Assembly (NCBI GenBank): GCA_022843545.1
Contig: JALHNL010000006.1
Location: 1-64,000 of the forward strand
Length of the DNA: 64,000 nt
Direction of reading: 5' to 3'
Source: Phycisphaerales bacterium
Lineage (GTDB): Bacteria; Planctomycetota; Phycisphaerae; Phycisphaerales; UBA1924
Shown here: positions 1 through 64,000 of the stretch, one piece after another
How positions within the stretch are numbered: position 1 is the first letter of the stretch
How the letters are laid out: each line of letters begins with the position of its first letter
Position numbers and translations under genes: made by a program
The notes under the pieces: generated by a model
What the model was told of the DNA's origin: nothing
What the model saw: the letters and a program-made list of their open reading frames with translations, nothing else
Databases searched by the model: none

Positions 1-574
1 CGGGCGGCGTCGGCGTCTGCTGGGCCGGCGCAGCCGCCGGGCTGCCCGGCAGCGCGGGACCGAAGTTGGTCCCGACGCTGAACGCGCCCTGAGCGGTGTT
101 GATCTGCGCGCGGCCCACCGGCGCGGTCGACGCGAACATGATCTGGTACTGGGTCGTCCCCACGTTGGCATCCCCGGCCGACACCCGCACGTAGTACGTG
201 CCGGCCTGCAGGTCGATGGCGATGGAGTCGTTGGAGTTGGTGGCAACGCGGGAAGCCGCGATCATCCGGCCCTGCGAGTCGTACAGCTCCAGGTTCAGGT
301 TCGCGGTCATCCGCGTCATGGACGCCATCGACGAGCCGCCGGTGATCAGCAGGCCCACGTCGCGCCGCTGGTTGAGCGTGAACTTGAAGAGGTCGGTGTC
401 GCCACCGCCCGCGGTCTCCGACATGAACAGCACGGGCCTGGCCGCGGTCCCATAATCGATGGCCTGGGCGGTTTCCATCAGGTCCCCGGCGTCCATCAAC
501 TGACGGCCTTCCAGGTTCTCGAACATCGGATCAGGGGCGGACAGCGGGTGGTGATGCGTGTGCGTTCGGCTCAT
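1..574 (-). CDS. Secreted/surface protein with PPC-like domain (partial, C-terminus off left edge)
   Basis: The minus-strand frame is open from an ATG at 574 to the left edge (about 191 codons), so the C-terminus is missing. The N-terminus is His-rich, then reads FENLEGRQLMDAGD, which resembles the FE-x-LE-x-R-x-L-LSA motif at the start of many planctomycete surface proteins. Residues of about 45-135 look like a bacterial pre-peptidase C-terminal (PPC) beta-sandwich: DTDLFKFTL, then LNLELYDSQG and LQAGTYYVRVS. The last visible part is Ala/Pro/Gln-rich, like a linker. The role is probably an exported structural or adhesive protein. The motif and domain reading come from memory of the families; the product name is an inference. 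Confidence 0.7.
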   Translation of the reverse strand, partial: MSRTHTHHHPLSAPDPMFENLEGRQLMDAGDLMETAQAIDYGTAARPVLFMSETAGGGDTDLFKFTLNQRRDVGLLITGGSSMASMTRMTANLNLELYDSQGRMIAASRVATNSNDSIAIDLQAGTYYVRVSAGDANVGTTQYQIMFASTAPVGRAQINTAQGAFSVGTNFGPALPGSPAAAPAQQTPTPP

Positions 575-832
575 GGGTATGCCTCCGGCCGGGAAGGTCT
601 TCCCCGGTTCCCGAAAGTTCCCAAATCCGCGCGGAGGCGACCAGCCGTTTGGCTACCGGGTCGGTCCTTGAGAAGTTACCCGCGTGGCGCAACGCGCAGA
701 TAGTGCCGCGCGGACCTAGGCGATCGCCCACCCCCGTCGAGGAGGGAAACGTTCAATACTCCGTCTTTGCCCCCCCTATTGGTTCAACTCTCGACCGGGT
801 CGGTCCGATCCGCAATGGACACGGAGGTAGCG
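575..832. other. Divergent intergenic region, no gene seen
   Basis: This stretch separates the minus-strand surface protein from the plus-strand Hpt gene and should hold both promoters. I see no convincing -35/-10 pair. Short reading frames here look like chance openings in GC-rich DNA. Confidence 0.5.
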
Positions 833-1165
833 ATGAGCAGCCAGTCTTCCCAACCGCTTCGCAGCGACATGGCCGGCGACCCCGACATGCTCGACCTGGT
901 CGAGCTCTACGTCAACGAGATGCCCGAGCGCATGGCCAACCTCCAGCGCCTCTGGCGCGAGCAGGAACTCGAAGAGCTCCGCCGCATCGCGCACCAGCTC
1001 AAGGGCGCCAGCGCCGGCTACGGGTTCGCGCCCGTGGGCGACGCGGCGGGCAAGCTCGAGCGATCGCTGCTCGACCTGGGGGCCAACTCCGGCGAGTCCA
1101 CCAACCAGACCCTTCGCCGTGCGTTCGAGGATCTGATTCACGTGTGCCAGCGGGTCAGCCGCTGA
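833..1165 (+). CDS. Hpt domain phosphotransfer protein
   Basis: This is a 110-residue protein that is essentially a single histidine phosphotransfer (Hpt) domain. The segment LRRIAHQLKGASAGYG contains the HxLKG signature around the phosphorylated His, followed by the helix with the conserved Gly. I chose the ATG at 833 because GGAGG lies just upstream (821-827). In-frame starts further upstream add only a non-conserved tail. The gene sits about 70 bp before a REC-GGDEF gene on the same strand. It may pass phosphate between a hybrid kinase elsewhere and that receiver, but the partner kinase is not in this window. Confidence 0.85.
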   Translation: MSSQSSQPLRSDMAGDPDMLDLVELYVNEMPERMANLQRLWREQELEELRRIAHQLKGASAGYGFAPVGDAAGKLERSLLDLGANSGESTNQTLRRAFEDLIHVCQRVSR

Positions 1166-1237
1166 CGATCCGCCTGACCGTGCCAGTCCGCTTCTTGGCT
1201 CATCCACTCTCACCTCACCAGGAACGAAAGCCCCAGC

Positions 1238-2176
1238 GTGGAACAGGATCCGAGCAAGCCCGTGGTGGTGTACGTCGATGACGACCAGGACCTGCACCGC
1301 CTGGTTAATGCGCGTCTGCGCCACGAGGACATCGCTCTCCACTCCGCCGGCGGGGGCGAGGAAGGGCTGAGGCTCATCCGCGAGACCCACCCGGCCGTCG
1401 TGCTGCTCGATCTGGACATGCCCGGCATAGACGGGTTCAGCGTGCTCCGCGCCATCAAGAACGACGCCGCCACCGCCAACACCGCCGTCATCGTGGTCTC
1501 CGGGCTCACCGAGTGCGGCGACAAGGTGACCGCCTTTGACCTGGGCGCCGCGGACTACATCACCAAGCCCTTCGACTTCGGCGAGCTCCGCGCCCGCCTG
1601 CGGGCGGCCCTGCGCACCAACCGGCTGCTGCGCCTGCTCTCGGAGCGGGCCGAACTGGACGGGCTGACCGGACTCTCCAACCGGGCCAGCTTCGACCGCC
1701 GCTTCGCCAGCGAAGTCGCCAACAACAAGCGCTACGGGCACCCGCTCTCGCTCGCCTTGCTCGACATCGACTTCTTCAAGCGCATGAACGACACGTTCGG
1801 CCATCAGGCCGGCGACGAGGTCCTCACCGCGTTCGCCTCGCTCATCCAGCGTCAGTGCCGCGCATCGGATGTGCCCTGCCGCTACGGCGGCGAGGAGTTC
1901 GCGATCATCCTGACCAACACGTCGCCCGCCGATGCGGTGACGCTGCTGGACCGCATCCGCACCTCCCTTGAACAGATCGTCTTCCCCCGCCACCCCGAGC
2001 ACCGCGTAACGGTCTCGGCGGGCATCGCCGGGTTTGAGACCCAGTGCCCCGAGGACGTCACCGAGCCGCAGTGGATCCATGCCGCCGACCAGGCGCTCTA
2101 CGCCGCCAAGCACGGCGGGCGCAACCGGATCATGCTGGCCCCGGGCGTGGCGCCCGCGCAGCCGGCCAGCCGCTAA
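1238..2176 (+). CDS. Response regulator with GGDEF diguanylate cyclase domain
   Basis: The 312-residue cytoplasmic protein has a receiver domain (about 8-125) with the acidic pair D14/D15, phospho-acceptor D58 in LLDLDMPGIDG and K110 in ITKPFD. A GGDEF domain follows (about 140-305) with GGEEF at 217-221 and an RxxD (R208-D211) five residues before it, the usual inhibitory c-di-GMP site. It should convert two GTP to c-di-GMP when the receiver is phosphorylated, as in PleD/WspR-type proteins. It follows the Hpt gene, which suggests a shared phosphorelay. Its stop overlaps the stop of the convergent PagL-like gene by a few bases. Confidence 0.92.
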   Translation: MEQDPSKPVVVYVDDDQDLHRLVNARLRHEDIALHSAGGGEEGLRLIRETHPAVVLLDLDMPGIDGFSVLRAIKNDAATANTAVIVVSGLTECGDKVTAFDLGAADYITKPFDFGELRARLRAALRTNRLLRLLSERAELDGLTGLSNRASFDRRFASEVANNKRYGHPLSLALLDIDFFKRMNDTFGHQAGDEVLTAFASLIQRQCRASDVPCRYGGEEFAIILTNTSPADAVTLLDRIRTSLEQIVFPRHPEHRVTVSAGIAGFETQCPEDVTEPQWIHAADQALYAAKHGGRNRIMLAPGVAPAQPASR

Positions 2177-2853
2177 AGCGCGAAGGTCACGCCGGCGTAG
2201 ATCATCACCGAGTCCCGGGCTTCATTGCGGTCACCGCCGAAGATGCGCGCGTTGGACAGATGGTGCCACCGCAGGCCGATGTCCAGCCGCGCAGCGCGGG
2301 CCGAATCGTCCAGCGCCACCGTAAAACCCGCGCCCGCACGCGGGTTGAAGTTGAACTCCGAGCCGTTCGCCGGGATGTCCGCCCCCGAGTAGTTCAGGCC
2401 CGCGCCCGCGTCGGCGTACACCGTCCAGCCCTCGGCGGGCTTCCAGAAGTGCCAGCGGCCGCTCAGCGCCAGGCTCACCCCGCCCGTGTCTTCGCCCCCC
2501 TCGTCCGAGTCGGCCTGCAGGAAGACCCACCCGCCCAGTTCAAGCCGCACCTCCAGGTCCGCGGCCACAAACGTGGACACGGCGACGGACAGCGGGTTCA
2601 GGCTGTGCGCGTCGTCAAACCCGTAGGCGTAGCCTGTCGAAAGCGTCAGGCCCCAGTACCCGGCATCGCCAAAGCCCGGGAGGACGGGAGCGGGGAGCGT
2701 GCGGGGTTCGGCGGTGTCCGCGGCCGGCGAGGCGGGCGTCTGGGCCAGCGCCGCGCCCACGGGCATCAGGACCAGCGGCGAGTCGTCACCCAGCGCGGGC
2801 AAGGCGGTGGTGAGCACGAGCGCGAGAGCGACGGCGGGAGCACGGGTGTTCAT
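2173..2853 (-). CDS. Outer-membrane beta-barrel protein, PagL-like lipid A deacylase candidate
   Basis: The 226-residue protein starts with a Sec-type signal (MNTRAPAVALALVLTTALPA) and then alternates hydrophobic beta-strands, ending in a phenylalanine-containing terminal strand (AGVTFAL). Near the C-terminus is RWHHLSNARIFGGDRNE. H198, S200, N201 and E211 match the spacing of the His-x-Ser-Asn...Glu active site of PagL-type lipid A 3-O-deacylases. If active, it would remove an acyl chain from lipid A in the outer membrane. The barrel and motif are visible; the reaction is inferred and overall similarity to characterised PagL was not tested. A simple barrel porin is the alternative. Confidence 0.65.
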   Translation of the reverse strand: MNTRAPAVALALVLTTALPALGDDSPLVLMPVGAALAQTPASPAADTAEPRTLPAPVLPGFGDAGYWGLTLSTGYAYGFDDAHSLNPLSVAVSTFVAADLEVRLELGGWVFLQADSDEGGEDTGGVSLALSGRWHFWKPAEGWTVYADAGAGLNYSGADIPANGSEFNFNPRAGAGFTVALDDSARAARLDIGLRWHHLSNARIFGGDRNEARDSVMIYAGVTFAL

Positions 2854-2879
2854 GGCGAACCGAGCGTAGGCTCTGGGTC

Positions 2880-3113
2880 ATGCACGACACCGAGGTGACC
2901 GCCATCAAGGCCCGGCTGGAGCGCCTGGAGGAACTGGCCATGTTCGCCGAGCAGGCGGACGAAGAGAGCCGGGCCTCGATCGCCGCGCTGCTCGCGCGGG
3001 TGCAGTCGCTGGTGCAGCGCCTGTCGAAGATCGAGGAACGCCTCCGCCAACTCGGAGACGCGGATGAAGACCCGGAGGGTCCGCCCGTCGAGAAGCCGCC
3101 GCACTCCGCCTGA
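2880..3113 (+). CDS. Small coiled-coil protein (SlyX-like size and pattern)
   Basis: This 77-residue ORF begins at an ATG divergent from the PagL-like gene, only 26 bp away. Residues of about 5-60 form a heptad pattern (IKARLERLEELAMFAE, LVQRLSKIEERLRQL), followed by an acidic/proline tail. Length and layout resemble SlyX-family proteins, whose function is unknown. No clear ribosome site is visible, so the gene call is moderate. Its end lies 18 bp before the stop of the convergent amidohydrolase gene. Confidence 0.55.
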   Translation: MHDTEVTAIKARLERLEELAMFAEQADEESRASIAALLARVQSLVQRLSKIEERLRQLGDADEDPEGPPVEKPPHSA

Positions 3114-3131
3114 CTCCTCGGCTGACCGCCC

Positions 3132-4520
3132 TCACCTAGGCGCGATCGGCACCAGCGGCTGGGCCGGCTGGGGCGCGGGGATCGGTGCGCCCTGCCCGGA
3201 CTTCTGGCGGTACTTCTCGCGGTACTTCGCCGCCAGTTCGGTCTGCTTGCTGGTCATGGGGATGGCCCGCCCCTGGATGTACGCCCCCTCGATCTGCGTG
3301 GTCACCTCCAGCGGGTTGCCGTCGGTGATGATCAACGTCGCGCTCTTGCCCGCCTCCAGCGTGCCCAGTTCGGCCTCCACACCCAGGATCTGCGCGGGCC
3401 ACAGCGTCACCGCCTTGATCGCGGCCTCCGCCGGCAGCCCGTGGGCCACCGCCATCGCCGCCGCGTAAGGCAGGTTCCGCTCGTGGGGCGTCTCTTCGCC
3501 GCTGGAGAGGCAGAATCGCACGCCCGCATCCAGCAGCTTCTTGGGCAGTTGATACACCTCGTCGTACGCCGAGTCATCGCGCTTGGGCATGAGCAGCGTG
3601 GAATTGATGATGACCGGGATGTCGTCCTTCTTAAGCAGGTCGGCACAGAGCCACGCGTCGCGACCGCCCACGATCACCGCCTTGAGCTTGAACTCGCGCG
3701 CGAACGCCACCGCCGCGACGATCTGGTCGTAGTCGCTGGCCTCGAAGAACACGGGCAACTGCACCCGCTTCTCCTCAGGCCCCGGGGGGAAGACCGCCCG
3801 CATGGGCTCCCACCGCACGTCGGTGGGCATCGCCGGGTCGGCGGCCTTGGCCGCGAAGTAGGTCTTGGCCGCGATGAACGTGTCGCGGGCACGCTGGATG
3901 TTCTCCTTGATGTTCCCCACCTGCTCCTGCTCGCTGGTCTCCACCCACCACGCGCGCACGGCGCGCATGAGCGGCCACGACACGACGAGCCCCGCGTCGC
4001 GCTTGACGGCCATCTCCTCGATCGTCCAGCCGTCGAGGGTGATCACGCTCGCCCGCCCGGGGATCAGCCCGCCCTGCGGGAACACGCCCGCGGACAGCAC
4101 GCCGTTGACGCGCGTCACCGGGAACATCCACGAGTCGGGGTTCACCGCGACGGCCGCGAGGGCCTCGGGCGTCACGTTGCCGGTCTCGTCGATGTCGCGC
4201 GAGGCCCGCACCGCGCCGATCTCGGTGATGCCCAGTTGCGAGTACGCCGCGATCATCCCGGGGTACACGTGCTTGCCCTTGGCGTCCACGAACTCCGGCG
4301 CGCTCGCGAACCGCGGCAGCGGCTCGCGCCCCACCGCCTGGATCACCCCGTCCACGAAGTACACATACCCGTTCTCGATCTTCTCCCCCGACACCGGATG
4401 CACCGTCGCGTTGATGATGCACACGGGCTTGCTCTGCGGCGGGGCCTTCACGGTCAGGTCCTGCGCGCGGGCGGCCAGAGGGAGTGCCAGGGCGGCGAGC
4501 AGGTAAGTCAGCTTTCGCAT
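3132..4520 (-). CDS. Secreted amidohydrolase-like protein lacking the HxH metal motif
   Basis: The start at 4520 gives a signal peptide (MRKLTYLLAALALPLAARA). The ATG 48 bp upstream would only add a charged tail. The rest follows the composite amidohydrolase layout: an N-terminal beta-sandwich part (IINATVHPVSGEKIENGYVY), a TIM-barrel part and a C-terminal part (LGTLEAGKSATLIITDGNPL). Where active members have HxH after the first barrel strand, this one reads YPGMIAAYSQLG. The usual zinc ligands are therefore not evident, and it may be inactive or use another metal site. It resembles the N-terminal half of the neighbouring 1,285-residue protein, so the two probably arose by duplication. The C-terminus is Pro/Ala-rich. 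Confidence 0.8.
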   Translation of the reverse strand: MRKLTYLLAALALPLAARAQDLTVKAPPQSKPVCIINATVHPVSGEKIENGYVYFVDGVIQAVGREPLPRFASAPEFVDAKGKHVYPGMIAAYSQLGITEIGAVRASRDIDETGNVTPEALAAVAVNPDSWMFPVTRVNGVLSAGVFPQGGLIPGRASVITLDGWTIEEMAVKRDAGLVVSWPLMRAVRAWWVETSEQEQVGNIKENIQRARDTFIAAKTYFAAKAADPAMPTDVRWEPMRAVFPPGPEEKRVQLPVFFEASDYDQIVAAVAFAREFKLKAVIVGGRDAWLCADLLKKDDIPVIINSTLLMPKRDDSAYDEVYQLPKKLLDAGVRFCLSSGEETPHERNLPYAAAMAVAHGLPAEAAIKAVTLWPAQILGVEAELGTLEAGKSATLIITDGNPLEVTTQIEGAYIQGRAIPMTSKQTELAAKYREKYRQKSGQGAPIPAPQPAQPLVPIAPR

Positions 4521-4610
4521 GGTCGTTCTCGCGAGTCGGTCAAACAGGTATTCAGGTCTTGAGTCCACGCTTCGTCGTCATGGCCTAGGGGTTGAGGCCG
4601 CCGGTCACGA

Positions 4611-7600
4611 TCAATCCTCGCACCCGCACACGCCCGGGCGGGCGTCGTCGGGGTTCACCCCGCGCCGCACGAGTTCCATGCGGACGCGCTCGGAGTGGTT
4701 GTGGGTCAGGTGCGCGCCACTGGGGGGCGTGGGCTTGTTGGGGTCGGGCTTGGCGTCGTCCTTGGGCTCGGGCTTGCCCTCGCTCTTCTTCTTGGCGCCA
4801 AGCAGCTTCTGCATCAGCCGGGCCCGTTCGCGCTGGTTCTGCTCACGCATCGCCTTGTCCTGCTCGAGCGTGAAAAGCGGACGCCCGTCCACCCACGTCG
4901 CCTCCGCCTTGCTGAACGCGCTCAGCGGCGGGCCCGACCACAGCACGAGGTCCGCGTCCTTGCCCGCCTCCAGCGAGCCCACCCACTGGTCGATCTTGAG
5001 CTGCTTCGCGGGGTTGAGCGTCACGAACTTCAGCGCCTCCTCGGGCGAAACCGAGTACGTGCCGTCGGGCTGACGGCTGTACTTCACCGCCTTGCCCGCT
5101 TCCACGTTCATGCGCCGGGCCAGTTCGTCCGAGTCGCTGTTGTAACTCACCAGCACACCCTGCTCGTGCATGATGGGGCCGCCGTGCGGGATCGCGTCCT
5201 GCACCTCCACCTTGAAGGCCCACCAATCGCTGAAGGCGGACGCGCCGATGGACGAATCGCGCACCTCGTGGGCCACCTTGTAGCCTTCCAGAATGTGCTG
5301 GTACGAGCCGAGCTTGAACCCGAACTCCGCGGTGAGCCGGGCGAGCATGAGGATCTCGTCCTGGCGATAGCTGTGGCAGTGAATCAGCCGCTCGCCCGCG
5401 ACGATCTCGCACAGCGCTTCCAGTTGCAGGTCGCGCCGCGGCCTGGCCGCCGGGCTCGCGGCCCCCGCCGAGGGCGCGAACTTGGCCGTCGCCTTCACGA
5501 ACGACTCGGGCAGACCGATAGCGCCGGCCTGGCCCGCGCTCGCGAGGTACGCCCCCCACGCCGCGCCATACTCGCGCGCCGCCAGGAAGCGGTCGCGGAT
5601 GATGGCCTCGACGCCCATCCGCGTCTGCGGATAGCGGGAGTTGAAGCGCTCGCCCCAGTTGGACTGCTTCACATTCTCGCCCAGGGCGAACTTCACCCCG
5701 GGGATCGCCCCCTCGAAGTGCATGTCGTCGGGGTTCACGCAGCCCCAGCGCACCTTGTTCACCTGATTCTGCCCCCCCATCGGGTTGGCCGAGCCGTGCA
5801 GGTTGTTCACCGCGGTGACCCCGCCGGCGAGCTGGCGGTACCAGTTCATGGCATCGGGGTTGGTGACGTCGCCGATCCGCACCTGCGTCGTCACGTTCAT
5901 CCCCGACTCGTTCACGCCGCCCGAAATGCCCGTGTGGCTGTGGCAGTCGATGATCCCGGGCGTGACGTGCTTGCCCTTGGCGTCGATGACCACCGGCAGC
6001 GCGATCCGCACCTCGCGCGACTTGCCCACGTACTCGATCTTCCCGTCCTTGATCTCGATCTCGCCGTTCTCGATGATCCCCTGCGGCCCGCTGGTCCAGA
6101 TCGTCGCGTTGGTGATCACCAGATGCTGCCGATCGGGCAGGGTCTTCAGGGCGAAGGGCCCGAAGGGATAGCCCGGCAGGTCCTCGGGGATCGCCGGCTC
6201 CGCGTCGTCGTCATCGCCTTCGCCGCCCGACTTGCCGCCCTTGCCGCCGGGCGCGGGCTTGTCGGTTCGCGTGCCGGCGATGTCGGCGCGGTTGGGCCCC
6301 ACCTGCCCGGTGCCCGTGAACGTGTCGTCCTTCACCGTGCCCTCGATCGTGCCGGCCTCGCCTTCCGGCGGTTTCACGGAGAGCGTGAGTTTGTTGGTGG
6401 CGGGGTCGAAGACGCCCGAGACGTTCAGCGAGCCGAAGACCGCGGTCATCGTCCCGGTCACGCCGTTGTCATCAGCACGCTTAATCGCCAGTTGGAAGGC
6501 GATCTCGCCGCCGGGCACTTCCGCGCCCTTGGCCGTCAGGGCCCAGGTGCCGGAGACCTGGTCGTCCGCGGGCTTCGCCTCAGCGCCCTCCGCCCCGCCC
6601 GCCTTGCCCGCGTCGGGCTTGTCGTCCTTGGGCTTGTCTTCGGGCTTGGGCTCCTCGCGGCGCGTGGCGTTCCACTTCACCGCGGCTCCGTCGCCGGTCA
6701 GGCCCTCGCCGGCGATCGCCACGGGCTTGCCCGAAGCGTCCACGTCGATCAGACCCGAGAACGTCCACACCCCTTCCCCGCCCAGATCACCCGCCTCGAT
6801 GACGAACGACAACCGCTGATCCAGCAGTTGCACGTTCTTGGCCTTCGCGGACTTGGGCTTGGGCTTCTCCTTCTTGGGCTCGTCCTTCTTGGCTTCCTCG
6901 GGCTTGGCTTCGGCGGGCTTGGCCTCTTCCTTGGGCTCGTCCTGCTTCACCGTCACGTTGCGGTCTTTGTCGATCGTCAGCACCAGCCCGCTCTGGTCCG
7001 CCGCGCCCGGCGCGGGCGAGGCGCTGAAGACGAACGTCCCTTCCATCTTCGACGGCGCCTCGGTGATCTCGTGCCGCTTGCCGTCCACGTAGACATCGCG
7101 GATCTTGGTCTTCTTGTTGAACACCTCGCCGTCAGTGATCACCAGGTTCGCGCGGTACCCCGGCGCCACCTTGCCCAGTTCGTCGCCCAGCCCCAGGATC
7201 GCCGCGGGCACGGTGGTGATCGCCCCCAGCGCGCGCTCCTCGCTCAGCCCGGCGCGGATGGCCGACCGCAGGTTCTCGTGGAACTTGCCGCGGTCGCGCG
7301 ACTTGCTCGTGGTGATCGCGATCGGCAGGTCGCCCGCCGCCTTCATCAGCCGGCGCACGTTCGTCGGCGCCTGCTCCCAGGTCATGAGGTCGCGCAGTTC
7401 CAGCGACTCCGCCTCGCCGATCGAGCTTACCTTGGGCTTCTCGGGGAACCGCAGGGGCACGATCAGCGGCGCAGGCTCGCGTCCCTCGCCCCCGCCGCGC
7501 GTCGCCTCGGCGATCGCGTCCAGACGCCGGAACTCCGTCCCGTTCCCCACCACCACCAGCTTCCGCCCAAACTCCCGCGCGATCTTCACCGCGCGAAGCA

Positions 7601-8468
7601 CTTCCAGTTCGTCGTCGGCGTTGAACATCAGCCTCGGGGAGGCCATCGGCGTCGCTCCGCCCTGGCCGGTCTGGACCAGGTGGTCCATCGCGGTCACCGC
7701 GCCCTTTTCTTCTCCCGACGCACGCCTCGACGCCTGCCAGTCCGCGTCCGCGAGCACCTGCCGGATCATCGCGATGCAGCCCATGAGCGAGTCCGGATAC
7801 CCCGGCCAGCGCCCCTCGCCCGAGCGATCACCCCTCGTCCGGCTGAAGTCCACCGCCTGGTACACGTTCCGCGAATACACGGGAGGGCGAGCATCGCTCG
7901 TCTGCTCGCTGGGCTTGGCCAGCGACACCACCGCCGCCGAGCCGCGGAAGATCCCGCCGCGCGGCGCGATCGCCGCCGCTGTGTACCCCAGCTTCCGCAT
8001 AGACGACGCCAGCCCCTCGTCCACACCCTTGCCGTCGAGCGCCGAGCGCTGCGGCGTGACCTGGTCGCTCCAGTGTCCGCCCTTCTGGTCGGGGTCAGGC
8101 CGCGGCGCGTCCACCTCGGCGTAGGGCTCCACGAACCCCGCGTAGATGAAAAGCCCCGTGCAGTCCACCACCTTGGCCCCGGGCACCTCGGGGGCCTTCG
8201 CGTCGCCCGCCGCGCCCGCGGGCGGAGTCAACACCTGCGTGACCCGGCCATCCTCCACCACCACCGTGGCCCGCTCCAGCCGCTCGCCGGGCTGGGGGAT
8301 GACGGTGGCATTCACCAGCGCGATCCGGGTGGGGTCGGGGCGTCGGGGTGAATTGGAGTTGGGGACCAGAGGGTCTGGAGCACCCGCCCTCACCAACCCG
8401 ACAAGAGCGGCCAAGGCCGCAAGGGTCAGCAGAGCGGGAAGGAACGCACGCCGGGGAGAATCGGACAT
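4611..8468 (-). CDS. Large secreted protein with two amidohydrolase-like domains
   Basis: The 1,285-residue protein has an N-terminal hydrophobic export signal (about 8-28) and two amidohydrolase-like modules. The first (about 45-470) lacks HxH (it reads YAGFVEPYAEVDAPR) but keeps the C-terminal LGKVAPGYRANLVITDG segment. The middle (about 480-770) is rich in Lys, Glu and Pro and contains two beta-rich stretches that look like repeats. The second module (about 780-1240) has IIDCHSHTGISGG, a later LIHCHSYRQDE and LEAGKDADLVLW, so it keeps plausible metal ligands. Only the second module is likely to be catalytic; its substrate is unknown. It lies upstream of the smaller amidohydrolase gene, same strand, 90 bp apart. 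Confidence 0.82.
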   Translation of the reverse strand: MSDSPRRAFLPALLTLAALAALVGLVRAGAPDPLVPNSNSPRRPDPTRIALVNATVIPQPGERLERATVVVEDGRVTQVLTPPAGAAGDAKAPEVPGAKVVDCTGLFIYAGFVEPYAEVDAPRPDPDQKGGHWSDQVTPQRSALDGKGVDEGLASSMRKLGYTAAAIAPRGGIFRGSAAVVSLAKPSEQTSDARPPVYSRNVYQAVDFSRTRGDRSGEGRWPGYPDSLMGCIAMIRQVLADADWQASRRASGEEKGAVTAMDHLVQTGQGGATPMASPRLMFNADDELEVLRAVKIAREFGRKLVVVGNGTEFRRLDAIAEATRGGGEGREPAPLIVPLRFPEKPKVSSIGEAESLELRDLMTWEQAPTNVRRLMKAAGDLPIAITTSKSRDRGKFHENLRSAIRAGLSEERALGAITTVPAAILGLGDELGKVAPGYRANLVITDGEVFNKKTKIRDVYVDGKRHEITEAPSKMEGTFVFSASPAPGAADQSGLVLTIDKDRNVTVKQDEPKEEAKPAEAKPEEAKKDEPKKEKPKPKSAKAKNVQLLDQRLSFVIEAGDLGGEGVWTFSGLIDVDASGKPVAIAGEGLTGDGAAVKWNATRREEPKPEDKPKDDKPDAGKAGGAEGAEAKPADDQVSGTWALTAKGAEVPGGEIAFQLAIKRADDNGVTGTMTAVFGSLNVSGVFDPATNKLTLSVKPPEGEAGTIEGTVKDDTFTGTGQVGPNRADIAGTRTDKPAPGGKGGKSGGEGDDDDAEPAIPEDLPGYPFGPFALKTLPDRQHLVITNATIWTSGPQGIIENGEIEIKDGKIEYVGKSREVRIALPVVIDAKGKHVTPGIIDCHSHTGISGGVNESGMNVTTQVRIGDVTNPDAMNWYRQLAGGVTAVNNLHGSANPMGGQNQVNKVRWGCVNPDDMHFEGAIPGVKFALGENVKQSNWGERFNSRYPQTRMGVEAIIRDRFLAAREYGAAWGAYLASAGQAGAIGLPESFVKATAKFAPSAGAASPAARPRRDLQLEALCEIVAGERLIHCHSYRQDEILMLARLTAEFGFKLGSYQHILEGYKVAHEVRDSSIGASAFSDWWAFKVEVQDAIPHGGPIMHEQGVLVSYNSDSDELARRMNVEAGKAVKYSRQPDGTYSVSPEEALKFVTLNPAKQLKIDQWVGSLEAGKDADLVLWSGPPLSAFSKAEATWVDGRPLFTLEQDKAMREQNQRERARLMQKLLGAKKKSEGKPEPKDDAKPDPNKPTPPSGAHLTHNHSERVRMELVRRGVNPDDARPGVCGCED

Positions 8469-8599
8469 GGAGGTAAGGTATCAGAAAGCCGGCCGGCGCG
8501 CCGGGCGTGCCCTCGGCCCTCCCCACCCCCCACCCTTCTACCCCACCTCATCGACCTCCCACTCGCTATGCTCAACCCGGGGGCTGAAAGGACTTCACC

Positions 8600-9808
8600 A
8601 TGGCTGGTCGGCTCATCGAAGGTTCGGCGATCATCGGTCAATCCGGCGGGCCCACCGCCGTCATCAACCAGTCCCTCGTCGGGGTCATCGAGGGCCTCCG
8701 CGGGCTCAAGCCCATCAAGCGGATCCTGGGCATGCGCCACGGCGTGACCGGGCTGATGAAGGGCATGGCCAACGTCGATCTGGGCGGGGTGAGCCACGAG
8801 ACGCTCGAGAAGATCGCCAAGACCCCCTCCAGCGCCCTGGGCTCCTCGCGCGACAAGCCCAACGAAGCCGACTGCACCAAGATCCTCGACGCCTGCCGGG
8901 CCAATGACGTCCGCTACTTCTTCTACATCGGCGGCAACGACAGCAGCGACACCTGCCGCATCGTCCACGAGATGGGCGTCAAGACCGGCTACGAACTCCG
9001 CTGCTTCCACGTGCCCAAGACCGTGGACAACGACCTGATGATGAACGACCACACCCCGGGCTTCGGCTCCGCGGCCCGCTACGTCGCCATGGCCTTCATG
9101 GCCGACGACTGCGACAACCGCTCGCTCCCGGGGATCAAGATCAACGTCATCATGGGACGCAACGCCGGCTTTCTCACCGCCGCCAGCGCGCTGGCCCGCC
9201 ACGGCGAGGGCGACGGCCCCCACCTCATCTACCTCCCCGAGGTGCCCTTTGACGTGGACCGCTTCGTCGCGGAGGTCGAGGAGAAGTTCCGCGCCACGGG
9301 CCGCTGCCAGATCGCCGTCAGCGAGGGGATCAAGGACAAGACCGGCAAGGACATCGGCGCGTCGCTGATCGCCGGCGCGCAGACCGACGCCCACGGCAAC
9401 GCCCAGCTCTCCGGCTCGGGCGCGCTGGGCGACATGCTCGCCAACCTCATCAAGACGCGGATCAAGACCCCCAGCGGCAAGGCCCCCCGCGTCCGCGCCG
9501 ACACCCTGGGCTACCTCCAGCGCTGCTGGCCCGAGCCCAGCCACGTCGACGCCGCCGAGGCCCGACAGGTGGGCACCAAGGCCGCCAGCGAAGCCGCGCA
9601 GGGCGCCACCGACGGCAGCGTGGCCATCGTCCGCCTGAGCAACCATCCTTACAAGATCGAGAAGCGGCTGGTGAAGCTCGGCGACGTCGCCGCCAAGACC
9701 CGCGTCATGCCCGCCGAGTTCATCAACGGCACCCACGACGTGACCCGCGCCTTCATCGAGTACTGCCGCCCGCTGGTGGGCGAGTTGCCGCACTTTGCGA
9801 GGCTGTGA
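8600..9808 (+). CDS. pfp: 6-phosphofructokinase, PPi-dependent type
   Basis: The 402-residue cytoplasmic enzyme phosphorylates fructose 6-phosphate. The phosphofructokinase fold is shown by IIGQSGGPTAVINQS (N-terminal Gly loop), YIGGNDSSDT, PKTVDNDL with the catalytic Asp, GFGSAARY, and GRNAGFLTAASA. In ATP-dependent enzymes the second motif is GGDGS and PKTIDND has Gly instead of Lys. An Asp in place of that Gly, together with PKTVDND, is the pattern of pyrophosphate-dependent enzymes. The ATG at 8600 follows a GAAAGGA ribosome site. The reaction would be reversible in glycolysis and gluconeogenesis. The donor assignment is inferred from motifs. Confidence 0.9.
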   Translation: MAGRLIEGSAIIGQSGGPTAVINQSLVGVIEGLRGLKPIKRILGMRHGVTGLMKGMANVDLGGVSHETLEKIAKTPSSALGSSRDKPNEADCTKILDACRANDVRYFFYIGGNDSSDTCRIVHEMGVKTGYELRCFHVPKTVDNDLMMNDHTPGFGSAARYVAMAFMADDCDNRSLPGIKINVIMGRNAGFLTAASALARHGEGDGPHLIYLPEVPFDVDRFVAEVEEKFRATGRCQIAVSEGIKDKTGKDIGASLIAGAQTDAHGNAQLSGSGALGDMLANLIKTRIKTPSGKAPRVRADTLGYLQRCWPEPSHVDAAEARQVGTKAASEAAQGATDGSVAIVRLSNHPYKIEKRLVKLGDVAAKTRVMPAEFINGTHDVTRAFIEYCRPLVGELPHFARL

Positions 9809-9911
9809 GCGTGCTGCAAGGCTTTGTCTAGCCTGCACTTACGAAAGATCTTGCTAATTTTGACAGTCAGGACTTGCCCCCCCCCCTACCGATATCCTGT
9901 ATATTGGGGGC

Positions 9912-11009
9912 ATGCTCTGCCTTATTGCAGCCGCCGTCGTATCCGTAGTTGCTGCCTCACCAGATCAGGTGGAGACGTTTGAGCAGTGGTGGGCGGATTC
10001 GATCAACGGCGCCGAGTCCAGAGTCAAGTTGGCGGGATATGGAGCGGAGTTCACATTCGCGTTTACCTACCCCATGCCGCCGGAAGGCTTGGAAGCGCTG
10101 CGCGAAAGCATCAAGAACAAGCCCGATCATCCGGCGTGGATGACGATCCAGCGTCTTGAGAAGCAGCAGCGCGAAGGCCCGCAGGTCACGAATGTCTCGG
10201 TTTGGCGTGATCTTGAAGGCAACATGGGACGCGCGAACACCACGAGCGGCTCGTCGGATTGGACAGACTTTGCGACACGTCCCGACGGCGAATGGATGTT
10301 GACGCCAAAGACACTGCACCTCAAGCCCGGGGCATCTGAGTCCGGGCAGAACAGCCTGCGCCTCGTCGTAGAGGGCTATGGAAACCACATCCGGGCACTG
10401 TTGTCCAACGGGTTTGAAGTCCTGACTCGGACCGGGGCCAAGCCAGACGATGCTCCCCGGCTGCTGGCTGACGGTCGCTGGGCCGGCATCTGGACGACGG
10501 AGTCGGGCGGAGTGGTCACCCAAGTCTCCGTTGAAGGCAATTTCGATCGTCTGACCGGAGTCGGGCGGATGCTCCGACTTGTCTACAAGTCGACGCCGAA
10601 GAGCGGTCTTCCGCGTGAAGAGACCACTTGGTTCGAGGATTTTCGATCCACGATCTTGGGCGAACTGCCGCACCGAACGGTGTACTCTGCAAGTTCCACC
10701 GAGCCGACCAAGGAGACCCGGCTGCTGAGCATCCGTCCCGTCTCCAAAGATCAGCTGAAAGACCTTACCGCTGATCCGGCACCCGACAAGCCCGACCCAG
10801 CGCGCGGAAGCCTCACTTTCAAGTCGATCAGAAACGAACGAGCACTCCAGGCGGTGCCGGATCGAGGTGCCGTAAAGGAGGACGCTTCCCAGGAGTCTTC
10901 ATCTGCCTCGCTTCGTGGCGCACCTCACTCAGGCCTGGTCATCGCCGGCTGGTCGCTCGCGGCAGCGGTTCTCGGCTACCTGGCATGGTCATTCTTCCGT
11001 CGTCGATAG
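9912..11009 (+). CDS. Envelope protein of unknown function with signal peptide and C-terminal membrane anchor
   Basis: The 365-residue protein has a hydrophobic N-terminus (MLCLIAAAVVSVVAA) and ends with a single membrane segment followed by Arg residues (VIAGWSLAAAVLGYLAWSFFRRR). The soluble part in between should face the periplasm. I recognise no domain. It starts a three-gene run: the next gene begins 7 bp after its stop and the third overlaps the second. Directly upstream are a run of 10 C residues (9877-9886) and TATATT at 9900-9905, placed so that transcription could begin at or very near the start codon. Being in an operon with a prepilin-type fusion hints at a role in secretion or envelope assembly, but this is only context. 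Confidence 0.75.
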   Translation: MLCLIAAAVVSVVAASPDQVETFEQWWADSINGAESRVKLAGYGAEFTFAFTYPMPPEGLEALRESIKNKPDHPAWMTIQRLEKQQREGPQVTNVSVWRDLEGNMGRANTTSGSSDWTDFATRPDGEWMLTPKTLHLKPGASESGQNSLRLVVEGYGNHIRALLSNGFEVLTRTGAKPDDAPRLLADGRWAGIWTTESGGVVTQVSVEGNFDRLTGVGRMLRLVYKSTPKSGLPREETTWFEDFRSTILGELPHRTVYSASSTEPTKETRLLSIRPVSKDQLKDLTADPAPDKPDPARGSLTFKSIRNERALQAVPDRGAVKEDASQESSSASLRGAPHSGLVIAGWSLAAAVLGYLAWSFFRRR

Positions 11010-11016
11010 GGAGTTC

Positions 11017-11394
11017 ATGATGCGAACATGTTTGACAAAGGCGTGCTTGGCAGGAATCTGCTTCGGAACCGCGGGCGCGGTCGCGCTCGCCACGGACTGT
11101 CGGCTGGACAGCGCGGTGGATTGCTGCGAAAGAACCACGTTGTTCCAGTTCTACGCCAGCAGCGCGCCGCCGGAGTGTCCGCCGCTGGCCTTCTCCTCTC
11201 CTTGGTTGCCGAGGACCATCCCCCACGAAAACGGCTACACGGCCATTCAGATCACGGAGGATGTGTGCGGGTTCGTGTACTTCTCACTTGAGAACGGCTT
11301 CTGCGTGCAGTCTCCGCCGCAGTACACCTATTGCCACGGCAACCGTGTCGCTGACAACTCCATCCCCTCCAATGGCGGCGGCGCCAACCCGTGA
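11017..11394 (+). CDS. Small Cys-rich exported protein
   Basis: The start is one of two consecutive ATGs at 11017 and 11020, with GGGAG at 11009-11013 overlapping the end of the previous gene. The product is about 125 residues with a signal peptide (MMRTCLTKACLAGICFGTAGAVALA). The mature part has several cysteines (DCRLDSAVDCCER, PECPPL, EDVCGFVY, TYCHGN), which suggests disulfides outside the cytoplasm. No family is recognised. Its stop codon overlaps the GTG start of the next gene (GTGA), so the two are translationally coupled. That partner has a MauE-like CxC membrane domain, which could fit a thiol-redox link. Confidence 0.7.
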   Translation: MMRTCLTKACLAGICFGTAGAVALATDCRLDSAVDCCERTTLFQFYASSAPPECPPLAFSSPWLPRTIPHENGYTAIQITEDVCGFVYFSLENGFCVQSPPQYTYCHGNRVADNSIPSNGGGANP

Positions 11395-12614
11395 CGCGGC
11401 TGGCAACCATCCTGGCCCACACGGGGATGGCCTTCCTGACGCTCTCGGCCCTCTTCAAACTCGCCGACCTTGAAGCGCTCCGGAGCGCGCTGGCGCAGTG
11501 GGCAATCATCCCGCCTTGGCTCCAGTCGATCCTGACCGTGAGCGTGCCGTCGCTCGAACTGCTGATCAGCGGGTCGTGGTTCGTGGGAAGACAGCGTCGC
11601 CATGCGCTCGCCGGGCTGGCGCTCGTCGGGTGCTTTACGCTCGGCTTCGCCGTCGAGTTGATCATCAACCCGCGGGTCAAGTCGTGCGGCTGCATGGGCT
11701 CGCTCACCCAAGACACCTGGCTGGAATCCCCGCCCGCGGTCTTCGTCCGCAACGGCGCGCTCATGGCCGCGTTCGCCTTCGCGGCTTGGAAGGCGGGCTC
11801 ACGAACACGTCCGGTCGCGCCGGATGCACCCGTTCAGCCGCGCCATGCACACGCGCGCTCCGCCTTCACCATCATCGAAGTCCTCTGCGTCATCGTTCTC
11901 ATCGGCCTGATCGCCGTGCTCATCATGCCCACGCTCGGGATCATCCGCGACATGGGCCGGCAGGCCGTCTCGCTCTCCAACCTGCGGTCGCACGCGGCGG
12001 TCTTCAACGCCTACACCAACGACTACAAGGAGGCCTGGCCCTACTACACCGATCCCGACGCCACGCTCAGCGTGCTGCGCAGCCAGCGCAACAACATCGC
12101 GCGGTCCGTCGTGTATTTCGGGCTCTTCAACCGCTGGCACCTGGCGATGCTCGACGACTATTACGAGGGGCAAGCCCGGTCGGCGGTGTTCAATCAGCCT
12201 CAGGCCTCATGGGCCGTGCCCCAGGGGGCCTACACGTGGAGCACGTACCAGTACCCGTGTGTGTTTCTGATGGCGCATGAATTCTGGAACCCGCGCACTC
12301 GCGAGGCGCCGGCACGGCCCCAGCTGCGCGCCACCCGGGCGGGCGACGTCACGTGGCCCGCCGCCAAGACGCTGCTCGTCGGGTTTCACTCGACTGATGA
12401 CCAGGCCAGTGTGGGCTCCCGGGTCATGAGCGGGCGGCGCGAGTTCGCCTTCGTGGCTGGTCACGCTGAGCAGGTGGCCGCGGGTCGATACACCTTGGGA
12501 TATGTCACCGGCGAAGGGGTCAGCACCCCCCTCTCGACCCACGCCACTTCGGGCAACCCGCCGGGCCTCCACACCATCGACGGCGTCCGCGGGCGGGATG
12601 TGATCGGCGACTGA
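11391..12614 (+). CDS. MauE/DoxX-like membrane domain fused to a prepilin-type protein
   Basis: The 407-residue protein starts at a GTG overlapping the upstream TGA. Residues 1-135 form a four-helix membrane domain with SCGCMG (C99, C101), the arrangement seen in MauE-type proteins. After an Arg/His/Pro linker comes a prepilin N-terminus, SAFTIIEVLCVIVLIGLIAV: cleavage would be before F159, with Glu at +5 (E163) and Ala rather than the usual Gly at -1. The C-terminal part (about 180-407) looks like the globular domain of planctomycete pseudopilin-like proteins. If a prepilin peptidase cuts here, one ORF yields two proteins. An assembly error is unlikely, because the frame is open with no stops across the junction. 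Confidence 0.8.
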   Translation: MTRLATILAHTGMAFLTLSALFKLADLEALRSALAQWAIIPPWLQSILTVSVPSLELLISGSWFVGRQRRHALAGLALVGCFTLGFAVELIINPRVKSCGCMGSLTQDTWLESPPAVFVRNGALMAAFAFAAWKAGSRTRPVAPDAPVQPRHAHARSAFTIIEVLCVIVLIGLIAVLIMPTLGIIRDMGRQAVSLSNLRSHAAVFNAYTNDYKEAWPYYTDPDATLSVLRSQRNNIARSVVYFGLFNRWHLAMLDDYYEGQARSAVFNQPQASWAVPQGAYTWSTYQYPCVFLMAHEFWNPRTREAPARPQLRATRAGDVTWPAAKTLLVGFHSTDDQASVGSRVMSGRREFAFVAGHAEQVAAGRYTLGYVTGEGVSTPLSTHATSGNPPGLHTIDGVRGRDVIGD

Positions 12615-12651
12615 GCCGGGTTCAAGAAGCGCGGCTATCCCGTGATGGCGT

Positions 12652-14049
12652 TTGGCGATTGGGTCGGTCGGCCATCCGGTCTGTCGGACACGTGTTCTAC
12701 TCTTGCCCATCGACCGCCCCTTTGACATCGCGATCATCGGTGCCGGCGCCGCGGGGCTCATGGCGGCCATCTGGGCGGGGCGCGAGGCGCGGGCGCGGGG
12801 TCGGCCCCTCTCCATCGTCGCCCTTGACGGCGCACGCAAGCTCGGCGCCAAGATCCTGGTGGCCGGGGGCGGGCGGTGCAACGTCACGCACCACGCCGTG
12901 GATGAGTCCGCGTACAGCGGGTCTACCCGCCCCGCGATCCGCAAGGTGCTGCGCGCGTTTGACGTGCCCGCGACGGTCGCTTTTTTCCGCGAACTGCACG
13001 TTGAACTCAAGCGCGAGGAGACGGGCAAGCTCTTCCCCGTCACCGACGACGCCCACACCGTGCTGAACGCGCTGGTGGGTGAGTGCGTGAGCGTGGGCGC
13101 GGGTCTCTGGCACCCGTGGCGCGTCGAGTCGGTCACGCGCACGGGCGATCTGTTCCAGATCACCCGTCGCCCGCCCCAGCCCGGCGAGGTCGCGCCGTTG
13201 CTTGAGCGGCCGGGCGTTTTGCTCGCCCGGCGCGTGATCCTGGCCACGGGGGGCATGGCCCTGCCCAAGACCGGCTCCGACGGCGCGGGCTACGGCTTCG
13301 CCCGCGCGCTGGGGCACAGCGTCACGCCGCTGGTGTACCCCGCGCTGGTGCCGCTGCTGTTGCCCGAGGGCCACCCGCTGCGCGCGCTCTCGGGCATCGC
13401 CACGCCGGCGACGTTGACCGTCCGGTCGGGCGCGGGCAAGCACCTGGCCCAGGCCGACGGCCCGCTCTTGTGCACCCACTTCGGGCTTTCGGGTCCCGCG
13501 CCGCTGGACATCTCGCGGCATCTTCACGCCGCCCGCGCGGCTGACCCGGCCGCCACGCTCGTGGTGAACTGGCTGCCCGGGTGGACCCCGGATCGGCTGG
13601 ACGCCGCGCTGGCGGGGCTCCGGGGTGTGGCCATCGGACGGTGGGTGATGCAGCAGGGGTTGCCCGAGCGGTTGGCCCGGGCGCTGGTGGAGCGTGCCGG
13701 CATCGACCCCGCCTCGGGCGGCGAGCACCTGCCCAAGGACCGCCGGCGCACGCTGGTCTCCACCCTCACCGCGCTGCCGTTGCCCGTCACGGGTGACCGG
13801 GGGTTCACGTACGCGGAGGTGACCGCGGGCGGCGTGCCGCTGAGCGAGATTCACCTGGACACCATGGAGTCGCGCGTGTGCCCGGGCCTGCACGTCATCG
13901 GGGAAATCTGCGACGTGGACGGGCGGATCGGCGGCTTCAACTTTCAGTGGGCCTGGGCGTCGGGATACCTCGCGGGGAAGGCCGCCGCCGGGGCGACCTT
14001 GCCCGAAGCTGAGCCGGCGTCGCCCGACGCCGCCCAGCCCAAAAACTGA
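12652..14049 (+). CDS. NAD(P)/FAD-dependent oxidoreductase, HI0933/BaiN family
   Basis: The 465-residue flavoprotein has an N-terminal Rossmann FAD motif (IAIIGAGAAGLMAA), GRCNVTH, GGMALPKTGSDGAGYGFARALGH, THFGLSGPAPLDISR, and the C-terminal family signature EICDVDGRIGGFNFQWAWASGY. These are hallmarks of the HI0933/BaiN group, cytoplasmic flavin enzymes whose physiological substrates are mostly unknown. The ATG at 12652 gives 17 extra residues before the conserved start. A TTG at 12703 would begin right at the FAD domain, and neither has a strong ribosome site. It is followed 85 bp later by a bactofilin gene. Confidence 0.9.
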   Translation: MAIGSVGHPVCRTRVLLLPIDRPFDIAIIGAGAAGLMAAIWAGREARARGRPLSIVALDGARKLGAKILVAGGGRCNVTHHAVDESAYSGSTRPAIRKVLRAFDVPATVAFFRELHVELKREETGKLFPVTDDAHTVLNALVGECVSVGAGLWHPWRVESVTRTGDLFQITRRPPQPGEVAPLLERPGVLLARRVILATGGMALPKTGSDGAGYGFARALGHSVTPLVYPALVPLLLPEGHPLRALSGIATPATLTVRSGAGKHLAQADGPLLCTHFGLSGPAPLDISRHLHAARAADPAATLVVNWLPGWTPDRLDAALAGLRGVAIGRWVMQQGLPERLARALVERAGIDPASGGEHLPKDRRRTLVSTLTALPLPVTGDRGFTYAEVTAGGVPLSEIHLDTMESRVCPGLHVIGEICDVDGRIGGFNFQWAWASGYLAGKAAAGATLPEAEPASPDAAQPKN

Positions 14050-14134
14050 ACCCGGGTCGAGCGGGTGGCCGATCTCTCGGCAACAACGGCGCACCCGCGC
14101 ACTTCCCGCGCGGGCCCGGTGCAGGAGAAGGTCC

Positions 14135-14656
14135 ATGCCCAGCGGCGGTGAAGCCACAACCGTGATCGGCCCCGACACTCACATCAAGGGCGAGATTGTC
14201 TTCTCGTCCGCGGCCAAGGTTCTCGGCAAGATTGACGGCCAGATCGCTGCGCAAGGCCGCCTGGAGATCGGCTCCGGCGCGGTCTGCCAGGCCACGATCC
14301 AGGCGACGACGCTGATCGTCGAAGGCACCGTGGAGGGCAACGTGCTGGCCCGCGAGCGGCTTGAGCTCACCCCCACCGCGATCATCAAGGGCGACATCGT
14401 CGCGGCCAAACTCATGGTCGCCGAGGGTGCGACGTTCAGCGGTCAGTGCACCGTCGGCGAGTCGGCTGTTCGCGGCCACGCCCCGGCCGAGGCCCCGCGT
14501 GCCGTCCGCTCCGCCCCCTTCACCCCTCCCACCGCTGCCACCCCGACCATCACCACCCGCCCCGCCGCCTCGCCCGACCTTGAGGGCGCGCTCGCCGGGC
14601 TGGAGAGCAAGCTCGCCGGCTTCGCCAAGGCCAAGGCCCTGAACGGCGAGCACTGA
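14135..14656 (+). CDS. Bactofilin family protein
   Basis: The 173-residue protein has the bactofilin core (about 8-110): short beta-helix turns such as TVIGPDTHIKGEI, AAKVLGKIDGQI, GRLEIGSGAV and LIVEGTVEGNV. Disordered Pro/Thr/Ala-rich sequence and a short C-terminal helix follow. Bactofilins polymerise without nucleotide into filaments at the membrane and act in cell shape and polarity. The ATG has CAGGAGAAGG upstream. A hairpin terminator lies about 75 bp beyond the stop, and a second bactofilin-like gene and a coiled-coil gene follow on the same strand, which suggests a cytoskeletal cluster. Confidence 0.9.
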   Translation: MPSGGEATTVIGPDTHIKGEIVFSSAAKVLGKIDGQIAAQGRLEIGSGAVCQATIQATTLIVEGTVEGNVLARERLELTPTAIIKGDIVAAKLMVAEGATFSGQCTVGESAVRGHAPAEAPRAVRSAPFTPPTAATPTITTRPAASPDLEGALAGLESKLAGFAKAKALNGEH

Positions 14657-14730
14657 ATCGACCTCCCGCCCGGGCCGGCGTGCTTACGCCCCGCCGAGTC
14701 CCGGGCAATCAGGACACTGTCCGTCCGCGA

Positions 14731-14763
14731 GCAACCCGGGCCAGCCCCGGGTTGTTCGCTTTT
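14731..14763 (+). terminator. Rho-independent terminator after the bactofilin gene
   Basis: A 9-bp perfect stem (14732-14740 with 14746-14754) and a 5-base loop are followed by GTTCGCTTTT. It lies 75 bp after the bactofilin stop and before the next gene. Confidence 0.7.
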
Positions 14764-14858
14764 GCGGCCGGCGCGTCTGAGCCGGTGTGCCCGTCGCTCA
14801 GGTTCACCGCCACCAGCGCCCCAGTGGCCACTGGCTCGCCGTTTGCGATAAGCCGGTC

Positions 14859-15251
14859 GTGACCGCGCTGCGCGATGTTCGCTGTGTCAAGTGTGGGTGG
14901 GACTTTCAGGTCCCCACCCGTGCCTCCGTGCTGACCTGCCCGGGCTGCTATCAGCGTGTGCGGGTGGAGGACATCGTCATCAACTCGGCGGTCATCGAAC
15001 GCTCCCTGGAGACCTGCGGGCGACTGCTGATCGACCGGCGGGGAGCGGTGCGCGCCGGGCGGCTGGCCGCAGGGGTCTGCATCGAGATCCTCGGAGAGGT
15101 CACCGCGACGGAAGTCGTCGCCGAGCGCCTGTACATCGGGCCAAAGGGCCGGCTGCTGGGCGACTGCCGGGCGGGGGCCGCGATCATCGAGCCCGGGGCG
15201 GTCATCGCGGGCGGGCGCTTCAGTGTGGGGCCGGTGAAGTCCGCGGGATAG
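14859..15251 (+). CDS. Zinc-ribbon polymer-forming (bactofilin-like) protein
   Basis: The protein begins with a zinc ribbon (CVKCGWDF ... LTCPGCYQRV, two CxxC pairs). A run of beta-helix turns of bactofilin type follows: INSAVIERSLETCGRLLI, GAVRAGRLAAGVCIEILGEV, AERLYIGPKGRLLGDCRAG. The GTG at 14859 places the ribbon at the N-terminus; an in-frame GTG at 14787 would add 24 residues that look non-conserved. It is probably a companion filament protein to the upstream bactofilin, with the ribbon as a binding module. The function is inferred from fold and position only. Confidence 0.65.
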   Translation: MTALRDVRCVKCGWDFQVPTRASVLTCPGCYQRVRVEDIVINSAVIERSLETCGRLLIDRRGAVRAGRLAAGVCIEILGEVTATEVVAERLYIGPKGRLLGDCRAGAAIIEPGAVIAGGRFSVGPVKSAG

Positions 15252-15354
15252 CCGCGCCGGTTTTGCGGAGTCCGGCGGCGGTCGGCCGATGATTCCCAGC
15301 CAGAGCGCGGAGGTTGCGCTCATCGCGCACCCGAGCGACCGGGCGGAGGATGTC

Positions 15355-16791
15355 ATGGCGGATCAAGGGCGGCGGAGCCCCCTGAGTTCGAGCGGTGCGG
15401 CGGTCACGAGCCTCGAGAGCGGCTCGGCCGAGGTCATTCAGGAGGTCTTCCTGTCACCCCGCGTGGTGGACCGCGAGGCCTTCAACGACTTCTCGGGTTC
15501 ACTCCGGAAGCTGATCGAGGAAGCGGCGGAGCAGCGGGCGGCGCTGCGCGAGGCCGCCGCGGGCGCCACCACCGCCCAGCAGGCCCTAAAGGACGCGGCG
15601 GGGAAGAACCAGCCCAAACTGGAAGCCGCGATCCGCGCCCTTCAACTGCTCGACCAGCGCGCGGGCGATGCCGAGCGGGCGCTCTCCGCGGCGCGCGAGA
15701 CCTCCGCCGGCCTCCAAGCCGCGCGCGACGAAATCCTGGACCTGGCCCGTCAGAAGGGCGACGCACTCGCGGAGCGGATCGGCTCGCTGGTGAGCGCGGG
15801 CGAGGCGCGGCTCACGACCGTGCTGGAGCGCGCCGAGGCGACGGCCCGAACGCGATTCGATGAGTTCGAGTCTCGCGCCCGCGCCGCCGAGGAGCGGCTC
15901 GCCAAGTTGCTGGAACACGCCGAGTCCGCCGCCTCGCGCCTGGGCGAACAGGCCGAGACCCGCGTCACGCACGCCGAAGCCAGGCTGACCCGCAAGATGG
16001 CGGAACTGGAGGCGTGGTCGGCGGACTTCCTGCGCCGCTGCGAGGATCGCGTCGCCGAGGAACAGGACCGCGCCGCCGCCACCGGCCAGGACCTCATGCG
16101 GCAGACGGCCGACGCCCACGCGCAGGCCGAGTCCATCTCCGCCGATCTGCGCGTGCTGATCACCCGGGGCGAATCGCTGACCGCGCCGGACGCGCCGGGC
16201 TCTCTCTCCGCGGCTATCACGTCGGCCATGGGCCTTCGCGATGAGACCGCCCGCGCCGCAAGTGAAGCGGCCCGGAGCATCGAGCACGCCCGCGCCGCCA
16301 GCGCGGAGCTCGCCGACTCCATCGCCGCCCACAGCGACCAGATCGACCACCTCTCAGAAGTCTCCGAGTCGCTCCGCGAAGCCGTGGCGCGGACGCTGAA
16401 GGCCGCGGCGGACGCCGAGGCGGGGCTTGAGAAGCGTCAGCACGCCCTCCGCGCCGCGATCACGATCCCGCTGGTTGAGCTCAACAGCATCGGCGATGAG
16501 CTGCGCAACCAGCTCGCATCCATCCTGGCCCAGGCCCAGCAGCAGCACGCCGCAAGCAAAACTCTCCGCGAGCAGACCGGCGAGGTCATGCTCCGCCTCG
16601 ACGAACTGGTGACCCGCCTTGAACCCTGGCGGCCGCTGCTTCTGGAGGGCTCGACGGACATCCCCGCGCCGATCCGCGATCTCATCCAGGGCGTGCGCAC
16701 CGAACTGGGCGCCGACCTGCGGACGATCGCCGCGGCGATGGGCGAGGTGAGCACACGGGCCTCGCGCCTGGCGGGTGGACCGGGCCGCTAG
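15355..16791 (+). CDS. Long coiled-coil protein
   Basis: The 478-residue protein is almost wholly alpha-helical coiled coil from about residue 40 to 470, rich in Ala, Glu, Arg and Leu, with no membrane segment and no ATP-binding motif. I prefer the ATG at 15355, which has GCGGAGGA upstream; an ATG at 15289 would add 22 residues. It follows the two bactofilin-type genes on the same strand and may be a cytoskeletal scaffold or partner. No specific family is recognised, and coiled coils of this composition give poor homology signals. Confidence 0.7.
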   Translation: MADQGRRSPLSSSGAAVTSLESGSAEVIQEVFLSPRVVDREAFNDFSGSLRKLIEEAAEQRAALREAAAGATTAQQALKDAAGKNQPKLEAAIRALQLLDQRAGDAERALSAARETSAGLQAARDEILDLARQKGDALAERIGSLVSAGEARLTTVLERAEATARTRFDEFESRARAAEERLAKLLEHAESAASRLGEQAETRVTHAEARLTRKMAELEAWSADFLRRCEDRVAEEQDRAAATGQDLMRQTADAHAQAESISADLRVLITRGESLTAPDAPGSLSAAITSAMGLRDETARAASEAARSIEHARAASAELADSIAAHSDQIDHLSEVSESLREAVARTLKAAADAEAGLEKRQHALRAAITIPLVELNSIGDELRNQLASILAQAQQQHAASKTLREQTGEVMLRLDELVTRLEPWRPLLLEGSTDIPAPIRDLIQGVRTELGADLRTIAAAMGEVSTRASRLAGGPGR

Positions 16792-16811
16792 CTCGATGGC
16801 GGACGTCGAGG

Positions 16812-17411
16812 CTACGGGCGATTCGCCAACTGCTCCCGCGCCCACGCTCGCCACTGGGGCGTTGAGCCGTTCATCGCGATTTGCTCCAGGCGCTCGCGGG
16901 TACGGGGGCCCCGTTTGTCGAGGCGGATCGTGAGGCTCGAGTGCGCCTGGAGCGCGGGCAGGTAGCCCGGGCTCGCCTCGATCGCCGACTCGTATGCCGC
17001 CAGAGCCGCCGGGAACCTGCCCGCGGACTCGAAAGCAAACCCGAGGTTGAACCGGGGTTCGGGCTGACCGGGCATGAGTTTGGACGCCCACTCCAGTTCC
17101 GAGGCGGCCTCAAAGAGCGCGGGCGGCGACTGGGCGAGCAGGAGCGAACCGAGGTTGTTGCGAGCCGGGCCGAAGTACGGATCGGCCTGAATCGACTCGC
17201 GCAGCAGCGCCTCGACGCGGGCCGGGTCAGCCGGGCTCGCGGCCTTGCTCTCCTCGAAGAGCGCGACGGCGCGGGCTCGGGAGTCTCCCCCTGTGGTCGG
17301 CAGATCCGGGCTGGAGTGCAGCGAAGCGCATCCAGGCAACTGGGCCATCGCCACCGCGCCGATCGCGACCACCACCGTCATCTTTGCTCTTGGCACGAGA
17401 ACTCGACGCAT
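16812..17411 (-). CDS. TPR lipoprotein at the end of the secretion operon
   Basis: The 199-residue protein has a lipoprotein signal with lipobox LPGC (C28), then tetratricopeptide-type helices (about 45-160) with ADPYFGPARNNLGSLLL, PEPRFNLGFAFESAGRFPAALAAYESAI and PGYLPALQAH. It should sit in the outer membrane or periplasm. It is the last gene of a tightly packed minus-strand operon, starting 12 bp after the stop of the M/PilO-like gene. In position and type it resembles PilF/PilW-like pilotins that help assemble secretins. That role is inferred. Confidence 0.8.
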   Translation of the reverse strand: MRRVLVPRAKMTVVVAIGAVAMAQLPGCASLHSSPDLPTTGGDSRARAVALFEESKAASPADPARVEALLRESIQADPYFGPARNNLGSLLLAQSPPALFEAASELEWASKLMPGQPEPRFNLGFAFESAGRFPAALAAYESAIEASPGYLPALQAHSSLTIRLDKRGPRTRERLEQIAMNGSTPQWRAWAREQLANRP

Positions 17412-17423
17412 GCAGCAGACCCT

Positions 17424-17945
17424 TCATGGTTTGGAGAGGGGAGTACCCGGGCGAGTGGGCGCGGCGAACGCCTGCAGCCCAATCGTCGCGCGATACCTCG
17501 GGCCCGGGTCGGCGGGCTTGGTGATGTCGTCGATGCTGATCCGGGCCACGCTCCAGGGCGAGCGTGCCGCCTGTAGCCCGGCGAGAACGCGCCCGATCTC
17601 CGGCAGCGACAACGGCTCGAGCACGGCCTGAGCGGATCGCTGGCGAGCGTCGGGCATGGAGACCTGCGTCACGGATCGGACCGCCGACTCGGATATCTCG
17701 ATTCGCTTGAGTAGGCTCTTGAGGAGCCGGAGCGCGTCCTCGGCGGGCTTGGCCGCGGAGGCGGGCTCGAGAAGCGTTGCGTGCTTCCGGAGATCAGCGA
17801 GGCGTGCGGCGGTGGCGGAAGCCTCACCGGACAGCCGGCGGAGATCGTGCGCCGTGCGCACCTCTTCGCGCAGAACGACACCCCGCCAGATCAGTGCGGT
17901 CAGCACGCACGCGGTCACTATCGTGAAGACGGGCTTCATCGTCAT
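17424..17945 (-). CDS. GspM/PilO-like inner-membrane protein
   Basis: The start ATG at 17945 overlaps the stop of the upstream L-like gene (ATGA). The product of about 173 residues has one N-terminal membrane helix (MKPVFTIVTACVLTALIWRGVVL), a coiled-coil stretch (about 30-60) and a small alpha/beta periplasmic domain. This is the layout of GspM/PilO, which bridge the inner-membrane platform of type II secretion or type IV pilus machines. Sequence similarity is weak, as is usual for the family; assignment rests on topology and operon position. Confidence 0.65.
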   Translation of the reverse strand: MTMKPVFTIVTACVLTALIWRGVVLREEVRTAHDLRRLSGEASATAARLADLRKHATLLEPASAAKPAEDALRLLKSLLKRIEISESAVRSVTQVSMPDARQRSAQAVLEPLSLPEIGRVLAGLQAARSPWSVARISIDDITKPADPGPRYRATIGLQAFAAPTRPGTPLSKP

Positions 17946-18856
17946 TGCGCCGGGGCTCCCGACCAATCGGCCCTGTGATCCAGCCGCAGAGTCACTCTGC
18001 CGTCAGATTGTGATGAACCGCCTGGGCCGGGGGATGGCGGGTCCGTCAGGTTCCAGCCCTTGATCCGGCGCAACGACTCGGCGAGCTCTTGAACATCTCG
18101 CGGCGCCCCTGCCATGACGACCAGCGACACGCTTCCCGGCTCGCTGGCGATGCTCCGGAGTCTGAGCGCGGGTGGGGTCTTACCGCGGGGCCACGCCCGC
18201 AGCGCGACAGACAGTCCCTCGGTCGCGGGCGGGCTCGACGTTGTCTGCGCCGATACCAGAAACTCCCAGTTGGTCACATCCGCCGCGAGGCGAGCGAGCC
18301 GCGCGCTGTGATCGGTGCCGGCAATGTCCACGTCTTGAAGCGCGGCGTCGATACGCTGAATGGCCCGCTGCTGGTCGGCGCGCTGCACGGCGATCCGGCG
18401 TTCGAGGCCCGCCAGCGCGAGCACGCCGGCGAGCACAAGCGAAGCCATGATTGCAGCCCATGTCTTGCGCCGCTGGGCCAAGGTCACCGGGGGCGTGCAC
18501 CGCCCTACCAGCAGGTTGACGGGACGGAGGACTGCGCGTTGCTCCGCGGCGATCCAGTCGGGCCAGCCCGAGGGATACGCCACGGTCGCGCCGCTCTCGG
18601 CCAGGCTATCGAGCCGGGCCCGCGGAGCGGCGATGGCGAGAATGTCTTTGGGACCGAGCGAGACGAACACCGCCTGCACACTCTCGATGGGCACGGGGAG
18701 GCACAGAGCCAGCGCGGCGTCAAGATCCGCCAGTGCGACGTTGACGACGTCGCCGGGAGCGCTCTGGGCGCATCCCTCGGGACGGTCGATCCGGGCCCAG
18801 AACAAAGCACTTGGGTCCAGGGCGATCGCGCGATTCGCTGCCGGCAGCGCGTTCAT
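17942..18856 (-). CDS. GspL/PilN-like inner-membrane protein
   Basis: The 304-residue protein has a soluble N-terminal part (about 1-120), a single membrane helix (WAAIMASLVLAGVLALAGL, about 133-151), a coiled coil and a small periplasmic domain near the C-terminus (LRLRSIASEPGSVSLVVMAG, then DVQELAESLRRIKGW) of ferredoxin-like PilN/GspL type. It overlaps its neighbours on both sides by 4 bp, so it is translationally coupled to the C-like and M-like genes. It probably links the ATPase to the periplasmic machinery. Identification is by topology and gene order. Confidence 0.65.
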   Translation of the reverse strand: MNALPAANRAIALDPSALFWARIDRPEGCAQSAPGDVVNVALADLDAALALCLPVPIESVQAVFVSLGPKDILAIAAPRARLDSLAESGATVAYPSGWPDWIAAEQRAVLRPVNLLVGRCTPPVTLAQRRKTWAAIMASLVLAGVLALAGLERRIAVQRADQQRAIQRIDAALQDVDIAGTDHSARLARLAADVTNWEFLVSAQTTSSPPATEGLSVALRAWPRGKTPPALRLRSIASEPGSVSLVVMAGAPRDVQELAESLRRIKGWNLTDPPSPGPGGSSQSDGRVTLRLDHRADWSGAPAQ

Positions 18857-19395
18857 GGCGCCCCCTTGGCGTCGACCTGCGCGGAGGTGCGGTCGATCTC
18901 TACCACTCGCTCCTGATCGCCGCGCCGCAGCGTGACGCCTCGATCAGTGATCGCGACTACCCGCTCCTGATTGATCGACTGGCCCTCGGCGAGTTCGACG
19001 AGGCTCTGCGAAGCGACGTCGAAGACCATCGCGCGGCGGACGGGCTCTCCCCCGCGCGAGCCGGTGATCACGGCCAATACGCGAAGGGTCGGGGGCTTGG
19101 GGATCGTGGTCATTTCCGACGAGGCCGCGCCGCGGTTCGCTTCGGCCACCACGGGCCAGGGCCGAAAGGTGGCGACGGGGGCTTCGAATGCGGAGAGCTC
19201 GAGCGGTGAAGTCAGGAGCTCGACACCAGTTGGCGCGGCGCTCGGGACGGGCGAGGGCTGATCCGCTCCTCCCAACGGCCAGCACGCCCATAGACCGGCC
19301 ACCGCGACCGCGCCGCCGCTGATGCACCACGCCCTTCGTGCTCGGCTGCGCTCATGCTCGAGCGGGTCTGTAATCGGGGCGGTGGCGTCGATCAC
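18853..19395 (-). CDS. GspC/PilP-like periplasmic linker protein
   Basis: The 180-residue protein has a cytoplasmic N-terminus, one membrane helix (about 22-40) and a Pro/Ser linker. Its C-terminal domain (about 105-170) follows the GspC homology region/PilP pattern: LRVLAVITG, RAMVFDVASQSLVELAEGQSI, VVAITDRGVTLRRG. In known systems this domain contacts the N0 domain of the secretin, and the secretin gene here is two genes upstream. It overlaps the E gene and the L-like gene by 4 bp each. Confidence 0.7.
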   Translation of the reverse strand: MIDATAPITDPLEHERSRARRAWCISGGAVAVAGLWACWPLGGADQPSPVPSAAPTGVELLTSPLELSAFEAPVATFRPWPVVAEANRGAASSEMTTIPKPPTLRVLAVITGSRGGEPVRRAMVFDVASQSLVELAEGQSINQERVVAITDRGVTLRRGDQERVVEIDRTSAQVDAKGAP

Positions 19396-20960
19396 AGCGC
19401 CCCCTTGGTGACGCGGCTGACCTCGACCTGGGTGGTCAGGCCGGCCGGGACGAGCTGGGCCCCTTCCTCTTCAAGGCTGCGCAGGCCCGCCGACCGCGCC
19501 GCGTCCATGAGCACCGGCTGGGGCGAGCGATCAGCGATCGCCGCCCGCACTTCATCGGTGACAACGAGCAGTTCGAAGATGCCGCGACGGCCCCGGAAGC
19601 CGGAGTGCAGACAGTCGGCGCAGCCCGTGCCCGCGCAAGGCGCGTGCGTGAGGCGGACCAGCCGCTGCGCGAGCACCGCCGAGAGCGAATCGGCGACGAG
19701 GAAGGGCTCTACGCCCAGGTCGAGCAATCGCACGACCGCTCCGCACGCGCTGTTTGTGTGGAGTGTGGAGAGCACAAGATGCCCGGTGAGGCTGGCCTGC
19801 ACGGCGGTGCGGGCTGTCTCGCTATCGCGGATCTCACCCACCATGATCACGTCCGGGTCCTGACGCAGGATGTGCCGCAGCCCCGAAGCGAACGTGAGGC
19901 CACGCCGCGGATCGATCTGTGTCTGGCTGATCGGCAGGGCGGTGGGACCTTCGTGCGCGGCGGAGAGGTCGTACTCCACCGGGTCCTCGATCGTCAGCAC
20001 GTTTATGTCGGCCTTGGCTCGCCCGGTGGAGGAACGCGAGATAAGGTGGCGGAGCGTGGCATAGAGCGTGGTGGTCTTGCCCGATCCGGTGGGACCGGTC
20101 ACGAGCACAATGCCCGACGAACGCTGAGTGCGCTCCACGTAACGCTCCAGCACGTCGGGCGGCATCATCAGGGCGTCCATCTCGGCCCGGCGCACGGCGG
20201 AACGCACATCCAGGAGTCGAATCACCGCGCGCTCGCCGAACGTGGCGGGGAGCGTGCTGATGCGCAGGTCAATCGCCGGGCTCTCGCCGGCTCTCCCGAC
20301 GCGGACCGTGGCCCGCCCGTCCTGCGGGCTGCGGCGTTCGGCCACATCGAGGCGGGCCATCACCTTGATGCGGCTGACGATCGCCGCGGAAAGCGAGGCC
20401 GGCACGGTCCGCACCGTCATCAGCACGCCGTCGATGCGGAAGCGGATGAGCGTGGCGTGGGCCAATGGCTGGACGTGGATGTCGCTGGCCCCGCGGGCGA
20501 TCGCGTCGAGAAGCGAGGCGTCGACCAGCCTGACCACCGGGCCCTTCTCGTCGATGCTCAGCAGGTCGGTGTCGGCTCCAGACGCCCGGGCGGCGAGCAC
20601 GTCGTCCAGATCATGCAGACCGGCGGAGGGATCGAGACTGAGTGTCAACGTCCCGTCGCCGTCTTCCGACCGCGTCAGATAGGCGTCGTCGATCGCCTTG
20701 GCGAGTTGCTCGGCGTCGTGCTCGATGGGCGCGACTGCGAGGCCCAAAGCCACCGCCAGATTGCCCAGAATCGCCGGATGCACCCCCGCGCCGTGCCACA
20801 CGCATGCGGGTGCGCGGGGATCGGCGGGCTCCTCGGGCGCGGCGAATTCGCCCGGCATCACCACGCCGAGCACCAGGTGTCGCCGAGCAAAGTCATGCGG
20901 AATCGCCCGAATGAAGCGCGGGTCGGCGGCAATCCGGGGTGGGCTGAATGCGGTGATCAT
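19392..20960 (-). CDS. gspE: Type II secretion/type IV pilus assembly ATPase (GspE/PilB family)
   Basis: The start ATG at 20960 overlaps the secretin stop (ATGA); an in-frame start 30 bp upstream is less likely. The product of about 522 residues has an N-terminal GspE N1-type domain and then the hexameric ATPase: Walker A GPTGSGKTTTLY (about 290), Asp box INVLTIEDPVEY, Walker B DPDVIMVGEIRD and the His box GHLVLSTLHTN. Near the end, PCAGTGCADCLHSGFRGRRGIFELL is the zinc-binding CM region in compact form. It powers pseudopilus or pilus polymerisation from the cytoplasm. No GspF platform gene is adjacent. Confidence 0.92.
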   Translation of the reverse strand: MITAFSPPRIAADPRFIRAIPHDFARRHLVLGVVMPGEFAAPEEPADPRAPACVWHGAGVHPAILGNLAVALGLAVAPIEHDAEQLAKAIDDAYLTRSEDGDGTLTLSLDPSAGLHDLDDVLAARASGADTDLLSIDEKGPVVRLVDASLLDAIARGASDIHVQPLAHATLIRFRIDGVLMTVRTVPASLSAAIVSRIKVMARLDVAERRSPQDGRATVRVGRAGESPAIDLRISTLPATFGERAVIRLLDVRSAVRRAEMDALMMPPDVLERYVERTQRSSGIVLVTGPTGSGKTTTLYATLRHLISRSSTGRAKADINVLTIEDPVEYDLSAAHEGPTALPISQTQIDPRRGLTFASGLRHILRQDPDVIMVGEIRDSETARTAVQASLTGHLVLSTLHTNSACGAVVRLLDLGVEPFLVADSLSAVLAQRLVRLTHAPCAGTGCADCLHSGFRGRRGIFELLVVTDEVRAAIADRSPQPVLMDAARSAGLRSLEEEGAQLVPAGLTTQVEVSRVTKGAL

Positions 20961-23290
20961 CGCATCGGCTGGGGCTCGCTGCGCGGCCAACCGGGCTCCA
21001 CACCCGCGTCGATACCGGCCTGGTCCGAGACGTACCTCAAGGGCTCGAGCGAAGGCCCACGGAGCACGCTGGCGCGGATGAAGACGAAGAACCGGGAGCG
21101 CGTGGTGGAGCGCGTCTGGTTCTTGAAGAGATCGCCGATGAGCGGGATATTGCCCAGGATCGGTATCTGCGTCGCCCCATCCGCGTCGGTGGTGACCTCC
21201 AGCCCCCCCACCACCACCGCATAGCCGTCGGGGATGCGCGCAATCGACTGCACGCTGTTGACCTGTCTGGGCGGTGGTAGGTTCACGCTCGCCGCCGTGC
21301 CGGTGAACTGGCTGATGGAAATGTTGTAGTCGAGCAGCAGGTAGTCGCTCTCGCTGATCTGCGGGCGGATGGACAACTGGGTGCCGGCGTCAGACGTTCC
21401 GCCGAAGGAGGTGGTGGGGGTCGAAACGTTGCCCGCGGCGAAGGAGGCCGCGAATGGCTGCTGCAGCACGCCGTTGAACGACGCCTGCTGATTGTTCAGC
21501 ACCAGCACGCGGGGGAGCGACACGGTGCGCCCGCGGTTGACGGTCTGGATCGCCCGCACGATGATCGAGAAGTCGCCCGGGCTGAGCACCACGCCGCTGA
21601 ATCCCGAGGGGTCCCCCACCGAGCGCGAGGGCTCGCCATCGATCGTGACCGGCGACGAAAGGCCAAAGAGCGAGGACAGCCTGACGCGGATGTCGCCGCT
21701 GATGCGCAGCCGCTCCAACTCCACCCCCAGAGAGAGCACGTCGGAGTCCGTCAGGCTGACCAGCATCGCCTCGAGCATCACCTGTGACTGCGCGACATCC
21801 AGCCGCTCGATGAGCCTCGACAGTTCGTCGAGCACCTGCTGCGAGCCCACCGCCACGATGGTGTTCGTCGGTTCGTCGGCCGTGAGGGTGATCCACGCCT
21901 CCCGCGCGGTCGCTCGATCGGCCCCGGCTCGCTCGGGAACACGCGCGGTCGCCGCGTCACCGGGAGCCGAAGCGACTCTCAGCGCCGTGGCGCCTTCGGG
22001 CAGCTCCGCGAAATTGACGCCCGCCCCGACTCCCGGCCGAGGAGCTCGCCCGCCCACGCCGCTGACCACACCCTCTCCGAGCACACCGGCGGAGATCAGC
22101 CGCTCCAGCGTCTCCACCAATTCACCCACCGGACGGTTGCGCACGGCGATCGTTCGCACAGGGCGGCGCACTTCGCCGGGCACTTCGGCCAGACGGTCCA
22201 TAAGCGATTGCACGTCCTTATGACGCGCAGCGGTAGTCCGCACCAGAAGCACACCCGACAGAGGATCCAGAAGCACGCGCGATCGCTTCTCCTCGGGTCC
22301 GGCCTTCGCGCCGCTTGTCGCGACGCCGGTGGCCTGGCCGCGACCGTCTTCGACCAGTTGCCGAACCAGTTCGGTCGCTTGCGCGATCGCGAAGGCCGGC
22401 GGCTGGTACACCGCGTCGATCAGCGGCTCGCGATAGTCGGCCCGCGCCAGGAGTTCCTTCCACGCCCCAATTGCCCGGCGCGGCGCGAAAATCAGTACTC
22501 CACGCTCCGTGGGCGATGCCAGCAGTTCCCCGGGCGTCGACTCGCCCGTGATCTGCTCGCGCAGGGCCTCGGCCTGTCGAGCGAACGCGATCGCCCCGGC
22601 GGCCGACACGTTCGAGAGGTTGACCTCTTCGGAGTCAATCGCGTTCTCCGCGATGTCAAACGCCGCGAGTGCACGGAGCGAGTCCTGCAGACGCGGGGCG
22701 AGATCGCCCACCAGCACCGCGTCGGTCCCCTGGGGCTGCACCACCACGCCCGCGGGCGTGGACCGTGCGTCACCTCCCGCCGCGCGGAGCCGCTCCACCG
22801 CCTGCGACGCCGACACGCTGGACAGACGCACAATCACGGCGCGGTAACCCGGCGAGAGCGGGCTGACCGGTGCCAGCGCCACATCCACAGACACGGGCCC
22901 CTCGCGGGGGGCTTTGCGCGCGGCCTCCTCCAGGCTCACCACCGAGAATGTGCCGTCATCGGCGTGGATCGTGGTCTGGTTGCGCGCGGCCAGTTCCGTG
23001 TTCAACAGTCGCCACAACTGCGCGTCATCAACACCATCGGGCGCGCGGATGATCACCTGCCCCACCAGCTTCCCGGGGTCGTACACCACGCGGACCCGCA
23101 GACGCTGCGCGGCCAGATCGGCCAGCCGCGCGATCTCGATCGGCGTGGCCAGGCGCGTGCGCTCCTCGGCGGGCGCCGCTTTGGCCTGGTCCTCAACCGG
23201 TACGACCGCTTGCGCAACCCCCTTCGCCGGTGCCACAACCAGAGCCATCGCCGCCAACGCCAGCGCCGCGAGCCTCCGGCCGCTCGCCAC
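20957..23290 (-). CDS. gspD: Secretin (GspD/PilQ family outer-membrane channel)
   Basis: I place the start at a GTG at 23290, which is preceded by GGGGGA and directly begins a Sec signal (ASGRRLAALALAAMALVVAPAKGVAQA). An upstream GTG at 23422 would add 44 charged residues. N-terminal N0/N1-like domains occupy about 45-420. The secretin domain includes VMLEAMLVSLTDSDVLSLGVE, RVLVLNNQQASFNG and a C-terminal VVVGGLEVTTDADG ... IPILGNIPLIGDLFKN, the classic secretin signature. It forms the outer-membrane pore of the system encoded in the same operon. Confidence 0.9.
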   Translation of the reverse strand: MASGRRLAALALAAMALVVAPAKGVAQAVVPVEDQAKAAPAEERTRLATPIEIARLADLAAQRLRVRVVYDPGKLVGQVIIRAPDGVDDAQLWRLLNTELAARNQTTIHADDGTFSVVSLEEAARKAPREGPVSVDVALAPVSPLSPGYRAVIVRLSSVSASQAVERLRAAGGDARSTPAGVVVQPQGTDAVLVGDLAPRLQDSLRALAAFDIAENAIDSEEVNLSNVSAAGAIAFARQAEALREQITGESTPGELLASPTERGVLIFAPRRAIGAWKELLARADYREPLIDAVYQPPAFAIAQATELVRQLVEDGRGQATGVATSGAKAGPEEKRSRVLLDPLSGVLLVRTTAARHKDVQSLMDRLAEVPGEVRRPVRTIAVRNRPVGELVETLERLISAGVLGEGVVSGVGGRAPRPGVGAGVNFAELPEGATALRVASAPGDAATARVPERAGADRATAREAWITLTADEPTNTIVAVGSQQVLDELSRLIERLDVAQSQVMLEAMLVSLTDSDVLSLGVELERLRISGDIRVRLSSLFGLSSPVTIDGEPSRSVGDPSGFSGVVLSPGDFSIIVRAIQTVNRGRTVSLPRVLVLNNQQASFNGVLQQPFAASFAAGNVSTPTTSFGGTSDAGTQLSIRPQISESDYLLLDYNISISQFTGTAASVNLPPPRQVNSVQSIARIPDGYAVVVGGLEVTTDADGATQIPILGNIPLIGDLFKNQTRSTTRSRFFVFIRASVLRGPSLEPLRYVSDQAGIDAGVEPGWPRSEPQPMR

Positions 23291-23494
23291 CCGGCTTCCC
23301 CCATGCCTGAGAGTTGTAAGTGACCAGCTGCACTTCCGTTGAGCACCACCACCGAGCGACGGGTCACCCGCGCCGGCCGACACACCTGAGATGTACTCGT
23401 GCTTCTGGGCCATAAGCCGCACTGCCTTCGTCGCACCAGCAACAGGGCGAGCCTAACGACTTGATCACTCGGATGCCAGAGGCAATTCAGAACT

Positions 23495-23728
23495 TCATCG
23501 CTTGCATGCATCCCCACGCGCAGGGGTCCCACTTTCGGGGAGACCCGCCTCCGCCGTCTGCTTCACCACCGCGACCACGTGGCCCGAGCCGTCCTGCAGA
23601 ATCCACCGCGGCCGGTCGCGCCACGCGTCGTACTGCACGAGCAACTCGTCGACACCCGCATGAACCGAGTCGCCCGGCCCACACACGTACTCACGCGAGA
23701 GCTTGGTCGAGACACCGTGGCGTATCAC
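23495..23728 (-). pseudogene. Rhs core fragment (stub of a lost cassette)
   Basis: The reading frame repeats part of the large Rhs core: HGVSTKLSREYVCGPGDSVH, then LLVQYDAWRDRPRWILQDG and VVKQTA. After that the similarity stops abruptly and about 18 unrelated residues follow before the stop. In the full-length protein the matching segment is 27681-27847. There is no signal peptide, no complete core and no recognisable toxin. It lies between the Imm11-like gene and the secretin operon and is best read as debris of an older C-terminal cassette. Confidence 0.75.
23556..23722. repeat. Direct repeat of Rhs core DNA (stub copy)
   Basis: This near-identical copy of 27681-27847 keeps a constant offset of 4,125 bp at both ends, so no net gap. 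Differences are scattered single bases. It marks one edge of a displaced cassette. Confidence 0.8.
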
Positions 23729-23746
23729 CCGCGGCCTTGCGTTCGC

Positions 23747-24319
23747 TCAATCCGGCGGGTAGAAGTCGCAACCCGTGATCTTGGCCTTCACGATGATCTT
23801 GCGCAGGAAGTCGCGGACGACTGGCCGTCGAGATGAGTACCTGATGCGGAAGGTGTTGATATGCGATGGGACTTTGTCGGGGTTCACAGCGGCCTTGACG
23901 TAGTACGGCGGCTCGCGGTTCGGTGATGGTCGATAAGACCGTGCTGGATCAACACAATCGATCGTGTGCAAGCAGTGCATCACCCAGTACTTCAGGCCCA
24001 GCGACTTGCCCTGGAACCGGATGTCGATCGGGAAGAACTGGCAGTCTCCCGGGCTGTGCTCCTCAAAGACCGCTCGCGTGCGGTCGGAGAGCACGTACAC
24101 GTCTTGAGGAACAAACGGGACATCTTCGATCTCGGTGTCTCGCTCCGCCTCAGCCACAAGCCTAGACGGCACGACGATTTCGCCTTCACCCCAGTTGATT
24201 GACCGGCTCAACTCAAGCGTGACATCGACATCCACGAGCCAGCGGGCCTCTTCGGCCTTCTGGCTGCCCAGGCCTTTGCTGTAGAAGAAGTTCCAGAACT
24301 CGCTCTTCATTCTCGTCAT
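23747..24319 (-). CDS. Imm11-like immunity protein for the AHH-type toxin tip
   Basis: The start ATG at 24319 overlaps the stop of the toxin-tip gene (ATGA). The product has 190 residues. Its centre reads CQFFPIDIRF ... KYWVMHCLHTIDCVDPARS, which resembles the core of the Imm11 (DUF1629) immunity family, where a strand precedes a V/L-rich segment ending in DC-hydrophobic-D. It has no signal peptide or membrane helix, so it would act in the cytoplasm by binding the toxin. Position directly behind a nuclease tip supports this strongly; the family assignment is from pattern memory. Confidence 0.72.
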   Translation of the reverse strand: MTRMKSEFWNFFYSKGLGSQKAEEARWLVDVDVTLELSRSINWGEGEIVVPSRLVAEAERDTEIEDVPFVPQDVYVLSDRTRAVFEEHSPGDCQFFPIDIRFQGKSLGLKYWVMHCLHTIDCVDPARSYRPSPNREPPYYVKAAVNPDKVPSHINTFRIRYSSRRPVVRDFLRKIIVKAKITGCDFYPPD

Positions 24320-25158
24320 TTGAACCACGCGTCGGGGTTGGAGTGGATCTGCACCTTGAGGCGTTCGAGCGTCATCTCGAACGCGTCCGTCATCTCCTTG
24401 CGTGTCTGCTTTCCGGCGGCCTTGGCGGCTTCCAGGCCTTGCTTTAGGAACGCGAATACACGCTCGTGATACACCTTCCGATGTCTCCCCGCTCCATGCG
24501 CCACCTTCGTCAGTGGCAGCATGTTCTTGAGATCCCAGAGGTCAAAATCGAATCCATAGAATTTCTTGAGTTCTGCAAACTGTCTTGCCGTGTTTTTGTA
24601 GAACGAGATGACATGGTGCCCTACCCGGCCCGCCATGTTCCAGCTTCGCGCCGAACGATACCAAGCCGTCGTGAGTTTACCCGCGCCCGACTTCCCCGCC
24701 ATCGCCGGCCCATCGCCGCCCCCGCCCCAGTTTCGTACGCCCCACGGATCAACCGCGTCCCACAGCCCTTCTTCGATCCCGCCCCAGAAGCCGTCTTCGT
24801 ACGCCGCCGACACCCAACCGTTGTCGCCCCGTGAATGCCAGTCGTCGGGCGAACTCCAGTCCATCGCCCAGTCGAGGTCGTACTCTTGGTTGTCGGCATA
24901 CTCCCGGGTCATCCCCTCGAGCCCGCCCCGCACGCCGCGAACGCCCACCATCACCGCGCTCGCCGCCGCGTCGGCCCAGAACAGCCCCAGCGGATCACCA
25001 TTCCGCCATCCGTTGCTCCCCACATACTGCTGCAGGCTGAAGCCGTCGCGGTACAGCGACGACAAGTCGAACCCGTCAGCACCCGCGCCGATGCGCCCGC
25101 CGTGGTAAGCGAGCGACCCATGCACCACCTGCCCGCTCGCGTTCGGATCCCTCTGCAA
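24316..25158 (-). CDS. Orphan Rhs C-terminal tip with AHH-type nuclease domain
   Basis: The 280-residue frame starts at a TTG immediately after an in-frame TAG. It begins with the end of the Rhs core (QRDPNASGQVV ... NGDPLGLF) and then diverges completely from the main Rhs protein. The C-terminal 105 residues contain GRVGHHVISFY, FYGFDFDLWDLKNMLPL and GAGRHRKVYHERVFAFL. This His-His ... Asn ... H/R-x-x-Y-H pattern is typical of AHH/HNH-fold toxin nucleases. It would cut DNA or RNA if delivered. Without the N-terminal export and core parts it is probably silent unless recombined into the full-length gene. Confidence 0.7.
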   Translation of the reverse strand: MQRDPNASGQVVHGSLAYHGGRIGAGADGFDLSSLYRDGFSLQQYVGSNGWRNGDPLGLFWADAAASAVMVGVRGVRGGLEGMTREYADNQEYDLDWAMDWSSPDDWHSRGDNGWVSAAYEDGFWGGIEEGLWDAVDPWGVRNWGGGGDGPAMAGKSGAGKLTTAWYRSARSWNMAGRVGHHVISFYKNTARQFAELKKFYGFDFDLWDLKNMLPLTKVAHGAGRHRKVYHERVFAFLKQGLEAAKAAGKQTRKEMTDAFEMTLERLKVQIHSNPDAWFK

Positions 25159-25555
25159 CTACCGCCCATGCCGCGGCATCATCGCGCGGTTGCGGACGTG
25201 GTACACCGGGTCGGCCCACGGCACCAGGCGGTGCTCGCGTTCGCCGAGGAGCAAATGCGACAGCGACAGCCAGATCGGCGTCGCGCCCAGCCCCTCGCCT
25301 CCCTGCAACGCGAAGTGCTCGTCCAGGTTGTCAAAGAACAGGCCCTTGTGACCGGCGAAGACCGGCTCGTGCCCGCCATTGTACAGCACCGCCGTCAGCA
25401 CCGCTCCGTAGGCGTCGTACGTGTACTGTCCCGCGAGAATCCCCGTCACACGCTCGGGCGTGACGGCGTTGCCGTCGTGATCCACCGGCGACGCGGTCTG
25501 CCTCACTACCGCGACCACGTCGCCCGAGCCGTCCTGCAGCACCCACAACGGCCGG
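25123..25555. repeat. 433-bp direct repeat of Rhs core DNA (orphan cassette copy)
   Basis: This near-identical copy of 27308-27740 has a constant offset of 2,185 bp at both ends. It includes the segment encoding the end of the Rhs core, from the WVLQDG coding region to QRDPNASGQVV. The divergence point at its low-coordinate end is where the toxin tips differ. Confidence 0.85.
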
Positions 25556-25566
25556 ATCGCCTTCAA
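25159..25566 (-). pseudogene. Rhs core fragment upstream of the orphan toxin tip, ended by an amber codon
   Basis: This 135-codon frame matches the main Rhs core (PLWVLQDGSGDVVAVVRQTA, GQYTYDAYGAVL, HKGLFFDNLDEHFALQGG, RNRAMMPRHGR). In the main protein the next codon is TGG (Trp, GRWLQRDP), but here it is TAG, so core and toxin tip are split. It has no start region or signal. It lies about 20 bp behind the stop of the first candidate immunity gene and belongs to a displaced cassette. Confidence 0.8.
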
Positions 25567-25585
25567 TGATCTTTCGTAGCGAGTG

Positions 25586-26488
25586 TCACGCCATCAGGTC
25601 GGCCTCTCGGAGCCGCCAGTAGAGCCATGCGGCGGCGTCGAGGTGTTCGGAGTGGTGGGTCGGTCTGTGCCTCGCGACGCCCTCGCCCAGAAACTCGAAC
25701 GGATTAGACGCGAGCCCGAAGCAGAGCGAGCCGTCGACGAGTCGCTTTCCGAAGTTCTCCAGGCTGTAGTCCTGCGATGACTGCTCCGCGAACTCCTTGA
25801 GGATCGAGCCCGAAGGGTCGAGTTTGGATGCCAGATGTGGCCCGACGATGGTGATCCACCCCAGCCTTCGCACTCGCGCGAGCGGGTCGCACTTGGGGTG
25901 CATCCAGATCCGGTCGTTCAGCGCCCGATCAAAGCTCATGTCGATCTCGAAGCCCGCCGTGTAATAGTGGCCCCATATGACGTCCTGCCCGTACGCGACA
26001 TCCACCACGCCCGAAGCGATCTTGAAGCGCTGCGCTGCCGCGTCTAGTGTCGCAAACACGCAGGCCTTGAGCTTCTCGCCATACTTCTCGAAAAGGGCCG
26101 CGCGGATACTGATGCTGATCAGCGGAGCGCGGTGTCGGTAGGTGTGGCTGCTGTTGGTCCCTCTGAACTCAGAACACCCGAGATAGTCGAGAATCGGCGT
26201 CTCAGCCCCTCTTCGGCGCGCTTCGAACAAGACGGATGTGGGATGAGGTATCTGCTCGCACTCCTTGATGACGGAGAGCGAAGGCACCGGAACACGAGCG
26301 AGCTTCACACACTTATCAGCGGATACGTCGAACACCAGCACAGAGCAAACGCTGAGTCCCACCGCTGCGTAAGCAGTGGAAACCACATCCGCAATCGCCG
26401 TGTAGCCGCCAACGGGGTCTTCGCACAGTTGAAGCCAGAGAGTCACGTACGTGATGTCATGCACGTCTTCCTCGATCCGCTTGGGCAC
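25586..26488 (-). CDS. Candidate immunity protein for the main Rhs toxin
   Basis: The 300-residue protein starts at a GTG at 26488 whose ribosome site AGGAGG lies inside the last codons of the Rhs gene; the two genes are 3 bp apart. It has no signal peptide or clear membrane helix. I do not recognise a family with confidence. Segments such as RRLGWITIVGPHLASKL and LDAAAWLYWRLREADLM recall large cytoplasmic immunity proteins of the DUF3396/type VI immunity kind, but this is weak. The position directly behind a polymorphic toxin gene is the main argument. Confidence 0.65.
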   Translation of the reverse strand: MPKRIEEDVHDITYVTLWLQLCEDPVGGYTAIADVVSTAYAAVGLSVCSVLVFDVSADKCVKLARVPVPSLSVIKECEQIPHPTSVLFEARRRGAETPILDYLGCSEFRGTNSSHTYRHRAPLISISIRAALFEKYGEKLKACVFATLDAAAQRFKIASGVVDVAYGQDVIWGHYYTAGFEIDMSFDRALNDRIWMHPKCDPLARVRRLGWITIVGPHLASKLDPSGSILKEFAEQSSQDYSLENFGKRLVDGSLCFGLASNPFEFLGEGVARHRPTHHSEHLDAAAWLYWRLREADLMA

Positions 26489-26491
26489 GGG

Positions 26492-29400
26492 CTACCTCCT
26501 CCGTTTTCCTGGGGCACCTTTGCCGGGCGCGGCTTTGGGAACCCTGACGGGATCGCGAGCCTTCACCCCGGGCGGAGCCTTCTCCCACTTCTCTTTGGCG
26601 TGACTAGTCGTCTCAGAATTGCACACCTCAAGAACCATAGTTATGCGCGCGCCTGTCCTCTTGTTAACGGTATCGTAAGAGATGTCCGGCCTTCGTCTGT
26701 CTCCCGGCAACCGCCGATTAATTCTGATCGAGTTGAGGTCAACGTTCGACTTTTTGGCCAGAGCCATCGCTTCGCGACGCATGGTTCTCCAGTGCTCGGC
26801 CGAGCCGTGCTGAGGTCGGCCCTTGAACAGCGCGGCGATGTACCTCTCTCGCTGCCGAATATCATCGTCGCCGGCCGTCGAGGCGAACACCTCAAACGGC
26901 GAAGACGGCACACCGCTCATCAACTCGTCACCGGCCCGGGCCATGTCCCCCCAGAACATCCCCAGAATCGCCCGCTGCGTCTCCTCGACATTCGAAGTGT
27001 GGAAGCTCAGGGCTTCGTCCGGAACCGACCAGTCCGCGATCAGTTCGAAATCGATCAGCGCGTTCATCTGATGAGCGCGGAACATCGCATCGAGCGCGAA
27101 GGACATCATGTTGCCCATGTGTCCGGTGTTCACCATGTCGGTGGCCGAATTCCACATCCCGATCGTCGTGCCGATCAGGCCGCCGGAGAAGAACAGACCC
27201 TGCGGGTCTCTTCTTGTCCACGGATTACCATCCACATAGGCGTGGAGCGAGAAGGAGTCTGCGTGAGCAAACTCGGGGTCAACAATGTCGGGCTCGGTCT
27301 CGCCCGCCACCACCTGCCCGCTCGCGTTCGGGTCCCTCTGCAACCACCTCCCATGCCGCGGCATCATCGCGCGGTTGCGGACGTGGTACACAGGATCGGC
27401 CCACGGCACCAGCCGGTGCTCGCGCTCGCCGAGGAGCAAATGCGATAGCGACAGCCAGATCGGCGTCGCGCCCAGCCCCTCGCCTCCCTGCAACGCGAAG
27501 TGCTCGTCCAGGTTGTCAAAGAACAAGCCCTTGTGGCCGGCGAAGACCGGCTCGTGCCCGCCATTGTACAGCACCGCCGAGAGCACCGCGCCGTAGGCGT
27601 CGTACGTGTACTGGCCCGCCAGAATCCCCGCCACACGCTCCGGCGTCACCGCGTTGTTGTCGTGATCCACCGGACCCGCCGTCTGCTTCACCACCCCCAC
27701 CACATCGCCCGAGCCGTCCTGCAAGACCCACTGCGGCCGGTCACGCCAGGCGTCGTATTGCACCAGCAGTTCGTCGACACCCGCATGAACCGAGTCCCCC
27801 GGCCCCCACACGTACTCGCGCGAGAGCTTGGTCGAGACGCCGTGGTACGTCATCATCCACAGCTCGCGCCACGAGAGCGACGCGGCGCTGATCGGGTTCG
27901 ACGGGTCAAGCGGCGCGAACGGACCCGAGATCATCATCGGCGGCGGCTCGGGCAGACCGCTCTCGGGGTCCCAAGGCGGCAGCGTCGCCTGCGCGTCGAT
28001 CGGGTCGATCACGACTTCCTGAATCCGCCGCGAGCCGTCGTAGTAGAACCGCTCGCTGCGCACCAGCCCGGCGACCGCTAACTCCGCGCTGGGCCAGGGG
28101 GAGTACGTGCGGACCAGCCGGCCCAAGCCGTCGTAGGTGTATCTCTTGACGAGCGAACCAACCAGTGTGGGGGCGAACAGGTACGGTGCCCCCGAAGGAG
28201 GAACCGTGATCAACTGCTGGTCGACATTGCAGTGGTTAATCTGCACCAGTCGCGACCAGGCGTCGTAGACATAGGCGTACTTGCCGTCAAATGAGAGGTT
28301 GCCAGCGAGGTCGTAGCCAGCCTCTTGGATAGTCTCGACCGTGCCGTGCTGCTTTCGGAACTCCTGGATGAGGTTGGTGTTGTCAACCTGATGAGTCAGC
28401 GAAGTTGCTTCCCGCGCGTCATGATCACCGGTCACGAGGCGACCCGGAGGGGAGTTGGGACCCGCGCCTCCCACCCAATTCCCCAGAATGTCCAGCGACC
28501 ACGCGTCGGTCCGGATCGGGGCGCCGTCGAGGGCGGGCTCGGTCTCGAGCATCGCGCCGGTCTGGGTGTTGATCAGCCGGTCCAGCGCGTCGTAGCCGTA
28601 GGTGCTGGAGCGGGGTTGGGATGCGGTGTGGGGCGAGCCGGCCTGCGGGCGGAGCGTGAGGCGGGTGGAGGTGCGGTTGCCGGCGATGTCGTAGCCGTAG
28701 CGTGCGCCGTACATGACCGCGGGCGTGCCGCCCTGCGGATAGGACCAGTCGTGGCCCTTCCAGGTCATTTCGGCGAGGCGGCCCAGACGATCGACGCCGG
28801 GGAGGAGATCGCCGCCGCTGGAGTTGGCGATGGGGTCATCAAGGCGGTAGCCGACAATGTCAGCGCCCAGCGTGGTACCCAGTCGGCGCGAGGAACTGGC
28901 GTAGAGGAACGTGGCAACGGGGTGCTGAACGGGCGTGGTCAGGCCGTCATCCACGCTCGTGGTCATGCCCGAGAGGCGGGACATCCAGCCCGACGCCGGG
29001 TCGGCCGGTTGTCCGTCGGCGGTCGCGCCGTAGCGCATGTGTACGGTGCGCGGCGGGGCGTTGGGGTGGGCCGGGGGGTAGTGCATGGCCACCAGGCGCT
29101 CGTGACCGAGGTCAACGCCGCTGGGGTCAGTCGGTACGAAGCCGCTCCAGTCGTACGAGACGACGGGCGTGTTCATCGGAAAGACCGCGCCGAGATCGGC
29201 GGGCTTGCCGATGGACTGCGCGTCGCTGAGCAGGTTGCCACGCGCGTCGTACTCGAACAGCGTGTCGGCGACGACGTCATCGATGCCCGCGCCGGGCGAA
29301 GTGGCCAGCACGCGCTGCAGGCGACCGCTGGCGTCATAGGTGTAGTCGATGGTGTTGATCGTGTCGTCGGGCTGGCCGGGAAGCCGGGTGAACGCGGGCA

Positions 29401-32400
29401 TGCCCGGAATGAAGGAAGCCGGTGATGTCTCGAGGATGCTGGTGTAATGACCGACCTGGATCCGCGAGAGGCGGCGCTGGTCGTCGTAGAAGTACCGGAA
29501 CGCCACGCCGCGCGCGTCGATGCGCTCGGCGATCAGGCCGTCAAAGGTGTACCGCAGTTTGAGATTCGGGTTTGCGCCGATACTCTGGATGTCGGACTCA
29601 TACAGGTCGCGCGGCGCAGCCCACGGCGCGGCGGCCATGTGCATGGTCCCCACCGCCTTGCGGGTCTTGGAGGCCAAGCGATAGCCGCCCTCGAACGGCT
29701 CGACGACTTCCGCTTCGTGCACCACCCGCGTGGTCTGCCAACTGCCGGTTCCGGAGCCTTCATTGAGGCGGACCTTGATGCCCGCCAGTTTGCCCACGAC
29801 GTAGCCGTATTCGGTGACGCGCTTGGCCGCCTCGGTGACGCCGGGCCCGTCGTTCTCGACCTTGCGGATCAGCCGGCCGGAGCCGCTGTACACGTTGGTG
29901 GTCCTGACCTCAGCGGGGCTGACTTCGGCGATGCGCTGACCCGCCTTGTTCAACTCGTAGATCCACAGCGGGACCCGCTCTGGGCCCGCGCTCGCCGAGA
30001 AGACAGACCCCGCTGTGACGGGAGGCTCGCCCGTCTGCGGCGCGTCGGGCCGCGGCAGATTGCTGTCGCGCCCTGCGTCAGCCGTGGCGATCAGACGGTT
30101 CTTGAGGTCATACCAGTTCCACGTCCGCCAGCACACCGCGTTGGCGGGGCTCAGTTCGTCCACGCCGTCAGACTTGACGCGTTCCCAGCGCCGAGTCTCG
30201 ACGACGTTGCCCAACCAGTCATACTCGGTCTCGTGGCGGCCTAGTTCGTATGCCTCATCGACAGATCCGCCGCCAGCACGCAGCACAACCTCTCGCAGGA
30301 CCTTGACCCGACCCAGGCCGTCCAGCTCCGAGACTCTCACCGGCTGACCCGGCCGCCGGCTGTAAACCTCCTGCCCGCTCCAGCCTTGATAGGTGTACTC
30401 CGCGTGGTACGGTGGCGTCCCGGAGGTTCCCTGCCAGCCCACGTCATAAGTGCGGCGCTCACAGATCGTGCCGTCTGGTTGATACTCGGTGGACGTGACG
30501 GAGATCGGCCGCACCGGCGAAGCCGTGCCGTTCAGATACGCCCGCGCCAAGGCGACGAAGTCCCACTCCTGATCGGCGGGCTGCCCGCCGCTCTCGCTGA
30601 GCATGGCGGGGTTGAACGCATCGGGGATGACGAGTCCCTCGCCCTCACCCAGCGTCACCACCAGCCGCTCGCGGCTCAGGTGGTCGAGGAACGTGAGCGT
30701 GGTGCCCACCCGGATGAACGGCTCGCCGGTGCCCGAGTAAGCGGTGTTCCGGACGTATGAATCAACCCTCACCGGCCGCATGCGCCAGTCGTAGGTGGTC
30801 ACCTGCGGGATGCCATCGGCATCTCGCCTGAGCAGGTCGGCGGCATCCGGTCGCGCGGGCAGCGGGTCTGTGGTACCCGGGAAGCGGTTGTAGAAGTCGC
30901 GTGCCCACGATGGGCTCGAGGTGTACTTGCGACTGATGATCGGGAGCCACGCGTCGTTTGGGAGCGAGCCGTACTCGGTGCGATCGGTGAGCACCATGTT
31001 GAAATCGGGCTCCGCCGGTTGCGGCGCGCCGGGGTCGGCGATGACGGGCCAGTCCACGTCGCGCGTGCCCGCGTAGCGACGCAGTTCCTGACCCAGCGGG
31101 TTCTTCACGATCCGGGTGACGCTGCCGTCGAGCTCCAGTTCGCGGTACACCTCGCCCAGGTCGTTGATCTCTTTGGACCCGAGGTCGGACCAACCAAAGC
31201 CGGGGACCCATTCCAGCAGTTCCGCCCGCTTCAGTCGCCCGGTCCAGTCGATGCCCAGACGGGTGGCGGTGAGGTCGACATAGGGCTTCGCGGTGACTTC
31301 GCAGGGCGGGTCTTCGCCTGTGCCGGTGGCCGTCACCGTGGCTTGCCAGGCGGCGGAGTCGGCGGCCGCGTTCTGCGCGGTTCCGACAATGACCGGGTTG
31401 TTCCACTCAACACGTGCGCGAATCTGCGGCTGACCCTCCGGCTTCTTCTTGCCATAGGTCAGGATCTCGCACACCGCCACGGTGCGGGCGGCATGAACGC
31501 CGCCGGTCGGCCCGCCACTCGGATTGGTCGACACGAGGTCGTTGAAGATCCACTCGCGCGCGAGATAGGGCTCGTTGGTCTTGGCCAAATTCCTGCCCCA
31601 CAGATCCGCACGTACCTCCTTGTTGTAATCATCCCTCATCACGAGCCACGTGCGCCGCGAGTAGCGCCGGCCGTCGTGCTTGAATGCGTCGATCACGCCC
31701 CGATCGTCGTAGGTGAATGAACTCACCCACTTGCCGGCCTCGCCCGGACCAAGGCGAGGCCACCCGGCGGGGTGCGCCGGCACCATGACCCACTCCGCTC
31801 CACCTTCCGCCCACACATCTCCGCCCGCGGGCTGCGACGGACGCGGGCCGGCGGGAGCGTCAATATTGAACTCGGCGGGCATCCGGGTCTTGACCTCCAG
31901 ATTGCCCGGCGCGTCCACGATGACATGCCAGGGCTGCCCCGCGGAGGCGCCCGCGTCATGGAACCGCGTATACGTGAGGATGAGCGCGTCGAGCCCGCCC
32001 GAGCCGGACGAGCCGGGCGTGATGGGATCGCGCACCAGCCCCTGGGCCGACCAGGTCACCCGCCCTTCATCGTCAAACCACTGCCGCTGCACCGGGAAGT
32101 ACCAGGGCGCACCCGCGCCGGGTCGCAGCTTCCGGGGCGGACCGATCGTCTGGCTCCAGACCGGTGGCTGCGCCCGCGGATCGGGCTTGTCCGGCGAGTC
32201 CGGCGGCACATCGGGCGCGGCGCGGCGCTGCACAAGCGTCACGCTCACGCGGTAGTCCGCCGCCAGCGTCGCCAGACTCGAGGCGTTGACGCTCTCCGGC
32301 TGCGGGAACGCATCCACCAGAAACTGGTTTGTTCCATCGGTCCGGGGTGTCACAAAATCCGCGTTGATCTGCGCCTCAAACAGCCCTTCCCCCGCGGCCT

Positions 32401-35400
32401 GAGACTCCACACGCAGCGACACACCCGAATAGAGCTTCACCGGCGGCGCCGCGCCCGCCCCCGTTCCCTTCTGGATGCCCTGGGCCGACACGTACACCCG
32501 GCTGCCGCCGGTGGCCAGTTCGTCTTCACGCTCGGCATACTCGAAGAACTCGATCAGGCCCCGCGTCTCACCCTGGTTCATCGCCTCCGCCGCCGACCAA
32601 CCCACCGACCGCCTCTCCACCAGCAGAAGCTCATCGAGGTACGACTCCGCGATTTTGTCGCTACCTCGCGGCGGCGGCACCAGACTGTCCGGCACCGCCG
32701 GGGGCGTGGGGGTTTGGCTGGCATACTTGGTGGCGAAGACGTTGCGGACCGTCTTGTAGACATGCTGCACGCCCAGCCCGCCCGAACCGCCGCCCGAGGC
32801 CACCATGCGCCCGTCGGGCCCGCGCTCCACCGACCACCGACGGTCGCGGAGCACATACCCCGCGGGGTTCATCTCCACCACCCGGCGCGAGATCTGCCCC
32901 TCGCGCAGCGTCGGATCGCCGGAGTTCTGGGGCGTGGGCATCGTCAGCAGTGGATGCTCGAAGGGTTCCGGCTGCAGATCGTTCAGCCGCTCCGGCCGCT
33001 GCTCCTTGGGTCTGATCTCATCAATCACGCTGATCCAGCGGGACTTCTGCATGTCCGGCGCGGCGACGAGGCTGCGCTGGATGGTCACTTCGCCATTGGG
33101 CCAGCCCATCGATGCCTGCCACCAGTACGGATGCGCGTACACACTGCGCATCGGATTAAGCATGGACTGATACGTTCCTGGTGTCGCAGCCGCCGGGATT
33201 CCGGACCCGTTCGGGCTGAAGTGAGCTTCTGGAGGCGGGGCCGTGATCCGCGAGATCCGAAACAGTCGTTGCACCCCACTCGCTTGCCTGATGGCCACGC
33301 CACCAACGACCGACCACGTCCCGCTCGTCATAGCCCACACCTGCGCCGAGTCTGGCTTCAGATAGCCATACTGACTGTCCACAAGCGCTTCTGTGCTCAC
33401 CGGCGGAAGCCAGGCCGAAGACTCAAACAGCAGCGAAGCGAACGGCGCGATCCGATCGTCCAAGTGCGTATCTGTGTCCCAGAACCCCATCGGCCGAGTC
33501 TCACCGTCCGACGTGTGCGTCACCCATTGCGAGGCCAACGCCTCCAAGGTCAGTCCGGAGAGCGACGCCGGCTGAGCCACACCAGGAATGCCCGCCCACC
33601 CGCGCGAAGTCAGGTCGGCGATGTCCTGATCCAGGAACACCATGCGCAGCCAGGGAATGGTGTTGGGCACGCCCCGCCCGGCCCGCTGATACGCCGCTTC
33701 GTCATACACGAACACCTTGTTGTCGGTGATGACGGAGCCGGCCGGCGGCTGTTCGCCCGGGGGCTGACTGGCTTGCGGCTCCCATTCTGGCCTCGTCCGT
33801 GACTCGGTGCGGATCAGAATCGGCGGGCCGCCCGCGTGCCGCATCAGCGAGTTGGAAACCAAGTCGTTGCTCGGGATGTCCAGGGTGTCGAAGAAGATCT
33901 GGGTGTTGTCGGGAATCAGCGCGTTGGTCACGTAGTGATACCGGATCTCGTGCCGCCACTTGCGCAGCTTGGCCACCGTCGCGCCCATCTCCGGGCTCGC
34001 GTCGCTCGCGGCCAGCCTCTCGATCGGCGCGTCGGCCGCGTTCAGCCAGTCGGTGCGGAACTGCCCCCCCGCCACCGCGCCGTCCACGTAGGTGTTGATC
34101 ATCTCGGCGCGAGCCAGATCCGCCTCCGAGAGTTGGTCCTCCGGATGCGCCTCATCATGCCGATAGGCGTAAATCCGGTCGATCGCCAGGAAGCCCTGCA
34201 CCCAGCGCCGCGCGGGGTCGTTCACGTCAAACTGCGCAAGCCAAGTGCCCATTTCCTCCATCGGCCAATCCGCCTGCTTTCGCAGGGTCAGGCTGGCATC
34301 ACCCGACATCGGATCGGTGTCGTCCTTGGGAAAGAACCGCCGGTACGAGTACACGAGCGTCCACGCCACGCCATCGGGTGTCTTGAGGCGGATGGACCGG
34401 ATCGCTCCCTTTACCGGCGCGTCATCGAACACCTGCACGTACTCTGCGTGCGCCTCGCGCTGCGGCGCATCCAGCGGGTTCTCGTGAGGGCGCACCGGCG
34501 GCGGCGTGTAGTCCGCGAAGTGCCGCCTCACGGGCATGCACGCCATCTCCGCCGCGTCGCCCGTTTTCGTCTCCATACGCACGCACAGGGCGTAGCGCGG
34601 AACGCCCATGCCGGGAGTGGCCGGGTCGTTCATCCAGGGATGCACCCCACCGAACCCCGTTTCCCTGGGCACAGGCGCCAGGGCGAGCCGCTGGTCATCG
34701 CTGTCCGCGCCGATGGCATCCACATACTGCGTCCGCGTGAACGGTCGGTCGTGGAAGCTCGTGAGCGCATGGGGCCCACTCGTCCCGGAACTCTGAAGCA
34801 CACCCCGATTGAAGGTGCCCGGAGGCACGTCCTCGTTGATCGCCACGAACGTGTACTTCAGTTGGCTGTCGTACAGGTAGACCTCGTACTGCGTCGGCGG
34901 CACGCTCCAGCGGGCCACGTTCTGAGGGTCGCTCGCGGCCAGCGCGGGATCTGATGCCGGAGGGTCGGGTTCATCCAGGTCCACCGTGCCGGGCAGCACG
35001 AACTGCCCGCCCAATGGCACGATGCGGGCCCGGAAGCGGGGCGGCGCCTCGTACGTCACCGTTGGCGCGCCGCCCACCTGGGGCGCAGGATGAATCACCT
35101 GTTGAAACGGGATGCTGTGGTGCGCGTCAAGCCAGAGCCAGATCGTCCGCGGTCCATCCCCAGTCACATCCGCCATCGCCGCATCCAGCAGCAGGATCGG
35201 GTTCTCGCTGATCATCCACCCTTGGCCGGTCCAGTCCCACCAGCGATCCGGCCCAGGCAGCATCCGCACGCTGTTCAAGGGCGAGTCAAACCCCGCATGG
35301 ACGCTCGTGTTGTGCGAGCGCGTTCGGCGCAGCCTAAACGTCGAACTGCCGTACGGCAACTCCAGGTCAGACACCTGAACCAGGGGCACACCGGTCACCA

Positions 35401-36064
35401 GATCCACCACGCCGTCAAGCGTTTCGCGCGTGGCATCCTGCCACCAGGCCGAGGCCCCCTCGGCTGATCGTGACACCAGCGCCACCGACCCACCGCCGAT
35501 GGTCGGCGAAGGCGGCAAAAAGTCCCCCGGCGCCGGACTGGCGAACAGGTTCAGGTTCAGCCGAGATCCCGCGGGCACACCCCAAGGACGGGCCAGCCCG
35601 GCGCCGATCCCGCCCGCGCCCGCGTCTGGGCTTCGGTGCTCGGCCACGCGCACCACCAGGGAACTCCAGCACGCGCTCATGATCGCGGGCAGCGTCGCCA
35701 GCGACGGATGCGGCTCCTGCCACGAGGAGAACGGGAGCGCGTACGGCCGCGCAGGGCTGTCGTCCGTGTCGCTCCGCGTCACCCGCCATCGATAGAAACG
35801 CTCATCCCCCACTCCGTCCGCCACCGGCGGCAAGACCCGCCCCACCCCGCGCCACACCGCATTCGCTTCTCGCCCGACACTCTCCCCGATCCCGGGATTC
35901 ACCCGCACCAGCGGCGTGAAGTTGCTCATCCGTGCTGCAGAACGCTCAGGGTCATACAACTCCGGTAGACGGTCTGGCTCCTCCGGCGGATCACTACCCG
36001 CCCACACCGCACAGGCAAGGATAAAAAACGCTGATGCCCATACGGCCAAGAAGCGTGCGTGCAC
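26492..36064 (-). CDS. Giant secreted Rhs/YD-repeat protein with C-terminal nuclease-like toxin tip
   Basis: I place the start at a GTG at 36064 with GGAG eight bases upstream, giving a signal peptide (HARFLAVWASAFFILACAVWAG); a TTG at 36088 is the alternative. The protein has about 3,190 residues. The first ~1,850 are a large extracellular N-terminal part. YD repeats follow (FEYDARGNLLSDAQS, YGYDALDRLINTQTG, YVYDAWSRLVQI). The Rhs core (about 2,740-2,930) ends with GRWLQRDPNASG and RRDPQGLF. The last ~260 residues are the variable tip. Its end has GDRRRPDISYDTVNKRTG followed by ITMVLEVCNSET, which fits a PD-(D/E)xK nuclease pattern, then a Lys/Arg-rich tail. It is probably delivered to competitors and blocked by the next gene. 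Confidence 0.85.
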   Translation of the reverse strand: MHARFLAVWASAFFILACAVWAGSDPPEEPDRLPELYDPERSAARMSNFTPLVRVNPGIGESVGREANAVWRGVGRVLPPVADGVGDERFYRWRVTRSDTDDSPARPYALPFSSWQEPHPSLATLPAIMSACWSSLVVRVAEHRSPDAGAGGIGAGLARPWGVPAGSRLNLNLFASPAPGDFLPPSPTIGGGSVALVSRSAEGASAWWQDATRETLDGVVDLVTGVPLVQVSDLELPYGSSTFRLRRTRSHNTSVHAGFDSPLNSVRMLPGPDRWWDWTGQGWMISENPILLLDAAMADVTGDGPRTIWLWLDAHHSIPFQQVIHPAPQVGGAPTVTYEAPPRFRARIVPLGGQFVLPGTVDLDEPDPPASDPALAASDPQNVARWSVPPTQYEVYLYDSQLKYTFVAINEDVPPGTFNRGVLQSSGTSGPHALTSFHDRPFTRTQYVDAIGADSDDQRLALAPVPRETGFGGVHPWMNDPATPGMGVPRYALCVRMETKTGDAAEMACMPVRRHFADYTPPPVRPHENPLDAPQREAHAEYVQVFDDAPVKGAIRSIRLKTPDGVAWTLVYSYRRFFPKDDTDPMSGDASLTLRKQADWPMEEMGTWLAQFDVNDPARRWVQGFLAIDRIYAYRHDEAHPEDQLSEADLARAEMINTYVDGAVAGGQFRTDWLNAADAPIERLAASDASPEMGATVAKLRKWRHEIRYHYVTNALIPDNTQIFFDTLDIPSNDLVSNSLMRHAGGPPILIRTESRTRPEWEPQASQPPGEQPPAGSVITDNKVFVYDEAAYQRAGRGVPNTIPWLRMVFLDQDIADLTSRGWAGIPGVAQPASLSGLTLEALASQWVTHTSDGETRPMGFWDTDTHLDDRIAPFASLLFESSAWLPPVSTEALVDSQYGYLKPDSAQVWAMTSGTWSVVGGVAIRQASGVQRLFRISRITAPPPEAHFSPNGSGIPAAATPGTYQSMLNPMRSVYAHPYWWQASMGWPNGEVTIQRSLVAAPDMQKSRWISVIDEIRPKEQRPERLNDLQPEPFEHPLLTMPTPQNSGDPTLREGQISRRVVEMNPAGYVLRDRRWSVERGPDGRMVASGGGSGGLGVQHVYKTVRNVFATKYASQTPTPPAVPDSLVPPPRGSDKIAESYLDELLLVERRSVGWSAAEAMNQGETRGLIEFFEYAEREDELATGGSRVYVSAQGIQKGTGAGAAPPVKLYSGVSLRVESQAAGEGLFEAQINADFVTPRTDGTNQFLVDAFPQPESVNASSLATLAADYRVSVTLVQRRAAPDVPPDSPDKPDPRAQPPVWSQTIGPPRKLRPGAGAPWYFPVQRQWFDDEGRVTWSAQGLVRDPITPGSSGSGGLDALILTYTRFHDAGASAGQPWHVIVDAPGNLEVKTRMPAEFNIDAPAGPRPSQPAGGDVWAEGGAEWVMVPAHPAGWPRLGPGEAGKWVSSFTYDDRGVIDAFKHDGRRYSRRTWLVMRDDYNKEVRADLWGRNLAKTNEPYLAREWIFNDLVSTNPSGGPTGGVHAARTVAVCEILTYGKKKPEGQPQIRARVEWNNPVIVGTAQNAAADSAAWQATVTATGTGEDPPCEVTAKPYVDLTATRLGIDWTGRLKRAELLEWVPGFGWSDLGSKEINDLGEVYRELELDGSVTRIVKNPLGQELRRYAGTRDVDWPVIADPGAPQPAEPDFNMVLTDRTEYGSLPNDAWLPIISRKYTSSPSWARDFYNRFPGTTDPLPARPDAADLLRRDADGIPQVTTYDWRMRPVRVDSYVRNTAYSGTGEPFIRVGTTLTFLDHLSRERLVVTLGEGEGLVIPDAFNPAMLSESGGQPADQEWDFVALARAYLNGTASPVRPISVTSTEYQPDGTICERRTYDVGWQGTSGTPPYHAEYTYQGWSGQEVYSRRPGQPVRVSELDGLGRVKVLREVVLRAGGGSVDEAYELGRHETEYDWLGNVVETRRWERVKSDGVDELSPANAVCWRTWNWYDLKNRLIATADAGRDSNLPRPDAPQTGEPPVTAGSVFSASAGPERVPLWIYELNKAGQRIAEVSPAEVRTTNVYSGSGRLIRKVENDGPGVTEAAKRVTEYGYVVGKLAGIKVRLNEGSGTGSWQTTRVVHEAEVVEPFEGGYRLASKTRKAVGTMHMAAAPWAAPRDLYESDIQSIGANPNLKLRYTFDGLIAERIDARGVAFRYFYDDQRRLSRIQVGHYTSILETSPASFIPGMPAFTRLPGQPDDTINTIDYTYDASGRLQRVLATSPGAGIDDVVADTLFEYDARGNLLSDAQSIGKPADLGAVFPMNTPVVSYDWSGFVPTDPSGVDLGHERLVAMHYPPAHPNAPPRTVHMRYGATADGQPADPASGWMSRLSGMTTSVDDGLTTPVQHPVATFLYASSSRRLGTTLGADIVGYRLDDPIANSSGGDLLPGVDRLGRLAEMTWKGHDWSYPQGGTPAVMYGARYGYDIAGNRTSTRLTLRPQAGSPHTASQPRSSTYGYDALDRLINTQTGAMLETEPALDGAPIRTDAWSLDILGNWVGGAGPNSPPGRLVTGDHDAREATSLTHQVDNTNLIQEFRKQHGTVETIQEAGYDLAGNLSFDGKYAYVYDAWSRLVQINHCNVDQQLITVPPSGAPYLFAPTLVGSLVKRYTYDGLGRLVRTYSPWPSAELAVAGLVRSERFYYDGSRRIQEVVIDPIDAQATLPPWDPESGLPEPPPMMISGPFAPLDPSNPISAASLSWRELWMMTYHGVSTKLSREYVWGPGDSVHAGVDELLVQYDAWRDRPQWVLQDGSGDVVGVVKQTAGPVDHDNNAVTPERVAGILAGQYTYDAYGAVLSAVLYNGGHEPVFAGHKGLFFDNLDEHFALQGGEGLGATPIWLSLSHLLLGEREHRLVPWADPVYHVRNRAMMPRHGRWLQRDPNASGQVVAGETEPDIVDPEFAHADSFSLHAYVDGNPWTRRDPQGLFFSGGLIGTTIGMWNSATDMVNTGHMGNMMSFALDAMFRAHQMNALIDFELIADWSVPDEALSFHTSNVEETQRAILGMFWGDMARAGDELMSGVPSSPFEVFASTAGDDDIRQRERYIAALFKGRPQHGSAEHWRTMRREAMALAKKSNVDLNSIRINRRLPGDRRRPDISYDTVNKRTGARITMVLEVCNSETTSHAKEKWEKAPPGVKARDPVRVPKAAPGKGAPGKRRR
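27308..27847. repeat. Parent Rhs core segment repeated in both displaced cassettes
   Basis: The core DNA of the full-length Rhs gene is found again at 25123-25555 (matching 27308-27740) and at 23556-23722 (matching 27681-27847). All copies are in the same orientation, which permits homologous exchange of toxin tips. Confidence 0.85.
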
Positions 36065-36884
36065 GGTGATTACTCCAATCGCAAGCAACAGTAAAGTGCG
36101 GAGTCTGATACTCAGATCCAGTCAGCGACGCACAACGGGCATGCGCCACGCATACACACACCTAAGCATCGTCATTTACGAAGAACGCGTGCGAGGCTAA
36201 CGGACCTGTCGTTCACACGCAAGCGTCATTTTTCATTTTTATTTGTCTTGAACACATCGTGCCTTGGCTTTTGCACTTCGTTGTCTCCTCTTCGGGCGAC
36301 GATCAATGTCCGCAACTCCCGCACTCCGCTTGCTTTGCGAACCACTCCCGGTCCACGATTCGCATCGACTTCGCGCAGCGCCCCACCTACTCGCGGGAAC
36401 CTGTGTAGGGTGCCTCTCGCTCCTTTCATTGCCGACTCGTGCCTGCATGCACTGTGCAGATCCTGTCTCAGCCACACGTTCAGACACGCACCTTGCAGGT
36501 CACAGGCTAAAGCGTCACACACACTGCACCACTGCCCGATCCACTCTTTGCCTTCGTTCTATGCGATCGTCATGGCCACGATCGCTCCATCGCGTAGCCA
36601 CGTCAGTTCTTCAGCACGCAGCGTCGGACAAGCACCATGGTTGATCACCCTCTTCCGCGCGGACCACCTCGCCAGTGCGAGCCACGCATACACGACTCTG
36701 CTCCAGCCCACCCGGCAACAGTTCGCCGTCGGCGGAGTACACAAATTCGAGCACCGCACCGACAGATCCGCACCACACAGCCGGCCACCCTGCCCCGCGA
36801 ATTCACGCGGCATCGCCTCGAACTCAAGGCGAAGTGCCCTGGCGGCGCGTTCGCATTCGTGCAGGTCAAGCACACGGAGGTGGT
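36065..36884. other. Degenerate intergenic stretch, no intact gene seen
   Basis: Upstream of the Rhs gene the DNA is locally AT-richer (for example 36225-36250), which could hold the Rhs promoter. I see no clear -35/-10 pair. Short frames on both strands have no recognisable domain and composition typical of chance reading frames. The stretch borders a broken glycosyltransferase gene, so it is probably decaying accessory DNA. Confidence 0.45.
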
Positions 36885-37358
36885 GACGTGAGCACGCCCG
36901 CACGCCGCGGTAGACGAGCACCGAGTGCGGCAGGTCGCGGATGACGTGCCACGGCATCGTGTGGTTCCGCGTCGCGCCGAGCACCGACGGCGAGAGCATG
37001 TGCGGCCTGCTCGCGCCGTGGCTGGCGATGGTCGAGCAGAACCGCCGACCCCGGCGACGAGTTCATCGAGCGGGCGCAGCGGCAGGCGGTCCGGATCGAC
37101 AAAGACGCCGCCCTCGCGGGCCAGCACTTCGTAGCGAAGCAGGTTCAGCCGTGCCGCCGAGGCTGCGGGCTCGCTGAGCACGAAGGTCTGCTGCCACTGG
37201 TCGTAGTTCATGATCGGCGGCTTGGTGTCGAGCGTGAGCGCCACCAAGTCCCATTCGGGATGCATGGTCTGCCACACGTTCCGCCGCGCGGTGATCCGCG
37301 GTATCGCACTGCGAATCGGCCCGAATTGCCTTCTGGGTTGCAGTCCTTGTCGCCACAC
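36885..37358 (-). pseudogene. Frameshifted GT32-type (DXD, OCH1-like) glycosyltransferase remnant
   Basis: The first part reads IPRITARRNVWQTMHPEWD, then ARLNLLRYEVLAREGGVFVD followed by PDRLPLRPLDELV. This is the sugar-binding DXD region of GT32-type transferases (L-R-Y-x-x-L-x-x-x-G-G-x-x-x-D-x-D). Near 37050 the similarity moves to another frame, which continues RFCSTIASHGASRPHMLSPS, then VLGATRNHTMPWHVIRDLPH. One or more indels have therefore broken the gene. The usual N-terminal start is also absent. Intact members add sugars to glycans or lipids. Confidence 0.65.
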
Positions 37359-37708
37359 CCAGTTAGGCCAACGGGGCTGTAAACGAGAGCGGCCGATCTC
37401 GGACCAGAGCTCAGCGTTTGAGGCCCGGTGCCGTCCCCAGACGGCGGTTCGACAATGGCTCGGTGTTGCCGAAATCGAAACCGAGAGCGCCCGTTCGGCT
37501 CACCCGTTGATCGCCTACCGCGGTCTTTTGAAGGACTCTGGCGGGGTGCCAAAGCGCGCCGAGACTCGCGGGTGTGAACGACAAGGCCCCCGTCACCTTT
37601 GACGAGGGCCTTGAACTCCCCGATCGGAACGGGTTCAAACCGTCGAATCCGGGCCGCCAGAGGGGTTTCGGGTCATCGTTCTCTGGTCAACAGGCCATCA
37701 TTCTCGGT
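37359..37708. other. Intergenic stretch with one hairpin, no gene seen
   Basis: This stretch lies downstream of the restriction operon. Apart from the inverted repeat at 37583-37612 I see no gene-like frame or RNA gene. Confidence 0.5.
37583..37612 (-). terminator. Hairpin downstream of the restriction operon, possible terminator
   Basis: Arms 37583-37594 and 37601-37612 pair over 12 bp with one mismatch around a 6-base loop. It lies about 100 bp after the stop of the restriction subunit. No T-run follows on either strand, so terminator function is only likely from position. Confidence 0.45.
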
Positions 37709-40700
37709 TCAACTCACTGCCGCTGTGCGTCCGTTAGGGTGCGGAGCCGGTTGCTGGTTAGCGCGGGTGGCGAGGAAGGCCAGCTCCTTCTCGAGGACCT
37801 GTGGGTCACGGCAAACATGGAACAACCACTCGCCGTGCTCCCTGGCGTTGTTCACGGCTCCCACCCAGCGTCGCGCAGCATGGTGCTTCGCCGTGGTTTG
37901 AGCATCTTCAAAGCCCTTGACCTCAAGCAGGATGTTCAAGCCTGTGGCGAGGCGCACGATGAAATCCGGCTCGTAGGTGTGGTCCACCCCTTGGAACTCG
38001 TAGGGAATAAGTAGGCCCAGGTGGTCGTTGCGAACGTATCGCTCGACCATGTCGGAGGCCTCGATCCGGAAGGCGACGCTTGATTCCCAGGTCTTTGTAT
38101 CGAGCACTACCTGGTTGACGTGGCTCTTCTGCGTGCCGTGGCACGGCCGAGTCGTAGTGAAATCCACCTCGGCGGATGTGCCGATCGGCTTGTACCGGTT
38201 CAGAACGGGCAGGAGCGGAGGCTCTCCCTCCGCATCGTCCGGGACGATGGCATCGCACATATAGCCAACCATGCGACTGACGTACTTCTCCAGCCCGAGC
38301 TCTCGCTGGTCCACGTTTTTGAAGTCGACCTTCCTGCGCACGTACTCATCCACGAAGCGGAGAACCTGCGGGAACAGTTGGTGACGCGACTGGAGGCGCA
38401 TCACGCGGGCCTTCGCGTCCGAGCGGCCCCCGGCTTCGCCCACCAGATGGGCCACGACCAGTCTGGCGATCTGAAACTTGATCGCTTGTAGGTGCGTGTG
38501 CTGGTAATACTGCTCCCGATTCTGTTCAGTGAACCCGAACGGTGCAGTCTGAGACGCGGTCCCCTCCTGGTATCCCACCGTGGGCAAGAGGAATGTGGCC
38601 GTGGGTTCCAGGTTGGGCTCGATGACGAGCGGGTCCATCGCGCCCACGTCGCACTTGATGAGGTTCTTCTTGAGCGCGAATGCATAGCCCTCGACAACGG
38701 GGAAGCGAAGCTCCAACGCCGCTCGCTCGGGCATCGCCCTCACATGGTTCTTTGGCTTGTCCTCCGGCTGCTTCTGGTTGACGGGACGGCCCTTGAACGG
38801 GATCACCGTGAACGGAATCCCGTAGACATCCACATACTCCTCGGTCAGCAGGCCCGTCGTGGGGTCGGGTGTGTAGTCCATTCGACGCAAACCACGGCCG
38901 ACGACTTGCTCGCAAAGGAGCTGACTTCGGAACGCTCGGAGGCCCAGGATGTGCGTGACGTTGTTGGCATCCCACCCTTCTGTCAGCATGGCCACCGAAA
39001 CTACGCAGCGGACGTGTTCCCCGGGCTCGCCGCGTTTGCCGACGGTGGAGACCACCTTCCTCAGCGCCTCCGCGGCATCCTTCTTCGAGACCCCGGGCTC
39101 CTCACTCTCAGCCTTCGAGAGCAGATCTGTGTCAATGCGGATGGTCCGCTTGCTCTTCGCAGTGTTCTGGAAGTAGTCCGGAAAGATCACGCCGTGCCCG
39201 TAGGATGTTCGCTGCTTCGCCTTGCTCCGCGAGCGAGGAGCAGATTCCTCGGCCTCCGCTTCACTATCATTGTCTTCCGCCTCTGCGGCTTCAGCGATGT
39301 CTGCTTCGGTGACAGATTCGACTGGCTCTTCACCGCTGATCTTGCGGTAGAAGACCTCGGCAATGTCCACGTTGTCACACACGATGATCAACACCGGCGG
39401 CACCTGCACCTGGCCGGGTTTGGCCTCCAGGATGTACTTGAATCGCTCGACCCACTGGCCGGCAAGCTGCTTGAGCGCTGGCTCAGCGTCGCGGTAGACC
39501 ACATCGGGCTTCGGCTTCCGGCCCTTGCCCGGCAGGAACTCCGCTGGTTCCAGGTTGTCGCGGATGTTGTCCCAGAGCTTGAAGTACTTCGCTTCGGGTC
39601 GGCCCGTGGTGTCACTAACCGGCAGGCGCGGGATCTTCACGATACCGCTCTCGATCGCATCGACGAGCCCGAAGTCGCTCACGAGCCACGGGAACGGGCT
39701 GTTTTCGACATAGCCGCTACCGCCGATATAGAACGGCGTTGCGGACAGATCGACGCACTGGGCGATTCCCGGCTGCGTCTGCCCGGCTGCCTTCCCACCG
39801 CCCGCGTTGTTGAGCTTGTCCAGGCCTTCAATCCAGACGGTTGCCTCTTCGTTCTCAGCCTGCGCCTCCTTCAGAGCCTCCGGAGAAAGCGACTTCTTCA
39901 ACTCATCGCTCAGCGGGGCGGGTCGGTAGCAGTGGTGCGCCTCATCGTTAAGCACCATGATCGGCATGCGCTCGTACAGATCGCCCAGCACACGCTTTGC
40001 GAAAGCCTCCGGTGTCTCCGCTCCCTTGTTCACCACGGCGTAGCTTTTGCCACCCTCCGCGTGTTCGCTCTCGGGCGCGAAGCGGTGCCAGTTCTCGACG
40101 AGCACCTTGCCGTTCTGCATGAGTGGCCGCATGCGCACCGGCACGATGTCGAACGCCGCGTAGTAGTTGTCCGGCCGCTCCGGGCGCAGAACAGCGAGCC
40201 GCTCCTTAACGGTCAGGTTCGGGCAGCACACCAGAACAGCATTCGGAAATCGTTCATCGCCGGGGTTCCGGCCTCGGTTGCAGAACGCCCACGCGATCAG
40301 CATGGCCATCACGACGGTCTTCCCCGACCCCGTGGCCATCTTGCACCCGAACCGTGTCAAGGGGAGCAAGTCGGGATTCGGCGGTGCATCGACGAGCCGC
40401 CCAATGTCTGCCGCTGGGAACTGCGGATTGAAGCGTGGCTTCTTCCCACTGCGGAGAATCTCGGCCAGATAGATGACGGTCTGCACCGCTTCGAGCTGGC
40501 AAAAGAACAGTCGCCTCGGACGGTCGTGGGAAGCCCAGAAATTGAGCAACTCTCGCGTGACTGGCGTCACCCCCTCGAAGTTGCTCGCTCGCCACCGGGC
40601 CACATCCTCGCGGATCTGGTTGACCATGTGCAGGTCGTCCTGGCCCTCGCTCAGTTCCAGCGTGAGCTGTCCCGCCGCGTCGCCCGCGCTGTCCTTCGTC

Positions 40701-40852
40701 TTGTACCAGTACCGCGACGGCCGACGCCCCGCGATCTTCGAAGCCTCGCCCGTCGTCCGGTCGTATTGCCAATGCACCGACGGCGCTTCGTACGGCGAGC
40801 ACAGAATGGGCTTCTCGACCGGCTGAATCGGAGTGTCTGTTTTCGCCGCCAT
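37709..40852 (-). CDS. Type III-like restriction endonuclease subunit (SF2 helicase plus PD-(D/E)xK nuclease)
   Basis: The 1,047-residue protein has Walker A ATGSGKT (173-179), the DEAD-like box LNDEAHH (302-307), motif III DLSATPFYIGG and the C-terminal helicase motifs SVAMLTEGWDANNVTHI and QVVGRGLRR. Near the C-terminus (about 960-985) EPDFIVRL ... LLEVKGFED is a PD-(D/E)xK nuclease site. This is the architecture of Res subunits, which translocate on DNA and cut in complex with Mod. AAAGGA precedes the ATG. It is the last gene of a three-gene operon (Mod, DAC-like, Res) with 9-16 bp gaps, so it acts with the methyltransferase encoded first. Confidence 0.9.
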   Translation of the reverse strand: MAAKTDTPIQPVEKPILCSPYEAPSVHWQYDRTTGEASKIAGRRPSRYWYKTKDSAGDAAGQLTLELSEGQDDLHMVNQIREDVARWRASNFEGVTPVTRELLNFWASHDRPRRLFFCQLEAVQTVIYLAEILRSGKKPRFNPQFPAADIGRLVDAPPNPDLLPLTRFGCKMATGSGKTVVMAMLIAWAFCNRGRNPGDERFPNAVLVCCPNLTVKERLAVLRPERPDNYYAAFDIVPVRMRPLMQNGKVLVENWHRFAPESEHAEGGKSYAVVNKGAETPEAFAKRVLGDLYERMPIMVLNDEAHHCYRPAPLSDELKKSLSPEALKEAQAENEEATVWIEGLDKLNNAGGGKAAGQTQPGIAQCVDLSATPFYIGGSGYVENSPFPWLVSDFGLVDAIESGIVKIPRLPVSDTTGRPEAKYFKLWDNIRDNLEPAEFLPGKGRKPKPDVVYRDAEPALKQLAGQWVERFKYILEAKPGQVQVPPVLIIVCDNVDIAEVFYRKISGEEPVESVTEADIAEAAEAEDNDSEAEAEESAPRSRSKAKQRTSYGHGVIFPDYFQNTAKSKRTIRIDTDLLSKAESEEPGVSKKDAAEALRKVVSTVGKRGEPGEHVRCVVSVAMLTEGWDANNVTHILGLRAFRSQLLCEQVVGRGLRRMDYTPDPTTGLLTEEYVDVYGIPFTVIPFKGRPVNQKQPEDKPKNHVRAMPERAALELRFPVVEGYAFALKKNLIKCDVGAMDPLVIEPNLEPTATFLLPTVGYQEGTASQTAPFGFTEQNREQYYQHTHLQAIKFQIARLVVAHLVGEAGGRSDAKARVMRLQSRHQLFPQVLRFVDEYVRRKVDFKNVDQRELGLEKYVSRMVGYMCDAIVPDDAEGEPPLLPVLNRYKPIGTSAEVDFTTTRPCHGTQKSHVNQVVLDTKTWESSVAFRIEASDMVERYVRNDHLGLLIPYEFQGVDHTYEPDFIVRLATGLNILLEVKGFEDAQTTAKHHAARRWVGAVNNAREHGEWLFHVCRDPQVLEKELAFLATRANQQPAPHPNGRTAAVS

Positions 40853-40861
40853 GCGCGTCCT

Positions 40862-42118
40862 TTACCCGAACTTGAAGACCTGCTTCACCGACTCAGGTTT
40901 ACCATCACCACAAAACCCTGTGACCTCGCCGTCGGCTGAGATCTTCACGCCGAATCCCAACTTGGCCACCGCTTTTGCCGCCGCCTTGCGGGCACCGGCG
41001 TCGCTTCCCGAATCCACCGTGACGATCGCCCCAACAGCGAGGACTCTACCGCGGTGATCAAGAACGAGCGCTCCGTCGATCGCCGCCATCGCCTGCCGCA
41101 AGCGCCGTGGCAGATTCCTAAACTGCCTTTGCTTGTCGGAGAGTAGTTCCGTCAGAACTCGAGCCTTGGCAGAATCGCCTCTGGGGAGCCGGTCAGGGTC
41201 CTTTACCAGCGATGGCAACAAGCTGGCGTGCTTTTCCATCATCACGCCAATGCAGCCGCCACTTCGACCAAAGGACACGTCCAGGCACGTCTCGTAGATG
41301 CAGCGCCGCAGTTCCTTGTTCGACACGTTGTGCATCTGCCCAAGGATGGGCTCGTGAACGAAGTGCCGCCACCGTCCACGACGCCAGGCAAACACGAGGC
41401 ACTTCTCGCGGTACAGGAGAATCTCGCCGTTTCGATTCAGGGAGACGACGACGCGTTCGCCGGTACACCATTCCGACAGCGTGCGAGAATACTGCGGGGC
41501 AAACGAACAGGACGCGTTCGGATAGAGATCGAGGAACTCGGAAATGAACCCGTCCGACGAAACGGCGATCATCGTCTCAATGCTGCCTGTGAGGACCTTG
41601 CCGAAGTCCTCTCCCCAGATCGTGTCGAGAGTCACCCCTTTCCCACGGGCCCTTGAGTCCAGACCGAAAACGACCGCGATCCGATGTCCCTCGTATGTTT
41701 GCGCGGCCAAGCTCTCAAGTTCGCCGAGCACACGGAGCAGGAGCGCTTCATTGGGATACCCGAGGGTGCGCACGACGGTGCGTCGCACCGCCGCAGCGGT
41801 GGCTTCTGGGAAGAAGAACGCGGCATGATGTGGGGAAATGCCGGCGAGTTCCGCAAGGAACTGGCGTGCAAGGTCGACCTCGGACTTGGAGAACGGCTGA
41901 ACTCGTGTGACTTCGAGCAGGTCAGGCACTGTCGTGGTAGATCTCAGCCCGAGCGCATTGGGGGCGAGCTTGACGACCGTTCCGCGCCCAGAGGTAGCGC
42001 CTTTCACGCCGGACTGCAGTTCTGCGCCCGGCAACAGGGGCACGAGCTCCCGCTCGACGATGGTTCGAAGCAGGTCTGCGGGAATCGTCTTGGATGATGG
42101 TGTCGCTCTGCGGGGCAT
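40862..42118 (-). CDS. Protein with DisA/DAC-like C-terminal domain inside the restriction operon
   Basis: The 418-residue protein ends in a domain (about 330-415) with the diadenylate cyclase pattern: AMAAIDGALVLDHRGRVLAV (DGA at 348-350), then GARKAAAKAVAKLGFGVKIS and ADGEVTGF. In active DisA/DacA enzymes the second motif is GTRHRAA; here His and the second Arg are replaced (GARKAAA), so synthesis of c-di-AMP is doubtful. The central part (NRNGEILLYREKCLVFAWRR, then GRWRHF) recalls the predicted DACN sensor domains found with DAC domains in conflict systems. It has no membrane segments. It lies between Mod and Res with short gaps, and probably senses a nucleotide or regulates the complex. 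Confidence 0.6.
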   Translation of the reverse strand: MPRRATPSSKTIPADLLRTIVERELVPLLPGAELQSGVKGATSGRGTVVKLAPNALGLRSTTTVPDLLEVTRVQPFSKSEVDLARQFLAELAGISPHHAAFFFPEATAAAVRRTVVRTLGYPNEALLLRVLGELESLAAQTYEGHRIAVVFGLDSRARGKGVTLDTIWGEDFGKVLTGSIETMIAVSSDGFISEFLDLYPNASCSFAPQYSRTLSEWCTGERVVVSLNRNGEILLYREKCLVFAWRRGRWRHFVHEPILGQMHNVSNKELRRCIYETCLDVSFGRSGGCIGVMMEKHASLLPSLVKDPDRLPRGDSAKARVLTELLSDKQRQFRNLPRRLRQAMAAIDGALVLDHRGRVLAVGAIVTVDSGSDAGARKAAAKAVAKLGFGVKISADGEVTGFCGDGKPESVKQVFKFG

Positions 42119-42134
42119 GGGCGATCAACTCCGT

Positions 42135-45100
42135 TCATGCGAGTCTGTGAACGCTCATGACCTCGTTGCCCCGCGGATCGATTACCTTCACGGCTGCGCA
42201 CTTGTGCTTGCCGGCAGGGAACGGCAGGCTGGTCGTGCTGCTGAAGGCCTCGAACCGCTCAGCGTCGATCGGCCCGTCCTTGCCGTTGAGGGCCTTCTGC
42301 AACTTCTCCCATGCGGACTTGTCCGGGAAGAAGGCCTGCGTGACGCAGAACGTCCGGCCGTCGTAGTCGCCATCGAGGAACCATGCGGCGACCTTGCTCG
42401 CGCCCGTCGAGTTGATGCTGTTGTCCACGGGGTTGTAGACGTCCACGCCCTCCATCGTGACCGTGTACTCGGGCCTGCCGTCGCCATCCTTGCGCGAATC
42501 GACGCGGACGCGGGGCTGGCCGAAGACCGTGAACAACTGCCCGCCGCCGGGTGAGACCGACTCCTTGAGAAGCCCGTTCATGCCCGGGTTGATATCGGGT
42601 CGGATGTGCGCGAAGTGGATCTTGAGCTTGGGGTGCGGTGCTCCTCCACCCTCATTCAGGATCGCCTGCGCCTCGGCGGTGAAGTTGAAGGCGGCGACCA
42701 CGAGGTGGTCATACAGCCGTCCAGCGGGCTTGATCAGTTCCTCGACCATCTTCGCGGTCACCGGGCCATACTGCGGACCGAAGACGACGCCGACATTGTT
42801 CGATCCGTCTGGATCACGGTCCTCATCGCCAACGGCGACCCAGCGACCCTCGGCATGGAAACCGCTGGACTTCCCGCTCTCGTAGAGGGGCTCCAGACGT
42901 GTCCACTTCATCTGCTTGTTGTTCAGGAATCGCACGCCGTCCGCGCGAAGGAAACGGATCATCTGGTCCAGGTACGCTCCCACGTTGGCGACCTCCAGCG
43001 ACCCGGTCGCCTCGACCATCCGCACCTCGAACGTGTCGTTGATGTCCTCGGGAGCGCCGCCGAAATCGGGGCCGACGTCCATCGCTTCGCCCAACGTCAT
43101 TTCCGGTGGCTGCACGGCCTCGACGCTGAACGGTCCGCTCACCCGCGTCACGCCGCGGACCACCTCGGGCTGGTCCACCAGTTCCTCCTGCTCGGCGCTG
43201 GCGGCGATGCACGCGTTCACCTCGTCCATCTTCGCCCGCCACGCGGCCCGGTACGCCGTCACCGCCTCGGCCAGCCCCTTGGGCCAGTCCGTGTCGGTGT
43301 CGAACGGCATCTCCCAGTGGTACCAGCCGTCGAACTTCGCATCGACGGTGTACTTGACGCCCTTCTCCCGGTTGTCCGGCGGCAGCACCCACCGCCGGCG
43401 GTCGGCATCCGTGACGGAGCGTTTGCCTTCGTCGCGTTCCTTCTTCGTGAGCTTCGCGGCCAGCCTCGTCCGCAGAGAGGGATCCTTCTTGAGCACCGCC
43501 GCGAGCTCCGCGTTCGCCTTCTTGAGGGCCGCGTCCAGCAGCGGCTCATGCTTGGCAAAGATCGGGTCGAGCGCGACGTTCTGCGCGATGCTCTTCAAGG
43601 TGATATGCGGCACGGTCTTGTAGTGGAACCCGCTCGACGGATCGGGCACGTCCTGCCCGCGCGAGTCCTTCCGCGTCGCCTTGGTCTTGTACTGCTCGAA
43701 CTTCGCCGTCAGCAGCCGCTGGCGGGCGATCGCCACGGCTACGCGGCTGGTGTCGGTCGTGATCCACCGCCGACCCCATTGCTCGGCGACGTAGGCCGTC
43801 GTCCCCGAGCCGCAGGTCGGGTCCAGCACAAGGTCGCCAGGGTCGGTGGTCATGAGCATGCAACGCGTAATGACCTTTGCATTCGTCTGAACTACGTAGA
43901 CCTTCGGGTCGCCGTACCCTCCCGATGCAGTGTCCAGCCAATTGTCTGAAAGCGGGAAGTACGGAAAGTCCTCCGTGTACCGGCGATAGCTTAGCGTAAC
44001 GCCGTAGTGTTCAAGTCGGTCAGCGCTAGCCAATCGAGCAAATCCGGCTGCGTTCGTTTTCCAGCCACCGCGACCGGGCTTGAAGGCGATTCCGGCATGA
44101 TCGACAGGCATCAAGGTCGACTCACTCGACGATGTAGAGGTCAGCGGCGAACGCCGATAGATCAACGTGCCGGTCGGTAGTCCTTCCGGAGCGTCTTCCT
44201 CGTTTTCGAGCATCTTTCGATGCTCGCCAGTCGGCACGCGAACGAAGTCGTAATTGACCCAGCCGTAACCCTCGCGGCGCTGGAACAAGGGTCGAAATCG
44301 CGTTTTTGTGATGTCGCGTACGAACCAGAGAAGATAGTCGTTGGTTGGAGGAAGAAAATCGCCAGATTGGGTCGTCGTAGTGCGAAACGCGACCATGCCA
44401 CAGAAGTTTGGCGCACCAAAGATCTCGTCCATCACCGTCCGCACTCGGTGCAGGTTCTCATCGCTGATCTGCACGAAGATGCTGCCAGTGTCAGCCAGCA
44501 GTTCCTTCGCCACGACGAGACGATCCCGCAGGTACGACAGGTACGAGTGGATGCCCAGATGCCAGGTGTCGCGATAAGCCCGCACCATCTCCGGCTCGCG
44601 GGTGAGGTCCTCCTGCTTGTCCTTCACATCGCGCTTGCCGACCTCGGGCTGGAAGTTGCTGGCGAACTTGATGCCGTAGGGCGGGTCCATGTAGATCATC
44701 TGGACCTTGCCCGCGAGGTCCTCGCGCCGGGCCAGCGACGACATGACCTGGAGCGAGTCGCCCAGGATGAGGCGGTTGGCCCAGTCCACATCGTGTCGGT
44801 AGAACTGGACGGCTTCGTGATATTCCTGCTCGGGGTCGGCGAAGAGGAACTTGGATGCATCCTGACGCGCCGCTACCTTCAGAATGGCCTGGGCGCTGAT
44901 CCGCTCGTGGATGTGAAGCGCGACGGGGTCTACGGCGAAACCGGGCTTCTCGCGCTTTCCGGTCCATTCCAGCCACGGCTCCTGGATGCGGAGGGCCTCG
45001 GCGAGGATTCGGGCCTCATCGTCGGTGATCGGTCCGCGCCGGGCCTTGGCCAGCAGTTCGGGCAGTGCGTCGGGCTTGCCATGCTGGTCAAACCGCAGCA

Positions 45101-45332
45101 CCGGCGGCAGGTGTGGGTTGTAAGCGTACTGGGCCTTGGGGATGACCGGGACGACACCCTCGGCGGCGATCTTGGCAGGTGGGATGTTGCGGCGCTTGGC
45201 GCTGGGGTGCCGAATGTCGCCCATCGGCAGGCCATCGCTGCCCGCCGCGGGCGATTTCCCCTTGCTGCTCGTCTTGCCGGACTTCTTTGCCACAGGTGAC
45301 TCCGAACCACGTTTCTGCGCCCGTCCGGCCAC
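42135..45332 (-). CDS. Type III-like DNA adenine methyltransferase (Mod)
   Basis: The 1,065-residue protein has the beta-class order of N6-adenine methyltransferases. DPPYGIKFASNF, the catalytic motif IV, is near residue 216; LVLDPTCGSGTTAYVAEQWG, the AdoMet-binding motif I, is near 505. The region between holds the target recognition part, and the long C-terminal extension (about 560-1065) is typical of large Mod proteins that pair with Res. The N-terminus is Lys/Ser-rich and starts at a GTG at 45332; an ATG 36 codons later is possible. It is the first gene of the operon and diverges from the NurA-like gene across 45333-45556. Confidence 0.9.
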   Translation of the reverse strand: MAGRAQKRGSESPVAKKSGKTSSKGKSPAAGSDGLPMGDIRHPSAKRRNIPPAKIAAEGVVPVIPKAQYAYNPHLPPVLRFDQHGKPDALPELLAKARRGPITDDEARILAEALRIQEPWLEWTGKREKPGFAVDPVALHIHERISAQAILKVAARQDASKFLFADPEQEYHEAVQFYRHDVDWANRLILGDSLQVMSSLARREDLAGKVQMIYMDPPYGIKFASNFQPEVGKRDVKDKQEDLTREPEMVRAYRDTWHLGIHSYLSYLRDRLVVAKELLADTGSIFVQISDENLHRVRTVMDEIFGAPNFCGMVAFRTTTTQSGDFLPPTNDYLLWFVRDITKTRFRPLFQRREGYGWVNYDFVRVPTGEHRKMLENEEDAPEGLPTGTLIYRRSPLTSTSSSESTLMPVDHAGIAFKPGRGGWKTNAAGFARLASADRLEHYGVTLSYRRYTEDFPYFPLSDNWLDTASGGYGDPKVYVVQTNAKVITRCMLMTTDPGDLVLDPTCGSGTTAYVAEQWGRRWITTDTSRVAVAIARQRLLTAKFEQYKTKATRKDSRGQDVPDPSSGFHYKTVPHITLKSIAQNVALDPIFAKHEPLLDAALKKANAELAAVLKKDPSLRTRLAAKLTKKERDEGKRSVTDADRRRWVLPPDNREKGVKYTVDAKFDGWYHWEMPFDTDTDWPKGLAEAVTAYRAAWRAKMDEVNACIAASAEQEELVDQPEVVRGVTRVSGPFSVEAVQPPEMTLGEAMDVGPDFGGAPEDINDTFEVRMVEATGSLEVANVGAYLDQMIRFLRADGVRFLNNKQMKWTRLEPLYESGKSSGFHAEGRWVAVGDEDRDPDGSNNVGVVFGPQYGPVTAKMVEELIKPAGRLYDHLVVAAFNFTAEAQAILNEGGGAPHPKLKIHFAHIRPDINPGMNGLLKESVSPGGGQLFTVFGQPRVRVDSRKDGDGRPEYTVTMEGVDVYNPVDNSINSTGASKVAAWFLDGDYDGRTFCVTQAFFPDKSAWEKLQKALNGKDGPIDAERFEAFSSTTSLPFPAGKHKCAAVKVIDPRGNEVMSVHRLA

Positions 45333-45556
45333 CGGTGGTCGGCGCGTTGCCTTTGGGGGTGGTCGGGAGCCAACTCCGCACTGAAAGTGTACCCGAACGC
45401 TTTACGATAGGTGGGGCGTGTCGCGGCATCCGCAACCCGCTGAGCGCTCGCTCTGGGCGACCCCCATCTGTCGCGGGTCGGACTCGTGCGAGCACAGTAC
45501 AATCTGCAACAGTCCAATCGCGGCCGCCCCTCGCGATTGGTTCCGGAGCGGCCCAC
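45333..45556. promoter_or_regulatory. Divergent promoter region between Mod and NurA-like genes
   Basis: These 224 bp separate the starts of the two divergent defence transcripts and should hold both promoters, allowing joint control. I do not see a clear consensus promoter or operator palindrome. GGAG at 45545-45548 serves the NurA-like TTG start. Confidence 0.45.
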
Positions 45557-46723
45557 TTGATCGACCCCGAGAGCATCTCTGCCCTGCGTTCTGAACTCGC
45601 CACCAGCATCCAAGGCGATCGGCGGGTCCTTGACGAGCTTCGGGAGGATGTGCGTCCGCTGAAAGGGCAGACGCGGAAGATTCAGCCCCGGAGCACCACA
45701 GCAATCTCCCTCGTCGGGACCGACGGCGGCAACAACAAGATCGAGTTCGACCCGTTCATGGTGCAGCTGGTGCGGGTCGTGGACTCGAGCAACAACGAGT
45801 ACTGCCTGGAAGTGGTGACGCCGACGACTGATCGGATGGCGGTGAACGCCCGACACTTCGACGCTGCCGGCGCGCCCAAGACGGCGCTCGGCCAGATGCT
45901 CACCAAGCTGCTGCCCGCAGGCGAGCGGTCGATTTGGAACGTCACGTCGATGATCCCTAAGCCGCCACAGCCGGGCGCGAAGATTGAACCGATCTCGCCG
46001 AGCTGGGTACAGGTCTATCGGGAGCTGACCGAGTGGGCAGTGTTGTTGAAGCTCGTCAGCGAGCTTCAGTACGGATCGGACACGGTGATCATCGCGGACG
46101 GCAACCTCCGCAGCAAGGTGTTCCAGGGCGAGCTCTTCATCAAGTACAGGCAGCTTCTCAACGACGCGATTGAAGCGCAGAAGAAGAACAAGCGGAACAT
46201 CTATCTCGCGGGCGTTTCCAAGGGCAGCAAGGTGCTCCAGCGCTATCGCCTGGCAATGGGTATCGAAGGCGTCCTTCGGACGGACTATCCCGCCTATGTC
46301 GAAGTGCCGCGAGAACTGGAGGAGAAGTCCTACGTGTGGGGCGAGTACGCCCGCGGGGACGAGGAGGCCGGGAAGCTCGGGGGCGAGGCGAACAAGTTCG
46401 TCGGCGGGAAGATGTTCTTCGTGAAGTTCGGCTCACGGCCGCACGACCCGATCTGGCCGATCGACATCTTTATCCCGCAGGCCAAGGACGCGCCGACGGT
46501 GTTGGGCTACATGCTCGCGGATGCGATCGACGGCTTCCCGGTACCGTTCTATCCCCAGTGCCTGCAGCGTGCTCACGAGAACGCGGCGCTCGTTGATTTC
46601 GACATGACCATCTTGCAGGACGAGGTCGTCCGTTCGGTCAGGGGGATCCTCGCCGAGCACGCGGGTCGCCTGGATGAGATGTCCCTGCAGCCGAGCGACC
46701 CGGCTGCTGCCCGCTATCGCTAA
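45557..46723 (+). CDS. nurA: NurA-like nuclease
   Basis: I place the start at a TTG at 45557 with GGAG eight bases before it; upstream in-frame codons overlap the divergent gene. The protein has 388 residues. The NurA/RNase H-like fold is indicated by LVGTDGGNNKIEFDPF (D56), TVIIADGNLRSKVFQGELF (D181), IYLAGVSKGSKVL and a C-terminal GYMLADAIDGFPVPFYPQCL with the following His. These acidic and basic positions match the metal-binding sites of NurA 5'-3' nucleases. The HerA-like ATPase gene starts 17 bp later, the normal partner, forming a DNA-processing complex. Confidence 0.82.
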   Translation: MIDPESISALRSELATSIQGDRRVLDELREDVRPLKGQTRKIQPRSTTAISLVGTDGGNNKIEFDPFMVQLVRVVDSSNNEYCLEVVTPTTDRMAVNARHFDAAGAPKTALGQMLTKLLPAGERSIWNVTSMIPKPPQPGAKIEPISPSWVQVYRELTEWAVLLKLVSELQYGSDTVIIADGNLRSKVFQGELFIKYRQLLNDAIEAQKKNKRNIYLAGVSKGSKVLQRYRLAMGIEGVLRTDYPAYVEVPRELEEKSYVWGEYARGDEEAGKLGGEANKFVGGKMFFVKFGSRPHDPIWPIDIFIPQAKDAPTVLGYMLADAIDGFPVPFYPQCLQRAHENAALVDFDMTILQDEVVRSVRGILAEHAGRLDEMSLQPSDPAAARYR

Positions 46724-46740
46724 GACCCCGGAGGCCACCC

Positions 46741-48849
46741 TTGCAACTGTTCCCCAAAGACAAGACGATCGGCATCTTCCGTGGCTTCACCGAAGGCGGG
46801 CTGGAGTTTCACGCTGACCTGGCGCTGCCGTACCAGAGCAACTTTCAGAACATCCCGATGCACGGGCAGTTGGTTCTTGTGCAGCTAGAGACGCCCAATG
46901 AGGCGGTGCTCGGCCGGATCACGTCGCTGTCCTCCGACGGTCGCCTGACCGGTGCTGCTGGTGAGGATTTCAACATTCGCGCAATGCGAGAGTCACGCAA
47001 CGTACCTGAGCAGCTGCGCGAGGACTACCTGAAGTACCGCGTCGATATTCGGGTGCTCGGTGTGCTTCGAGTGAACGGAGACAAGAAGCTCACGTTCGTG
47101 GCGTCGCACCGCCGTCTGCCGCATGTCGGTAGCCCCGTTGCATTCGTCGACGATGTGATCCTGAAGGAGTTGCTCGGACACAACACCGACGGCGCGACCA
47201 TTGGGCACTACGCGATGGGCGAGTACGTGTTCACGGGTGGACGGACCGCCGTTGCCCCGGACGAGTGGGTGCAGCACCTGAGCCCAGAGCTGAACGTCCG
47301 CTTCCTGGCAAGCAGTCTCGTTTCTCGCCGCACTTTCGTGTTCGCCCGGGCCGGATTTGGCAAGTCGAACCTCAACAAGCTGCTTTTCTCGGAGCTGTAC
47401 CGCGCTGATCCGAAGGTGACCAAGCGGGGCGGCAAGCAGGTGCCCGTCGGCACGATCATTTTCGATCCCGACGGTGAGTACTTCTGGCCCGACGACAAGG
47501 ATCGGCCCGGATTCGCCGACGTCCCGCACCTGAAGGACCGGCTCGTCATCTTCACGTCTCGGAAGATCGAGAGCAAGTACTACATGTCGTTCGTGGCTGC
47601 CGGCGTCAAGCTGGACATCCGAACGCTCAGCGCCAGCGACGTGATCTCGCTCGCACTCTCTCCGGAAAAGCAGGACCAGCAGAACGTGGCCAAGCTGCGG
47701 TCCGTCCGCGGGCAGAACTGGTCCGATCTCGTCGACCTGATCTTCCAGGATGGCAACTCGGCGAGCGTCGACGAGGTGAAGCGGCTGCTCAATGCTCGCG
47801 ACATGAGCGATATGGAGGTATTCGCCGCCCGAGCCAACCTAACGCGCATCGTGAACATGCTCCACGATCCGGCGAGCCGCCTCATGGATGCCCTGCTGGC
47901 CGCACTCAAGGAGGGCAAGCTCTGCGTCGTTGACGTCTCCCAGCTTCGCGGCGGACCTTCGCTCGTTCTGAGTGGGCTGATTCTTCGACGGATTTTCGAC
48001 CGCAATCAGGAGGAGTTCACGAAAGAGTCACCGCAGAGCATCCCGACCATCGCTGTCGTCGAGGAGGCACAGTCTGTGCTCAACGACAAGGCCTCCGCCG
48101 CTCAGCCGTACATCGAATGGGTCAAGGAAGGCCGCAAGTACGACCTGGGTGCGATGCTGATCACACAGCAGCCCGGCAGCATCCCAGGCGAGATTCTGAG
48201 CCAGGGCGACAACTGGTTCATCTTCCACTTGCTGTCGGCCGCCGATCTCCGCTGCGTGAAGGGTGCCAATGCCCACTACAGCGACGACCTTCTGAGTTCG
48301 CTGTTGAACGAGCCCATTCCTGGGCACGGCGTGTTTTGGAGCAGCGTGGGGGGCCGCCCGTTCCCGATTCCGTTCCGGGCGATGCTCTTCGAGGGCCTCT
48401 ACAAGACCGTCGACCCGACATACTCAGCATCGGCGGTGGACACATTCGCCAGTCGGCTACGCGCAAAGCTGCTTGGCGAGGTTCAGCAGGCGGTCGCAGC
48501 AAGCGGCAACGTCGCGACCGCTGACTCATCCGGCGGTGACAGCGAAACTGATCGAAGCACCCAGGCCCCGGACTTCCTGACTCTGTCTCGCCAAGTTGCG
48601 CTCTCGAAAGTGCGAGCGGACGCCGACTTGGTGAAGTCACTTGAATCAGGAAACGCGACTTGGGGCGTGGTTTGGTACAAACTCAAGGATGCGCTTCCCG
48701 ACACCATCGAGGACCGTGATGAGCTGGCGAACCAGTTGGTTCCAGAGTTTCTGGACTGGCTATTCGGCAAGGGCGAGTGGCATACCGAGAAGCGCATGAC
48801 CAAGAAGGGAGAGCAGAAGCCATTTATTAAGAGGGGCAAGGGCGGCTAA
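46741..48849 (+). CDS. herA: HerA-like DNA translocase ATPase
   Basis: The 702-residue protein starts at a TTG preceded by GGAGG. An N-terminal HAS-barrel-like part (about 1-175) is followed by the HerA/FtsK ATPase core: Walker A ARAGFGKSN (202-210), TIIFDPDGEYFW, and Walker B TIAVVEEAQSVL, then the arginine-finger region. The C-terminal ~130 residues are an additional helical part ending in a Lys-rich tail (MTKKGEQKPFIKRGKGG). HerA hexamers pump DNA and stimulate NurA cutting. In bacteria such pairs are common in phage-defence loci. Its stop overlaps the convergent methyltransferase stop. Confidence 0.88.
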   Translation: MQLFPKDKTIGIFRGFTEGGLEFHADLALPYQSNFQNIPMHGQLVLVQLETPNEAVLGRITSLSSDGRLTGAAGEDFNIRAMRESRNVPEQLREDYLKYRVDIRVLGVLRVNGDKKLTFVASHRRLPHVGSPVAFVDDVILKELLGHNTDGATIGHYAMGEYVFTGGRTAVAPDEWVQHLSPELNVRFLASSLVSRRTFVFARAGFGKSNLNKLLFSELYRADPKVTKRGGKQVPVGTIIFDPDGEYFWPDDKDRPGFADVPHLKDRLVIFTSRKIESKYYMSFVAAGVKLDIRTLSASDVISLALSPEKQDQQNVAKLRSVRGQNWSDLVDLIFQDGNSASVDEVKRLLNARDMSDMEVFAARANLTRIVNMLHDPASRLMDALLAALKEGKLCVVDVSQLRGGPSLVLSGLILRRIFDRNQEEFTKESPQSIPTIAVVEEAQSVLNDKASAAQPYIEWVKEGRKYDLGAMLITQQPGSIPGEILSQGDNWFIFHLLSAADLRCVKGANAHYSDDLLSSLLNEPIPGHGVFWSSVGGRPFPIPFRAMLFEGLYKTVDPTYSASAVDTFASRLRAKLLGEVQQAVAASGNVATADSSGGDSETDRSTQAPDFLTLSRQVALSKVRADADLVKSLESGNATWGVVWYKLKDALPDTIEDRDELANQLVPEFLDWLFGKGEWHTEKRMTKKGEQKPFIKRGKGG

Positions 48850-50000
48850 TCCAGGACCGCATAGAAGTCGTGCTCCTCCTTCGGAGCGGGCCCGCCGTGC
48901 ACGAACTGCGTTGCCTGGCGACGGCCAGCGTTGGCATCGCCAGCTGACACCGCCGTCGTGAGACGCCACCCAGACGCCTTGAGCGAGTTCTTCAGCAGTT
49001 CCACCGGGTCCACGTCGCGGTCGGCGATGCCCCCGAACCGGATTACGAGCCTGGCATCCTCAGCAGCATTCGCTGCAACGCCCTTCCACACCTTTCGAAG
49101 ATCGTCAGCGAAGGCCTCAGCCGAGCCGTGGTCCAACTCTTGTTCAGGAGGCCTGTAGGCCACCGTGGCTGGCCCACCCAGGAACCAGTTCCGCAGCCAC
49201 TGGTCCGGGATGTACGTTCGCATGCCATAGTACGGTGGCGAGGTGATGGCCCAGCGGAATTTCCGCTTACCGAACACCCCCTCGGCGCGACTGTCGCCGA
49301 GAACAACGTGGGTCGCTGTTTGCTTCGGCCGCTCGGACAGATACCGCCGAGCGCGGATCTTCACAACCTCGACCACATCGACAACGGGCGGCTCGAGCCG
49401 ACGCTCTCGCCAAAATCGAACCGCATAGTCCGGCTTGGGCGCGAAGGTCCTCGGGCACTGATTGGACAGGTGGGATGCCGCCGACTTGGTACATGGACCG
49501 TGAAGCGCACCGAGTAGAATTGCACGCAGAAGCAGCCGTGAGTCGCTCGAACAATCGCGTAGAAGTTCCTTCCGGAGCCAACACACTTGACGAAGCACGG
49601 AGCTCTCGAACGCTCGTTCCCAGAACTCACCCTGGGGAACGCTCACCCGGGATGGCATGGCGTCCAAGATGCCCACGGCTACTCGAACAACATCGCTCAC
49701 TCGCGCGTCGGCGAGCTTCGCCTGCGTTAGGGCTACGGCGACAGGACTGCTGTCCACTCCGACGGAAGGCAAACCAAGCAGCCGCGCCGCGAAGTTTGTC
49801 GTGCCGCGTCCGCAGAACGGATCGACCACCCACTCACCTTTTTCGGCACGGCCGCGAAGCACTCGGAGCGGAAACTCCAAAGGAAACATCGTGTAGTAGG
49901 GGCAGATCGCGTTCAGCGCCCTGAGCGGCTCCTCGATGTGACGGGCGGCAGGCATCAGTTCACGGGTGCTCCAAACCGGGTGGACAGTGTAAGCAATCAC
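48846..50000 (-). CDS. DNA methyltransferase (N4-cytosine or N6-adenine type)
   Basis: I place the start at a GTG at 50000, just before VIAYTVHPVWSTRELM. Longer frames run into low-complexity sequence. The product of about 384 residues has motif I VVDPFCGRGTTNFAARLLG (near 60) and motif IV ITSPPYYGMRTYIPDQWL (near 255) with about 190 residues between. TSPPY is typical of N4-cytosine methyltransferases, although some adenine enzymes share it. It lies tail to tail with the HerA-like gene, overlapping by 4 bp. It is probably the self-marking enzyme of a second specificity or part of the same island. Confidence 0.82.
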   Translation of the reverse strand: MIAYTVHPVWSTRELMPAARHIEEPLRALNAICPYYTMFPLEFPLRVLRGRAEKGEWVVDPFCGRGTTNFAARLLGLPSVGVDSSPVAVALTQAKLADARVSDVVRVAVGILDAMPSRVSVPQGEFWERAFESSVLRQVCWLRKELLRDCSSDSRLLLRAILLGALHGPCTKSAASHLSNQCPRTFAPKPDYAVRFWRERRLEPPVVDVVEVVKIRARRYLSERPKQTATHVVLGDSRAEGVFGKRKFRWAITSPPYYGMRTYIPDQWLRNWFLGGPATVAYRPPEQELDHGSAEAFADDLRKVWKGVAANAAEDARLVIRFGGIADRDVDPVELLKNSLKASGWRLTTAVSAGDANAGRRQATQFVHGGPAPKEEHDFYAVLD

Positions 50001-50011
50001 AGGCCTCGGGA

Positions 50012-50360
50012 TCAGATCGAGAACGTTCCCGTTCCGCCACCGCTGGAACTCGACCCGCTCATGCTGTCCGAGTTGCTGCCGGACGGGGAGGACGCCCCGG
50101 ACATCGACCCCGAGGTCGAGAACGACGACGACCCGGTGGACTTGCTCCCGGACGATGATGCGGTGCTGGACGGCCCACTGCTCGATCCGGACATCGACCC
50201 CGATCCCGATCGGAAGCCGGAACCAATCCCCGAGCCAGACCCCGACGCGGATGTTGCGCCGCCCGACCCGGAACTCTGGGAGGGGTCGGGCACATCGTCG
50301 TCGAGCCAACGTCTGGCGGACCTGCCCTCACCCCCCTCACCCCCTCACCCCCACACCAGC
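50012..50360. repeat. Low-complexity tract (Gly/Ser or Asp/Pro codons) and short C-rich repeat
   Basis: On the minus strand the region reads as alternating Ser and Gly (GSGSGIGSGFRSGSGSMSG) from a GTG at 50293, with a stop at 50012. On the plus strand it reads as Asp/Pro repeats (DPDIDPDPDRKPEP). At 50327-50355 a CTCACCCC unit repeats three times. Which strand, if any, is translated cannot be decided. It lies directly upstream of the methyltransferase start. Confidence 0.5.
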
Positions 50361-50645
50361 GTACGGGGACGGGCGCGGACAGTCGCACGCGGCGGGCACC
50401 GGCGGAGGGCCAGCACGGAAGGCGAGCCGGCGGGCTCAATCGCCACCTGGGCTCAACGCTCGGACTTCGAACGGGCTGCCGGACTGCACGCCTCGGACGC
50501 AACCCACATGGGCAGGGCGACCAAGCCCGAGCTCAGATAGACGAATGGGACCGCCCTTACATTCCCGCACTCGCAAGTCTTCATTAAGATGGCATGGCAA
50601 CTCGTGACGGGGACCTCAGGCCCGCGAGCCTCGCCGGCCTACAGA
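50361..50645. other. Intergenic, no gene seen
   Basis: No frame with a recognisable domain or good ribosome site was seen between the low-complexity tract and the zinc-ribbon membrane protein gene. Confidence 0.4.
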
Positions 50646-51242
50646 TCAGCCAATAAGACTCCTAGCTACCAGGTATGCAATTGACATACCAATGCTCACC
50701 CAGAACCATCGATTAATACTTTGTAGTCGTTCTGTTCCAACTACCGCGTGGCGGAAGGCAAATGTAAAGTAAAGAACAGCCACTGGAACAGTCAGTCCAG
50801 CGACAACTACCAGTGTCCATGCGGGGATATGTGAAGAATTGAACCGTAGTGGCAAGGGCGCTCGAATCCTAGCCTCGAGCTCAGTGCGTCGTTCGACAGT
50901 AATCACGGATGCATTCAAATACAGCTCACGCCAAGCCGCGTCTCTCGCCAATAAATCTGACGAGCGGTCTCGAAGTTCCGCTAGCCATTGATCGTTTCGT
51001 AGTTCCAGAAGGCTGATGCAAACTACTGCCGCTATTGCCACGACAAGGGCGGCGATCCGAAGCGGCACTGCATCAAGAGTACCTGCAGCTACAACAAGCA
51101 CTTCAAGATGGGCTCCGCACTCGCTGCACCGGTCGCCAGAATCCGTCACGTCATACCCACACACCTGACACTGGCATGCTCGTCGCGTATGCAATGAAAG
51201 TGATGGATGATTGGGCCTCATTTGACAGCCTCGATGGATCAA
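50646..51242 (-). CDS. Zinc-ribbon membrane protein behind the second Rhs gene
   Basis: The 198-residue protein has a zinc ribbon near its N-terminus (CQVCGYDVTDSGDRCSECG, about 24-42), a form common in small planctomycete membrane proteins. Membrane helices are at about 61-80 (LRIAALVVAIAAVVCISLLE), 142-165 and 175-195. The start may be the first Met or the Met at residue 8. It begins 20 bp after the stop of the second Rhs gene on the same strand, so they are probably co-transcribed. That position would suit an immunity or assembly partner, but no family link supports this. Confidence 0.7.
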   Translation of the reverse strand: MIHRGCQMRPNHPSLSLHTRRACQCQVCGYDVTDSGDRCSECGAHLEVLVVAAGTLDAVPLRIAALVVAIAAVVCISLLELRNDQWLAELRDRSSDLLARDAAWRELYLNASVITVERRTELEARIRAPLPLRFNSSHIPAWTLVVVAGLTVPVAVLYFTFAFRHAVVGTERLQSINRWFWVSIGMSIAYLVARSLIG

Positions 51243-51262
51243 GACAACTCAGGCGCCGACTA

Positions 51263-54200
51263 TCAAGGAGTGCAAATATAGTCTGGATGGATGGGCGGAA
51301 CCTGGTACGGCTTGTCCGTAGGTTTTTGTGGGAACTGCTCTCGACAAAATGCGACGCAATCGCTATAGTTCCAGTCGGCCTGCCTCTTGCATCGTGCGAA
51401 ACGCTCCGCCGCTTCCTTCACGAGGCGTTTAGCCCTGTCTTTCCACCAGCTCGCGTCGGCGGCATCGATGTCTCGTTGATATTGATCCAGGCAAGCCGAA
51501 AACTGTCTATTATAGCCCCTGAAGCAGCAAAAGGCGCACTCGGCAAAGGTCTTTGCTTCCCGTGTACAATTGTCTACCCAAATTGGAGTGGGAAAGTCTC
51601 GGTCTCTGCGGCTTGGCGGAGTGATGCCCGGTCGGCTTGGCGTGGTGGGCGGACCGGGTGTCAAAGAGGGGATGCGGAATGGAAAGAGCTGAGAGAGCGG
51701 GACCACCGTTGAGATCGCGCTCATTGCGTCGAAATCGATGTGTGTAATCGGAAGTGACTTCACATACTCATACAACCCCATCCCATCGACATACCCCAGC
51801 GGATCGCGCCGGGTCCAGCGGCCGGTTTCGGAGTCGAGGACGCGGTTGCGGACGTGCCACATGGCGCGGGAGGGGATGATCACGATCGGGTCGGGGGCGG
51901 CGTTGGCGGTGAGGCCGCGCGACGCGAACTCCAGGCCCGGGTCGTACTCGTAGCCCGCGTAGCCGCGGCGGGAGTGGGTGCGCGACAAGAGGCCGCGGCC
52001 GGTGTTGCTCGCGTCGTCGCCCGCTGCGGCGAGGAAGGCGATGAGGTCATCGACCGTCACCTGCCCGTCGGGCGGCGTGAGTTGGTCTTGCCCGCCGCCG
52101 ATGCCCGTGACGTCGGCGAGCAAGTCGGGGGTGCCGTAGGCATTGACGAAGGCGATCGTGTCGTCGGCTGTGATCTGCCCGTCGGGCGCGTAGGTCGCGC
52201 CGCCGAGGCCGGTGACATCTGCCATCGACGTGCCCCAGGGCACGCCGTACGACGAATACCGCACATGATCCACCACCGCCGGCGGCGAGTCTTCGACGGC
52301 TTCCTTCACCGTCACCACCACATCCGCACGCCAGTTCTGCAGGTAGAAGAGGCGACCATCGAAAGCGTTGTCCGAGGCCCCTGCCCAGTTCGGCGTGCCA
52401 GGGCTCGGCGTGTCGGTCGTCTCGTCCGCGTCGCGCAGCACGACCTCGTCGATGTAACTCGACCCGCCCAGACCGTCAAGACCCGCCGCGTGGTTCACGA
52501 AGAGTTCCTTGGGCGTGGTGTCGCTCCCCGGATCATACGCCCAGCCGTTCACGGCCGTGGCCAGCACGCGGAAGGACGCGAGCTGCTGCCAGCGGTCGTT
52601 GTAGATGAACCAGAGCCAGTTGTCGTGGCCCGAGCCGGTCTCGGTGGTCGTGCCGTTCTGGTCCGCGTCGTGCAGCCAGCCGATGCGGAAGCCCAGGCCG
52701 TTGTAGCGGTACTTGGCGACCAGCGCGCCCCCGGACTTCTTCTTGACCTCGACCAGGCGGCCCCAGGCGTCGTAGGTGTACGTGAAGTGCTGCCCGTCGT
52801 CGGTCTGGTTCCCGGCCTTGTCGTAGGCGAGCGTGGCCTCGGGGGTGGTGGGGTTGACGCCGGGGGTGAGGTCGCGTTCGTTGAGCTCGTTGGCGGCGGA
52901 GAACTGCCCCTCGGCGTCCAGGACGGTGCCGGCGGCGCCGTCGTCCATCCAGCGCTTGAAGCGCAGCCAGTTGCCGGTCTGGGAGAGGCTGGTCCACTCT
53001 TCCTTGCGGGATTGGCCGCTGATGGTGGAGCCCGTGAGCGTGCCCTCCTGGGCCCCGGCGACACGGTCGAGCCCGTCGATGGTGTACTTGACGTCGCGGG
53101 CGCGGAGGACCGCGTCGTCGGTGGAGAGGATGTTGCTGGCGGCGTCGTAGGCCACGGTGGTGGAATAGTACGGCGTGCCGATGCTGCCGCCCGAGTGGAC
53201 GTTCCAGCGGCTGATCTTGACGCGGTCGTACTCGTCCAGCGCGTCGTAGACGGGGGTGGAGGCGTTGGTGTGCAGGCGCGAGACCATGTTGGCCTCGGGC
53301 AGGATGGTGCCGACCTTGGTGGCCAGGCCCAGGTACTCGTACTGGGCGAGGGTCTGCGAGGCCACGGGGTCGGTGACTTCGAAGACGCGCGAGAGCGAGC
53401 TGTTCACGCCGCCGGAGGTGCCGTAGCCGTAGTTGAGGGTCTGCACGGGGGACGACGCGGTGTTGTAGGTGATGGTCTGGACGGTGCGGCGGACGGCGGC
53501 GCGCTGGCCGGCGGTATTGGCGACGGCGTAGGTGTACGCGACGCGGACTTCGTCGTCGGAGCCGCTGGCGTTGATGGCGGAGTTGCGGTCCTGGACGATG
53601 GCGGAGACGTTGCCCCAGCCGTCGTACTCGTATTGGAGCTGGTCGAGGACCACAGTTGAAAGACCGACTGTGCCATACTGAGTGACTGTGCTCACCTGTC
53701 CACGGTCGGTATACGCGAGATCCACGTACTCGACGGCACCATTGATGCCGGTGCCGGGAGTGGCCGTGTCGCGGGTGCGGCGGCCGGCGGTGTCGTAGGT
53801 GTAGGTGTGCACCGTGCCGTTCTGGTCGGTGGTGGTCTTGAGCTCGCCCAGGAGGGTGTAGGTGTAGGTGACGGTGCGGTCGGCCGCGGCCTGGCTGGTG
53901 GACTGATGGGGGTAGATGACCGAAGCGAGCAGGTCGTTGGAGTTGAGCCCCGAGCCGGCCCCGGTGGCGACGCCGTAGGTGTACTCGGTGACCTGGTCGT
54001 CGTCGTTCATCGATCCGCTGCCGGCGATATTGACGGAGCCGTCGCCGTTGACATCGACCCACATCTTCTTGAGGCGCTGCTTGTCGTACTCGTAGCGGGT
54101 GTAGACCTTGTTGTCGCGGTTGGCAGCGCCGACAGAGCCGGTGTCGTTGCGGATGACGGCGGTGCGGCGGCGAGCGGCGTCGAACTGGGTGGTGGTCTTG

Positions 54201-57200
54201 GTGCCCTTGGGGTCCAGCACGGATTTCACGTTCCCCGCGTCGTCGTATTGCGACTCGCTCACCAGCGCCCCGGTGGTGGGCACGGAGGCGTAGGTGGTCC
54301 CGGTCGCCCGGCTGTACGTCGAGCCCGAGTTGGTGCCGATCTGGGCGACGTGCGTCTGGCGGCCCAGCTCGTCATACCACATGGCGGTGATCTGCGTGCG
54401 GCCCGTGCTGGGCTGCGTCGCGGCGTACTCGCTGATCGAGGTCTCCAGTTCCCCGGTACCCGTGGAGTTGTGGTGGCGGCGGATCGAGACCGACATCATC
54501 GGCAGGCCGCTGTCGTGGATGTTGTCGTACACCGTGCGCGACTCCTCGACGACGGTGTCGCCGCTGAGGCTTGAGGCGTCGGCGTAGGTCGAGTCGTTGT
54601 GCTTGGCGAGCACGAAAGAGCGCGTGGGGCGACCGATGCGGTCGTAGAAGGTCTTGGTGATCTCCTCGCCGTCGGTCTTGATGCGGCGGCCGGCGGCGTC
54701 GTACCAGTACTCGCTGGTGAGTGTGGAGATCGGCGAGCCGTTGCTCTGGTTGATCTCGGAGCGCGAGGTCTGGTAGACCTGGCCGCGCTCGTCATAGGCG
54801 GTCTCGCTCAGCGCCACACGGGCCGTGGCCGTGGTGGGCACGCTGGAGGGACCGAAGCCCGAGGCCGAGCTGTACTGCGCGACGGCGGTCGGGCGGTCGA
54901 GGTTGTCGTAGGCGTAGACCGAGTGCGGGGCCTGGGGGTTCTGCTGCGCGATCAGCCGGCCGCGGTAGTCGTACGAGAACGTGGTCGTGCGGGGCGTGCC
55001 CCCCGGGTCGAGCGACCGGCTGGTCGCCCGGCCGTTGAGGTCGTAAGTGGTAGAACTGGTCTGTGCCAGGGCGCTGGTGTTGACGCCGATCTTGGTCGCC
55101 GAGGGCCAGCCGCGGCTGTCGTAGTCGGTGCGGGTGATGGTGCCGGCGGGGCTGGTGGTGTCAGTGAGCCGGCCCATCCCGTCGTAGGCGTAGGTCGCCT
55201 CGTCATACTGCGAAGTGGTGGCGCCCGAGAGCGAGCCGACGTGCGCGACCATCACCCGGCTGGCGGTCACAAGCGCCCCGGGCTTGTCGTAGATCGTCCG
55301 GACGCCGCCGTGGAGGTTGACGCCGCCTGAGCCCAGGATCGACGAGGAGATCGCCGAGATCGGGTCGGCGCTGGCGGTGCTGATCCAGGTGGTCGGGTCG
55401 GTCGTGGTGCCCGAGCTCGGCAACGCGAGGGTGCCAGAGAACTCCGTCCCGCCGGCGAGGTTGCTCACGCGGTAGGCGGTGGGGCCTTTGTACACCAGCG
55501 TCGGCGTGGCCGCCTCGCTCGGGATGCTCAGCGTGACGGGGCGGCCGTCGCTGAGCCGCGTGTACGTCATCCGGCTGGTGCGCGTGCCGCCCGGGGCCGG
55601 CGCGGTGACCGTGACCACGCGGCTCTGGCGGTCGTAGGTGATGTCGGTCTTGATGTGTAGCGGCGTGCCGCTGCTCGACAGCGACCAGATGCTGGCGGCA
55701 TCGCCGGATGCGATGTCTCCGGAAGACGTGTCCACGTCCTGGATGCGGCGATCAACGCGGCCGAAGGCGTCCTGACGCTGGTAGGAAATGGTCCCGACCG
55801 GGTCCTTCACGAAGGCCGTGCTGCCGTCGGTGCGCAGATAGCGTGTCGTGGTCGGCCTGTCACCGTCGCCGTTGTTGGCGGCGCTGACCGCGGGCTGCTT
55901 CACGGTGACACTCTTGTGCGTCACGAAGCCCGGTGAGGTGTCGGTGGCGCTGTGCCAGGTGTACTCGTAGTCGGTGGTGATGGCGGTGCCGTCGGGATAG
56001 ACCGACGAGGTCGCCACGAAGGGCGAGGCGATGTGGGTGCTCGCGCCGCCCACCGGAAGCAGGTTGCGGAGCGTGTAGGTGGTGTCGCTGACCAGGGTGG
56101 CGGTTCCGCTGGTCCCGTCCTTGTACGAGATCGACGAGGGCAGGCCCGCGGCGTCGCCCGAGGCTACGCGAACGAGTTCCGTGATCATGCCCGTGGTCGC
56201 CGGTGCCCACGTGTCGTTGGTGGCGTTGTAGTTGACCGCGAGGGGAGAATACCGCTTCAAGATCTGCCCGTCAGCGTTGCGCTCCAGGGTCTCCGCCCAC
56301 ACCGTGGGCGAGGTTCCCGAGGTCTTGCGGACGTGGCCGATGACCTGGCCCACCTCGTCAAAGGTGACCATGTGGATGAGACCGTCGGGCTGCGTGATCG
56401 TGGTGCGGTACCCCGCGTTTGGCCAGCCAGCGTTATAGATGGTGTTGCTCTGGACTGTGGTGTTCGGCTTGGCGTAAGCGAAGGTGTGCGTTCCGGTGGT
56501 GCCTCCGCCGCTGCAGCCGCAGCGGCCGGAGAAGTTCGCGGTGACAATCAGACTGTTGCTGTATTCAAAGTACGACTCTGTGTAGGGCTTGAGATCGTTG
56601 TCCGAGGCGCTGTCGATGGCTGTGGTCTGCTCGGACTCCCAGCGGCGAACGCCCTCGTTCCCCACGACCAGCCGCACGGCCTTGTTCGTTCCGCTCGCGG
56701 TGATGTAGCGGTAGTAGGTCTTGCGGATGAGATCGGTACCTGATGGGCTCAAGGGACTGGTCACCGTCACCAGCTTCAAGTCACCCTCGTTGCCGTTCGA
56801 GGAGCCCGAGCCGTAGTACTCATACTCAACCTGCTCGACGAGCGTCCACGTACTCGACACCAGTTGCTGAGCCTCAACCTTGATCAACCGCTTCACGCCG
56901 CCGATCGTGCTGGCCGAGTAGGTGTACGTGTACTTGCGCCCCGAAGCGTCGAAGGCTACGTTGGGGGAGCCGTCAGATTTGTACCCCGTGCTGATGACAT
57001 CCGTCGCGGTGGTGCTGCCGAAATACGCGATCTGGCCGGCGGTGTCTTCAACCTTCCAGAAGTAGAGGTTGCCGCCGACCTCACGCAAGAACGTCATCTT
57101 GTTGCCGCGTTGATCGGTGTACTCAAAGAAGTCGAGGTCTGGGTTAGGAGCCGTATCCGTCCACTTCCGCACTACGCCCGCAGCTCCGTTGCGACCCTTG

Positions 57201-57757
57201 TAGAGCGAGGCTCCTGTTCCAGTCTGAACAAACTCCAGGTACCGATCTGCACCCAGCATGAGCCGCAGAACATCGCGATCGTTGCTTCCTTCCTTGATCC
57301 CGCACGCACCGGTTCCTTCGTGGAGCACCGGGGTAGACCCTTGGAACCACCCTTTGCCCTGGTACCCGTTCGCATCTTCGGTCGGGTTGTACGTCCGAAC
57401 GATCTGGAAGCTCGGCCCGAGGGTCGGCGGGGCCATGTCGACTACGGTGGCCGAGTACTGCCCCGAGATCAGATTGACCGAGTTGAGCACAATCGACAGA
57501 TCGCAGGTTCCCGGCTCGAAAGGATTGCCTGCAACAAACATCCCAAAGGGGACCGCGTGCCTCAGTGTTCCATCGAGATTGACCGCGCGATCGGTGTACG
57601 TCGGCTTGATTCCCTGCCCCGCAAATGAAGAGCAGGGCGCTGTGGTTAGCAGCTCGCCAGAAGTCTGCAGGATCGGCCCAGTACTACCCCCGGCCCGCAT
57701 CGCTAAACCCGACACCGCCGCAGCGGCCACCAGCGGATACGCGCAGTTACGGAACAT
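51263..57757 (-). CDS. Secreted Rhs/YD-repeat protein with dockerin-like insertion and Cys-rich tip
   Basis: The 2,164-residue protein starts at an ATG with AGGAG upstream and has a signal peptide (NCAYPLVAAAAVSGLAMRAGG). YD repeats fill about 400-1,700 (YTYDTAGRRTRDTATPG, FTYTYDAWGRLVEVKKKSGG). At about 1,845-1,910 there are two EF-hand-like loops, DVTGLGGATYAPDGQITADD and DVTGIGGGQDQ followed by PPDGQVTVDDLIAFL, resembling type I dockerin repeats. The Rhs core then resumes (RRDPLGYVDGMGLYEYV). The last ~100 residues are Cys-rich (AECAFCCFRG, CLDQYQRDI, YSDCVAFCREQF) with no known toxin domain. The protein is probably a surface filament or toxin shell. Confidence 0.85.
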   Translation of the reverse strand: MFRNCAYPLVAAAAVSGLAMRAGGSTGPILQTSGELLTTAPCSSFAGQGIKPTYTDRAVNLDGTLRHAVPFGMFVAGNPFEPGTCDLSIVLNSVNLISGQYSATVVDMAPPTLGPSFQIVRTYNPTEDANGYQGKGWFQGSTPVLHEGTGACGIKEGSNDRDVLRLMLGADRYLEFVQTGTGASLYKGRNGAAGVVRKWTDTAPNPDLDFFEYTDQRGNKMTFLREVGGNLYFWKVEDTAGQIAYFGSTTATDVISTGYKSDGSPNVAFDASGRKYTYTYSASTIGGVKRLIKVEAQQLVSSTWTLVEQVEYEYYGSGSSNGNEGDLKLVTVTSPLSPSGTDLIRKTYYRYITASGTNKAVRLVVGNEGVRRWESEQTTAIDSASDNDLKPYTESYFEYSNSLIVTANFSGRCGCSGGGTTGTHTFAYAKPNTTVQSNTIYNAGWPNAGYRTTITQPDGLIHMVTFDEVGQVIGHVRKTSGTSPTVWAETLERNADGQILKRYSPLAVNYNATNDTWAPATTGMITELVRVASGDAAGLPSSISYKDGTSGTATLVSDTTYTLRNLLPVGGASTHIASPFVATSSVYPDGTAITTDYEYTWHSATDTSPGFVTHKSVTVKQPAVSAANNGDGDRPTTTRYLRTDGSTAFVKDPVGTISYQRQDAFGRVDRRIQDVDTSSGDIASGDAASIWSLSSSGTPLHIKTDITYDRQSRVVTVTAPAPGGTRTSRMTYTRLSDGRPVTLSIPSEAATPTLVYKGPTAYRVSNLAGGTEFSGTLALPSSGTTTDPTTWISTASADPISAISSSILGSGGVNLHGGVRTIYDKPGALVTASRVMVAHVGSLSGATTSQYDEATYAYDGMGRLTDTTSPAGTITRTDYDSRGWPSATKIGVNTSALAQTSSTTYDLNGRATSRSLDPGGTPRTTTFSYDYRGRLIAQQNPQAPHSVYAYDNLDRPTAVAQYSSASGFGPSSVPTTATARVALSETAYDERGQVYQTSRSEINQSNGSPISTLTSEYWYDAAGRRIKTDGEEITKTFYDRIGRPTRSFVLAKHNDSTYADASSLSGDTVVEESRTVYDNIHDSGLPMMSVSIRRHHNSTGTGELETSISEYAATQPSTGRTQITAMWYDELGRQTHVAQIGTNSGSTYSRATGTTYASVPTTGALVSESQYDDAGNVKSVLDPKGTKTTTQFDAARRRTAVIRNDTGSVGAANRDNKVYTRYEYDKQRLKKMWVDVNGDGSVNIAGSGSMNDDDQVTEYTYGVATGAGSGLNSNDLLASVIYPHQSTSQAAADRTVTYTYTLLGELKTTTDQNGTVHTYTYDTAGRRTRDTATPGTGINGAVEYVDLAYTDRGQVSTVTQYGTVGLSTVVLDQLQYEYDGWGNVSAIVQDRNSAINASGSDDEVRVAYTYAVANTAGQRAAVRRTVQTITYNTASSPVQTLNYGYGTSGGVNSSLSRVFEVTDPVASQTLAQYEYLGLATKVGTILPEANMVSRLHTNASTPVYDALDEYDRVKISRWNVHSGGSIGTPYYSTTVAYDAASNILSTDDAVLRARDVKYTIDGLDRVAGAQEGTLTGSTISGQSRKEEWTSLSQTGNWLRFKRWMDDGAAGTVLDAEGQFSAANELNERDLTPGVNPTTPEATLAYDKAGNQTDDGQHFTYTYDAWGRLVEVKKKSGGALVAKYRYNGLGFRIGWLHDADQNGTTTETGSGHDNWLWFIYNDRWQQLASFRVLATAVNGWAYDPGSDTTPKELFVNHAAGLDGLGGSSYIDEVVLRDADETTDTPSPGTPNWAGASDNAFDGRLFYLQNWRADVVVTVKEAVEDSPPAVVDHVRYSSYGVPWGTSMADVTGLGGATYAPDGQITADDTIAFVNAYGTPDLLADVTGIGGGQDQLTPPDGQVTVDDLIAFLAAAGDDASNTGRGLLSRTHSRRGYAGYEYDPGLEFASRGLTANAAPDPIVIIPSRAMWHVRNRVLDSETGRWTRRDPLGYVDGMGLYEYVKSLPITHIDFDAMSAISTVVPLSQLFPFRIPSLTPGPPTTPSRPGITPPSRRDRDFPTPIWVDNCTREAKTFAECAFCCFRGYNRQFSACLDQYQRDIDAADASWWKDRAKRLVKEAAERFARCKRQADWNYSDCVAFCREQFPQKPTDKPYQVPPIHPDYICTP

Positions 57758-57817
57758 CGTGGTTCTCCTGCAGAGGGCGTGAACTTACCGTCCCGCGACT
57801 GGTGTTGCAAGGGGTAG

Positions 57818-57846
57818 TTGACAAAATGTGTAGAATTGTGTCCTAG
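57818..57846 (+). promoter_or_regulatory. Possible promoter for the small secreted protein gene
   Basis: TTGACA at 57818-57823 is a perfect -35 box. The -10 region 17 bases later (TCCTAG) or 20 bases later (TAGGTA) is a poor match, so this is a weak call. It lies 110 bp before the ATG at 57958. Confidence 0.3.
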
Positions 57847-57957
57847 GTACGGCTAGGCGAGCAAGGTCGGTGCAATCCGTTCGCAACTGTGCAACAGGCT
57901 GTTGCATCGCGGCGTAGAAGTCGGTATCTTTCGCGCAACTCGCCGTGGAGATTCGTC

Positions 57958-58662
57958 ATGAACCGCATGCTTGTCTTGGCCCCACTCACCGTGATCGGAA
58001 TGGGGATTCTCATCGTCTCCGGGGTGAATACCGGGGCGAGCATCGCCTCCGCGAACGGTTCCTCCGCGCGACCCGCTCGTGAGACCAACGCCGTCGCCGA
58101 AGTCGTCGCGATGCTGCGCCGCGTGGGCATCACGCCCGAGACGCTGGCCGCCGCGGGCGTCAGCCCACAGCAGGCCGACGCCATTCTCGTTCTGGCCCGA
58201 GCTCAAATGCCGCTGGAAGTGCGCCGCGATGTACTTCGGTACGACACGGAGGTCGCCGCCGCGAAGCGCACGGGTACAACGGCGGTGGGAGCTCAGGTCG
58301 CAAGGGACTCCATTCTGGAGAGCGTGTACGCGTCGGTGTCCGGGCTGTTGAGCCCCGACCAGCAGGCGGCTCTGCAGCACCTCAAGGCCAACCGGCACTG
58401 GGAAGTCCCCACGGAGTACAAGGTGCTGCAACTGTCCCAGGCGCAGTGGATCGCTCTGCGCCAAGCGATCCCGGGTTCTGTTCCACAGCCGGATGTCGCT
58501 CCTGATGCCCTGTCTCCAGAACCTGCTGCCGCGACAGCCACCACTGCCCCGTCCGCGCTGCAAGAACTCGGGCTGGAAACCCCCGCGGTTCAGGCCGCTC
58601 GTTCGGGACTCGCCAATCGCGCCGAGATCGAGTCCCGCTGGCGGGCCGCGATGACGCACTGA
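57958..58662 (+). CDS. Small secreted or membrane-anchored protein, unknown
   Basis: The ATG at 57958 follows GGAG and starts a signal or anchor segment (MNRMLVLAPLTVIGMGILIVSG); an upstream in-frame ATG would bury it. The 234-residue protein is then mostly helical with Ala-rich segments (LRRVGITPETLAAAGVSPQQ, SPDQQAALQHLKANRHW), resembling periplasmic helical repressors or Spy-like proteins in general character only. A Pro/Ala/Thr linker precedes a short C-terminal helix. It diverges from the second Rhs gene. No function is recognised. Confidence 0.65.
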   Translation: MNRMLVLAPLTVIGMGILIVSGVNTGASIASANGSSARPARETNAVAEVVAMLRRVGITPETLAAAGVSPQQADAILVLARAQMPLEVRRDVLRYDTEVAAAKRTGTTAVGAQVARDSILESVYASVSGLLSPDQQAALQHLKANRHWEVPTEYKVLQLSQAQWIALRQAIPGSVPQPDVAPDALSPEPAAATATTAPSALQELGLETPAVQAARSGLANRAEIESRWRAAMTH

Positions 58663-59195
58663 CATTGCCCCTATGTCGAGCGGCTGCAGACGCATGAGGC
58701 GTGACCGCACGCATCCTTCGGTGGATAGCCGGTGGATGAAGGTGGCGATTACCCGCCTCGTGCGCGAAGAGTTCTTAACGCAGTCTCATCGGCTCTGCCC
58801 CGCGAAGCCCGGGGCGGGCTGACCCGTCGGCGGGCCGCGCGGCTGGCGGTGCGGCGCTGCCGTCGTGCCAAGCGCGGTGAAGGAACCGATGCGTGCGGGA
58901 TGATGCGTGTGCAGTGCACGCACTGGCCATTGATGACCGCCCGCCTTGAGGGTTTGGCCGATGGATGTCCGCGAGCGGGCGTGGGCCCCCGCTGCAACAC
59001 CGCGCGCGAAGAGGTCGCCGCTACGGCCTGTCACTTCTCTCGCTTAACCGCTGGCACCGCCCGGCCAGCCGCCGGGTGGGGTGGGAGCTGTCGGAGTAGC
59101 CGCCGGTTCCTGCGACGGCGGCCACTCCGAAAGCCTGCCGAGTCCGTGTGGGGCCTGACCGGAGTGAAGCCCGCCCTAAGTCACGGGAGCGAAGC
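58663..59195. other. Intergenic stretch, no gene seen
   Basis: Several frames are open on both strands because of high GC, but none has a domain, membrane segment or good start site. This looks like the left border of the accessory block that begins with the ParB-like fusion gene. Confidence 0.45.
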
Positions 59196-60950
59196 GTGAA
59201 CATCCTTCTTTCACAGTTGTCGGGCTCGAAGAGCAACCCACGCAAGGTCAAGGCCGGGCGGGAGGCCCATCAGCGGTTGGTGGCGTCGATCAAGTCGCAC
59301 GGGCTCATCGAGCCGCTGGTGGTGCAGAAGACCGGCGAGGAGTCGTACACGGTGATCGCGGGTCACCGGCGGCTGGCGGCCCTGCGGGAGGTGCATCGCG
59401 GCGAGGACGCCAAGGTGCCGTGCATCGTGCGGTCGGTGGATGACCCGGATGAGGTGCTCTCGCTGAGCCTCGCGGAGAACTTCGTCCGTGAGGCCATGCA
59501 CCCGCTGGACGAGGCGGTGTGCTTCGCCACACTGGCCCGCGAGCAGGGTCAGGAAGCGGGCGAGATCGCCCGCTCCTTCGGCGTCAGCGAGACCTACGTG
59601 CGGCAGCGGATGAAGTTGGCGGGGTTGTGCCCGCCGGTGAAAAAGGCCCTGCGGGAGAACCGCGTCACGCTGGCGGTGGCGGAGGCGTTCTGTGCCGTGC
59701 CGGTCGAGCGTCAGGCAAAACTGTGGGCTGAACTGAGCGGCCAGCCGCGAGACGCCAAGCAGGTGCGGGCGATGATCGAGCATGACTGGATCGACGCGAC
59801 GCACGCCCTCTTCGACGTGAGCACGCTTGAGCCCTCGGCGGTGAGCCAAGACCTCTTCGGCGGCAGCGTGCTGGTCGAGCGGTCGGTGTTCATGCGGCAA
59901 CAAGCCGAAGGGCGTCTGTACGACGCTTTCCACGCCCTCGACCAGATCGGCTGGCTGGTGGAAGCCCCCGAAGACGAAGCCCACAAAGTGCTCGCAGCCC
60001 AGTATCTACGGGCGGTCGATGACAAACGCACCGCCCTGATCGTCTCCCCGACACACTCGGAGGGCCGCAAGGTCACCGACCTCATCCGCCAGGAACTCAG
60101 GCAGCGCGGTGTGCTCAAGAATGAGCGGTTGGTCTCGACGCTCCACCGCATCGACCTGCTCGCCGCAGAGATGACACTGCCCAACACCTACCGGCCCGGC
60201 TGGGTGATCGAAGTCACGAAGAACACCGACGAGCTCAGGAAAGGTGATCGGCTTCGGGTGAGTGAGGTGAGTGGGCGGGACGTGATGGCCACCGACCGAA
60301 GCGGCACGACGCACCACCTGGACGTGGCCAAGCTCTCCGGCCACATCGCCGTGTACGACCCGGCCATTCTCCCGGTCGCCGAGGGCGACCGCATCCGCAT
60401 CACGCGCAACGGCAAGGACCTGCACGGTCGCAGCCTCCACAACGGCACGCTTCACACCGTGCAAGGCTTCACGACCAAGGGTGACATCCGCCTCAAGGGC
60501 GGAGCGGTCTTGGATCGCGACTACGCGCACTTCACCGCGGGCTACGTGACCACGAGCTACTCAGCCCAGTCCAAGACCGTTGACCGGGTCTTCATCCCGG
60601 AGACCGAAGAGAGCTTCTCGGCCGCCAACCGCGAGCAGATCTACGTCTCGGTCAGCCGCGGCCGACGCTCGCCGTTCATCGTCACCACCGACAAGCAGGC
60701 CCTCTTCGAGGCGGTGCAGGCCACCAGCCAGCGGATGGCGGCGTTGGACCTGCAGTGGGGCGATGCATCGCGCCCGCTAGATAAGACACCAGAGAAGGCC
60801 ACAGCGACTGAGCCGGCGGCGGTCCCGACGCGAGACGATTCTGACCAATGGGCCAGTCGTCTGCTGGGCGAACTGCACATCCCGCCGCCGTCCGCGGGGC
60901 GAAGCCAGGAACGCGGCCGGTGCTTGTCGCCGGATGTACCGGCTACTTGA
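59196..60950 (+). CDS. ParB-like N-terminus fused to C-terminal part of a conjugative relaxase helicase
   Basis: I chose the GTG at 59196 because GGGAG precedes it. The product has 584 residues. Residues of about 1-190 are ParB-like: VIAGHRRLAAL (box II), SLAENFVREAMHPLDEA and a helix-turn-helix EIARSFGVSETYVRQRMKLA. Residues of about 275-550 resemble the end of MobF/TraA relaxase helicases: VIEVTKNTDELRKGDRLRV, then YVTTSYSAQSKTVDRVFIP and REQIYVSVSRGRR, a UvrD-type C-terminal module. No Walker A and no relaxase Tyr/His motifs are present, so unwinding or nicking is unlikely. It may bind plasmid-like DNA. The frame is open across the junction. Confidence 0.8.
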   Translation: MNILLSQLSGSKSNPRKVKAGREAHQRLVASIKSHGLIEPLVVQKTGEESYTVIAGHRRLAALREVHRGEDAKVPCIVRSVDDPDEVLSLSLAENFVREAMHPLDEAVCFATLAREQGQEAGEIARSFGVSETYVRQRMKLAGLCPPVKKALRENRVTLAVAEAFCAVPVERQAKLWAELSGQPRDAKQVRAMIEHDWIDATHALFDVSTLEPSAVSQDLFGGSVLVERSVFMRQQAEGRLYDAFHALDQIGWLVEAPEDEAHKVLAAQYLRAVDDKRTALIVSPTHSEGRKVTDLIRQELRQRGVLKNERLVSTLHRIDLLAAEMTLPNTYRPGWVIEVTKNTDELRKGDRLRVSEVSGRDVMATDRSGTTHHLDVAKLSGHIAVYDPAILPVAEGDRIRITRNGKDLHGRSLHNGTLHTVQGFTTKGDIRLKGGAVLDRDYAHFTAGYVTTSYSAQSKTVDRVFIPETEESFSAANREQIYVSVSRGRRSPFIVTTDKQALFEAVQATSQRMAALDLQWGDASRPLDKTPEKATATEPAAVPTRDDSDQWASRLLGELHIPPPSAGRSQERGRCLSPDVPAT

Positions 60951-61239
60951 ATCAGACTGACGCCAGATGCCATGTGAAGGCAGCCGACAGTCCGACCTAT
61001 GACAGCAAGATCAATTCGATCAGGCGTGGGAGTGAGAGAGACACGCTCGGAAGAGTCACGCTTCAAGGCGTTGCCCGCTTGCCGAAGCGGACAACAGCCA
61101 ACTGCCCATCTCCCTGCTCCAACTCCCGTGCATAGTCGAAGCACAAATAATGCGAAACCAGGCGCGAGCGGTGCGCATTGATGCCTTCTCTCTCTACCTC
61201 GGACATGTAGTCCGATGAACCACACACAGGAGCCTGACC

Positions 61240-61608
61240 ATGTTCCGCAAGACCGCCCCGTTCGTCACTGACTTCCCCAACACCATCTCCAACCTCTCGT
61301 TCTTCAAGAGGCAACTGCTGGCTCTGCAGCGGAGGACGGGGTTCAAGTTCTTCATCGACACTGACCGATTCTTCTTCGACCATGCCCGTCAGTTCGCTGT
61401 CGTGTACTTCCGCTGCTTCCGCGGAGAGACCCAGATGTTCGACAGCTGCTTCGTCGGGCACTTCAAGCCTTCGCAGGACTTCACCAAGGCGAAGTTTGTC
61501 GGCTTTAGCCAGTTCGCCGGCGGCTTCTTCCCTGGATCATTCGAGAGCGCGATGCTCGACCTGTTCTTCATGCCCACTCGGCAGCAGAAGCCCCGCCGAG
61601 CGGCGTGA
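61240..61608 (+). CDS. Small Phe-rich protein, unknown
   Basis: The ATG has AGGAG seven bases upstream. The 122-residue protein is unusually rich in Phe (FKFFIDTDRFFFDHARQF, FVGFSQFAGGFFPGSFE) and ends in basic residues (RQQKPRRAA). It has no signal peptide or continuous membrane helix. No family is recognised. A strong hairpin starts 25 bp after the stop, which supports an independently transcribed gene. It lies in the accessory block after the ParB fusion gene. Confidence 0.6.
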   Translation: MFRKTAPFVTDFPNTISNLSFFKRQLLALQRRTGFKFFIDTDRFFFDHARQFAVVYFRCFRGETQMFDSCFVGHFKPSQDFTKAKFVGFSQFAGGFFPGSFESAMLDLFFMPTRQQKPRRAA

Positions 61609-61632
61609 TGCCTTCCCTCCGGAGCATGGCTC

Positions 61633-61676
61633 GCACCGCGGGCACGGGGATCGTCCGGCCCCCGTGCCCGCGGTGC
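61633..61676 (+). terminator. Perfect 17-bp inverted repeat after the Phe-rich gene
   Basis: Arms 61633-61649 and 61660-61676 are perfect reverse complements with a 10-base loop. It starts 25 bp after the stop codon. There is no T-run (AAAGCGG follows), so it may act as a terminator without U-tract, an mRNA stabiliser or a protein-binding site. Confidence 0.6.
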
Positions 61677-61958
61677 AAAGCGGCTGCAAGCATGCCTCGC
61701 ACGGGAGTGCGTACTCGCAAAGTCACTCGTATGATGTTGCTTGGACTCTCACAGTTATCGTGCAGCTATGCACGCTCTGTGCATGCGAAGCACTGGCAGC
61801 GGGGGTTCTCACGCCCGACGCCGAGGACGACACCTCGCGATTCAACGCACTGCATCGACTGCCTAGAGCGCCGAAGGGTGCACTAGGCATTTCCGTCACC
61901 CGTATCCCGCCTTGCATGTCGCAAGGTCCCGATGCGGGCACTTAAGGGAGGCGTACCC
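61677..61958. other. Intergenic, no gene seen
   Basis: No supported gene lies between the hairpin and the next start codon. GGGAGG just before 61959 is the ribosome site of the next gene. Confidence 0.45.
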
Positions 61959-62348
61959 ATGGACCGTGCCAGCGCAACACATGATCATCTGCTCAAGATT
62001 CTCGGAAGGCGCCTGCAACAGTACGTACCGGCGATCTACTCGCGTCCAATCGAGCGTCCGCTGGTCGAAGGATCTGCGTTCCGCTTTAACGCCACCGGCT
62101 GCATCGACCGCCCTCTGGAAGTGTTCAACGCCATCATGAGCGGGCTGCTCTCCGAAGACGAAATGGAGGCGATCTGCCTTCATCGCATGGTGTGTTGGAA
62201 GTGCAATGAGACATTCGCCGCGTATCGCCTGCGGTTCAACCAGCGAGCCTTGCGCCGAGCACGCCAGCGTCGTCAGCAGCGCAACTCTAAGCCGAGCGAT
62301 GAAGGCTCATTTGCCGACAAAATGACCCGCTTTGCGGCTCGCTGCTGA
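61959..62348 (+). CDS. Small basic protein, unknown
   Basis: The ATG at 61959 is chosen because GGGAGG lies seven bases upstream. The 129-residue protein has a CWKCNE element (about 85-90) and a strongly basic helix (RLRFNQRALRRARQRRQQR), which suggests nucleic-acid binding. No family is recognised. It is convergent with the following minus-strand gene; the stops are 2 bp apart. Confidence 0.55.
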   Translation: MDRASATHDHLLKILGRRLQQYVPAIYSRPIERPLVEGSAFRFNATGCIDRPLEVFNAIMSGLLSEDEMEAICLHRMVCWKCNETFAAYRLRFNQRALRRARQRRQQRNSKPSDEGSFADKMTRFAARC

Positions 62349-62350
62349 GC

Positions 62351-62674
62351 CTACCGCACGCCTCGGATGCGATTCATCGCATCCGAGAAAGCGCCGTCGG
62401 TTATCTCGTCGGCGATTTCCCTGCGGACTTCATGTCTCATGGTCTCTCGCAGCGCATCAAGCACGCAGCACTCGAGTCGCTGCACAGTAGCGCTCTCTTG
62501 CACAAGAGCACCCAGCCGAGATGAGAGATCGGCCCGCCAGCTAGGTCTCGCATCCTCGGGGAGCACTCTTGCGAGAAACTCGATCAGGCTCTCATCAAGG
62601 CGGCCGTCGATGACAATGGCCACAGCACGCTTGCTCTCTCTGTTGTTGAATTTCATTGAGACATTCACAGTCAC
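62351..62674 (-). CDS. Small helical protein, unknown
   Basis: The 107-residue frame starts at a GTG at 62674; another GTG at 62668 fits the GGAG site better, and an ATG at 62656 is possible. Residues are mostly helical and charged (LDESLIEFLARVLPED, LRETMRHEVRREIADEITDG). No domain is recognised. It lies 18 bp beyond the stop of the probable winged-helix gene on the same strand, so the two may be co-transcribed. Confidence 0.5.
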   Translation of the reverse strand: MTVNVSMKFNNRESKRAVAIVIDGRLDESLIEFLARVLPEDARPSWRADLSSRLGALVQESATVQRLECCVLDALRETMRHEVRREIADEITDGAFSDAMNRIRGVR

Positions 62675-62692
62675 TCTCCGTGATTTGTCAAG

Positions 62693-63172
62693 TCATAAAT
62701 GATTGGGTCGAACTCCGCAGACAGATAGCTCCTGCAATACAGATTTTATGCACACGAGCTCGCTATGGGCACGGTCCACTAATCTCTGGAGTTCGTTCAG
62801 ACTGGCTTGACGCTGTGCCTGGCCGGACGGCAGGCGATAACAATTCGGATTGCCCGCCTGCTCCTCGATCACCTCACTACAACTGTTGCTCATCTGATGA
62901 AGCAAGTTTCGAACCGTGTCAAACTGCACGGCACTACCGATGTCATCGTGTCGGGACATCCACTGCCGAATGTCGTTTGTTGAAATCCAGCCGTCAGGCC
63001 TCGGAGTTGAAGAACCAGAACGGGGTCTGCGCGGGACGTGTGGCGAAGGGAGCTTGACTTCGGGGTCCGGGTAACCAGTTGGTCGCTGAACAAAGGTGTT
63101 GGGTTGCGTACTTTCAGAAGATTTTCCATTGGTTAAAATATGAATGCTGCTCAAAGCTACGAATCTAGACAT
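62693..63172 (-). CDS. Probable winged-helix-containing small protein
   Basis: I prefer the ATG at 63172 (MSRFVALSSIHILTNG); a longer frame from 63280 adds 36 residues without clear features. The middle is Pro/Ser-rich. Then WISTNDIRQWMSRHDDIGSA, TVRNLLHQMSNSCSEVIEE and NPNCYRLP follow the helix-helix-turn-helix-wing order of a winged-helix DNA-binding fold. A short coiled coil (SLNELQRLVDRAHSEL) ends the protein. It could be a regulator of the accessory block. The fold is inferred from pattern only. Confidence 0.5.
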   Translation of the reverse strand: MSRFVALSSIHILTNGKSSESTQPNTFVQRPTGYPDPEVKLPSPHVPRRPRSGSSTPRPDGWISTNDIRQWMSRHDDIGSAVQFDTVRNLLHQMSNSCSEVIEEQAGNPNCYRLPSGQAQRQASLNELQRLVDRAHSELVCIKSVLQELSVCGVRPNHL

Positions 63173-63741
63173 AGCAAATCGCGTATCGGGCATGCACATG
63201 GCCTCCGGTGAATTCGGATCGCGTAGCCGTGACCGTACCAGATGCCCCGGGGCGACGTATCCCTTGGACGGGCTACCCACAACATTTGCTCAATCTGAGT
63301 GCCGAGAAAGGAGCGGTGTGCTCCTTGACGGCCCGCAGGACCGGGATACGTTAGGGGGCGGAACGCTTCGCCATGCCGCATCCGTGCGTGCAGAGTTGCC
63401 CGGGACTCACTACGCCCCCGTAGAGAACGGGCGCGATTGGCGGGAGTCTTGCGGGGGCTGCTTGGTGGCACCAAGTTCGACTCATCGGTCGCGCGGCGAG
63501 CGGCGTGATATGGGTGCCGATCAAGGACGCACTCTGACTGAAGCAGATGTTGAACGGAAGTCCGCGGTCCGCAGCCCCGTGTGTCGCGCGTGAGAATGGG
63601 ATTGCGATCTTCTTTCACAAACCCGAGGCTTGTCTGCTTGCCGTCCAGCTCGCGGTGGCCTTCGTCCCAGGCTTGATGTCTCAAGGCAGATGGGCAATCG
63701 CCGTGAGCGATCTCCGGCGGCACCGGCCGGGACAGGAACAG
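63173..63741. other. Intergenic stretch, no convincing gene
   Basis: A 188-codon minus-strand frame (63157-63723) crosses this stretch, but it is Arg/Pro/His-rich with no domain or ribosome site. It looks like a chance frame. Confidence 0.4.
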
Positions 63742-64000
63742 TCATGGCCTTTCTTCTGCTTCAAGTGAATCCCCGAACGCGTCCAGCCGAGATCGAAGGC
63801 GCGCCTTGATCCCCTGAATCACATCCTTGGTCAGGCCCGTCGCGAGCGCAATCTGTCTTTCGGTGAGTTCCTCGCAGAGCCACCATCGCAGCACCATTTG
63901 TTCCGTGTCCGTCAGACGAGCGAGAACCTTTGCGACGAAGTCCTCCTCAGCCACGGGCGGGGCACAATTCGGCTGAATGCTGCGCGCCGCCTCGAAGATG
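63742..64000 (-). CDS. Sigma-region-4-like HTH protein (partial, N-terminus off right edge)
   Basis: The frame is open to the right edge; a GTG at 63954 would give 70 residues, but in-frame sequence continues upstream without a stop, so the gene is probably longer. The visible part, LARLTDTEQMVLRWWLCEEL then TERQIALATGLTKDVIQGIK, fits the helix-turn-helix of sigma-70 region 4 or related regulators. It would bind promoter DNA. Whether it is an ECF-type sigma factor cannot be told without the region 2 part. Confidence 0.65.
   Translation of the reverse strand, partial: IFEAARSIQPNCAPPVAEEDFVAKVLARLTDTEQMVLRWWLCEELTERQIALATGLTKDVIQGIKARLRSRLDAFGDSLEAEERP

Follow-up and report, generated by a model that had tools for sequence, protein, structure and literature searches.

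A probable tandem diadenylate cyclase-fold protein encoded between the modification and restriction genes of a Phycisphaerales bacterium

Introduction

Canonical diadenylate cyclases (DACs) form a face-to-face pair as dimers. An association of DACs with CBASS was noted by Galperin 2023, as cited in PMC13092281, which also describes DS-2, a DefensePredictor system composed of a phospholipase, a cGAS and a DAC, and reports that defence by DS-2 is lost on changing two predicted catalytic residues of its DAC. For Panoptes (mCpol-2TMbeta), a guard logic based on nucleotide depletion has been proven (PMC12657230). Like the family described here, Panoptes ties a diadenylate-type nucleotide logic to CBASS-like genes, and Cap15-type 2TM proteins are encoded near several relatives of our protein; in contrast, the Panoptes cyclase is unrelated (Cas10-type), and the restriction operon treated below has no 2TM effector. 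CapK-CapS (PMC13373217) likewise accompanies a variety of immune operons as an accessory gene set, but it consists of a kinase and a transcriptional repressor, and both folds and mechanism differ from those considered here.

The subject of this report is a gene in a 64,000-nucleotide stretch of the genome of a Phycisphaerales bacterium (the window; contig JALHNL010000006.1, positions 1–64,000). A sequence-only reading had placed a DAC-like domain with an altered catalytic motif between the modification (Mod) and restriction (Res) genes of a restriction operon, had linked it to defence, and had proposed that it senses or binds a nucleotide instead of making c-di-AMP. In the literature searched, which included few subscription papers, a DAC-like gene inside a restriction operon is not described. 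While the link between DACs and CBASS is already known, the family itself is uncatalogued, and its probable tandem architecture and its place inside restriction-modification (RM) operons are new.

Results

The proposed placement was borne out: an open reading frame lies between Mod and Res, separated by 16 bases from the former and by 9 from the latter, all three genes being co-directional (Table 1), and the same order (Mod-X-Res, X being the DAC-like gene) recurs in three other genomes. As Res scores above the cut-off of NF046055 and Mod is adjacent, the module indeed resides in a restriction operon, a type III-like system of the BPTD_3080 family. The three quoted motifs, DGA, RKA and KISADG, were found at the positions given for them. 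A chance reading frame is rejected by the recurrence of this gene order and by 31 loci from several phyla, described below, in which the motifs are shared.

Table 1. Features of the Mod-X-Res operon, with positions in the window
Feature	Position	Strand	Description and evidence
DAC-like gene	40862..42118	-	418 aa, ATG start; N-terminal domain, DAC-I and DAC-II; ORF, AlphaFold2, Foldseek
Mod, type III-like DNA methyltransferase	42135..45332	-	Pfam N6_N4_Mtase; PADLOC MTase_III E=5.3e-165
Variable target-recognition region of Mod	about 43251-44500	-	Low identity in the comparison with G102
Res, BPTD_3080-family restriction endonuclease	37709..40852	-	NF046055, 953.6 bits, cut-off 800
N-terminal domain, residues 1-120	41759..42118	-	Helix, four strands, two helices in the AlphaFold2 model
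DAC-I, residues about 120-262, probable degenerate DAC-like domain	41333..41761	-	Isolated-domain model, Foldseek
YEG in DAC-I, invariant	41687-41695	-	Family alignment
DAC-II, residues about 263-410, DAC domain whose site is remodelled	40889..41332	-	Foldseek; profile vs DS-2-type DAC E=7e-8
DGA, residues 348-350, as in canonical DACs	41069..41077	-	Motif check; D and G invariant
RKA, residues 377-379, at the RHR position	40982..40990	-	Profile register; first Arg retained
KISADG, residues 392-397, at the SEE-type position	40928..40945	-	K, S, D and G invariant

The operon adjoins genes for a NurA-like protein (45179-46723, plus strand; a weak Pfam match) and a HerA-type ATPase (46741-48849, plus strand), with a second DNA methyltransferase gene nearby (48846-50309, minus strand). 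These three genes (45179-50309) are conserved together with Mod-X-Res in a genome of another genus (G102), so that the whole region, roughly 12.5 kb long, resembles a single defence island. It is flanked by two very long open reading frames on the minus strand, 26492-36088 (3198 aa) and 51263-57757 (2164 aa), which, judged by eye, have an RHS/YD-repeat-like appearance. Elsewhere in the same genome, on contig 3 (L155, 5573-13885), a CD-NTase-like gene lies beside that of a SAVED protein, and DUF3375 and an SbcC/SMC-like ATPase come next; this gene content points to a CBASS-like pair and a Wadjet-like set.

The AlphaFold2 model of the DAC-like protein, based on a 31-row alignment, reached a pLDDT of 91.3 and a pTM of 0.90. 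By Foldseek it matched 58 PDB chains at E ≤0.001, and the best 50 of these 58 are all diadenylate cyclases (best E 1.4e-5); an unrelated fold, the finding that would have refuted the sequence-only reading, is rejected on the same best 50 of 58 matches, and no confident match of that kind occurred. Judged by the model, the C-terminal domain has the proposed DAC fold. The DAC-like part is longer than the last 85 residues to which it had been confined, as the DAC domain (DAC-II) begins near residue 263 and is preceded, at residues 120-262, by what is probably a second, degenerate DAC-type domain (DAC-I). When residues 120-264 were folded alone (pLDDT 88), four chains were matched at E ≤0.001, all of them diadenylate cyclases (DacM, CdaM), with the next match only at E 0.68; in addition, the order of helices and strands is identical in the two halves of the full model. 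From these two observations we read the protein as an N-terminal domain, DAC-I and DAC-II, with two predicted DAC-like domains in tandem. TM-scores to diadenylate cyclases are moderate (0.4-0.6, and about 0.4-0.46 for the four chains matched by DAC-I). Because direct profile alignment of DAC-I is weak, both with canonical DACs (E 0.07) and with DACNH, the tandem claim rests on structure.

For the window protein, no match was obtained in Pfam, PADLOC or the PDB sequences, none beyond chance in NCBIfam and none under E 0.001 among predicted viral structures, and the family as a whole is recognised by no library searched. The Pfam model of DAC (PF02457) matches 9 of the 31 family members described below, the best at E 2.3e-5 and 24.4 bits, which is below the cut-off of 27. 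An apparent fusion in the phage record MT837587 turned out to reflect nothing but an open frame continuing through the sequence upstream.

With canonical diadenylate cyclases (CdaA, DisA, DacM; PF02457) the family shares the DAC fold, DGA, one Arg of RHR and the Ser of SEE; unlike them, it has R-x-A in place of RHR and K-x-S-x-D-G in place of SEE, and carries a probable second DAC-like domain within the chain. The register was fixed by two profile steps, the first aligning DAC-II with the DS-2-type DAC (E=7e-8) and the second aligning the latter with canonical DAC (E=3.6e-7). Since GSRHRAG (canonical DAC), GSRYNSG (DS-2-type) and GARKAAA (DAC-II) fall into the same columns, the first Arg of RHR has been kept while the His and the second Arg have been lost. 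The change from RHR to RKA is thereby confirmed, and it is general, with R-x-[AKTNS] at this position in all relatives and K-x-S-x-D-G at the SEE position even in the distant ones. The invariant Lys K392 lies on a predicted strand, two positions ahead of S394, and from this location we suggest that it may compensate for the charge of the missing His and second Arg. DAC-I is devoid of DGA, and its equivalent of RHR is QYS in the window protein and WRH[SRT]A in several CBASS-type relatives.

In the alignment of the 31 sequences, 24 columns show no variation, including those of D348, G349, R377, K392, S394, D396 and G397, and by this measure the DAC-II site is remodelled, not decayed. Simple decay was rejected on the invariance of the site, and a plain DAC enzyme on the missing Pfam match together with the absence of RHR; that neither the His nor the second Arg is retained also argues against canonical c-di-AMP synthesis. 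A protein that is merely a structural or decaying remnant of a DAC, with its nucleotide function gone, would explain why RHR has vanished, why the middle domain has no DGA and why the Pfam DAC model is blind to the window protein. Yet many of the columns kept invariant across phyla are located at the site, and the differences between the DAC-like gene and its relative L016 at the three codon positions (0.30, 0.21 and 0.58) indicate constraint on the protein, so that a remnant is the least probable of the explanations considered, and very improbable in itself.

The closest described protein is the third component of DS-2 (NF053872 DS2_3_antiphage), which we located in E. coli and which consists of DACNG and DACNH followed by a DAC-like end, where IDGT and RYN are found. 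Its DAC-like C-terminal domain is homologous to DAC-II by the profile alignment mentioned above, has also retained only the first Arg of RHR, has S-x-D at the SEE position and YEG in the preceding domain, and is likewise associated with CBASS. In contrast to the window family, it is part of a 581-residue protein of DACNG-DACNH-DAC architecture, is without the invariant Lys before the Ser, and is not known from RM operons, whereas the window gene is placed between Mod and Res and other members of its family stand beside CBASS. NF053872 did not match the window protein and gave two relatives only 11.9 and 12.8 bits (cut-off 630), and neither DACNG nor DACNH was found in the window protein or among the matches of the 31 members. 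Only a weak, YEG-centred profile alignment (E 0.15) was obtained between the window family and the DACNG and DACNH part of the DS-2 protein. By these sequence comparisons, the DS-2 DAC is a distant relative that belongs to a separate family. One CBASS locus, in Vogesella alkaliphila (L030, 4114-9248), contains both a DS-2-type DAC protein and a member of the window family, encoded next to each other. The gene of another relative (L031) had no blastn match in E. coli, and a longer query led to the DS-2 locus instead.

With the single window protein as query, a first genome scan detected no relative. A search of 200 related genomes yielded five with a match besides the window's own, three of which retain the Mod-X-Res order, at 61, 46 and 38% identity. 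A scan with a family alignment (A2) as query, in which 84,980 bacterial and archaeal species were represented by a single genome each, resulted in 31 loci, two of which (L016 and L017) are apparently the loci of G102 and G171 again. They span Planctomycetota, Verrucomicrobiota, Myxococcota, Pseudomonadota, Bacteroidota, Bacillota, Actinomycetota and Acidobacteriota. CBASS genes (a CD-NTase with E1-E2, Cap15 or patatin) are found beside nine loci, four are in type I RM operons, two are Mod-X-Res, one has a Shedu-like gene and 15 have no tested partner. A relative on an Agrobacterium vitis plasmid also adjoins CBASS, and relatives on annotated plasmids are carried as hypothetical proteins. CBASS-type relatives are present in cultured bacteria, and Pseudomonas sp. 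KNUC1026 has one. Three planctomycetotal proteins (L104, L105, L107) constitute a more distant solo branch with the signatures GARTTAA and KISSDG; no defence neighbours were recognised around them. In a tree of 35 rows, the type I context requires four changes, of which well-supported branches make at least two unavoidable, and two of the type I rows fall among CBASS rows; the module has thus been paired repeatedly with different systems. The defence link that had been proposed for DAC proteins is supported for this family by its CBASS relatives, in line with the DS-2 precedent.

The location of the gene relative to its neighbours bears on the possibility of a Panoptes-like guard, which would make or hold a nucleotide, trigger defence when phage anti-CBASS proteins deplete it, and merely be housed in the defence island. 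Many relatives are solitary or on their own strand beside CBASS, in several loci a Cap15-type 2TM protein is encoded nearby, and the logic itself has been established in Panoptes. Against this, no toxic effector partner is constant across the contexts, and the window gene sits tightly within Mod-Res and not next to a 2TM gene; we consider such a guard improbable.

A canonical DAC is absent from 18 of the 31 host genomes, including all nine CBASS hosts (Fisher p 0.004 for DAC absence against CBASS, a value confounded by kinship and affected by the incompleteness of some genomes). For this reason a receptor for housekeeping c-di-AMP was dropped as a general explanation; in the window's own host, which has a canonical DAC, it would still be conceivable. 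The same absence would leave the signal free for immune use if the protein were a non-canonical cyclase, its re-engineered site making c-di-AMP or another messenger that drives CBASS-type effectors or tunes restriction. Such an activity would agree with the invariance, within the site, of DGA, one Arg, the Lys, the Ser and the Asp, with the WRH[SRT]A of several CBASS-type relatives, and with DS-2, whose DAC is also without RHR and, according to PMC13092281, needs its predicted catalytic residues. It is opposed by the loss of the DAC-II His and second Arg in every relative, by a DAC-I that has lost DGA and in the window has QYS instead of RHR, and by the RM operons with a DAC-like gene, in which no nucleotide-activated effector was recognised. 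This last result is easier to reconcile with a subunit or switch than with a producer of signals. We regard a cyclase as unlikely, though clearly less so than a guard or a remnant.

Among 384 genomes of the phylum, 50 have a BPTD_3080 enzyme that scores above the cut-off, and a DAC-like gene was found beside none of the 30 such loci inspected, so Mod-X-Res with a DAC-like gene is a rare form of these operons. Compared with G102, nucleotide identity is 0.94 for Res and 0.89-0.92 for the two ends of Mod, for the NurA-like gene and for the second methyltransferase, falling to 0.76 for HerA and to 0.63 for both the DAC-like gene and the middle of Mod, the expected site of its target-recognition region (protein identities: Res 97%, Mod 82%, DAC-like 61%). 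In this one pair, the DAC-like gene and the target-recognition region of Mod thus stand out as two islands of low identity with sharp borders in an operon that is nearly identical elsewhere, a pattern suggestive of exchange or diversifying selection, and their joint variation would fit a contact of the DAC-like protein with the restriction enzyme. Within the DAC-like protein, the N-terminal domain is the most variable part between the closest pair. In the remaining RM pairs this protein has diverged more quickly than the R subunit, and in CBASS pairs it is roughly in step with the cyclase.

Discussion

We have high confidence that the window gene encodes a defence-associated protein of DAC fold. 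Its probable role is that of a switch or sensor, controlled by a nucleotide and common to several immune systems. We favour a process in which the putative tandem-DAC protein works as an accessory module within the restriction operon, under the control of a nucleotide, and to this we assign a probability of roughly 0.5. This preference over a cyclase, a guard or a remnant derives from the missing effector in RM operons and from the 18 hosts without a canonical DAC. The accessory module is further supported by the DAC fold, the invariant site, the defence contexts, the repeated pairing, the tight operon gaps and the precedent of DS-2. Points against it are several CBASS loci in which the DAC-like gene is oriented convergently or divergently with respect to the CBASS genes and lies outside their operon, the 15 of 31 loci with no tested partner, and the moderate TM-scores and weak profile alignment of DAC-I; the mutation result for DS-2 would be equally compatible with a cyclase.

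As to the mechanism, the probable DAC fold of the middle domain implies that DAC-I and DAC-II of one chain may form a face-to-face pair, as canonical DACs do as dimers. The pocket would bind ATP or another, possibly cyclic, nucleotide, and binding of this ligand, or its loss during infection, might act as the switch for the partner enzyme or for the output of the module itself. A more specific version, which we put forward only tentatively, is a one-chain DAC pseudo-dimer that binds or makes a nucleotide, licenses or restrains type III-like restriction (type I in relatives), can be plugged into CBASS, and exists in alleles that vary with the target-recognition region. Of the interpretation offered by the sequence-only reading, the fold, the change of RHR, the place in the operon and the link to defence are all supported, and its proposal that the domain senses a nucleotide instead of making one may be correct.

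A messenger fold between modification and restriction genes would unite sequence-specific restriction with nucleotide signalling, two subjects that are usually treated separately. Should the middle domain prove to have a DAC fold, degenerate copies of DAC may also be present among the so-called DACN sensor domains.
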